DNA from: a virus
Direction: 5' to 3' (one strand)
DNA: 33,975 bases
Virus record (IMG/VR): IMGVR_UViG_3300022562_000337
Span: 1 to 33,975 of that record
Positions 1-33,975 of this stretch are shown here, in pieces. The number at the start of each line of letters is the position of its first letter. Position 1 is the stretch's first letter. The notes under the pieces are model-generated. The model saw nothing but the letters and a program-made list of their open reading frames with translations. It had not been told where the DNA came from and did not search any database. The translations under genes were made by a program, and so were the position numbers.

Positions 1-26
1 CCCTTGGTGCGTTGGGATTTACTCAT
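1..26 (-). CDS. 5' fragment of next gene, runs off left edge
   Basis: The ATG at 26 overlaps the last 8 nt of the preceding gene, and the frame stays open to the window edge. The eight whole codons plus a probable ninth residue read MSKSQRTKG. A weak AGGA-type ribosome site lies about 12 nt upstream. Short basic openings like this occur in phage resolvase-like nucleases, but eight codons cannot support a function, so the product is unknown. The tight overlap fits the packing of the rest of the operon. Confidence 0.45.
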
Positions 27-330
27 GATGCGCCAATTCCTTCGGTTTCCAGGCACAGTCGTCCCACGACACCACGCGGTCGCACTCGCGCCCGGTCTTG
101 GGATTGTCTTTCTTCTTCAGCCAACTGCTGCGCGCAATCCACGGTCCGGGTATCGCCTCGAGTGGCGTGATCTCGTAGGCATAGCCACCAAGGTTAGCCT
201 CCACACCCATGTGATCGGTGCCACCTGGCGGCCACCATATAAGAGTGCTCAGGATCGTGACCTCCTCGCCGTAGTGCGGACTGCCCGAGCGCACGTATAT
301 GGCGACCTCGCCGATGGCGAATTCGCTCAC
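19..330 (-). CDS. Small phage protein of unknown function with SH3/KOW-like opening (103 aa)
   Basis: I chose the GTG start at 330. It forms a GTGA overlap with the stop of the upstream gene and has an AAGGAG ribosome site 9 nt before it. A longer reading from 537 only extends into the tandem repeats of the neighbouring gene. The N-terminus (GEVAIYVRSGSPHYGEEVTI) looks like a small beta-barrel of SH3/KOW type, and residues 85-96 contain a WDDCAWKP motif. No catalytic residues are recognisable. The family appears as an unnamed small protein in early regions of proteobacterial phages; the fold call is inference. Confidence 0.75.
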   Translation of the reverse strand: MSEFAIGEVAIYVRSGSPHYGEEVTILSTLIWWPPGGTDHMGVEANLGGYAYEITPLEAIPGPWIARSSWLKKKDNPKTGRECDRVVSWDDCAWKPKELAHHE

Positions 331-887
331 GAAATGATTCTCCTTAGTTCCGCTTTCTGCTCTGCCCATGCGGCGTCCCTTGCGGCGGCCCATGCGGCGT
401 CCCTTGCGGCGGCCCATGCGGCGTCCCCTGCGGCGGCCCATGCGGCGTCCCCTGCGGCGGCCCATGCGGCGGCCCATGCGGCGTCCCATGCGGCGGCCCA
501 TGCGGCGTCCCCTGCGGCGGCCCGTGCGGCGGCCCATGCGGCGTCCCGTGCGGCGCTAAGTTCGTCATCCGTTGCCGTTCCGTTCGCGTATCTTTCGGCA
601 ACGTCAAGGGCGTCAATAGACCTCTGATCTGCCATTAGGTGCTGGACTTTCCTCGCACACCACACGGCGAATAGTCGCCATTCCCTGTCGTGCTCTGGAA
701 CGGTACGCAGGCACCACAACGTATCGTCCAGACCGTTGCTGTCGAGAATCACGGAAAGCGGAAGCGGATCGTCGTCCGCCTTTGTTTTCCCGAGATGACG
801 CAACAGCTTTTCCCATCCGTCTTTGCACGGATCGTGTTCTCTTATCCTGTTAAGGGTGGTGCAGATCATTTTCGGAGTGTCGCTCAT
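327..887 (-). CDS. Repeat-containing protein resembling putative immunity proteins (186 aa)
   Basis: Residues 1-110 form a conserved domain with the motif ILDSNGLDDTLWCLR followed by HDREWRLFAVWCAR. This recalls a family often labelled putative immunity protein in phages and bacteria. Residues about 112-174 are tandem copies of an 8-residue unit DAAWAAAx (x is R, G or W), with some half units, probably one long amphipathic helix. The last 12 residues are unique and charged. The start overlaps the upstream stop by 4 nt (ATGA). The biochemical role is unknown, and the immunity label is from family resemblance only. Confidence 0.8.
   Translation of the reverse strand: MSDTPKMICTTLNRIREHDPCKDGWEKLLRHLGKTKADDDPLPLSVILDSNGLDDTLWCLRTVPEHDREWRLFAVWCARKVQHLMADQRSIDALDVAERYANGTATDDELSAARDAAWAAARAAAGDAAWAAAWDAAWAAAWAAAGDAAWAAAGDAAWAAARDAAWAAARDAAWAEQKAELRRIIS
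366..554. repeat. Tandem 12/24-bp GC-rich repeat inside a coding region
   Basis: About sixteen copies of a 12-nt unit occur here, mostly paired as a 24-nt unit. Read on the minus strand they encode the DAAWAAAx repeats of the enclosing gene. The copies differ at a few positions (ccct, cctt, ccat, ccgt). The low complexity opens several spurious reading frames on both strands. Such arrays change copy number readily, so the repeat count may vary between isolates or be collapsed in assembly. Confidence 0.9.
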
Positions 888-1204
888 CGCTTGTCCTCGT
901 ATTCACGCACGGCATCTTTTAGACCAAACTCTTCATTGCGGGCGTCTCTCATAGCCTGGTGCTCGGAGCAGATGGGTCGAGCTTCGCCAGCTCGTCCGTC
1001 GTTTCGTTGAACGCCCGCTTGTGACCGCTCACGGTTGAGCTGATCTCCTCGGCCAGCGTTTCCCCGCAGCAGCTCCTTCACTTCCCGCGCTTCCTGACGC
1101 AGCCGCTTGAACTGCGCCAGCACCAGCCAGCGCATGGCCAGCGTACCAAGGAACAGCCCCGCCAGCCAGCACACGCCACCAATGATCCAGCACTCCGTGA
1201 TCAT
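884..1204 (-). CDS. Single-pass membrane protein with charged cytoplasmic tail (106 aa)
   Basis: Residues about 6-30 form one hydrophobic helix (WIIGGVCWLAGLFLGTLAMR). A basic, then mixed-charge tail of about 75 residues follows, with coiled-coil-like heptads near residues 32-50. The start overlaps the upstream stop (ATGA). The layout resembles small early membrane proteins of phages and a spanin-like topology, but it sits in the early region, far from the lysis genes, so a lysis role is unlikely. The function is unknown. Confidence 0.7.
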   Translation of the reverse strand: MITECWIIGGVCWLAGLFLGTLAMRWLVLAQFKRLRQEAREVKELLRGNAGRGDQLNRERSQAGVQRNDGRAGEARPICSEHQAMRDARNEEFGLKDAVREYEDKR

Positions 1205-1488
1205 TTCCGTCCTCCTTGCCCGCGTCGCGGGTCATCGAGCGGGTCGCCCTCGAACTGAAACTCCAACTGCACGCCCTCGGGTGGCGTGTGCGAGTCGACC
1301 TCGCTCAGGTATATCTCACGACACGTCGGGCACACCCAGCCCACGGCCGTCACCATTATGTCCTGCTCGGGGTAGTGCTCACCGCACCTGTCGCACGTCG
1401 CCATCTCGCGTTCTCCTTTGAATTGATCCTCGCCGTAGTTACCAGTAATGTGACGATCCAGCGCCTCACGCTCGTGCCTGTTCATCAT
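1201..1488 (-). CDS. Composite small protein: 28-aa leader peptide fused to a zinc-ribbon protein (95 aa)
   Basis: The ATGATG start at 1488 overlaps the upstream stop. The first 28 residues (MMNRHEREALDRHITGNYGE and on) look like a free-standing phage micro-protein. A second ATG at 1404 follows in frame, with its own AAAGGAG ribosome site 8 nt upstream. It would give a 67-residue protein with the pair CDRC (residues 32-35) and CPTC (53-56), a typical zinc ribbon. Either one fused protein or two products are made. The role is unknown; nucleic-acid or protein binding is likely for the ribbon. Confidence 0.7.
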   Translation of the reverse strand: MMNRHEREALDRHITGNYGEDQFKGEREMATCDRCGEHYPEQDIMVTAVGWVCPTCREIYLSEVDSHTPPEGVQLEFQFEGDPLDDPRRGQGGRK

Positions 1489-1676
1489 GGCTGCCTCCTC
1501 AAGAACTCGATTGCATCGGTGTACTCGTTATGAGGGAACGAGTGCACTTCCTTGCCCGTCCCCTCGTCCCATACCACTACGCGTTGCCCACGACGTTGAA
1601 CGGCGAGCCGGCGGCCGCCCTTCGTTTTCGTACGCGCCGTGAACTTCGCGTCCATCGCGTAACGGATCGTGTTCAT
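1485..1676 (-). CDS. Small basic protein of unknown function (63 aa)
   Basis: The ATG at 1676 overlaps the stop of the upstream gene (ATGA). No good ribosome site precedes it, so translational coupling is likely. The protein opens MNTIRYAMDAKF, has a basic stretch (TKTKGGRRLAVQRRGQR), then the acidic segment VVWDEGTGKEVHSF, suggesting a small beta sheet. I do not recognise the family. Longer in-frame starts run antisense-like through the preceding gene and are not preferred. Confidence 0.6.
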   Translation of the reverse strand: MNTIRYAMDAKFTARTKTKGGRRLAVQRRGQRVVVWDEGTGKEVHSFPHNEYTDAIEFLRRQP

Positions 1677-1825
1677 GGTGCGCGACACTCGCTCTGTTCG
1701 TTGCGATGAAAAGCGTAGCCGCACTTCATGCACTCCCACACCACGCGCCCCGGGAGCTCCTGTGTGCGATGTGACCCGCACATGGGGCAGGGCTTCACGG
1801 GGGCTTTGCGCTTGCGTCTGCTCAT
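1673..1825 (-). CDS. Zinc-ribbon micro-protein (50 aa)
   Basis: The ATG at 1825 has a strong AAGGAGGG ribosome site and overlaps the upstream stop (ATGA), so I prefer it to longer in-frame starts. A basic N-terminus (SRRKRKAPVKP) precedes CPMC at residues 13-16 and CMKC at about 32-35, which together make a four-cysteine zinc ribbon. A fifth cysteine lies near the end. Such proteins in phages may bind nucleic acid or host transcription factors, but nothing here shows the target. Confidence 0.7.
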   Translation of the reverse strand: MSRRKRKAPVKPCPMCGSHRTQELPGRVVWECMKCGYAFHRNEQSECRAP

Positions 1826-2034
1826 GGCTGACCCTCCTTGTTCCACATCTCGTTTACCTCCATACCGATCTCCTCGCACGCCTCGCGCACGTACTGCTCG
1901 AAGTTCGAGTAGTCGCCGTTGTCCTCCTCGCACATCTGCCGGGCGGTGCGCATGACGACACGAGCGCACTCGCGGATGCGCTCGTTGTAAATGGCCTCAC
2001 TCAACGTCGCTGGATTTTTCAGTGCGTTCTTCAT
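1822..2034 (-). CDS. Small acidic helical protein of unknown function (70 aa)
   Basis: A GAGGAGG ribosome site stands 9 nt before the ATG at 2034, and the gene starts 1 nt after the upstream stop. The sequence is helical and acidic toward its C-terminus (CEEDNGDYSNFEQYVREACE), with three cysteines and no metal-site pattern. I do not recognise the family. Strong translation signals and tight packing support it as a real gene. Confidence 0.7.
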   Translation of the reverse strand: MKNALKNPATLSEAIYNERIRECARVVMRTARQMCEEDNGDYSNFEQYVREACEEIGMEVNEMWNKEGQP

Positions 2035-2035
2035 G

Positions 2036-2581
2036 TTACTTCACCTCCTCGATCCAAAGGTTGAAACCGAACCCCCACTCGCTGACCACGAAGCCGGGCG
2101 AACACCCACACCGGCAACCCGCAGTGCGCGAGAACTTCGCCTTGACACCGCTCGGCGCCCCAACGGCATACAGCCCTGCGCGTAACAGCGCCTCCTTGTT
2201 CGCAACGATCAGCGCGTTGTGCGCGTCCCACGCCTGATCCATTATCTTGTCGAGCCCACGCTTGGTGTAGATCGATTTGTGCCCTCGACGTGACGCGAGC
2301 TCGGCCAACGCGCCATCGTCTGGTTCGCCGCGCTTGTCGTAAACGTACGCACGCATCTTGGCCGGCTTCTCGTTGTCGTGTTGGATGCTGATCTCGTAGT
2401 CTCGGTCGCCGCACCGAAACCGTTTCTTCATGTCGTGTAGCGCTTCCATTGTCGTGTCTCCTATCGTTTGTTGATCGATTAACCGCACGGCTATGCTCCC
2501 AGGATCCGATCTAGGATCCGCTGTCAGGTCAGGCTTGCCCCGACAACAGCGGCTGCACTCAATGACGAATCGCTTTGCCAT
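2036..2581 (-). CDS. Composite protein: 44-aa Cys-containing leader fused to an unknown 137-aa protein
   Basis: The ATG at 2581 has GGAGG 8 nt upstream and starts a short segment with CSRCC. The frame runs without a stop through a second initiation module (GATAGGAGACACGACA before the ATG at 2449) into a 137-residue protein beginning MEALHDMKKRFRCGDRDYEI. That second part contains charged helices and, near the C-terminus, CRCGC and a Trp/Phe-rich end (GFGFNLWIEEV). The sequence could produce 181 and 137 residue forms. No family is recognised. The internal module is nearly identical to the start region of the next upstream gene, suggesting duplication of an intergenic element followed by loss of a stop. 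Confidence 0.65.
   Translation of the reverse strand: MAKRFVIECSRCCRGKPDLTADPRSDPGSIAVRLIDQQTIGDTTMEALHDMKKRFRCGDRDYEISIQHDNEKPAKMRAYVYDKRGEPDDGALAELASRRGHKSIYTKRGLDKIMDQAWDAHNALIVANKEALLRAGLYAVGAPSGVKAKFSRTAGCRCGCSPGFVVSEWGFGFNLWIEEVK
2447..2476. repeat. Translation-initiation module, copy 1 (30 nt)
   Basis: Read on the minus strand this is GATCAACAAACGATAGGAGACACGACAATG (shown in two parts: GATCAACAAACGATAG then GAGACACGACAATG). It ends with the internal start of the composite gene above. It matches the 2820-2855 copy except for a 6-nt insertion there. The GGAG core is the ribosome site for the start at 2449. Confidence 0.8.
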
Positions 2582-2582
2582 G

Positions 2583-2822
2583 TTAGCGTCCTCCTCTGTA
2601 GATCACGACCTTCGACTCGGGCGACTCCTTCTCGCGCAACGTCGTCCACATCTGATGCCCCGTGAGCTTGCGCAGCGTCACCGACAGCACGCCGTCGTTC
2701 ATGTCCTCACACCACAGGTTGAACACCATGATGGCGCGCTTCTTCTCGTACGCCGTCTGCACCGTGATCCAACCATACTTAATGGTCCGGAGCTGTATCG
2801 AATACATTGGTAGATAAATCAT
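2583..2822 (-). CDS. Small phage protein of unknown function (79 aa)
   Basis: The start at 2822 has a TAGGAGACACGACA leader with proper spacing. An in-frame ATG at 2867 lacks a ribosome site and would translate the leader itself. The protein opens MIYLPMYSIQLRTIKYGWIT and ends with a basic YRGGR. Beta strands probably dominate. The gene stops 1 nt before the start of the next gene. No family is recognised. Confidence 0.65.
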   Translation of the reverse strand: MIYLPMYSIQLRTIKYGWITVQTAYEKKRAIMVFNLWCEDMNDGVLSVTLRKLTGHQMWTTLREKESPESKVVIYRGGR

Positions 2823-2855
2823 TGTCGTGTCTCCTATGTCTATCGTTTGTTGATC
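2820..2855. repeat. Translation-initiation module, copy 2 (36 nt)
   Basis: On the minus strand this copy carries GATCAACAAACGATAG, then ACATAG, then GAGACACGACAATG. It is the 5' leader and start of the 79-residue gene, and it overlaps the 3' end of the gene before it (stop at 2854). The extra ACATAG relative to copy 1 looks like a short local duplication of the ATAG motif. Confidence 0.8.
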
Positions 2856-3177
2856 AGGGTTTGACATCTACGAACGTCACGCCGATGCTCGGCGCGTAAG
2901 CCTTGATGCACTGCGTTACCGTGCGCTTCGCGTCGCGGAACGACTGCGGGAGCTTGACGACGATCAACCACTCCTCGCCGTTGCGCACTGACTCACCCTC
3001 GCGAAACTCCAGGTACCGTTTCGTGTTCGGCGCCTGCTTGATCATGTACCACACGTTCGGCGCGACCTCGAACACCCACTGCCCGTTGCCATGAGGCCGC
3101 CGCCCGTGCACACGTTCATAGTGTGTCGGGCTGTACACGACCTTCGTCTTCATCGCTTTTTCGACCTTGCTTTTCAT
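2854..3177 (-). CDS. Unknown small basic protein, first gene of the left operon (107 aa)
   Basis: The ATG at 3177 has a GAAGGAG ribosome site 7 nt upstream, and a perfect TATAAT lies about 40 nt further up. The protein is basic and mixed alpha/beta: a lysine-rich N-terminus, a WVFEVAPNVWYMIKQ strand pair and a C-terminal strand (APSIGVTFVDVKP). No catalytic signature is visible. As the promoter-proximal gene of a run of small proteins it is probably expressed early, which is inference from position. Confidence 0.65.
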   Translation of the reverse strand: MKSKVEKAMKTKVVYSPTHYERVHGRRPHGNGQWVFEVAPNVWYMIKQAPNTKRYLEFREGESVRNGEEWLIVVKLPQSFRDAKRTVTQCIKAYAPSIGVTFVDVKP

Positions 3178-3196
3178 CGTCTATCTCCTTCGCTTT

Positions 3197-3214
3197 ATGT
3201 GTTGACCTGACACA
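3197..3214. promoter_or_regulatory. Short dyad just downstream of the -10 box, operator candidate
   Basis: TGTGT and ACACA half-sites face each other across 7 nt, lying at roughly +1 to +15 of the predicted transcript. The position is that expected for a repressor site, but five-base arms are short and no repressor gene is visible in the window. Confidence 0.3.
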
Positions 3215-3217
3215 CAA

Positions 3218-3223
3218 ATTATA
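3218..3223 (-). promoter_or_regulatory. Promoter -10 box (TATAAT) for the left small-gene operon
   Basis: A perfect TATAAT in a 98-nt gap is oriented toward the gene at 3177. No convincing TTGACA lies 16-18 nt upstream, so it may need an activator or be of extended type (TGCG precedes it). The following bases (TATAATTTGTG) resemble the site at 13157-13162. This is the only gap of note between 1 and 12190 and a logical start for the left operon. Confidence 0.55.
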
Positions 3224-3275
3224 CGCAATTTTGGTGAATCAGCATACCTGTTTTTTACCGATTAACGCTGCAGCC

Positions 3276-3674
3276 TCAGGCCGATTTTCGAGCGCGATCA
3301 CGTGCACGCCGCGCAATCCGGGCCAGCGTCGACAATTCACCAGCCTCGAACACATCCGGGTTCTCCTCGTACGCCGCGAACGCTTCGCGCATGTCATCGA
3401 TCACGGAGCGCGCCACCGGCTTGGTTTTCGCCTTCTTCAGCGCCTGCCGCACCTGGGAAAGCGAGCGTGCGATGCGCGACTCCTGCGCAGGCGACACGGC
3501 AGCGCCTGCCATCGCAGCGAGGAAGCCCATATAACTGATGCGCCCATCACCGGGGGCGTTCAGCTCGCTCCTGTCGTAGTACCCCGACAGCTTCAGCGCG
3601 TAGTCGTCGCACAGGCGACGGATGACACTCATGGTCTCGTGGTCCAGCCGTTCCGTTCTCGTCTTCGGTCTCAT
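3276..3674 (-). CDS. Unknown helical basic protein (132 aa)
   Basis: The start overlaps the upstream stop (ATGA). The sequence is almost wholly alpha-helical, with many Arg and Lys (RRARDRARKSA at the end) and an Ala-rich middle (YMGFLAAMAGAAVSPAQ). It could be a DNA-associated protein, since it follows the nuclease and polymerase genes, but no known domain is recognised. It ends just before the promoter gap, making it the last gene of the replication operon. Confidence 0.65.
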   Translation of the reverse strand: MRPKTRTERLDHETMSVIRRLCDDYALKLSGYYDRSELNAPGDGRISYMGFLAAMAGAAVSPAQESRIARSLSQVRQALKKAKTKPVARSVIDDMREAFAAYEENPDVFEAGELSTLARIARRARDRARKSA

Positions 3675-4102
3675 AACGTGATCTCCCGTACCAGTTCATT
3701 GAAGTCAATCATCATGCCACTCGTCGTGTCCCAACGTCGCGTGGCGTGCATCAGCAACGCGGGGCGCGTCATGTAGCCCACGTTGCGCGCTGCCGTCAGC
3801 CCGTCGAATAACAAATGAGCACGTCCCACTCGCAATAGCATCCATGTGTACCCCGCCGCTTCCCACCGCAGCCGGAGCCAGTTGCGTTGCGAGTCAGAAT
3901 AGCGCGCCATGCGCACTATCGTTGTTTCACGCGCCGGCCAAGCCGCCAGGGACTTCAGCTCGATCCACCCATGCCGCCCATGACCTGAGTACGACAGGTC
4001 AGGGACGCCAGCATTCAACGCATCCTCATGATGGCACGTCAGTACACCCCGTATCGCGAGGTTCTCGCGAACGTACCTCCTCAACGCTGCCTCACCACTC
4101 AT
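3671..4102 (-). CDS. VRR-NUC-like PD-(D/E)XK nuclease (143 aa)
   Basis: The motif GVPDLSYSGHGRHGWIELK at residues 32-50 gives the D, E-x-K core of the PD-(D/E)XK fold, with an upstream acidic residue in HHEDALNAG. Length and layout match small phage VRR-NUC nucleases, which cut branched or replication-intermediate DNA. It overlaps the DNA polymerase stop by 4 nt, supporting a replication or recombination role, perhaps as the phage Holliday junction resolvase. Substrate specificity is inference. Confidence 0.8.
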   Translation of the reverse strand: MSGEAALRRYVRENLAIRGVLTCHHEDALNAGVPDLSYSGHGRHGWIELKSLAAWPARETTIVRMARYSDSQRNWLRLRWEAAGYTWMLLRVGRAHLLFDGLTAARNVGYMTRPALLMHATRRWDTTSGMMIDFNELVREITL

Positions 4103-6075
4103 TTCAAATTCCCCCAGGTTGGTCCACTCTCCCGCTCAGCCAGCAACGGGACCCTTAACTTCACGCAGTGCTCCATGATGTTGTGCGCCTCCTGCAGCGC
4201 CTCCTGCGCGGCAGGCGTGCGTGGCGCACTCCAGTCCAACTCGTCATGCACGGTGAGCAACGGCGCACCGAGCACGTCGCACACACCGCTCTCCCAAATA
4301 TCGACCATCGCTTTTTTCATTATATCGGCCGCCCCGCCCTGCAGCATTCGGTTGAGCGCCTTGTGCGCCAAGCCGCGCCGAATCTGAATCCCCCACTCCG
4401 CCTCGGCCGCTTCACGTGGCAGCAGTGATGGCGCGTTGGGTTTAACGCGTTTCTTGTCGCGTGGTTCCCACAACTCGAACCGTGAACGGCGTCCAAGCAG
4501 CGTGCGCGTGTACCCGCGGTTGAGCGCAACGCGTGACGCTTCATCGAACGTCTCCTTCACGAACGGCAACGCCTCGTGATACTTCTTGAATAGCTCGAGC
4601 GTCGCCTCCTTTGTGCGCCCGAGATTGGCGGCCATCGTCGGCACGCCCATGCCGTACACGAGGCCAAAGTTGATGTTCTTCGCCGGCTTCCTCATGTGGG
4701 GATCACCGCCGAAGACCCACTCATTGACCAGTGCATGAAAATCGGTATCGGGGTCGCTGACGTATTTGGCACGCGCTTCAGCCGCCCCCGCCCCACGGCC
4801 GTAGTGCACGAGCAGCCGATACTCGATCTGTGACCAGTCGAAGCGCACCCAATCCTCATCCGGCTCCGGCAGGTATAGCCCTCGGATCAGTGGCGCCATT
4901 GAATCGTCACGCGACGGAATGTTCTGAAGGTTGGGATTGCTTGAACTGAATCTCCCCGACACCGTGCCGTACTCATCGCCCTTCGCAGGATGAAATTGCG
5001 AATGGATGCGCCCGTTAACGACGTGCTCCAGCACGTACGACTGCACGAACGTACCACGGGCTTTGTCGATGGCGCGCAGGCGCAGGACGTCAGCGAAGAA
5101 TTGATGCTCCTGTGCCTTCAGCCACTTGGCCGTGAACGATGGCGCGCCGCCTGGCGTCAACGGGAACTCCAGCCCGTACTTGCGACAGTAGCCGGCAATC
5201 GTTTCGGCCGACCACACGTTGAGCCCGTCATAACGCGACTGCAGCTCCTGCAACTCAACACCCAAGTGTTCATCGAGGCGAGCGGCCGCGTCAAGGTCGA
5301 CGCGCACGCCCCGGCGGCGCATGGCTAGAAGGATCGGCAGGAGCCGATTCTCGATTCTCGCGAGGCCGAGTAGCTCATCACGATCCAATGCTTCCCACTG
5401 CGCTTCAGCGATACGGAGAGGGAGGTCAACGTCGCTTTCCGCGTAGGGTCCGACCAGAGCAGCAGGCGCTCGATAAATGTTGCCACGTTGCGAGCCGTTC
5501 GCTTTCCCCCCGTACGCGGCAGCGCACCAGTCGTAGAGCGCGGATGAGTGTTTGCCCTCGTCGAAGTATTTCTGTGCGAGCGCTTCGAGCGCGTAGGTCT
5601 TTGCGTTTTCATCGATCAATGCCTCCTGCCACTGTACGTCAATCGTAGGGCCTCGAACATGCACACCCTCGGCCGCCAGGGCCTCGAGGTCATAGAGCAG
5701 ATTCGCGCCCACCTTCGTCTGCCGCTCACGCGTCAACTCGTCACGCGCCCAGCGCAGCACCTGATCGGGGTCCATGTTCATCCCGCCCACTTCGTGACGC
5801 ATCGGGAAGTACCAGCGACCACCGTCGTCCGTCCCCACCGCGATTCCAACAACGTGCGCATCCCCTCGAACGAATCCCGGCCCGCGTTCACGCAGCCCCG
5901 GGTCCTTCGTTTCGCAATCGATGCTGAGCGTCTGGGCAGCATCGAGGCGAGGGAACTCGGCCGGCGGTCTCCACCCCGTTTCAGGAATAGGCGGAGCGGC
6001 GCGTGCGACTGTCACGCCACGGCGGCCCTCGCGTGGCATGTCCTCCCAATACAGCCCACGGGAGTCGAATCTCAT
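4099..6075 (-). CDS. polA-like: Family A DNA polymerase with 3'-5' exonuclease (658 aa)
   Basis: This is the phage replicative polymerase. The exonuclease domain has Exo I (D53, E55 in SIDCETKD), Exo II (D129 in GANLLYDLEAL) and Exo III (Y211, D215 in YAESDVD), so proofreading appears intact. Polymerase motif A is FDWSQIEYR (D413), motif B is RKPAKNINFGLVYG (R462, K466, F470, Y474) and motif C is VHDELDW (H610, D611, E612). The O-helix Phe at 470 matches Taq F667. There is no N-terminal 5'-3' nuclease domain. The gene overlaps the clamp gene stop by 4 nt, linking polymerase and clamp. Confidence 0.97.
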   Translation of the reverse strand: MRFDSRGLYWEDMPREGRRGVTVARAAPPIPETGWRPPAEFPRLDAAQTLSIDCETKDPGLRERGPGFVRGDAHVVGIAVGTDDGGRWYFPMRHEVGGMNMDPDQVLRWARDELTRERQTKVGANLLYDLEALAAEGVHVRGPTIDVQWQEALIDENAKTYALEALAQKYFDEGKHSSALYDWCAAAYGGKANGSQRGNIYRAPAALVGPYAESDVDLPLRIAEAQWEALDRDELLGLARIENRLLPILLAMRRRGVRVDLDAAARLDEHLGVELQELQSRYDGLNVWSAETIAGYCRKYGLEFPLTPGGAPSFTAKWLKAQEHQFFADVLRLRAIDKARGTFVQSYVLEHVVNGRIHSQFHPAKGDEYGTVSGRFSSSNPNLQNIPSRDDSMAPLIRGLYLPEPDEDWVRFDWSQIEYRLLVHYGRGAGAAEARAKYVSDPDTDFHALVNEWVFGGDPHMRKPAKNINFGLVYGMGVPTMAANLGRTKEATLELFKKYHEALPFVKETFDEASRVALNRGYTRTLLGRRSRFELWEPRDKKRVKPNAPSLLPREAAEAEWGIQIRRGLAHKALNRMLQGGAADIMKKAMVDIWESGVCDVLGAPLLTVHDELDWSAPRTPAAQEALQEAHNIMEHCVKLRVPLLAERESGPTWGNLK

Positions 6076-7037
6076 CGCACGCCCACCACCACGCCGTCAA
6101 TCACATTGCTGCGCCAGTACGACGGATTGGGATACGCGGAGAGGTCAATGTCCTGCGCGACCTCGAGCACTGGCAACAGCACGTCCGCACGGAAACGCGC
6201 CTCGGGCAACGCACCGCACGCGACCTGGGCGCACATATCGCCCTCCATCGTGCTCACGCCCTTGTCGCCCGTCACGATGATGGGGATCCTTGGATCAGGG
6301 CAGAACGGCGCGACCTTCAACACCGCCTCGGCCAGGCCTTTCGTACTCACCATTTTGTTCGGCACCTTCGTTGGCATGATTTTCGACACGTCAGGCCACT
6401 CGCCTGTGAGCAGCTGCGCCTTCAGCCATATCCCATCGCCCAAATCGAATGTCACGGCCACGTCCGTCGCCATCATCTTGCGCGGCTCGCGATCAATGCG
6501 CAGCAACTCCTCGACGGCAAACACGGGAATGGCAACAACAGGGTACCCCGCTCCGATCGGCATCCGCGCTAGCGTCACGTTGTTCGTGGCCCACGCGTAG
6601 CCATCACGCAGCAACACCGACGCGCACCATGGCCGTGACGCGTCCTCGCCGACGAACGGGAACAACGTGCCAAGGCTCAACAGGAATGTCTTGGGCAGTG
6701 CATACTGTTTCGCCTCGCCGCGTCTGTACTCACTGCGCGGGAATGAGTCGTGCGAGGCGAGGGGCAGCGTGGCCCGGAACTTCGCACGCGTCAACGTCAA
6801 GCGCCCTGCGTCGCTCACCTTAATTTTCGGCTCACCCTCGCACGCGTCCACCGCATCAAGAAATCGCTTCGCAGGGACGGTTACATCTAGCCCTGCGAGC
6901 TCTTCGCAAGGGGCGTCAATCGTCACGCGACCATTCCCGCCCTGCACGCGCCCTGAGTAGATGTGGAAGTGCGTCAGTACGGGCAGTAGATCCTTCGTGC
7001 TCACCGCCCCTCGAACCAAATCCAATGTCTCACGCAT
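6072..7037 (-). CDS. Sliding clamp-like protein (DnaN/beta-clamp homologue, 321 aa)
   Basis: The opening, ending STKDLLPVLTHFHIY, and the three-part beta-rich layout match phage beta-clamp proteins. The sequence includes VTVPAKRFLDAVDAC and a late NVIDGVVVGVR. The length is somewhat shorter than bacterial DnaN (about 366). It would tether the family A polymerase encoded directly downstream, and it starts 8 nt inside the DpdA gene. No clamp loader gene is visible, so loading may rely on the host. Confidence 0.8.
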   Translation of the reverse strand: MRETLDLVRGAVSTKDLLPVLTHFHIYSGRVQGGNGRVTIDAPCEELAGLDVTVPAKRFLDAVDACEGEPKIKVSDAGRLTLTRAKFRATLPLASHDSFPRSEYRRGEAKQYALPKTFLLSLGTLFPFVGEDASRPWCASVLLRDGYAWATNNVTLARMPIGAGYPVVAIPVFAVEELLRIDREPRKMMATDVAVTFDLGDGIWLKAQLLTGEWPDVSKIMPTKVPNKMVSTKGLAEAVLKVAPFCPDPRIPIIVTGDKGVSTMEGDMCAQVACGALPEARFRADVLLPVLEVAQDIDLSAYPNPSYWRSNVIDGVVVGVR

Positions 7038-7965
7038 CGAACAGACCCTCCTCTAATGGCAGTACGCCCTGCGCCTCCGCCGTGTCACACGCCTGCTTAA
7101 ACGCGAGCAGGTTCCACTTCTTCCTCATCTCGCTGTCCGTCGTTAGCTGCTCACGCGTGCACCCTGAGCGTTGCTCGATCTCGTCGAATACGCGATCCGC
7201 AAGAGCGGGCGCGATGCTCAGCAGGTGTCGATCAAACTCATGCTTGCGCGGCGACTCGACGGATAACGGAATCAACGACAGCGATCCGTCACTGTTGACC
7301 CATGCAATAGCGCCGTAGGCCGCCCACAGAATCCACGATGCCGAGTCGACGCTATACCACGGGGCTGTGCGAAGCATGCGCGTGCCTGTCATCGCCAACC
7401 CATGCAGCTTCCGTCCCTCGAATCGTCTCGACGCGTGCCCGACCCAACGCCGTCGCAATTCGTATGGCAAATTCTGCGACGCGCCCAACCCAACGAACTC
7501 GGCATCATCGTATGCGTCCGCCAACCAGTCGGGATCGCCCAGGTGGAATACCGGCTTGATCTCGCCGCGTACAACTCGACGCATGTGCTCGTAGTTCGAG
7601 CGCGTTTCCTTGGCCGCTTCGAGCACTTCGTCCTGCGTGGGATGCTCGCCCCGTCGTCCCGGGATCTTGTCGAGCGCCACGAACGTCCAGTCGAACACGT
7701 CGGCATACCTATCCAGCATCTCGTTGCACGTGTCGCAGAAGCGCGTGAGCGATACCGACTTCCCCAACGACCACGACGTGAACGCGCCGCTGTCCAGCAT
7801 GTACGGCAGGCGCAGCTTCATGGGGCGCAGGCGTTTGGCCAGCGCCTCGGCCTGCTTGCGTAGCGCGGCCTCGTACGCGAAGCTGGTCAGTACGGGGATC
7901 CCGTGTTGAACGACGACATCCAGCAGCTCGGGGTGCTGCACCGCTCCCGATGCGTAGAAGTGCAT
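7030..7965 (-). CDS. dpdA: DpdA-like DNA guanine transglycosylase (311 aa)
   Basis: This protein should exchange guanine in DNA for a 7-deazaguanine. It resembles the TGT superfamily, with LDSGAF at residues 57-62 (candidate catalytic Asp58), FVALDKIPG at 95-103, HLGDPDW at 141-147, KLHGLAMTGT at 187-196 and YSVDSASW at 204-211. The CxCxxC zinc site of bacterial Tgt is absent. I chose the ATG at 7965 because GGAGG precedes it and it forms a TAATG with the amidotransferase stop. Longer in-frame starts read through that gene. Its place at the end of a preQ0 synthesis run strongly supports DNA, rather than tRNA, modification. Confidence 0.88.
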   Translation of the reverse strand: MHFYASGAVQHPELLDVVVQHGIPVLTSFAYEAALRKQAEALAKRLRPMKLRLPYMLDSGAFTSWSLGKSVSLTRFCDTCNEMLDRYADVFDWTFVALDKIPGRRGEHPTQDEVLEAAKETRSNYEHMRRVVRGEIKPVFHLGDPDWLADAYDDAEFVGLGASQNLPYELRRRWVGHASRRFEGRKLHGLAMTGTRMLRTAPWYSVDSASWILWAAYGAIAWVNSDGSLSLIPLSVESPRKHEFDRHLLSIAPALADRVFDEIEQRSGCTREQLTTDSEMRKKWNLLAFKQACDTAEAQGVLPLEEGLFDA

Positions 7966-9260
7966 TAGCGAACCTCCTCCAGGCGCTTCTCGTCCTCGCT
8001 GTACTTCGTGCGCTGCACAACGATGCTGGGTGCCCGGTACACGTTCTCCAGCAGGTTTCGGAACAGCGCCTTGCCTCGTGCCCTGCGCGTCGACAGCAAC
8101 GCGAACGACAGCAGCGACGCAAGGAATGGGCAACGGTACTCGACGCTGTGCGCCATGCCCAGCTTGTTCGTGCGGTCGAGGTTGATGTTGGGCATGGCTG
8201 CCACGGTGCTCAGGCATTTTGCCAGCGTGTCGAGCGGGTCGCGTATTCGATCCTCGGCGAAGTGCGACGTGTAACCACCGAGAAGCTCGTCGGCACCCTC
8301 GCCCGACAGCATCACCTTGACACCGTGCGCGTGCGCCTCGCGCGCCACGTACCAGTTGCGCAGCGCCCCGCGCCACTTGACCGGAGACATCGCACTGAAC
8401 TCGGCGTATGAGATATCCATGCGCTCGAGCAACAGGCGACGGTCAGGCAGCACGTCCGGGATGCGAACGCGCACGAGGTCCCAGCCTAACGATTCCGTGA
8501 CAGCCTGCGCAGCCATGTAGTCCGCGCTGTCCTCGTCCTCGGGCGTGGCGCATACGACAAGATCTGGCTTGAGACCGTTGAACGCCAGCGCGTACGCGAT
8601 CACCGATGAGTCGAGGCCACCCGACAGTGCCAGCCCGAATCCCACGTCCGTGTGCATCGCACGTGTCCGCACCGCCTCGCCAACGAGCGCGGCAATCGTG
8701 TCGAGTCGCACTGTGCTATTGCCCGTCGCCCCGTAGTGCGGCATTCGATCCCGCTGCAGAATGCCACGGCCCTCCTCGGTGGAGATCACGATGCGCTCGT
8801 GCGCTTTCACCTCGCGAGGATTGGTGAGTAGATTGCGCTCGGACGAGACTGCGAGGTACGGCACGAGTTGAAAATACAAAGGGCACACGCCGAAGCGATC
8901 CCGATACAACGTCACCTGCCTCTGCGACGGGTTGTAGTAAACGATAGCGTAGTCCCCGTCTATGAACTGCCGCGGATCGAGATCACGATCAAGGAGCTCG
9001 CCCAGCATGTCGACCTCACTGGTTGCTCTCGGCATCAGGTGCTGGTAATTGTATAGCTCCCCGTTGAATGCGACGAAGCGCCCGGCTCGTGTTATGCGAG
9101 GCTGCTCCCCCGCGTCAACGCTCACGATTGCCAAGCGCGTAAAACCCATGTGATATCCGCCTGCCGTGATACCCGAGGTTCCGTCAGGGCCGCGGTGGCG
9201 CATGGCATCAAGCGCGTGAGAGACCTCCGATACGTTGCTGCTAAAGAAGATGCCGCACAT
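7965..9260 (-). CDS. AsnB-like class II glutamine amidotransferase, candidate preQ0-to-G+ enzyme (431 aa)
   Basis: Cys2 of MCGIFF is the class II glutaminase nucleophile. RHRGPDG (21-27) and FNGELYNY (65-72) complete that domain. Residues 213-218 (SGGLDS) form the ATP pyrophosphatase loop, and SGEGADELLGGY (319-330) is the asparagine synthetase signature. It is shorter than AsnB (about 550). It starts 20 nt inside queC and ends in a TAATG with dpdA. From that position I infer that it transfers ammonia to a 7-deazaguanine nitrile, giving the formamidine of archaeosine, rather than making asparagine. Plain asparagine synthesis is the alternative. Confidence 0.85.
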   Translation of the reverse strand: MCGIFFSSNVSEVSHALDAMRHRGPDGTSGITAGGYHMGFTRLAIVSVDAGEQPRITRAGRFVAFNGELYNYQHLMPRATSEVDMLGELLDRDLDPRQFIDGDYAIVYYNPSQRQVTLYRDRFGVCPLYFQLVPYLAVSSERNLLTNPREVKAHERIVISTEEGRGILQRDRMPHYGATGNSTVRLDTIAALVGEAVRTRAMHTDVGFGLALSGGLDSSVIAYALAFNGLKPDLVVCATPEDEDSADYMAAQAVTESLGWDLVRVRIPDVLPDRRLLLERMDISYAEFSAMSPVKWRGALRNWYVAREAHAHGVKVMLSGEGADELLGGYTSHFAEDRIRDPLDTLAKCLSTVAAMPNINLDRTNKLGMAHSVEYRCPFLASLLSFALLSTRRARGKALFRNLLENVYRAPSIVVQRTKYSEDEKRLEEVR

Positions 9261-9885
9261 GTCTCATCACCTCCTCGTGTAGAACGCTTTTCGCCTTGCA
9301 GTGCGTGCACACTCCGCACTCCTGCTCGCCCGTCGACTCATAGCACGAGAATGTGTGCGAGAAGATAGATGGGTCGTTCTCAACGACCACCACTGACAGA
9401 TAATCCCACCGCTCCCTGTTACCGAACGGCGCGATGGCTCGCGGGAAGTCTTTGCCATAGAGCGAGCGCGTGAGGCTGTTGAGATGATCAAGCCACACTG
9501 CCTGTGCGTCGTTGAACACGCTGCCCGCGGGCTCCTTGTGAAAGCCGAACCACACCTCGCCCGCCCCTATCGATGACGCGAACGACAGCGCCATGGACGC
9601 AAACAACAGGTTCCGGCCCATGATGTAGTTGTCGCTATGCTTCTGCGCCATCGTGCCGTACACCAGTGGCGACTCGATATACACGTGGGGGAGAAGCGCG
9701 GTGACGAGTTTCAGGCCATACTTTTCCGAATAGTACTCGGCCGCCAGCTGCTCACCCACCCTCGCCTTCTGACCATAATCGATTTGGTACAGTATGGGAG
9801 CCAGCCCATGCGCCAGCGCATACTCGACCATGGCCCCACTGTCCAATCCACCGCCGAACGCTATCACTACTTTACCGTTGTTCAT
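9241..9885 (-). CDS. queC: QueC, 7-cyano-7-deazaguanine synthase (214 aa)
   Basis: QueC converts 7-carboxy-7-deazaguanine to preQ0 using ATP and ammonia. The PP-loop is FGGGLDS (residues 9-15), and the C-terminal zinc site is CYESTGEQECGVC followed by THC, matching the four-cysteine QueC pattern. Length is near normal. The first loop residue is Gly instead of the usual Ser (SGGxDS). The start overlaps folE by 4 nt. It completes the preQ0 pathway started by folE, queD and queE upstream. Confidence 0.9.
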   Translation of the reverse strand: MNNGKVVIAFGGGLDSGAMVEYALAHGLAPILYQIDYGQKARVGEQLAAEYYSEKYGLKLVTALLPHVYIESPLVYGTMAQKHSDNYIMGRNLLFASMALSFASSIGAGEVWFGFHKEPAGSVFNDAQAVWLDHLNSLTRSLYGKDFPRAIAPFGNRERWDYLSVVVVENDPSIFSHTFSCYESTGEQECGVCTHCKAKSVLHEEVMRHVRHLL

Positions 9886-10439
9886 TTTTCCTCCGTCATG
9901 CTATAGAATTCTGCACGGACCTCGCTGTTAGTCAAGAACGTGCCGCGGAGCGCGGACGTCAGCGTCTCCGAGCCCTGTCGCTGTATACCTCGCGATTCCA
10001 TGCACAGGTGTCGACAACGCACGACCACACCCGCGCCCTTCGGTGCGAGGTGCTCCCAAAGCGCATCGGCGATCTGCTTCGTCATGCGCTCCTGAACCTG
10101 GAGACGGCGTGCGTACACGTCGACCAGGCGCGACAGCTTGCTAAGCCCCACGATGCGCCCATTGGGAATGTAGGCGACGTGCGCGATGCCGAAGAACGGC
10201 GCGAGGTGATGCTCGCAGTGTGAGTACACCGGGATACTGCGCACCATCACCATCTGATCGTAATGCTCCGCGCCGTCCTCGAACACCTTGAGCACGTCGG
10301 CGGGATCAATGTCGTACCCACCCGCCCAATGCTTCCATGCCTTGAGCACACGAAGAGGAGTCTCACGAAGCCCCTCCCGATCAACGTTCTCCCCGATCAC
10401 GAACTTGAGGAGGTCCTGAATGATTCCTGCGCCGCTCAT
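9882..10439 (-). CDS. folE: GTP cyclohydrolase I (FolE type, 185 aa)
   Basis: It makes dihydroneopterin triphosphate from GTP, the first step to preQ0. Visible signatures are REGLRETPLRV near the start, YSHCEHHLAPFFG (zinc Cys and His), GLSKLSRLVDVYARRLQVQE, and C-terminal CRHLCMESRG with GSETLTSALRG. The protein is full-length and no key residue seems missing. It is translated from an ATG overlapping the queD stop. A phage copy probably boosts precursor supply beyond the host folate pathway. Confidence 0.95.
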   Translation of the reverse strand: MSGAGIIQDLLKFVIGENVDREGLRETPLRVLKAWKHWAGGYDIDPADVLKVFEDGAEHYDQMVMVRSIPVYSHCEHHLAPFFGIAHVAYIPNGRIVGLSKLSRLVDVYARRLQVQERMTKQIADALWEHLAPKGAGVVVRCRHLCMESRGIQRQGSETLTSALRGTFLTNSEVRAEFYSMTEEK

Positions 10440-10864
10440 ATCTGCACCGCCTCAGCGCTGCACTTGCGCGTCTCCTCCACGACCACGCGAATCAGGCGCG
10501 TGCCTGTGCCAACGAGCACCGAGGGGCCGACCACCTTGAGCAGATGGTCGGCCATGTTCTCGGCGGTAGGGTTGAACGGGAGGAGCACCACGCCGCCCGG
10601 GTCGTAGTGCGTTAGCACGGTTGAGAGGTGGTCCTGATCCCACAGCAGGAACTTGTGATCCCAGCACGTCTCGAGCCAGTCGCACAGCCGGTCCTTGATG
10701 ACAGAAAAATCCAGCACACGTCCTACGCCGTCAAGCGGGCCCTCGACGGTGAAGTGTACTCGGTAGTTGTGGCCATGCAGGTGAGCGCACTTGTTCTCAT
10801 GCCCTACCACCCGATGGCCGGCACAGAAATCGTGATACCTCGTTGCCGTGATTGCGTGGTTCAT
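10436..10864 (-). CDS. queD: QueD, 6-carboxy-5,6,7,8-tetrahydropterin synthase (142 aa)
   Basis: It converts dihydroneopterin triphosphate to 6-carboxytetrahydropterin. Zinc-ligand histidines lie in FCAGHRV and CAHLHGHNYRV, which also carries the catalytic Cys27. WDHKFLLWDQ and NPTAENMADHLL are typical later motifs, and a C-terminal VEETRKC supplies the substrate-binding Glu. Length is normal for the family. It overlaps queE by 4 nt. Confidence 0.94.
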   Translation of the reverse strand: MNHAITATRYHDFCAGHRVVGHENKCAHLHGHNYRVHFTVEGPLDGVGRVLDFSVIKDRLCDWLETCWDHKFLLWDQDHLSTVLTHYDPGGVVLLPFNPTAENMADHLLKVVGPSVLVGTGTRLIRVVVEETRKCSAEAVQI

Positions 10865-11562
10865 GGTAGCTCCAGTATCTTGTGAAGTTGAAGTGACAGC
10901 CGGTAACCAAAACGCATTGCCGACTCCTTCGCCGCTTCGAGGTTCGCCGCATTCCGAACCGGGTCGTGATCGTCGCGAGGCTGTACGAAGATAGGGGTAT
11001 AGTACAGCGACGGCGGCCGTGCTACCCGGCCCTCCACGCCGGTTGGCATGACGTTCGGCAACCCATCATCCGTTGCGATCTCGCCTGCTGCAACGACATA
11101 CTTCCAAGCGGCAGCGCGACGTTCGATCTCGGGATTGATGCGCCCGGTCTTGGGTGAGACGATTATGTTGAGGTCGTACGGCATGCCGGTGAGCCACAGT
11201 GTCCCGGCCGTTTCGATCTCCACGCGTGGGTCACATGCGAGGGCGCGAAGCTCACGCACGAAATCCACGATGTCTTGACGGAACGGCTCGCCTCCCGTGA
11301 TCACAACCAGTGGCCGACGTTGCGTGATGACGCCGATCTCGCGCATGACGCGAACGAGGAGCTCACCTCGTCCCATCCACTGCCCGCTCTCGAACTCAGT
11401 ATCGCACCAACGGCATGCCAGGTTGCATCCTGAAAGACGGACGAAGACCGCCGGCATTCCCGCCGACGGCCCCTCGCCCTGAACAGTGCGGAACACGTCC
11501 TGGACCCAGAGCGCACCGTCCTCTCGCAGCTCCTGTTTCCTGATAGGATTAGTTCCGAACAT
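10861..11562 (-). CDS. queE: QueE, radical SAM 7-carboxy-7-deazaguanine synthase (233 aa)
   Basis: The CxxxCxxC cluster site is at residues 46-53 (CNLACRWC) and is followed by DTEFESG, as in QueE. FRTVQGEGPSAG near residue 24 and VITGGEPFRQ are further signatures. It forms the 7-deazaguanine ring from carboxytetrahydropterin. It is the first gene of the modification block. Its AGGAGGT ribosome site overlaps the stop of the preceding gene, so no separate promoter fits here and it should be read from upstream. Confidence 0.95.
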   Translation of the reverse strand: MFGTNPIRKQELREDGALWVQDVFRTVQGEGPSAGMPAVFVRLSGCNLACRWCDTEFESGQWMGRGELLVRVMREIGVITQRRPLVVITGGEPFRQDIVDFVRELRALACDPRVEIETAGTLWLTGMPYDLNIIVSPKTGRINPEIERRAAAWKYVVAAGEIATDDGLPNVMPTGVEGRVARPPSLYYTPIFVQPRDDHDPVRNAANLEAAKESAMRFGYRLSLQLHKILELP

Positions 11563-11572
11563 TCCCCACCTC

Positions 11573-12190
11573 CTACTTCTTCATCGCCTGGTACCAGCTC
11601 GAAGCAGTCGACTCCTTAATGTCGAGCTTCTTGCAGAACGCGATGTACTGCTCCCGCGTCGGCTTCTTGTCGTCAAAGAACTTGTGCGCCTTCTCCTTGC
11701 GCGAACCAGCGCGGTGGCCTTTGTAGCCCTTCTTGGCTGGGGCCTTCTTCGGTGTGGTGGCCTTCGCCTTCTTCGACTTCGGGGCGGCTTTCTTGGTGAC
11801 GGACTTCTTGGTTGTCTTGGTCGTGCTCATCTTCGTGTCTCCTTCTCTATCGGTTGAATGGTCTTCGGTTGAGGGCAGCGGGTCAGTTGCCTTCGGATCG
11901 GCCTTCAGCGCTTCCAACATCCGCCGCGCTTTGTCCGTTACTTCATGCCCCGCGTTGAGAAAGCTGTCGATGACCTTCGACAACTCAACGTCCGGGGCCT
12001 CCTGCCACCGGTCATCGTACGAGTACGTACCGTCTGCACTGTGGTACGCGTCGTCTTTGATCGGCTTCTCCAACGGCAGCTTCTTGAACTCCACCACGCC
12101 ATCAACGCGGAATACAAGCTGCGCCCACGCATGGCCTCGCTTAATCTCGATGCCATAGTGGTTCATGCTATCTTTTATGACGTGCGCCAT
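11573..12190 (-). CDS. Composite protein with histone-H1-like Lys/Ala-rich tail and internal start (205 aa)
   Basis: The ATG at 12190 has AGGAG 9 nt upstream and opens MAHVIKDSMNHYGIEIKRGH. The first 120 residues are an unknown alpha/beta domain. The frame then crosses a sequence reading GATAGAGAAGGAGACACGAAG and a new ATG at 11830, exactly an initiation module, into an 85-residue segment rich in Lys, Ala and Pro (KKAAPKSKKAKATTPKKAP) that ends in a compact helical domain (FCKKLDIKESTASSWYQAMK). The tail resembles bacterial H1-like DNA-compacting proteins. Both 205 and 85 residue products are possible. Confidence 0.7.
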   Translation of the reverse strand: MAHVIKDSMNHYGIEIKRGHAWAQLVFRVDGVVEFKKLPLEKPIKDDAYHSADGTYSYDDRWQEAPDVELSKVIDSFLNAGHEVTDKARRMLEALKADPKATDPLPSTEDHSTDREGDTKMSTTKTTKKSVTKKAAPKSKKAKATTPKKAPAKKGYKGHRAGSRKEKAHKFFDDKKPTREQYIAFCKKLDIKESTASSWYQAMKK

Positions 12191-12223
12191 ACTACTACGC
12201 TCCTTTTGTGCGTTGAGTTGAGC

Positions 12224-12249
12224 GGCCCCGTTCAATCATGAACGGGGCC
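12224..12249. other. Perfect 10-bp GC-rich hairpin in intergenic gap
   Basis: GGCCCCGTTC and GAACGGGGCC enclose a 6-nt loop. It sits between the DUF932 stop (12260) and the ribosome site of the next gene. No U-run follows on either strand, so it is not a standard intrinsic terminator. It may protect or process mRNA, or act as a weak terminator. Confidence 0.7.
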
Positions 12250-12259
12250 ACCCGCCTTA

Positions 12260-13084
12260 CTACTTGGCCGACTTGAGGGCGGCCATCGATTGCGCCAACT
12301 GCCACAGCGCTCGATTCACTCGCGTGTCCTCGTTGATCGAGTTCACGCCACGGGTACGCTGCCTCCGACCAGCGCTGTTGACACCACGGAGCCCGCCGCG
12401 AATCAGGTTCTCCTGTACTCGGTTGTACGTCGTCCACAGGTCGCGGCCTCGATCATCGTAGCGACGAACGAGGAGCAGCTGCGAGGCATCGATCGGCATT
12501 GCCTCAGGCTCCCAACGAACCATGGCGGCCGATTGCGAGAACGCGACCTGCTCCTCGTCGCTGAGGTCGATCTCGCGCATGTGCTCAGCCTGCTGCGCGA
12601 TGTGACCCATCTCCTTGATGATCTGGTACGAGCCCTCGATGACACGCCCCGGCAGCTCGGTGCCCACGTGCTTGACGCTGATCCGCCCAACGTCGCCCGT
12701 GCTGACGATCAGCCCGTTGGAACACACTTGACGAAAGAACCCAGCCTCGAGGACATACGCGCTGGAACGATCATGCCCATTGGTAAGGCAGATGCGCGGA
12801 GCTGTGTCACCCAGCCCGCCGATTGGCTTCGCATCCCGATGCTGAAGGACGAGGCGATGCTTGGTGAAGCCTCGCTTGTCGGCCAATCGAACACGATTCT
12901 CCATGGCCTGCATCACCTGCCACCCCTCACGCTGCAACGCACCGAGGACGACGTGCGTGGGGATGAAGCCATACTTGTCGCTGACCTTGTGGTACGGACG
13001 GTTCGCGTACACCGACGGCGCGACCATACGAACCTGGTCCGGGGTGAGCACCTGCTTGCCACTGTTGAATGTGTAGTTTCTCAT
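12260..13084 (-). CDS. DUF932 phage/plasmid-like protein (274 aa)
   Basis: The sequence has the DUF932 layout: an N-terminal helical segment, then HRLVLQHRDAKPIGGLGDT and LEAGFFRQVCSNGLIVS, with FRQVCSNGL as the most recognisable motif. The family is common on phages and plasmids and has no firmly known function. A C-terminal region rich in Asn and Arg (RGVNSAGRRQRTRGVNSIN) follows. The ATG has a TAGGAGATA ribosome site and is preceded by a structured leader and a TATAAT, so it may head its own transcript. Confidence 0.8.
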   Translation of the reverse strand: MRNYTFNSGKQVLTPDQVRMVAPSVYANRPYHKVSDKYGFIPTHVVLGALQREGWQVMQAMENRVRLADKRGFTKHRLVLQHRDAKPIGGLGDTAPRICLTNGHDRSSAYVLEAGFFRQVCSNGLIVSTGDVGRISVKHVGTELPGRVIEGSYQIIKEMGHIAQQAEHMREIDLSDEEQVAFSQSAAMVRWEPEAMPIDASQLLLVRRYDDRGRDLWTTYNRVQENLIRGGLRGVNSAGRRQRTRGVNSINEDTRVNRALWQLAQSMAALKSAK

Positions 13085-13108
13085 GCTTGCTATCTCCTAT
13101 GACATTGT

Positions 13109-13148
13109 GCGGGTTGCCGACCCGCGGCGGTTCGGCTCGAAACGAGCC
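13109..13148 (-). promoter_or_regulatory. Two adjacent hairpins in the DUF932 mRNA leader
   Basis: In transcript order, GGCTCG-TTT-CGAGCC (13148-13134) is a perfect 6-bp stem, and 8 nt later GCGGGT-CGGCA-ACCCGC (13125-13109) is another. Neither has a U-run. They lie between the promoter-like site and the ribosome site, so they would form the 5' untranslated region. Stabilising or regulatory roles are possible. Confidence 0.6.
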
Positions 13149-13156
13149 ATGCACGA

Positions 13157-13162
13157 ATTATA
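13157..13162 (-). promoter_or_regulatory. Promoter -10 box (TATAAT) before DUF932 and the modification operon
   Basis: A perfect TATAAT lies in the 121-nt gap after the UvrD-like helicase gene, pointing toward DUF932. The -35 region is poor. The following bases (TATAATTCGTG) resemble those at 3218-3223. If active, it would drive DUF932, the H1-like gene and probably the deazaguanine genes. Confidence 0.45.
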
Positions 13163-13205
13163 AGGTCTCAGTACCTGAAAATCTACGTCTCCTTTTTACC
13201 ACTAT

Positions 13206-14684
13206 TCATAACGAATATGAGCGCGTTCCACCGGCGTCGATCAGCCACAACGATTCACGCGCACGCGTCACGGCGACATAAAAGGCGCGGTGTTCGTCAT
13301 CGGGCACGCGTTCAAAACTGTCCCACGTGCGCTGTGTCATCGATGGCAAGACGGCGACATGATCGGCCTCTCCGCCCTTCACCGAATGAATCGTCCCAAC
13401 GTATATGCGCGGTGCACGCGTGAGCGACTCACCTCGCCTCTTGCACGCACGATAGTAAACGCGATCACGCTCGGGGATTTTAACGAGCGCATCGTGCCAC
13501 GGCTCGTCCGTCTTGCACCCATGCTTCTCGCACAAGTCGGCTAGCGTTAACATCGTTTCGCCAGGGACCTTCGACAACGCCTTACCCACGCGCATCCAGT
13601 CATATACGCCCCGCACCTGTTCAACGGGGAGGGCTTCGCCCTTGCGTAGCTTCTCCCACGCGATGATCGCCTGAAGGTGCTCGGGTCGCACGCTCGTCCC
13701 GAGGTGCGTTGCGTACGGCACGCCTTCCTCGTATAACCAGCGCTTGATCGCGTCGAGGTAGTAGGCGTTGCGAACAAGCAGCATCCACGTGCCATCCGTC
13801 TTGATCGGTACGCGATCAAACGTGGGGACGCGTTGCAGGGATCCCTTGGCGTCGCGTGGCGTCGCCGTTTTCTCGTATCGTTTCGACAACCGCGACACCA
13901 GCACCTGCGAGTACCCGTAGATCGTGCGCGGCAGGCGATGCGTTGTCGCGAGCACCTCGCGCTCGCCCTTCAGTCGCAGGAATGTCTCGATGTCTGCCCC
14001 GCTCCATCGGAAGATTGCTTGATCGTCGTCGCCACCTACGTACATGCGCTGGGCGCCAGCGAAGGCGCGCTTGATCACCTTCCACTGTGCACGTGACAGG
14101 TCCTGCGCCTCGTCAATGATCACGACGTCCACTGGGCAGCGATCTCCATACTCGACATAACGCTCAAGCAGATCGGTGAAGTCCAGTAGGCCCCGTGACT
14201 GCTTATAGTCGATCATCGCCCGTTGAAATCGACGCAGCTCCTGCGGCATAACCTCGTCGCGTATGTCGCGCAGCTGCTCCTCGAGCGGCACGCAACGTGC
14301 GCGGGCGAGGGCATCGATGAATCGCAGCAGGTCGCCCTGCTGCTGTCCTGCCGGAGCCAGGCCCTCGTCCATCTGCGCTCCACGTGTGAACTCGTAGCCA
14401 AGCATGTCGCCCAGCTCCCGCCAATGTTTTTGCTGCATCACCTCGCCCTGCTGTATGCCCAGCAAACGATATGCGAGAGAGTGAATGGTACGGAAGTAAG
14501 GAAGCTCGCCCGGCTGCATCTTGAACTTCTCGCACGCACGCGCTGCTGCCTCCCCCACCGCCTTCTTCGTGAATGACACGAACGCAAGGCGCTCGGGCGA
14601 CACGCCCCGTCCCAACTCCTCCTCCATGATATCGAGGAGCCGCGTCGTCTTACCACAGCCTGGGCCACCTAATATGATACGCAC
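13206..14684 (-). CDS. UvrD/Rep-like superfamily 1 DNA helicase (492 aa)
   Basis: All core motifs are present: Walker A GGPGCGKTT (residues 6-14), motif II VVIIDEAQDLS, motif III GGDDDQAIFRWSGAD, motif IV-like TTHRLPRTI, motif V VGTIHSVKGGEADHV and motif VI FYVAVTRARE. At 492 residues it is shorter than UvrD (about 720), like other phage UvrD-type helicases. It probably unwinds DNA during replication or recombination. It follows the primase gene by 2 nt, suggesting they act together. Confidence 0.93.
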   Translation of the reverse strand: MRIILGGPGCGKTTRLLDIMEEELGRGVSPERLAFVSFTKKAVGEAAARACEKFKMQPGELPYFRTIHSLAYRLLGIQQGEVMQQKHWRELGDMLGYEFTRGAQMDEGLAPAGQQQGDLLRFIDALARARCVPLEEQLRDIRDEVMPQELRRFQRAMIDYKQSRGLLDFTDLLERYVEYGDRCPVDVVIIDEAQDLSRAQWKVIKRAFAGAQRMYVGGDDDQAIFRWSGADIETFLRLKGEREVLATTHRLPRTIYGYSQVLVSRLSKRYEKTATPRDAKGSLQRVPTFDRVPIKTDGTWMLLVRNAYYLDAIKRWLYEEGVPYATHLGTSVRPEHLQAIIAWEKLRKGEALPVEQVRGVYDWMRVGKALSKVPGETMLTLADLCEKHGCKTDEPWHDALVKIPERDRVYYRACKRRGESLTRAPRIYVGTIHSVKGGEADHVAVLPSMTQRTWDSFERVPDDEHRAFYVAVTRARESLWLIDAGGTRSYSL

Positions 14685-14686
14685 GG

Positions 14687-16252
14687 CTAAAAGTCCCCGG
14701 CGCCAACGTCGACTGGAGTCAGATCCTCCTCAAGGCGTGCGAACGCTGCCACCGACCAGCACGTCACGCTCTTGCCCTTAATGTCGAGGCGCTTGTGCTC
14801 GGCCCCGTGTCGTCGCAGCGTCGCCCACACCGCTCGTTCCTTCATGTCGCGGAAGTGATGTTGATCGAGATAGCGCATGAAGTCGACGCCACGGAAATAC
14901 GTCCTGCCTTCCTCCGTCCACGCACGTCCCAGCAGGAGCTCGTCGCGTGCACGCGCCTCGGCATGATTGGTGCAGAACGCTTCAAGCATGATCAGCAAAC
15001 GTCCCTCAGGCCCCGCGTCATCGGGCGCCTGCATGTCGTGCGCCTCGCTAACGACATGCTGAACCATCCCTTGCCATCCTCGTTCGCGTATCGGCGGCAA
15101 GAACAGCTTTAGCTTCTCGACTGCCTTGCGCCTGAACTTGCCCTGATCCATCAGCTCCTCGGTGGTCAGCTCCATGTCTAGCGCGTTGATCGTGACGATC
15201 CAGGTAACCGGGTCGGTGAGCACGCGGCGTGGATTGTCGATTGTAAACGTAGGCGCTCCTGCCTCTCCTTCTGTTCGCCCGTGCCCGATGCCCCAACGAC
15301 GCTGACGACAAAGATCCTTGTTGCAGCACGAGTTAATCGGGGGCATGTTGCACAGGTAAAAGTAATTGCGGCGCTTCAACGACTGAACGACCTCGCGCAC
15401 TTCGCGCTTGTCGAGCGCCGGCGCCATCCACTGGTCGTTCATGCGCCGCAACGCATCCTCCCACGTCTCGTCGCCTGACAGCCACTGCGCGTCCTCGTTC
15501 GCACGTAAACGGCAATAGACGCCCAGGTTAAACAGCGCATTATTACGCCCGCCTTCGCCGAAGCCCTCGCGTGCCAGGAACTGAAGGCACGGTGGGCCGT
15601 CCTCGAGACCCTCGGATGGGACGACACGTAGCTCCCCCAACTCTTTGCGTGACACCTCGCGCTTATCCGCCAGCTCGAGGAACTCCTCGGCGTCAATTGC
15701 CTTGCCATCCAGTATGGCATAGCGTGTCGTTCGCTTCGTGTCGAAGTAGGGCATATTGATCCAATTCCCCACGTCGTTCGCCGACGCCATTGCAATCTGC
15801 TTGGGGAACACTTCGGACTTGGGATAGCCTACAGCCGCGGACCATTCAACGAGTGCAGTACGCACTTCGACCGCTGGCGTCGACTCACTCATGAACAGAT
15901 ACAGGTGAGCGCCTCCGCTCTTCGACCTGCACACGATCAACGGGAGCTTGAGCGCCTGACACTTCGCGTCTAACTCCGCGAGGTCTAGGCCTGTGTACGC
16001 GTCGACGTCAACGGCGCCGAACGTGCACGAGTTATCGTCACGGATCGGGATGACACCCAGCCCCGCGCCCGATCCTTCAAGGTGCGCGACCCACAGCTCC
16101 TGCGTGACGGGTTCCAGCTTGGTAAGGGCTTTGCCCTTCACCTTGTTCTTGGCGTCGGCACGCGTCCCCGCGCCGATCTCATACGTGCCATGCGCTCGCT
16201 CCAGTCCGGCGAAGCGTGCATGGAATTTCTTCCCCAACGATGCCGGGTTCAT
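14687..16252 (-). CDS. Archaeo-eukaryotic-type primase (TOTE/PrimPol-like, 521 aa)
   Basis: The AEP core shows FGAVDVDAYTGLD (catalytic D82 and D84), then SKSGGAHLYLF (residues 110-120, the SxH motif) and NWINMPYFDTKRTTRYA (163-179). These match primases of the TOTE conflict-system type. Residues 221-250 resemble a primase C-terminal helical module, and C301, C309, C310 and C315 could bind zinc. The C-terminal 200 residues are not assigned. It probably makes primers for the family A polymerase. TAGGAGACGATA precedes the ATG, and an intrinsic terminator lies just upstream. Confidence 0.85.
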   Translation of the reverse strand: MNPASLGKKFHARFAGLERAHGTYEIGAGTRADAKNKVKGKALTKLEPVTQELWVAHLEGSGAGLGVIPIRDDNSCTFGAVDVDAYTGLDLAELDAKCQALKLPLIVCRSKSGGAHLYLFMSESTPAVEVRTALVEWSAAVGYPKSEVFPKQIAMASANDVGNWINMPYFDTKRTTRYAILDGKAIDAEEFLELADKREVSRKELGELRVVPSEGLEDGPPCLQFLAREGFGEGGRNNALFNLGVYCRLRANEDAQWLSGDETWEDALRRMNDQWMAPALDKREVREVVQSLKRRNYFYLCNMPPINSCCNKDLCRQRRWGIGHGRTEGEAGAPTFTIDNPRRVLTDPVTWIVTINALDMELTTEELMDQGKFRRKAVEKLKLFLPPIRERGWQGMVQHVVSEAHDMQAPDDAGPEGRLLIMLEAFCTNHAEARARDELLLGRAWTEEGRTYFRGVDFMRYLDQHHFRDMKERAVWATLRRHGAEHKRLDIKGKSVTCWSVAAFARLEEDLTPVDVGAGDF

Positions 16253-16272
16253 TATCGTCTCCTATGCCTGCT

Positions 16273-16300
16273 GAAAAAATCCCGCCCCTTGCGGGGCGGG
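16273..16300 (-). terminator. Intrinsic terminator upstream of the primase gene
   Basis: On the minus strand, CCCGCCCC-GCAA-GGGGCGGG is followed by ATTTTTTC, a textbook stem, tetraloop and U-run. It comes 20 nt after the stop of the SSB-like gene and about 20 nt before the primase ATG, with no room for a full promoter in between. Confidence 0.9.
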
Positions 16301-16319
16301 TAACAGGTTGGGGTGCTCG

Positions 16320-17126
16320 CTACATCGGAATATCGTCGTCGCTCCCTGGCTCGCGCTGCGGGTCCTGCGTCTTCACTGCTCCCGCTCGCACCGCGTCACG
16401 AAACGCCTTGGCGGTCTGATACAACTCCGCGCTCGGGCAATCGCCCTCGCGTGTAATGTCCCAGCCGCGCCACGTGCCTTTCGCGTTGCTTTCGCCGATG
16501 GTCTTGACTCGGTAAGTCTTGGCCCACATCGGCGGGGTGAACAACGTTCCGTCTGGCCGCTTGACCTTGACGTCTTGCATGGCCGACATCCACTTACGCG
16601 ACTTCTTCATCTGCGTGCTAGACATTGACAGCACTGCCGGGTACGTCGTGCCGTCGTCACGCAGCACAAGAACGTAGTGAGTGCGCGTGTCGGCCAAGTA
16701 GTTGCCATTCGGCAGGACGTCTCGGTTCGTTTCGGCGTCACGCTTGCATCTACGAAGCAGCGCCGAGCCGTCGGACACCGAGTATTCGGCCACGAAGCCG
16801 CCGCCCGAATCACGATCTGCCCACTCGACATACGACTGCTTGAAGTGCACGGGCAATACCAACAGCCCCTGCTCGCCGTCGATCACCTCCTCAGTAACCG
16901 TATTGATGATGCCACCGATCTTCGCGCCCGGGATCTCCTTGTGCTTAGGATGGTCCGGGTCGATAGGTGGTGAGCCCTTCTGCAGGATCTGCAGGAACGG
17001 AATCGCGTACGCCTCTTTGCCGGCGTCCTCGAATCCACCACCCGCGTCTGCCTCCATGTCGATGGTGGCGAGAGCGGTCTGCTGTTCCTCTTTCACTGCT
17101 ACTGCTTGTGGTTGCTGCTTTGCCAT
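16320..17126 (-). CDS. SSB-like single-stranded DNA-binding protein candidate (268 aa)
   Basis: The protein ends EPGSDDDIPM, closely imitating the acidic DDDIPF tip that bacterial SSB uses to recruit partners. The N-terminus is Gln-rich and flexible. The middle (AIPFLQILQKGSPP, GGIINTVTEEVIDG, LVLPVHFKQSYVEW) looks like a beta-rich core. It lies among helicase and primase genes. I cannot see a clear OB-fold signature, so the SSB role rests on tail and context. An AGGAG precedes the ATG, and a terminator follows the gene. Confidence 0.65.
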   Translation of the reverse strand: MAKQQPQAVAVKEEQQTALATIDMEADAGGGFEDAGKEAYAIPFLQILQKGSPPIDPDHPKHKEIPGAKIGGIINTVTEEVIDGEQGLLVLPVHFKQSYVEWADRDSGGGFVAEYSVSDGSALLRRCKRDAETNRDVLPNGNYLADTRTHYVLVLRDDGTTYPAVLSMSSTQMKKSRKWMSAMQDVKVKRPDGTLFTPPMWAKTYRVKTIGESNAKGTWRGWDITREGDCPSAELYQTAKAFRDAVRAGAVKTQDPQREPGSDDDIPM

Positions 17127-17188
17127 TGCCTTCTCCTGCTGTTGTGCGGCGCTCTTTTTTCCGCCCGTCGCCGCTCGAGGCGTTGTAA

Positions 17189-17304
17189 CTATTCGATTAC
17201 TAACGCTCGTATCTTTTTGGCTACTACTCGGACTTCCGCACGCTTGCCGCAGTGCGGGCAGTTATATATAGACGCTTTTCTGAGGACTCGCGCTTGCTCG
17301 TCAT
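17189..17304 (-). pseudogene. Zinc-ribbon micro-gene interrupted at a TA dinucleotide repeat
   Basis: An ATG at 17304 overlaps the upstream stop (ATGA) and reads MTSKRESSEKRLYIT before leaving the useful frame. Deleting one TA from the TATATATA run at 17263-17270 would join it to a frame reading NCPHCGKRAEVRVVAKK and ending at 17189, giving a 37-residue protein with a CPHC half zinc site. As written, the first frame stops after 26 residues. It may be a phase-variable gene, a decayed gene or a sequencing error. Confidence 0.45.
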
Positions 17305-17858
17305 TTCTCCACCTTCGGCAGCTTAATCACTGCGCGCCTGCGCTGGAACACGCTGAACGTCTCCTTGGGAACCTCCGCGCCCTGCTCGATCTGTTCGCGC
17401 AGTAACGCCTGCAACGTGTTTGGTGCCACCGTGCGCTTGCGTTGATACCCGGCCACGCCCAGTCGCTCAAGGTAGCTCATGATCGATTGCGAACGCTGAT
17501 CCGCCTGCTTGCCCTTCCCCAGATTGATCGTTAGGCTATCCTTGATGACGTCGCCGAAGTTGTGATCCTCAAGCCACTTAAACGCTGCGGGACGATTCGC
17601 CTCGCTTATGTTCGCGTACAGCTCGTCCTTCAGCGAGATGGAACGGCCATCAGCAAGCTTGAACTTTTCGATGTTCCCCGCGGCGGCCATCAGCCCCGGG
17701 ATTGCCTCACACTCAAGCCGTTCAATGTCGGCCGCGTTTTTCTTTAGCGCCTCCTGCAGTACCTGCGCGTTGAGTTGCAGCCACGCCCACTGTTCCATGA
17801 GGTCGCTGAGCTGTTCCAGCTCCTCTTTCGTCGGTAACTCTATTTCTTGCATTGCCAT
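17301..17858 (-). CDS. Unknown phage protein with N-terminal coiled coil (185 aa)
   Basis: Residues 8-50 form a charged heptad-like helix (KEELEQLSDLMEQWAWLQLN). They are followed by a conserved-looking block, DELYANISEANRPAAFKWLE, and HNFGDVIKDSLTINLGKGK. The C-terminal third is basic (YQRKRTVAPNTLQALLREQ). Proteins with the ANISEANRPAAF-type block occur beside replication genes in other phages, but I cannot name a function. AAAGGAGG overlaps the upstream stop and gives strong translation. Confidence 0.75.
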   Translation of the reverse strand: MAMQEIELPTKEELEQLSDLMEQWAWLQLNAQVLQEALKKNAADIERLECEAIPGLMAAAGNIEKFKLADGRSISLKDELYANISEANRPAAFKWLEDHNFGDVIKDSLTINLGKGKQADQRSQSIMSYLERLGVAGYQRKRTVAPNTLQALLREQIEQGAEVPKETFSVFQRRRAVIKLPKVEK

Positions 17859-17860
17859 TT

Positions 17861-18223
17861 CTATGCCTCCTTTGGTTTACCATTGCCATGGATGTCGAAC
17901 GTCACGGGAAAATACTTCCTCGCATTCTTGTCCCAGTGCAGGACATGGACGCGCCCGTTGTTGAAGCTCGCCGCCACCGCCCCGGCCGCTACAAGGAACG
18001 CGGGCGCGCCAATGGCGAGCAAGTAATCGTCGTCAGTATAGTTACGAAGTGCGGCCCGCAGCTCTGTCATCGCGGGCGCCGTCGCAAGGGGCGAGATGCG
18101 CCCGTGCAAAATCTCGACGGGTTCGCCGTACTCATATACCGTACTCAAATCGAATCGCGGACGCAGCAGCATCGATGCCTCGTCGCGTACATAACTGTTC
18201 TGCACGATGAAAACCTTTGCCAT
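17861..18223 (-). CDS. Conserved phage protein of unknown function (120 aa)
   Basis: I chose the ATG at 18223 (MAKVFIVQNSYVRDEASMLL) because AGGAG lies 8 nt upstream. A longer start at 18244 would translate that ribosome site. TDDDYLLAIGAPAFLVAAGA and NNGRVHVLHWDKNARKY are the segments most like a widespread small protein of phage replication regions. No enzymatic motif is evident. The gene lies between the SNF2-like helicase and the coiled-coil protein in one operon. Confidence 0.75.
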   Translation of the reverse strand: MAKVFIVQNSYVRDEASMLLRPRFDLSTVYEYGEPVEILHGRISPLATAPAMTELRAALRNYTDDDYLLAIGAPAFLVAAGAVAASFNNGRVHVLHWDKNARKYFPVTFDIHGNGKPKEA

Positions 18224-18225
18224 GT

Positions 18226-19740
18226 CTATTTCTCCTGTAACCATGAGCGCATCCCGCTCGTGTCTAGCAACGTGTCCGCCACGTCGCGTTTGCCGCTTAA
18301 CGAGTTGCGGATTTTTACGTCAACGGTGCCCGGCGCTAGCAGGTCAGTGTAAGCGCTCGCCCGTTTCTTGTCTAACGCGATCACTCTATCCTCGCTTTGC
18401 AATCGATGACGAAGCGAGAACGTGTTCGAGTAGTACAACGTGTCGTCCGCGACGTTCAACAGCAACCCGCGGCCGCCTGCTGCTTGCTGACCGATGAAGA
18501 ACCTCGGCCACTTCGCGTTTTGAAAATCGGTGCGCACGCGAAGGCGCTTGTCACGAGCGATGCCCCCATGATACTCGCCCACTGACGCGTCGCCATACGC
18601 CTCGCGCAACGTCGACGCGATGCGCTCAAGCTCTGGACGATAGCGCGCCCACACAACGACCTTGCCACGCGCCTTCTCAACCTCCTGCACCAGAGCCTCG
18701 ATGCGCGGGCACTTCTCGTCAATCATCGTCACCACGCCATCGTCCTGGGGAAGGAACCCGCCCGTGATCTGCTGCAGCCTACCCAACCTTGCCAGCTGGT
18801 TTGCAATCGTGAGCTGCGCACCGTTCTCGAGTTCCAGTAGCATCGTCTTGCGTGCGCGTTCGTAGTAATCGCGTTGCCGATCACTCAACGGGACGCTGCG
18901 CTGTGCATAGATCTTGTCGGGCAAATCTTCGCACTCGGCACGCGTCACGCGGAACGAGTGCGGGGAGATCAAGCGTTGCAGCTCCTCGAGGTTCTTGTAC
19001 TGCGGGCGCCCCTCGGCATCACGCGCCACGAGCTGCGGGACGACACGACGAGCACTCGGCGACTTTTCCTGTATCGCACGCAGCAACGCGTGACCTTCGG
19101 GGAGCAGCTCCGCGAAGTGCGCTTTGTACGTGTAGAACGACGTGAAGCCCAGCAGGTGCGGGTCGAGAAACCTGAACTGTGAATATAGCCCCAAGGGGTC
19201 GCCATCGACGGGCGTGCCGTCCAAGATTCGACGCATCCCCGCATGCCGTGACAGCTTCGTGATCTCCTTGGTACGCGATGACTTCGTACTCTTGATATCC
19301 GAGCTCTCGTCAATGGCCATCAGGCAACGGAACACGCGCAGGAACTTCGCCGCGGCTTCACGCGCACGCTTGCTGGTTGAGAATGCCTCGGTGTTCATCG
19401 CAAGGACATGGAAGCGGGGAGATGTCGCGGGATCATACAGCGCGGCCTCGTCGCGTTTGCGCAGCTTCCCGTTCCACAGCGCTATCACGGGCTCGCCCGC
19501 CCACTCGGGCCAATGCGTCGGGAAGTATTCGTTAACCCAGTCCTCATGCACGCCGTTGGGCGCGAGCATCAGCAAGCCACCAATGCGCCCCTTCGCATAC
19601 GACCAGGCACAGGTGTCGATGAGCACCTTCGACTTGCCGGTGCGCTGTTCCATGAGTAAGGCGAACGCTTCCCGATCCCGGGAGATGTTGAAAGCAATCT
19701 CTTGATGACGCCACGGCGCCACCTTGTGAACGTAATCCAT
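18226..19740 (-). CDS. SNF2-like superfamily 2 helicase (504 aa)
   Basis: Walker A is EQRTGKSK (residues 31-38), motif II is AIDESS (D144, E145), and ILDGTPVDGDP is motif III. The C-terminal RecA-like lobe has VVVWARYRPELERI and GRGLLLNVADDTLYYSN. Motif VI starts normally with LQSEDR but continues VIALDKK instead of the usual HRIGQ-like sequence. Phage SNF2-type enzymes act as translocases in replication or recombination. GAGGA lies 7 nt before the ATG. It is the first gene after the non-coding control region. Confidence 0.85.
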   Translation of the reverse strand: MDYVHKVAPWRHQEIAFNISRDREAFALLMEQRTGKSKVLIDTCAWSYAKGRIGGLLMLAPNGVHEDWVNEYFPTHWPEWAGEPVIALWNGKLRKRDEAALYDPATSPRFHVLAMNTEAFSTSKRAREAAAKFLRVFRCLMAIDESSDIKSTKSSRTKEITKLSRHAGMRRILDGTPVDGDPLGLYSQFRFLDPHLLGFTSFYTYKAHFAELLPEGHALLRAIQEKSPSARRVVPQLVARDAEGRPQYKNLEELQRLISPHSFRVTRAECEDLPDKIYAQRSVPLSDRQRDYYERARKTMLLELENGAQLTIANQLARLGRLQQITGGFLPQDDGVVTMIDEKCPRIEALVQEVEKARGKVVVWARYRPELERIASTLREAYGDASVGEYHGGIARDKRLRVRTDFQNAKWPRFFIGQQAAGGRGLLLNVADDTLYYSNTFSLRHRLQSEDRVIALDKKRASAYTDLLAPGTVDVKIRNSLSGKRDVADTLLDTSGMRSWLQEK

Positions 19741-19817
19741 CTTCTATCCTCGACGTTATGCTCGCGCATTACATCACGAGGGCTTTACGGCGCATAGTCC
19801 TAATGCGACACCGCCCC

Positions 19818-19891
19818 GTATATATGGCGAGTCGAGTAGATTAAATTAAGTTTGGGAATTTAATTTAATCTGTTCAATTCGTCATATATAC
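19818..19891 (+). other. Long imperfect AT-rich inverted repeat (32- to 35-bp stem)
   Basis: Positions 19818-19849 pair with 19860-19891: 27 Watson-Crick pairs, four G-T pairs and one C-A mismatch. Three more pairs (one of them G-T) can form inward, leaving a TGGG loop. The non-Watson-Crick pairs are nearly all G-U if the plus strand is the RNA, but A-C mismatches on the minus strand, so the structure is most stable in a plus-strand transcript or plus-strand ssDNA. Confidence 0.75.
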
Positions 19892-19932
19892 AACGACGCG
19901 AACGACGCACGACCCCGCAGATCTTTCTGGGA

Positions 19933-19965
19933 CGTGCGGGGCACATGCGAACGACGCCCCGCACG
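19933..19965. other. GC-rich 10-bp hairpin downstream of Rz1
   Basis: CGTGCGGGGC and GCCCCGCACG pair perfectly around a 13-nt loop. On the minus strand it lies about 40 nt past the Rz1 stop, where a late-operon terminator is expected, but no U-run follows. It could be a non-canonical terminator or part of an origin. Confidence 0.55.
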
Positions 19966-20003
19966 GATCTCGATTCACAAACGGCCCCATCTCGTTGTGC
20001 GCG

Positions 20004-20342
20004 TCAATCGCAACGCGTCAATTGTTCGCGCAACGCCCGCTTCTGTGCGTTGTCCTTGTCGACCTTGTCGCGCAGGTCACGGAGCGCTACGCCCAGGTCG
20101 CCGTTGATCGCACCTTGCGGCGCATCACTGAGGGCGATCTCCTGCAGAAGGCTCAGGTCGGGGTGGCACGTTGTCACGGCTACCGTGGCTGGACAGCCCC
20201 CAAGCAAAGGCAACGGCATCAGCAGGAATGCGAGTTTGCCACCAATCGCGTAGCGCCTGATTCGACGCGATAAGCGCCTCGATGCGTGCGTTGGCGCGAT
20301 GCCGTTCGGCGTCGGCTTCGGCTTCTCGTTTGCGTAACTCAT
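20004..20342 (-). CDS. Rz1: Rz1-like outer-membrane spanin lipoprotein (112 aa)
   Basis: The gene starts inside Rz in another frame. I chose the ATG at 20342 since GAGGAG lies 8 nt upstream; the ATG at 20348 is too close. A long basic N-region (RRLSRRIRRYAIGGK) precedes a hydrophobic stretch and the lipobox LLGGC, with the lipidated Cys at residue 50. The mature part has two more cysteines and a helical charged end (LRDLRDKVDKDNAQKRALRE). It should join Rz across the periplasm to fuse the membranes at lysis. The long n-region is unusual. Confidence 0.82.
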   Translation of the reverse strand: MSYANEKPKPTPNGIAPTHASRRLSRRIRRYAIGGKLAFLLMPLPLLGGCPATVAVTTCHPDLSLLQEIALSDAPQGAINGDLGVALRDLRDKVDKDNAQKRALREQLTRCD

Positions 20343-20508
20343 CAGCATGTCTCCTCTTCAGTTCGTTCATGGCCTGATCTGCTGCAGCCATCTTCACTAG
20401 CCACAGCCCCTTCTCATACTCACGGCCGTCGGTGTATTGCGTCTCACCATAGTACCACACGCCCGCAACCACCGCGACGGCGATCCCCACATAGACCCAG
20501 ACGTTCAT
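20125..20508 (-). CDS. Rz: Rz-like inner-membrane spanin (127 aa)
   Basis: An N-terminal transmembrane anchor (VWVYVGIAVAVVAGVWYYG) is followed by a long periplasmic coiled coil rich in Arg, Glu and Ala (ELKRRHADELRKREAEADAE), the standard i-spanin layout. The ATG overlaps the stop of the HNH gene (ATGA), with GGGAG upstream. Rz1 lies within and beyond its 3' part. The pair is the last step of lysis in Gram-negative hosts. Confidence 0.88.
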   Translation of the reverse strand: MNVWVYVGIAVAVVAGVWYYGETQYTDGREYEKGLWLVKMAAADQAMNELKRRHADELRKREAEADAERHRANARIEALIASNQALRDWWQTRIPADAVAFAWGLSSHGSRDNVPPRPEPSAGDRPQ

Positions 20509-20894
20509 TTTGGAAAGCTCCCACACCCTGTCGCATATACAGATTGCTCGAACCGATCCTTGCATGGAATGCCGGTAGCGGTCGCGCACGTCTTGATAGC
20601 GATGGGCAGCCATTGCATGTTGAACACCGCGTCGCAGCCGCACTGCGCGAGCGGGATGATGTGATCCATCTCCCACTCGGGGCAAGGCCCGTCGAACTTT
20701 TGAGTTGATGGGCATGCCCATAGTTTACGGAATGCAGCACGGACTGCGGCAGATCGGATAATGACGCCGTCTGCATTTCGCTTGGGCGGACCGCAGAGTC
20801 GTGTCTCGGTGAGCTGCCACTGCTCGACCGCGAACGTCGGAGAGACGAACAGGTAGAGCGTGACGGTCAGGATTAGCAGTGTCGTAAGCCTCAC
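20505..20894 (-). CDS. Exported HNH-type nuclease in the lysis cassette (129 aa)
   Basis: A GTG start overlaps the upstream stop (GTGA), with AGGAG upstream. Residues 1-22 form a Sec signal peptide (LTTLLILTVTLYLF and so on, cleaved after FA). The mature part has WEMDHIIPLAQ (H78 as metal and catalytic centre), FNMQWLP (N92) and CKDRFEQ, an HNH/His-Me fold core. Eight cysteines suggest disulfide bonds in the periplasm. The family is known as small secreted HNH proteins. Its target could be DNA released at lysis or incoming phage DNA, which is inference. Confidence 0.75.
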   Translation of the reverse strand: MRLTTLLILTVTLYLFVSPTFAVEQWQLTETRLCGPPKRNADGVIIRSAAVRAAFRKLWACPSTQKFDGPCPEWEMDHIIPLAQCGCDAVFNMQWLPIAIKTCATATGIPCKDRFEQSVYATGCGSFPK

Positions 20895-21343
20895 GACACG
20901 AAGACTCCTGTGCGTCGGGCCAGACCGCAGTGATTCGGATCCCACGGCTCGACCATCTTCTTGCAGATGAACTTCGCGAGAGCGGTGCGCCAACCTTTCT
21001 TCTGCTGGACGAGCCGCTTCATTCGCGAGGTGAGTGTCCATTCCCATCGACTGAAACCTTTCCCCTGTTTGCGAATACGGGGGAAGCTCCAGAATAGAAG
21101 GTTAGCGACGGTATGCTCGAAGATGATGTCGTAGATGAACGTCACAAGTGCGAGCGGATAGCCCGGAATGCTGAGCGCCCACCACTGCCAGTCGCCCTTG
21201 TCGTATTTGAGCCGCTTATAGTACAGCGTCGCCGCGCTCGCGAACAGCACCCAGAATACGAACGACAAGATCAGCGCCCACAGCGGTAACGTCGGGTGCG
21301 CGATCAGTGTGTTGATGATGGTTGAGAGGATGAACTCAAGCAT
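20891..21343 (-). CDS. Membrane protein of unknown function in the lysis cassette (150 aa)
   Basis: Two to three hydrophobic segments are visible: residues about 2-14, 18-42 (LWALILSFVFWVLFASAATL) and 55-75. A long basic C-terminal region follows (SRMKRLVQQKKGWRTALAKF). GGAG lies 7 nt before the ATG. It does not match known holin classes I can recognise. It may be an accessory lysis or superinfection protein, inferred from position only. Confidence 0.7.
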   Translation of the reverse strand: MLEFILSTIINTLIAHPTLPLWALILSFVFWVLFASAATLYYKRLKYDKGDWQWWALSIPGYPLALVTFIYDIIFEHTVANLLFWSFPRIRKQGKGFSRWEWTLTSRMKRLVQQKKGWRTALAKFICKKMVEPWDPNHCGLARRTGVFVS

Positions 21344-21344
21344 T

Positions 21345-21569
21345 TCATTTCTCCAGTTTGTTGATGACCTTCACCGGCACTTCGAGCCGTGGGGTGATCA
21401 CCTTCTCGATGACCACCTTCTCCAACGGCGCGCACGTGACGGTAAAGTTAGTTGGCGTGTTCGGGAAGTTCTGTCCTGCATTGAACCCGAGCAACGCGCC
21501 GCCCAACGCCCACGGCACGCCCAGCTTCAAGCCGAGTGTCAGGGGCCGTTTCTCTTTATCGTTTGCCAT
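21345..21569 (-). CDS. Small single-pass membrane protein (74 aa)
   Basis: A basic N-terminus (MANDKEKRPLTLGLK) precedes one helix (LGVPWALGGALLGFNAG). The C-terminal 40 residues would be periplasmic and contain one Cys. It starts 14 nt inside the preceding gene, with GAGGTGA upstream. The topology is like a small antiholin or spanin component, but no family is recognised. Confidence 0.65.
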   Translation of the reverse strand: MANDKEKRPLTLGLKLGVPWALGGALLGFNAGQNFPNTPTNFTVTCAPLEKVVIEKVITPRLEVPVKVINKLEK

Positions 21570-21903
21570 CGAACGTCACCTCGGTATGGATACGAGGGTT
21601 AGCGTTCGCGGGAACGATGCTACCGGCATCGGTGCGCTGTGCTGGCTTGTCCTTCGTGAAGCACAGCCGCCAGGCCCCGTGTTCGTTGTAGCGATGGTGC
21701 AGCATTTCGAGCCCGCACACGACAAGCCCCGTGATCAATACGCCACGCACCGCGCGCTGCGTGTCGTGGAAATCGTCGCCCTGATCCGTTGTGCTCGTCA
21801 CGACAGGCGCGGGCGTGGGAGTCGGGGAGGGCTTGGAATGATCGTGTGCGAAGGCGAACGTGGAGAACGCGAGCGCAACGATGAACGCGACGAATGACTT
21901 CAT
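21556..21903 (-). CDS. Exported or membrane-anchored protein of unknown function (115 aa)
   Basis: Residues 1-19 form a signal peptide ending FAFA, followed by HDH and a Pro/Thr-rich linker (SKPSPTPTPAPV). A second hydrophobic helix near residues 54-67 (VLITGLVVCGLEML) could anchor it. The start overlaps the previous stop (ATGA), with GAGGTGA upstream. A His-rich mature N-terminus might bind metal. The function is unknown; it is one of four unexplained genes between endolysin and spanins. Confidence 0.65.
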   Translation of the reverse strand: MKSFVAFIVALAFSTFAFAHDHSKPSPTPTPAPVVTSTTDQGDDFHDTQRAVRGVLITGLVVCGLEMLHHRYNEHGAWRLCFTKDKPAQRTDAGSIVPANANPRIHTEVTFDGKR

Positions 21904-22268
21904 TGCTTCACCTCTTGGGTTTGTTGAACGGGTACTGCTGACTGCGCTTGCCCCGGGGCCTTGAGCTGCTCAAGCGGCTTGCCCCAGATGATTTTGGCCG
22001 TGATCGGGCCGACCCATGCGCCAACGTAAATGGCCAGGTAGCCCTCGGTAATCGTTTTGTGCGTCACCATGTAAACCATCATCCAAGTCATCATGGCAAA
22101 GGAAGCCATGAAGCAGAATGCGAACTTGTCGAGCTTCCCGTTGTGCATGAGAAGGTCGGCAAGGTCGAACTCGGGCCGGTGCAGGTCACGCTGCAGCCGG
22201 TACAGAACAAGCACTCCGATCAGAACGGCGATAAGCAACAGCCCCAGCATAGGGTCAAGCGTGATCAC
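21900..22268 (-). CDS. Membrane protein, possible second holin or antiholin (122 aa)
   Basis: The GTG start overlaps the endolysin stop (GTGA). Hydrophobic segments lie at about residues 7-24 (MLGLLLIAVLIGVLVLY), 48-68 (FAFCFMASFAMMTWMMVYMV) and 74-92. A Gln-rich soluble tail follows. Size and three membrane segments fit a class I holin-like or antiholin protein, but the LydA-like gene upstream already supplies a holin. The family is not recognised. Confidence 0.65.
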   Translation of the reverse strand: MITLDPMLGLLLIAVLIGVLVLYRLQRDLHRPEFDLADLLMHNGKLDKFAFCFMASFAMMTWMMVYMVTHKTITEGYLAIYVGAWVGPITAKIIWGKPLEQLKAPGQAQSAVPVQQTQEVKQ

Positions 22269-22675
22269 GTTGTCTCCTCGATAATCTCAAAGTGTGGGCC
22301 ATCAAAGAACGACTCGTCCTTGCTCGTGCCGTTAAGGTTCCAGTCGCCGCCCCATCGCAGCTTGACTCCCAAAACCGCAGCCACGCCAAGAACGAAGCCG
22401 GCGAACTGGACGAAGCGAGCATGGTCGTTCCAGTCGAGCGGATAAGGAGCCACGTCTGCCGCAAGCGACGGCAAGCTGTTATGCTTGCTGTTCGGCCACT
22501 GGACCTTCGAGCGTTGCGGCTTCGCGTTGAATGCTTCATTCTGTTCCTCTTCTGTGCGATGCCCGCATAGCACGATGCAGTCGCGGTGTTTAATTACCTC
22601 GTTGAAAACAATCTGTAGGCGAACGTCACAAGTAGCTAGCGCCGCCTTACTTTTGTCGCTGAATGAGAAGCTCAC
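22265..22675 (-). CDS. M15 peptidase endolysin (136 aa)
   Basis: This protein should cut peptide cross-links in peptidoglycan, like phage L-alanyl-D-glutamate peptidases and VanY-type enzymes. Zinc ligands are H65 in SKHNSL, D74 in AADV and H128 in PHFE, with E130 beside it. LCGHRTEEEQNEAF is the usual N-terminal motif and RWGGDW precedes the last ligand. There is no signal peptide, so it needs the holin. The GTG start overlaps the holin stop (GTGA). Confidence 0.92.
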   Translation of the reverse strand: MSFSFSDKSKAALATCDVRLQIVFNEVIKHRDCIVLCGHRTEEEQNEAFNAKPQRSKVQWPNSKHNSLPSLAADVAPYPLDWNDHARFVQFAGFVLGVAAVLGVKLRWGGDWNLNGTSKDESFFDGPHFEIIEETT

Positions 22676-22977
22676 AGAAATTTCCTCTTCAGGTAATTCT
22701 CCAGGATCATGATGGCACGCGAGCCCATGTGCCCGCTGATCCCGACGAAGGCCGCGGTCACAAGTGGAGGCAGGTCAGCGGCTTCGCATAGGTAGAATGT
22801 GACGATCCCCGTGAAGGCGGAGATCACGAGTTCACCGATGAACTCGAACACGCTCCACTTCTCCGTCATGCCATCACGAACCCGCTGGAAAAAGTTTGCC
22901 GCGCCTCCTAGCATAGCCAATCCTCCGACCCACAAGTAGGTCAACAATGAATAGTTTGTAGGGTCCTTCATGCTCAC
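22672..22977 (-). CDS. LydA-like holin (101 aa)
   Basis: Three membrane segments lie at about residues 10-28, 44-64 and 68-90, and the ending SGHMGSRAIMILENYLK resembles the P1 LydA holin family. The GTG at 22977 has GGGAG 8 nt upstream. An ATG two codons on (MKDPTNY) could give a slightly shorter form. It precedes the endolysin, as expected. Confidence 0.85.
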   Translation of the reverse strand: MSMKDPTNYSLLTYLWVGGLAMLGGAANFFQRVRDGMTEKWSVFEFIGELVISAFTGIVTFYLCEAADLPPLVTAAFVGISGHMGSRAIMILENYLKRKFL

Positions 22978-22989
22978 GTGTGATTCTCC

Positions 22990-24006
22990 CTAAGTCAGGT
23001 TCCACTGGAAGCCATGCACGGGAACAATGAGCGGTCCCTTGCGCGTGGCGATGGGGGTGTTGTCGATGCTGAAATCCCCGTTCATCAGCAGCTCCGAAAT
23101 GTTGTAGCCTGGGTCATTCTGCTCGTGCATCGTGAGCAGGTCTTTCATGTAAGGCGACACTGGGTCAAGCAGCAGGATTCGATTTCCGGGCTTCATCACC
23201 CCGTCTGCAAACGGATGTGGGATCACGTTCATGTCGCGCAGCTTGTCGGCCATCGTCAGTTCGGCACGGACCTTGGCGTCGGTCTGGATGCGCTTCATCA
23301 CGATGTCTTTCTTTAGGCCCGCACGAATCGCGTTGCCGATGCTGCCATGCTCCGCGAGGATCTCAGGCAATGTGCGGAACACCTTGCCATCGCGGGCGTA
23401 CTCGAGCGCGGTCGGGTCGATGCGGTTCGGGCCGTTGTAGATCCACGGCGGGTCCTGCGCCACGTCCACGCGCACCACCTTGCCGCTCGGCTCGACCTCG
23501 ACGTAGATGAAGAGCGGCACTTCGCCATCGCCAAGATCATACGGCGGCGAGGCGGTGAAGTAGTACGCTTGAAAGTAATACGGATTGGAGATGCTACTAT
23601 CGGAGTTGTAAAACCCGATGGCCGTTCCATATGCTGCGCCGGGATAGGCCATGACTCGACAATTGGTGCTGCCGCTTCCGCCACTTCTTATGCTCCAACC
23701 GAGCGTATACAGGCCGCCCGTAAACGAAACTTCAACCATCGTGCTGGCGCCGACAGATGCCGAACTCTGCTGCGTCGATTTCTTTAGCTGTCCTTGGCCG
23801 ACGCTACTCGAGGCGAGCTGGCTTTGGCTGATCGCGAGCGAGCCGATCTTCGCGTTCGTCACCGCTGCGTCAGCGATGCCCGCCGTCTGCACTTGCGGCG
23901 CTCCGCTGTCGCCGTTGCACATGGCGGTGATATTGGCCTGTAGCTGCGTCATCTTCGTCGACGTCAGCGTACTACCATAGGAAAATGTCAGTGCGGTCCA
24001 AGTCAT
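22990..24006 (-). CDS. Tail fibre or tail tip protein (338 aa)
   Basis: The N-terminal part (MTWTALTFSYGSTLTSTKMT, then QLQANI and DAAVTNAKIGSLA) has the low-complexity pattern of phage tail fibre or spike shafts. Residues 85-180 are Ser/Gly/Tyr-rich beta structure. The C-terminal half is more globular, with DPPWIYNGPNRIDPTALEY and LPEILAEHGSIGNAIRAGL. It is the last structural gene before the holin. Host recognition is plausible but not shown. Confidence 0.75.
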   Translation of the reverse strand: MTWTALTFSYGSTLTSTKMTQLQANITAMCNGDSGAPQVQTAGIADAAVTNAKIGSLAISQSQLASSSVGQGQLKKSTQQSSASVGASTMVEVSFTGGLYTLGWSIRSGGSGSTNCRVMAYPGAAYGTAIGFYNSDSSISNPYYFQAYYFTASPPYDLGDGEVPLFIYVEVEPSGKVVRVDVAQDPPWIYNGPNRIDPTALEYARDGKVFRTLPEILAEHGSIGNAIRAGLKKDIVMKRIQTDAKVRAELTMADKLRDMNVIPHPFADGVMKPGNRILLLDPVSPYMKDLLTMHEQNDPGYNISELLMNGDFSIDNTPIATRKGPLIVPVHGFQWNLT

Positions 24007-24206
24007 TTGCTGCGCTCCTTGTCACGGAGCTGGTGCGTGAACTCAGCCACTTCGGCTAGGTGCGCAGGACACAGCTCTGGGTTTATGATGTCGGAATCAA
24101 ATTGAATACCCTGTAATGCACCCCATCCGGGAAAACCGGCGCCCGGTGATTTCTCGGTTTCTGTCAGGTTGCAAACGTCGCAACGTATGGTGCGTAGTTG
24201 GCTCAT
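24003..24206 (-). CDS. Small Cys/His zinc-binding protein between tail genes (67 aa)
   Basis: CDVC (residues 9-12) and CPAH (about 46-49) make a C-C-C-H zinc site around the conserved-looking GFPGWGALQGIQF. Both ends overlap neighbours by 4 nt, so it is translated with the tail genes. It may be a structural or assembly factor. I have seen no function for the family. Confidence 0.7.
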   Translation of the reverse strand: MSQLRTIRCDVCNLTETEKSPGAGFPGWGALQGIQFDSDIINPELCPAHLAEVAEFTHQLRDKERSK

Positions 24207-26050
24207 TGAAGTAAGTCTCCTCCGTCAAGTGCGCTAATATCGAGTAAGAATGGCGTGACGATTTGCGACCCGTCTGTGCTTAGTTTCATCGTCCCATTAT
24301 CCATATTTATGCTTCGCTGCATCACGCGCCAGCCATTGGACACGCCGATGTGCGGCTCGGCCACGATCAACGTCTCTCCAATGTACAGCAGCATGGGCTG
24401 TAGCAACGCGCTCACTTCCACGCGCTCATAAGGCTCACCCGACGTGAACATCACGCGCTGCGCAATAGTGGCTGCGTCCAGGGACGTCACATACCAGAAG
24501 TTCTCGCTTCGCAGGTAGCCTTCATGCAAACCGTAGCTGTTGATCGAGGCGGTCTTCACTTCAAACACACCGAGGTTCCAGTTTTTGCTGGTCGGGTCAT
24601 AGTTGCCATATGACCAGAACTTGTTGATGATGTCTGCTTCCTCGATACTCGCCCTCACGTCGGTGAAGTCATCGATCCCGAGGCTGGTGATGTTGGTGTT
24701 GATATTGGTGAAGCGAGCAAAGTGCAGCTTGTTGCTGGCCATGTAGCATGCGCTTTGCGTGAGGTTCGTAAGATCGCGCATTGCCTCGAGCACCTTCTTC
24801 CCCTGTACGCGCATCTGCATTGTCACGCTGTCCGCGCTGAACACCGCCGCCCACGCCTGAAATGATGCCCAATCGATGTCCGGGTTGCTGCTGTTCGCCG
24901 TTGAATCCAGCGCGCCGTAGCACGTGCACAGCGTCCACGCGATATCGCTCGGGATGATTGGGCCCATGATCGCGGGGCTGTCCGCATTCGTGCCCACGAT
25001 GCGCTCGGCAAGGTTCGTCAGCTTGTCGGCCATCGTGATGCCAATCTTCGCCTTGTTGTACTCCACCCGCGTCACATCGCCCACGAAGAGCGAGATGTAT
25101 TCGGGCGTCCCCGTTCCGCGACGTTCATCTTCTTGGCGCTCTATCCAAGCGGGGCTGTTCTCGAACACGGTGCTGTAGACCTGCGCGTATCCGCTGTTGG
25201 TCAGGGCCTCGCTGCCGATGTTGTCGAAACCGTAGTGTAGTTGGAGCTGTCCGCTGGTGAGGAAACTATAGTCGCCTCGGTACATGCGCTTGATCTGTGC
25301 GTCGGTCGGCGCGAAGGCGTAGGCGCGGCACTCGTCCAGTACGCCTACCACCTGATACGGCTTGAACAGCGGAAACGCTCCCCACCCGAAAACGGGCGAT
25401 AGGCTCGCGCAGCCGATCTTGCCTCCCGTTGAGGCGGACGCGACCAAACTGCCATTTACCCAAAGGCCGAGCCAGTCGCTGTTGATATTCCTCACGCCCA
25501 CGACGTGGTAGTCAAAATCGACCTCGCGCGAGGTTACGTCCTCGGCGTAGGTCGGGGTGCTGTCGCTGTGGACGTGCGTCATGCGGAACTGCCGCTGGCT
25601 GTCCATTGACAGCGATACTTGATACCGACCCCAAAATGGTCCGGTGATGACGGTGCCGCTGTCGCTCAGTGTGCAACTCGTGGGCTTGAACCACGCCTCC
25701 ATCGCGTAGTTGCTGCCTAGCATCGTTATTGGAGTGTCGCTGGTGACGAAGCGAATGCGGGCGCTGCTCGTGGTGTTCGTTACTCCGCCCCACCGACGGA
25801 AGCCCATCTTTAGCTCGCACTCAGCGCGCATCGTGGTCTTGTCTTCGCGGAAGAAGTTCATCGCGGTGTCTTCGTTCGCGAGATCGATGGCGACGGTGGT
25901 GGGGCGAAGATCATCCCACTTCTGGCTTAATGATGGCCAGCGCAGCACGCGGTCGCTGTAGTCGCTGCCAGCGATGGTGAACGAGCGAGCGATCACGGGA
26001 TTAGTGCTGTAGCACTGTTCTGCGAACCATGACGAGACTTCGTAGCCCAT
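24203..26050 (-). CDS. Tail hub-like minor tail protein with LamG-like insert (615 aa)
   Basis: I chose the ATG at 26050 because it forms TGATG with the upstream stop and has GGAG 8 nt before it. Residues about 100-270 look like a concanavalin/LamG beta sandwich (YAMEAWFKPTSC, then DYHVVGVRN, LGLWVNGSLV and VLDECRAYAFAPTDAQIKRM). The flanks, with FVGDVTRVEYNKAKIGITMA and VEVSALLQPMLLYIGETL, resemble baseplate hub proteins. The insert could bind host glycans. It follows a Dit-like small protein and the tape measure, the normal position of a hub or tail-associated protein. Confidence 0.75.
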   Translation of the reverse strand: MGYEVSSWFAEQCYSTNPVIARSFTIAGSDYSDRVLRWPSLSQKWDDLRPTTVAIDLANEDTAMNFFREDKTTMRAECELKMGFRRWGGVTNTTSSARIRFVTSDTPITMLGSNYAMEAWFKPTSCTLSDSGTVITGPFWGRYQVSLSMDSQRQFRMTHVHSDSTPTYAEDVTSREVDFDYHVVGVRNINSDWLGLWVNGSLVASASTGGKIGCASLSPVFGWGAFPLFKPYQVVGVLDECRAYAFAPTDAQIKRMYRGDYSFLTSGQLQLHYGFDNIGSEALTNSGYAQVYSTVFENSPAWIERQEDERRGTGTPEYISLFVGDVTRVEYNKAKIGITMADKLTNLAERIVGTNADSPAIMGPIIPSDIAWTLCTCYGALDSTANSSNPDIDWASFQAWAAVFSADSVTMQMRVQGKKVLEAMRDLTNLTQSACYMASNKLHFARFTNINTNITSLGIDDFTDVRASIEEADIINKFWSYGNYDPTSKNWNLGVFEVKTASINSYGLHEGYLRSENFWYVTSLDAATIAQRVMFTSGEPYERVEVSALLQPMLLYIGETLIVAEPHIGVSNGWRVMQRSINMDNGTMKLSTDGSQIVTPFLLDISALDGGDLLQ

Positions 26051-26403
26051 CAGTAAGACTCCAGCTCGATTGTGCCCTTCCACAGGTCGTCATAGGGCTT
26101 GATCAGCTGAGCGATAGGGCGCTTGTCGCCCATGATCCTCATCGAATACTCGTCGCTCGTGTCCTCGTCCACCAAGGTGACGTTGGTGTTGTTGCGCCAG
26201 AACTGGTTGATGAGTTGCGCCTCACTGTTCGTCAGGAACTGCACAGGAAGCTTGAACCCATCCAGCCTGCCCCACTTGTAAACGTACTGCTTACCGCTTT
26301 GCGAGCGGTGGCGCGTGGTGATGATTTCTTCGTCTATGCTCATCCCGTACTCAGGAAAGAGCTGGACGTGCGTCCCGCTACTGGCGAAAAGTAGAAAGCT
26401 CAT
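26050..26403 (-). CDS. Small minor tail protein, distal-tail candidate (117 aa)
   Basis: It is a beta-rich protein with SGKQYVYKWGRLDGFKLPV and SEAQLINQFWRNNTNVTLVD, resembling small distal tail or tape-measure-adjacent proteins. It overlaps the tape measure stop by 4 nt. Its position directly after the tape measure gene is that of the distal tail protein in siphoviruses, though it is short for that family. Confidence 0.7.
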   Translation of the reverse strand: MSFLLFASSGTHVQLFPEYGMSIDEEIITTRHRSQSGKQYVYKWGRLDGFKLPVQFLTNSEAQLINQFWRNNTNVTLVDEDTSDEYSMRIMGDKRPIAQLIKPYDDLWKGTIELESY

Positions 26404-28586
26404 CGTGCGTTCCCCTGAATATACTCGGGCTTAACGCCCATGCGCCCGACGATGTTAAGCGCCGGGACGATCTTGTCCGTGGCCAGTCGCTCCCAGTCGC
26501 CACGCGATAGATCAAGCAGTGCGCTGGCGTTCGTCGCGTTTTCGAGTATGTGAATCTCGACCTTTTGAATGATCACGGGGGCTCCACCTGCGCCTGCGCC
26601 CGCGTCCTCTGACGTCCTCGCCGCGTTTTGTTCATTGAGGAACGCGGTGAGGTCGCGATTCTGCTCGGGCATCAGGACACGCTCGCCCTTGTCAAGCAAG
26701 AATGATCCCTCGCTCGGCACGTTCGTCATGCCCGCGTGCGCCTGGCCACCCGGGGGCTGTTGCGATTTGATCTTCGATACCTGAGCGAGCCCAAACGCGA
26801 CGGCTGCTGCGGCTGCAATAGGACCCAGGATCCATCCGACGATAGGAATGCCTGACGCGCTTTGGTAAGCGTTCGTCGCGGCCGTGTACGTCTGAATGAT
26901 CGCCTGAGCGATACTCGCGGCCTTGCCTATGGCGAACTGTTTCTTGTTCTCACTACCCATGAGCTGCGTGATCGAGCCCAGCGAATCAGCCGTGTAGTTC
27001 AGCTGGTTCTGCATCGTCATCTTCGACACGCGCAGTCGATTTAACTCGGCGCCGGCGATAATGTCGCCCAGTCGTGCATTGGCCTGGAGCGTCGCCATGT
27101 TCAACAGCTCCATATACTGCTCTTTAGTAATCAGCTTGTTCGCTTCAGCCAGCTGCAGATTGACGAGCTGGATCTCCGTTTCCATGTTGATGCGTTCTGT
27201 CTCACCTAGCAAGCTTTGGTCGACCATCGAGGCGCGTTGATCAAGCAGCGCTTTGTACGCCTCGAGTGCCTTCTGACGCGCAAGCGTCTCGTCCTCCGTT
27301 GCTTTCTTCGTCGACTCAGCCGTCCGCGTCCCCACTTCCGTCACGTGCTGAATGATTTGATCAGCACGCTTCTTCGCCTCGTCCGCGCTTAATCCAAACG
27401 CGGTCATCAGGTGCTCTGCCACGACGTTGCCAACATCGGCCGCGGTATCTTTAAGCTTGCCCAGTTTCTGCTGCATCTCGGCAACGCTGTTGGCCGTGGC
27501 CTCTGGGATGCGTTCGGTCAAGACCTTGATGAAGTCATCCGCAAGGTCCTTGCCCGTGAAGAAGTCGAACACCTTTTGGAACGCCCATTTCCCCAGCTCA
27601 ACGAACGCCTCCCACGCGATCTTGTACGCCGTTAGCAGCACCTCGCCAAAAGACTGCGCGAAGATCACGGCGGCTTCCAGCACCTTCGGGAAGCTTTCGA
27701 TCACGTTGTTGACCCAGTTGGTAACGTCTTTAATGCTGAAGCTGAGCGTGATTATCTTCTTTATGTTGCTAAACACCTGTTCACCGTATGCCCAGATGAG
27801 CACGATATTCTTGATCACTCCGCCCGCCCAGTCGGTGATGCCCTTACGCAACCCCACCACGGCATCGGTGGCGATGCGAACCAGCCCCGTCATGAATGGC
27901 ATCCACTGATTACCAACGGAGATCGCTACGCCTTTGATCGAAGAGCTAAGGCGCGTCAGTGAATCGTTAAAGTACTCTGCTTGCTGCGCCGCTCTCTCGC
28001 CTATCTCCACTCCCAGATAACGTGCATCCGCGGCAGCTGCACGCATCGCCGCGCTGCCGCCCTGAAGCAGTGGGATCATGTTCGCAAAGCCACGGCCAGC
28101 GATAGCCATACCAGCAGACATGATGTCCGCGTTAACCCCGTTCTTTTCGATGCTGTCGGCCAGATCGTACAGCACGTCCTTGCTGGTCTTCAGTGTCCCA
28201 TCGGTGTTCTTGATCGTGATACCGAGGTGATCGAACTCGTCTGTGTACGTCTTGACGCCATAGCTAGCTTCGCTGATTGCGCGATTCATGCGCGACAGCG
28301 TGCTCTGCAGCTCTTCCATGCTCACGTCCGCGAGGGACGCGGCATGTGCCAGGTCACTGAATTCAGTGACACCGACATTGGCGCGCTGCGCTGCCTTGAT
28401 CATCTCATCTTGAAAGTCTGCGGCCTCCTTTGTGATCTTGTACATGGCGAGGGCGCCGGCAGTAGCGGCCGCCGCCGCTACGCCAACCGCCTTACCAAAC
28501 GTGCCGAGCGAGCCAACGACCTTTGAAAGGACGCTGGTCGCCTCGTCTTTGGCACTAATGACTAGTTCTAATGCCTCGTCAGCCAC
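26400..28586 (-). CDS. Tape measure protein (728 aa)
   Basis: The N-terminus (ELVISAKDEATSVLSKVVGS) is the usual tape-measure opening, followed by an Ala-rich hydrophobic helix (residues 33-50), long helical segments and hydrophobic patches near 240-340 and 595-625. The GTG start has AGGAG 8 nt upstream and overlaps the chaperone extension by 8 nt. By the rule of about 0.15 nm per residue, the tail would be near 110 nm. It also acts in DNA injection in related phages. Confidence 0.92.
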   Translation of the reverse strand: MADEALELVISAKDEATSVLSKVVGSLGTFGKAVGVAAAAATAGALAMYKITKEAADFQDEMIKAAQRANVGVTEFSDLAHAASLADVSMEELQSTLSRMNRAISEASYGVKTYTDEFDHLGITIKNTDGTLKTSKDVLYDLADSIEKNGVNADIMSAGMAIAGRGFANMIPLLQGGSAAMRAAAADARYLGVEIGERAAQQAEYFNDSLTRLSSSIKGVAISVGNQWMPFMTGLVRIATDAVVGLRKGITDWAGGVIKNIVLIWAYGEQVFSNIKKIITLSFSIKDVTNWVNNVIESFPKVLEAAVIFAQSFGEVLLTAYKIAWEAFVELGKWAFQKVFDFFTGKDLADDFIKVLTERIPEATANSVAEMQQKLGKLKDTAADVGNVVAEHLMTAFGLSADEAKKRADQIIQHVTEVGTRTAESTKKATEDETLARQKALEAYKALLDQRASMVDQSLLGETERINMETEIQLVNLQLAEANKLITKEQYMELLNMATLQANARLGDIIAGAELNRLRVSKMTMQNQLNYTADSLGSITQLMGSENKKQFAIGKAASIAQAIIQTYTAATNAYQSASGIPIVGWILGPIAAAAAVAFGLAQVSKIKSQQPPGGQAHAGMTNVPSEGSFLLDKGERVLMPEQNRDLTAFLNEQNAARTSEDAGAGAGGAPVIIQKVEIHILENATNASALLDLSRGDWERLATDKIVPALNIVGRMGVKPEYIQGNAR

Positions 28587-29180
28587 GCTTCAGTCTCCTG
28601 TACTCGCTCTTCAGCCATTCCGTTTCGATGATCCTGAACACTTCTATTACCACATTCTCCTGATCCATATACGCGCCGCCGTCCGGCCACTCGACTCTGT
28701 GCACGGTGGGCGGGGTGCGACCTGTCTTGCCACCCAGCCCCCGTGTGAGAGCGTGGCAACTCGTCCAAACGTCGATCCACACATCCGCTCGAACGCTTGC
28801 CACATAAGCCAGATCCTGTACGTTAAGCCTTACGCCTTCGAAGGCACGGGCAGCGACGCGTCGGAGTTTCCCGTCTCCTCCTTCGACAACTTGCTGGCGT
28901 CGAGGAGCTCGTCGACGATGGCCTTCACCACGGGCTGAAAATACTGCTCATCCATCGCCTGCTCCAACGTCATCTCGTTGCCGTCGGCGTCCGTCAACCC
29001 ACGAAACGTCACCACGTGTGCCGTCAATAGACCAAGCACACGATTGGCCTTCTCGATGTTCGTGCCTTCGGCAACCAGCGACTCAACGACATCCTTTCGC
29101 TTCATGCGTTTTAGCTCGAACTCGACCTTGTCTCCCTCGAATTCGAACACTTTCTTCACTGTCTTCGTGAATTTACTCAT
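28579..29180 (-). CDS. Tail assembly chaperone, frameshifted long form (gpGT-like, about 200 aa)
   Basis: A -1 slip at 28872-28866 joins 105 residues of the short chaperone to a 95-residue extension that stays open to 28579. The extension after the slip begins LRRVAARAFEGVRLNVQD and includes YVASVRADVWIDVWTSCHA and VIEVFRIIETEWLKSEYRR. In lambda-like phages the long form binds the tape measure and recruits tail tube subunits. The extension ends 8 nt inside the tape measure gene, the normal arrangement. Confidence 0.85.
28830..29180 (-). CDS. Tail assembly chaperone, short form (gpG-like, 116 aa)
   Basis: The N-terminus (MSKFTKTVKKVFEFEGDKVE) and the helical middle (KANRVLGLLTAHVVTFRGLT) fit the gpG family. 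TAGGAGATA precedes the ATG. It lies between the major tail protein and the tape measure, as in most siphoviruses. Most ribosomes should stop at 28830; a fraction slip to make the long form. Confidence 0.88.
   Translation of the reverse strand: MSKFTKTVKKVFEFEGDKVEFELKRMKRKDVVESLVAEGTNIEKANRVLGLLTAHVVTFRGLTDADGNEMTLEQAMDEQYFQPVVKAIVDELLDASKLSKEETGNSDASLPVPSKA
28866..28872 (-). promoter_or_regulatory. Programmed -1 frameshift site GGGAAAC
   Basis: The heptamer lies in frame as G GGA AAC, the X XXY YYZ slippery pattern. The -1 frame has no stop from here to 28579, while the zero frame ends 12 codons later at 28830. Lambda uses the related GGGAAAG in the same gene pair. Confidence 0.9.
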
Positions 29181-29204
29181 GCGTGGTATCTCCTATCGTA
29201 CGCG

Positions 29205-30176
29205 TTAGTAGGACGGCTGGGTGTTCGTGAGTGTGATCTGGATCGCCGTCGCGCTGTTGACGTTGTAGACGCCCTTCGCGCTGAAGCCAACCTCAACCTC
29301 TTCAGGCCCGCCAGCAACGGGCTTGAACTCACTGTAACGCATGCCGGGGATCTGAATCTTCAGCATGTCGTAGTACCCGCTTTGGATCAGCGTCGGACCC
29401 TGTAGGAAAAGCACAAGCTCGCGCTCGCTTTGCGACAGGAACTGCTGATACTCGTTCTGGTTGTCAAACACGATGGTTCCGCCAATCGTCACCGAGCGTG
29501 AACCACTGCGCTTGATGCGTCCCGGAGTCTTCACGCCCGCGGCCACAAAGTGCTTGACTTCTAGGCCTTCCTCGATGGCGATGTTGAGGTCGCGGATGCC
29601 TAACTGCGCGCTTCCGCCGAACGTAACCGAAGCCACGTCCCACGTGAAGCCTAGGTTGCTAGGGTTGGCCACGCTCATCGAGCCGATCTGCGAATACTTG
29701 CCACCGATGAACTCGACATTGGCCTTCAGCAGCTCACCATTACTGATCGAAAGCGAGAACTTGTTCGCCACCATGTCGTAGTACAAATGGGCCGAGCCGC
29801 CGTCTGCCAGGTTCTTGTAGATCGTGCACGGGACCTTGGCGGCGTAGATATCGAAGTCGGTTGTCGGCGGCTTGAACACGTGGTTCTTCATTCCGGTGCC
29901 GCTGGAAGCTGTCGTTGGCGAGCCAAACATCGCCTTCAGCATCGCTCCGAGTGCGATGGGATTGACTTCACAGTCAATGCTCCCTTCGTTCGTATTGATG
30001 CCCTCGTACATCTGGCCCTCGTCGTAGCGGCCGGTCATGTTTTCTGCCATGATCGTCTCCTTCGCTACCGCGAAGCCCTCGCCCGTGAATGGAATGCCGT
30101 AGCGCGAGTTGGTGAGCGCGGTGCCCCAGCTGTTCTGGAACGTGATCGACAACTGGCTATCAAGACCATAGCTCAT
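29205..30176 (-). CDS. Major tail protein, tail tube subunit (323 aa)
   Basis: It is a beta-rich protein with conserved-looking YGIPFTGEGFAVAKETIMAE and GSIDCEVNPIALGAMLKAMF, as in phage major tail proteins. A second half (GSRSVTIGGTIVFDNQNEYQ) repeats the tube fold, suggesting a duplicated tube domain. GGAG lies 7 nt before the ATG. It sits between the tail terminator and the chaperone, the standard position. Confidence 0.88.
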   Translation of the reverse strand: MSYGLDSQLSITFQNSWGTALTNSRYGIPFTGEGFAVAKETIMAENMTGRYDEGQMYEGINTNEGSIDCEVNPIALGAMLKAMFGSPTTASSGTGMKNHVFKPPTTDFDIYAAKVPCTIYKNLADGGSAHLYYDMVANKFSLSISNGELLKANVEFIGGKYSQIGSMSVANPSNLGFTWDVASVTFGGSAQLGIRDLNIAIEEGLEVKHFVAAGVKTPGRIKRSGSRSVTIGGTIVFDNQNEYQQFLSQSERELVLFLQGPTLIQSGYYDMLKIQIPGMRYSEFKPVAGGPEEVEVGFSAKGVYNVNSATAIQITLTNTQPSY

Positions 30177-30187
30177 GTCATGTCTCC

Positions 30188-30625
30188 TTAGTTAGTACGG
30201 ACTTCCATCGTCAACGAAACGGTCGCCATCTGGAAGTCCATTGTGGCGCTCGCCTTCTGCTGGTAATCGTAGGTCACGCGATAGCTCATAGTTGCTGCCA
30301 CGTAGCCACCGAACGTCTTATCCGCGAAAAGCGCTTCCAGCACGCGCTTCACGAGATCGTCCAATCCTTCGCCCGTTTTCTCGCCACTTCCTGCCGAGCT
30401 GTACTGACACGCCACGTCGACGCGCAGCGTGCCACGCCACGAGTTGCCGCCACGTCCTAGTACAAGAGGGTCGACGTCGAGGCCTAAACGATACACGCCC
30501 ACCCAAGGCGTTGCTCCCGGGTCCTCGTTCAAATAGTGATCGCGGGCTACGTTCACGCCTGCCAGTGCCGCCGCGTTCCGTAGCCGTTCCGCAATCGCCT
30601 CTGCCACGTCTGTTGGATTGATCAT
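30188..30625 (-). CDS. Tail terminator candidate (145 aa)
   Basis: The helix MINPTDVAEAIAERLRNAAA is followed by beta strands (TPWVGVYRLGLDVDP, LRVDVACQYSS) and a helix (LDDLVKRVLEALFAD), the layout of gpU-like terminators, which cap the tail tube and join it to the head. It overlaps the morphogenesis gene by 4 nt and precedes the major tail protein. The assignment rests on order, size and fold pattern. Confidence 0.7.
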   Translation of the reverse strand: MINPTDVAEAIAERLRNAAALAGVNVARDHYLNEDPGATPWVGVYRLGLDVDPLVLGRGGNSWRGTLRVDVACQYSSAGSGEKTGEGLDDLVKRVLEALFADKTFGGYVAATMSYRVTYDYQQKASATMDFQMATVSLTMEVRTN

Positions 30626-31077
30626 TTGAGTGCATCCTTCGCCCAGTCATTGAAGATCTCGCGTGTAATTTTCTTTACTTCGGCATCCTTCTTCGTCGGT
30701 ATGATCTGGCGCTTCGGAACGCCGTCGCCTTCCTGATGCTTCATGGCATACGGCACCTTCGTGCGTACCCATGCGCTACGTTTGTTCGATCCGGACCCCG
30801 CCGCCAGTGACGCACGCAAGCGCCCGGTGAGGAACATCATCTTGGCCTTGCCACCAAAATGTTTTTTCTTCCACTTTGCATAACCCTCGTTCAACGGCTC
30901 CCAGCCGCCGACCTTACCACCGTCGCTCTTCCAGTTCTGCATCGTCCATTGATCGAGGAACACGGCGCAGCGTTTGTACGCCGGCGTCTGATCGCCCATC
31001 TTCCTGACGCGCTTTGCCATGGCCTTATTCATCTGCGACAGGCCACGGACCGCGAATGAGATTCCGCTAGCGGGCAT
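30622..31077 (-). CDS. Phage virion morphogenesis protein (Mu gpG / P2 gpS-like, 151 aa)
   Basis: Motifs of the family are visible: WEPLNEGYAKWKKKHFGGK, then KMMFLTGRLRASL, and VPYAMKHQEGDGVPKRQII, matching the ...tG.Lr.s....vpYA..HQ.G....RpFl pattern. The ending of basic helices is normal. The protein completes head-tail joining. It starts 11 nt inside the adaptor gene. Confidence 0.87.
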   Translation of the reverse strand: MPASGISFAVRGLSQMNKAMAKRVRKMGDQTPAYKRCAVFLDQWTMQNWKSDGGKVGGWEPLNEGYAKWKKKHFGGKAKMMFLTGRLRASLAAGSGSNKRSAWVRTKVPYAMKHQEGDGVPKRQIIPTKKDAEVKKITREIFNDWAKDALK

Positions 31078-31510
31078 CGTACTCGTCCTGCTGACGGTCC
31101 GGATCGATCTCTTGATCTTGCGCGTCTGTCATGTCGAAGGTCGGTGAGTAGTTTTCGTTGCTGCTCCACACGCCATTGGCCACGGCGCTTGAGTGCACCA
31201 GTGTGCCGTCGATCAGGACCATGTCTTGCTTGCCATTAAGAAGATCGTTGCAGCGCGCGTCGATGTTATCGAGCACCTTCTGAGCACGCTCAGGGTTGCT
31301 GAACTTCATCAGGCGGCCGTAAATAAGATCCATGCACAGGTCCCGCGCCGTCACGTTGCTGCTTGAGAATGGCGTTGTGAACCCTACGGCAAGGCGCGAG
31401 TTGAGTTCGGCCTCGGCATAGAAAATATGGACCGAGTTGCCAAGTGTCGCCTCGACGTTGCGAGCGTCGGGGTACCGTTGCTGCACATCCGCCCAGTTGA
31501 TTAGTGGCAT
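31067..31510 (-). CDS. Head-tail adaptor candidate (DUF1320/gp6-like, 147 aa)
   Basis: The N-terminus (WADVQQRYPDARNVEATLGN) and AEAELNSRLAVGFTTPF, then a helix (LCMDLIYGRLMKF), match adaptors that plug onto the portal. The C-terminal acidic tail (TDAQDQEIDPDRQQDEYDAR) is long. The ATG forms TAATG with the upstream stop. Order (adaptor, morphogenesis protein, terminator, tube) supports the call. Confidence 0.72.
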   Translation of the reverse strand: MPLINWADVQQRYPDARNVEATLGNSVHIFYAEAELNSRLAVGFTTPFSSSNVTARDLCMDLIYGRLMKFSNPERAQKVLDNIDARCNDLLNGKQDMVLIDGTLVHSSAVANGVWSSNENYSPTFDMTDAQDQEIDPDRQQDEYDAR

Positions 31511-31788
31511 TAGTCGACGTCCTCGATAACCGCGTTGATTGTTACACGCCGCTTATATGGGTAACCATCCACCGTTGCGTACGTCTCACCAACGTAGAAA
31601 CCCGGCGTGTCCGGTAAGGTGAAACGTGCATAGTAATGCCCGTCGCCGGAGCTTGTCATCGTGGTGCTATTGATCACAGTCTCGCTGCCCGTGTATAGCG
31701 TGGCACGGATATCGGTAGGCGTCACTCCCGAATTGATCCACGTTAGCTTCACGGTATCGCCGATCAGAAACTTCTCAGGCTTCATCAT
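31510..31788 (-). CDS. Small beta-sandwich structural protein (92 aa)
   Basis: The alternating pattern (FLIGDTVKLTWINSG, DIRATLYTGSETV, YYARFTLPDTPGFYVGE, KRRVTINAVIEDVD) suggests an Ig-like beta sandwich. ATGATG gives two possible starts; the first overlaps the upstream stop by 4 nt and has GGGAG at good spacing. Its position before the adaptor suggests a head decoration or tail-associated part. It is not recognised by name. Confidence 0.68.
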   Translation of the reverse strand: MMKPEKFLIGDTVKLTWINSGVTPTDIRATLYTGSETVINSTTMTSSGDGHYYARFTLPDTPGFYVGETYATVDGYPYKRRVTINAVIEDVD

Positions 31789-33975
31789 GTGTTAGCTCCC
31801 ATCTGAACGAGTGCCTCACGGCGAACGCGAAGGGCGATCAGAGCCCGTGCGGCTTGGTAAAGTATGTTTTCGTGCACGGCCCCATGGACGATTGGCTCCT
31901 TCTCAGCAAAAGCCCATATACATGTACCGTCGATCACGCGCACGATGATGGCAATCGCCGCCTGAACAACGGTGGGAATAGCACGGATCATCGTGTCGTT
32001 AAGTTGCAGCGATTCCGACAGCACGCGCACCAGCATTGCCTCGCGCAGCATCGACTCATAAACGTCGGTAAAATCGCCCAGGGAACGCATCAGATCTCGT
32101 TGTGCGCGGAGATCGTCGTACGTGTCGACATTATCGACAAGGGTGCGAACGCGTTCCATAGCACGGATGATGGTGTCGGTCACAGCAATCGTGTCGAAGA
32201 GCCCACGCGTGACGCGCCGCACAGCATCCAGCGTGTCTTGCGTCTCGATTGAATCCGACAGGATACGCGACAGCACGGTCGGGGGCGCACCCACCGAGCG
32301 GCTAAGCGTATCGAGGATCTCAGCGTCGTCTTGCAGCAAACGGATAAGTTGCACGTAGCGCGTGACAGAATCAGCCACGCTGACGCTGTCTGATAGCACC
32401 CGAGAAATTACTGTGATCGTGCCCTGCTGAATCGACGCGCTAAGTGAATCAGCCACACTGACGTCATCCGACAACATGCGCGACAGCAACGTGGCACGTG
32501 CCAACGCGTCATCCGTCACAACGGCATCGGGCAGGACTCGCTGCAAGCTAGCCATGCGCTGCATCGTGTCACCCGCGGTAATGGCGTCGGTGATTGAACG
32601 CGTCAAGCGGGCGGTGCGCACCAACGCATCCACCGTGGCAATTTGCTCATTCAGCAGGCGCTGCCGCACCACGTACTTGCTCAGCGCGTCGTTGCCGGTG
32701 GGCGCGTGGTCGCTGAGCACACGATATCGCTGAGCCATGCGAGCAATCGCGTCCACGGCGTTCGCCACGTCGCTGAGTACACGGGACTTGCTCCGCGTGG
32801 GTCCCATTGTGTCGTACGTCGTCACATTGTCACTAAGTGTGCGCGAGATTACCGTGCCGCCTGCTGTGCCGATGGTCCACTTCGGAGTGTAAGTGTAGCC
32901 GCCGCCGAGCGCTGCGTCGCTCTTGTAGACACGGAACTCGAAGTAGGTGCTGTCGGCCAGACCAGACTTCGTGTTGATCTTCCACTCGAACTCGGTCTGG
33001 TAATCCGAGGTCATGTTGAAGTTCACCCCGGTTACGTCGTCCATGCGTGCGCCACTTTCAAACGTGCCGCCCGTAGTGCTCAGTCTGTTCGTCGTGCCGT
33101 CTGCGCCGCCCGCGCTGATGTTGCTGGAGGCGTCAATGTAGACGTCGTTGTTTACTGTCGTGCTCGTCGTGATCGCGAGGTAAATCGCAGCGACGTCATC
33201 GCTCGTGCCGTATGATGCACCAACGGGACGCGAGCCATAGCCGGGAGTGGTCTCATAGTACGAGCCGTTCGCGTAGGCACCGAAGTCGATGCTCGGTCCC
33301 GCCGTGCTATTTGTGCCCGCGCTCGGTGGGGCCGACGCGCCGCTCAGTACGAACGCGACCCGGAGCGAGGCACCCGAGGTGTTGCCGTCGTCTACGTTCT
33401 CTTCGGTGAGGGTCTGATTGTTCTGTTCTGAGATAACGCCCGCGTAGTTGGTGTCGCCGTCCGCGTCCACCGTGAAGCAGACTGCATAGCATGCGACACC
33501 TGCGACACCGAGTGTTACCTGAACAGTTGGTGCGGCGCCTGCACCAGACAATCCTGTTCCGAGGAACCAAACGTCGACGGTTCCTCCTTCGGTGCCGGTC
33601 GTCGTGTCCTGCGCCTGCCCACCTGTGATCCGAGCAAGCGAGATGCCGTCGTACGTCACCGCGCTCGCGGGATATACTCCTGTCGCACGATTGTAGACGC
33701 AGACAATGACACCCTTCGGAGCGGCCATGCCACCTGTATGCGTCCACGAGTACGTGGACGTCGCTCCTGTCGTACCGGTATGCGATTCAGATGCCGCGTC
33801 TAGCGCGACGCTGCCGGGTGACGCGCCGCTCGCACCGATAGGCATAATCGCCCAACTACCCGCTCCATCCTTGTCGTAGTACAGATCAAAGTCGAACGCC
33901 GCAGGATCACCTGTCGCATTCAGCTGGATTCTAAGAGTCTTCGCAGTGTTCGCTGGTCCTGTGAAATTCGTGTTC
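31785..33975 (-). CDS. Large structural protein with 20-residue repeats, 5' end off window (729 aa visible)
   Basis: The frame is open from the right edge through an internal ATG at 33845, so the true start lies outside. Visible residues before that ATG read like a beta domain (LRIQLNATGDPAAFDFDLYY). Then come Gly/Thr/Ser-rich beta regions and, from about 32843 to 31970, fourteen copies of a 20-residue unit R-x-L-x-D-(5)-D-(S/T)-(L/M). A C-terminal 60 residues are unique and may be a trimerising end. It could be a head fibre, decoration or tail fibre; the gene order before the adaptor leans toward a head-associated fibre. Confidence 0.75.
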   Translation of the reverse strand, partial: NTNFTGPANTAKTLRIQLNATGDPAAFDFDLYYDKDGAGSWAIMPIGASGASPGSVALDAASESHTGTTGATSTYSWTHTGGMAAPKGVIVCVYNRATGVYPASAVTYDGISLARITGGQAQDTTTGTEGGTVDVWFLGTGLSGAGAAPTVQVTLGVAGVACYAVCFTVDADGDTNYAGVISEQNNQTLTEENVDDGNTSGASLRVAFVLSGASAPPSAGTNSTAGPSIDFGAYANGSYYETTPGYGSRPVGASYGTSDDVAAIYLAITTSTTVNNDVYIDASSNISAGGADGTTNRLSTTGGTFESGARMDDVTGVNFNMTSDYQTEFEWKINTKSGLADSTYFEFRVYKSDAALGGGYTYTPKWTIGTAGGTVISRTLSDNVTTYDTMGPTRSKSRVLSDVANAVDAIARMAQRYRVLSDHAPTGNDALSKYVVRQRLLNEQIATVDALVRTARLTRSITDAITAGDTMQRMASLQRVLPDAVVTDDALARATLLSRMLSDDVSVADSLSASIQQGTITVISRVLSDSVSVADSVTRYVQLIRLLQDDAEILDTLSRSVGAPPTVLSRILSDSIETQDTLDAVRRVTRGLFDTIAVTDTIIRAMERVRTLVDNVDTYDDLRAQRDLMRSLGDFTDVYESMLREAMLVRVLSESLQLNDTMIRAIPTVVQAAIAIIVRVIDGTCIWAFAEKEPIVHGAVHENILYQAARALIALRVRREALVQMGANT
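31970..32843 (-). repeat. Array of fourteen degenerate 60-nt (20-residue) repeats
   Basis: Each unit starts R-x-L-(S)-D and has D-(S/T/A)-(L/M/V/I) about 11 residues in, for example RVLSDSVSVADSVTRYVQLI. Units 7 and 9 carry 5-6 residue insertions. Divergence is high at the DNA level, so the array is old rather than a recent expansion. It probably forms an elongated rod or fibre shaft. Confidence 0.85.

Follow-up and report, generated by a model that had tools for sequence, protein, structure and literature searches.

The window, as the whole 33,975-nt stretch of one IMG/VR virus record is called here and to which all window coordinates refer, carries among its lysis genes an HNH gene which is a recurrent member of lysis cassettes across many cassette architectures. 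Judged from its overlapping ends, this gene is translationally coupled inside the lysis operon, and by motif and modelled fold its product is most likely a beta-beta-alpha-metal HNH nuclease with predicted activity. The best explanation, and the one towards which we lean, is a late exported nuclease that would degrade host DNA as the cell bursts. In the list of open reading frames nine tightly packed genes run on the minus strand from 22977 down to 20004, in the order holin, endolysin, M122, S115, M74, M150, HNH, Rz and Rz1:

22672..22977, minus strand: holin of LydA type, holin superfamily III, GTG start (PF16083 at 6e-24, above cut-off; phrog_785 at 5.7e-28)
22265..22675, minus strand: endolysin, M15-like peptidase (phrog_465 endolysin at 9.1e-34; PF13539 at 0.016, below cut-off)
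21900..22268, minus strand: M122, putative three-segment membrane protein (hydropathy; phrog_1322 'membrane protein' at 1.4e-6, weak)
21556..21903, minus strand: S115, putative exported or membrane protein (signal-like N-terminus, Pro-rich linker, second hydrophobic segment)
21345..21569, minus strand: M74, small protein with one weak hydrophobic segment (hydropathy)
20891..21343, minus strand: M150, putative membrane protein with at least two segments (hydropathy: two strong segments and a weaker stretch at the start)
20505..20894, minus strand: HNH, predicted exported HNH nuclease, GTG start (family alignment, Cys pairing, AlphaFold model, fold matches)
20125..20508, minus strand: Rz-type inner-membrane spanin (phrog_89 at 3.2e-4; phrog_1403 at 2.1e-3; TIGR03495 LysB at 3.5e-5, below cut-off)
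20004..20348, minus strand: Rz1-type outer-membrane lipoprotein spanin (PF23793 LysC at 3e-5, just below cut-off; phrog_456 at 3.5e-6; lipobox LLGGC)

The sequence-only reading had counted five genes lying after the endolysin (22265-22675) and before the spanins (Rz 20125-20508, Rz1 20004-20348), and their positions, all on the minus strand, bear this out. Its three-helix membrane protein, its signal-peptide protein with a second helix and its two further membrane proteins are recovered by hydropathy as M122 (three hydrophobic segments), S115 (signal-like N-terminus and second segment), M74 (one weak segment) and M150 (two strong segments). That the insertion is larger than usual holds in a relative sense only, as L004, the nearest relative, carries four genes there. 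Like the lambda/P2 type of lysis cassette, the window keeps its holin and endolysin genes in a single operon with overlapping Rz/Rz1, but it differs from that type in the five extra genes from endolysin to spanins, one of which codes for the predicted exported HNH nuclease. As in two-component spanins, Rz has an N-terminal transmembrane segment and Rz1 is a lipoprotein read in another frame and largely overlapping. The N-terminal stretch of Rz1 (20193-20348) is unusually long, with the lipobox Cys at residue 52, and no ATG, GTG or TTG nearer the lipobox leaves a full signal peptide.

Overlaps of 4 nt join holin to endolysin, endolysin to M122, M150 to the GTG of HNH and the HNH stop to the ATG of Rz, most neighbours being joined likewise; S115 and M74 share 14 nt, M74 and M150 are spaced by 1 nt, and the tail gene upstream of the holin gene ends 12 nt before the holin start. 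Scanning the lysis region (19500-24300) for a sigma-70-like promoter gave none, and together with the gene layout this suggests that M122, S115, M74, M150 and HNH are probably co-transcribed with the lysis genes. In the 263-nt gap from Rz1 to a gene for an SNF2-type helicase lies an AT-rich inverted repeat, GATTAAATTAA / TTAATTTAATC (window 19839-19870; arms 19870-19860 and 19849-19839), which is a possible operator or terminator.

Relatives were sought by scanning IMG/VR with a three-member profile, which gave 209 related stretches, the best 80 of which were retrieved. In L004, whose HNH protein is 61-64% identical by different measures, the order is endolysin, small membrane protein, S115-like gene, a gene at the position of M74, HNH, Rz and Rz1, without M150; this conserved order, along with the purifying selection seen in close HNH pairs (dN/dS 0.11-0.43), indicates that the cassette is more than chance. 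For a test of linkage, six Pfam endolysin families were searched over the whole contigs of 41 relatives, yielding 32 matches on 31 records, 23 of them within 2 kb of the HNH gene and all 23 on its strand. Uniform placement would lead to 5.4 matches within 2 kb, and 23 was never reached in 200,000 simulations, figures which assume a uniform background, come from relatives that are not independent and retain a bias, the six families having been picked after being noticed near HNH genes. No recognised endolysin lay within 2 kb in 18 of the 41 relatives; among the 31 with a match, eight had their endolysin farther than 2 kb away, the farthest nearest match being at 72 kb. On the HNH tree, which is poorly resolved, the endolysin type changes at least 12 times among eight kinds (three M15-related), and the side on which the endolysin gene stands, upstream or downstream of HNH, differs between lineages. 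In view of this linkage the HNH gene is a recurrent component of lysis cassettes and not a one-off insertion, a recurrence which the earlier description as an unusual insertion misses.

In L077 a short-form HNH gene sits between Rz and Rz1, and a relative of M150 opens the same gene run. By names that are putative and assigned by eye, except for the M150 match, this run (3669-6502) comprises the M150 relative, a papain-like/NlpC-P60-like gene, a holin-like gene, a DUF5675-like gene, Rz, the exported HNH and Rz1. An earlier near/far test of lysis genes, with seeds drawn from neighbours, was biased and was replaced by the whole-contig Pfam searches, and a hand-made detector of spanin pairs found few cases and was dropped.

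The HNH family is hardly represented among cultured phages or in PHROGs. When 50,697 phage records were searched at the protein level with the HNH protein of the window and three other members, only MW202512 ('hnhc') matched, whose genome comes from the assembly of an environmental sample; a DNA-level search for close cultured phages gave none, and no PHROGs model matched the family convincingly, the matches to HNH models being weak. Being nearly invisible in these resources, the nuclease is missed by annotation pipelines. In the literature covered, with subscription papers mostly outside its scope, no paper was found that describes lysis cassettes with an exported HNH nuclease.

Short-form exported HNH proteins, carried by Proteobacteria, Acidobacteria, Nitrospirae and Myxococcales in GTDB and by the phage record MW202512, share with the window protein the core CP.T...CPG(Y/W)..DH...D...NMQW and a signal-like start, whereas the N-terminal RYCG stretch, the insert WLP...KS.C...C and some of the Cys pairs are found in the window protein, a long form, and are missing from them. 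Several are chromosomal and stand alone, unlike the window gene. One contig with a long form, L053, also has on the opposite strand a second HNH gene of the short exported form (10301-10687). A point against a function in lysis is that cargo genes are commonly found at the borders of lysis modules. The short forms that occur alone among ordinary, non-phage chromosomal genes of GTDB genomes would suit a role of benefit to the host or in the environment, with the gene as cargo at the lysis module and the released nuclease digesting extracellular or biofilm DNA or blocking DNA uptake. Prophage-borne secreted DNases of streptococci, which act outside the cell (PMC2658872), point in the same direction. 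We nevertheless consider such a role unlikely, since all four long-form members among the best 80 matches in GTDB genomes stood beside phage-like genes, and since the gene often lies within the cassette rather than at its border (L004, L077).

Two roles had been proposed for the nuclease from the sequence alone. The second of these, the thinning out of host DNA at lysis, fits best and is supported by the predicted export and the active-site motif, with activity predicted. The first, superinfection exclusion, would have a periplasmic nuclease cut the DNA injected by later phages into an infected cell or lysogen; the predicted location agrees with it, and integrase was matched in 8 of 29 relatives (one match below cut-off), which suggests that lifestyles are mixed and that some carriers are probably temperate. 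Lysis operons are normally silent in lysogens, and exclusion appears rather unlikely because the HNH gene is coupled in the middle of a probably late operon without a promoter-like site, where it would act late only. Furthermore, the relatives keep their lysis setting beside many endolysin types, and most of those tested, whose records are fragments, had no integrase match.

Linked to these proposals was the idea that phage DNA modified with deazaguanine might be spared. QueE-, QueD-, FolE-, QueC- and TGT-like proteins are encoded at 7030-11562, and this gene set, which the window does carry, points to modified phage DNA. The link is not general, however: QueC was found in only one of 29 records carrying the nuclease, these records being incomplete, and an obligate pairing of nuclease and deazaguanine DNA was set aside on this count.

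As listed, the HNH reading frame begins at an upstream ATG (21047). The GTG at 20894, giving a product of 129 aa, was taken as the likely start because it overlaps the M150 stop by 4 nt and places a hydrophobic, signal-like segment (MRLTTLLILTVTLYLFVSPTFA) at the N-terminus; from this start the signal peptide and eight cysteines noticed earlier are both present, all eight Cys lying in the mature part. The core motif D77-H78...N92 is intact. In an alignment of 63 sequences H78, N92, C61, C71 and W95 are invariant and D77 is conserved in at least 90%, the conservation of H78, N92 and D77 being expected if catalysis is kept. A third canonical HNH histidine was not seen in these sequences, and at its place K112-D113 is nearly invariant; HNH variants without the third histidine exist, for example I-HmuI. 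This departure from the commonest HNH pattern would be in accord with a protein that has a structural or regulatory part in lysis and retains an HNH fold without activity, which is improbable against the conservation of the other catalytic positions.

With Pfam PF01844 (HNH) the protein scored 12.4 bits, below the curated cut-off of 21.4, for which reason no named HNH subfamily is claimed. The AlphaFold model (mean pLDDT 86; core 92-97) shows a beta-beta-alpha arrangement of strands 74-78 and 93-97 and helix 112-120. A sequence search of the PDB with the window protein as single query gave no match; a profile search of solved chains placed Cas8-HNH closest, with McrA and ZRANB3 weakly behind, and the fold was matched by Cas8-HNH (VIA Z about 6), EcoKMcrA (4.5) and the Gme HNH nickase (3.8), modest values which bear on the core fold alone. 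These three enzymes have the beta-beta-alpha HNH core and (D/H)H...N motif of the window protein; they are cytoplasmic, whereas the window protein is predicted to be exported and rich in disulphides, and the likeness is confined to the core (Z about 4-6).

A signal-peptide-like start, judged by hydropathy and start-codon context, was seen in 64 of 65 distinct relatives examined, three of these with a lipobox-like motif. Across 51 distinct long-form members the cysteines co-vary in pairs, gained and lost two at a time: C61/C71 (C2/C3) are always present, C85/C124 (C4/C8) show no exception, C34/C87 (C1/C5) show two, and C103/C111 (C6/C7) occur both in 23 members and neither in 28, with Fisher values that overstate independence, the rows being related. 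This paired gain and loss strongly suggests four disulphides in the window protein (34-87, 61-71, 85-124 and 103-111) and supports folding outside the cytoplasm in an oxidising compartment, as in a periplasmic enzyme; export of the protein is thus most likely. Homing and packaging enzymes account for most phage HNH genes, and the HNH motif is common to both, but with the export-like N-terminus in those 64 relatives, the paired cysteines and weak matches to PHROGs HNH models, an enzyme of either kind that only resembles an exported protein is very improbable, and a packaging nuclease of the HK97 gp74 type and a homing endonuclease, each of them cytoplasmic, were set aside.

In L050 (5438-6300) an Rz-like gene immediately precedes the HNH gene; the HNH product begins with a lipobox-like sequence, LVGCAQ, and is perhaps a membrane-anchored form of the nuclease. 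In L039 (5680-6384) the HNH reading frame stays open a long way upstream, and the N-terminal extension bears the motif 'DGCTLAPDGTWGSCCRIHDYARR'; the frame may merge two genes or be a fusion.

With host-DNA degradation at lysis as the preferred explanation, the HNH gene would give rise to a Sec-exported, disulphide-locked beta-beta-alpha-metal nuclease, made late alongside holin, endolysin and spanins and stored in the periplasm, apart from the cytoplasm where virions assemble, so that no immunity protein would be needed. Once the envelope has been opened by holin, endolysin and spanins, the nuclease would come upon the host chromosome that spills out and upon DNA left unpackaged and would cut both, with packaged genomes shielded by their capsids. 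Such cutting would lower viscosity and free virions from the DNA tangle, possibly also from environmental DNA. More broadly, and with a confidence that stops a little short of even, we propose DNA degradation as a dedicated, selected enzymatic lysis step in many Gram-negative phages, in which a periplasm-stored, disulphide-locked nuclease would be released on rupture of the envelope, and which phages would have kept or regained while swapping unrelated endolysins.

Gram-negative phage lysis has been described as three steps, of holin, endolysin and spanin, all directed at the envelope. If the proposal is true, a widespread exported nuclease would constitute a fourth step, aimed at the tangle of released DNA, and DNA cutting may be a regular, overlooked part of exit for such uncultured phages, with a bearing on phage production and on the amount of bacterial DNA that survives lysis for uptake by other cells. 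According to a passage in PMC2658872 (citing Broudy 2002), a role in lowering viscosity after phage lysis was proposed for Spd1, a secreted DNase of streptococci that is encoded by a phage. Spd1-like prophage DNases are phage-encoded and secreted, as is predicted for the window HNH protein; likened here by description, they belong to Gram-positive hosts and have been studied as virulence-linked cargo, whereas the window gene lies in a cassette of Gram-negative type with spanins. The old viscosity proposal for phage DNases would become directly testable.

Among the four small genes beside HNH, M122 and S115 had no relatives in the viral_contigs scan. S115 has a weak counterpart by position in L004 (31% identity) and weak similarity to an HNH neighbour in L066 (E 0.0088), and the positional counterpart of M74 is L004:5775-5966 (30% identity, weak). 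For M150 a distant relative (phmmer E 0.002; tblastn 7e-6) was detected among the lysis genes of L077/L079; in viral_contigs a single query gave none, and the alignment gave only these two known loci. The position of M122, S115, M74 and M150 suggests that they may be lysis accessories such as holin regulators.
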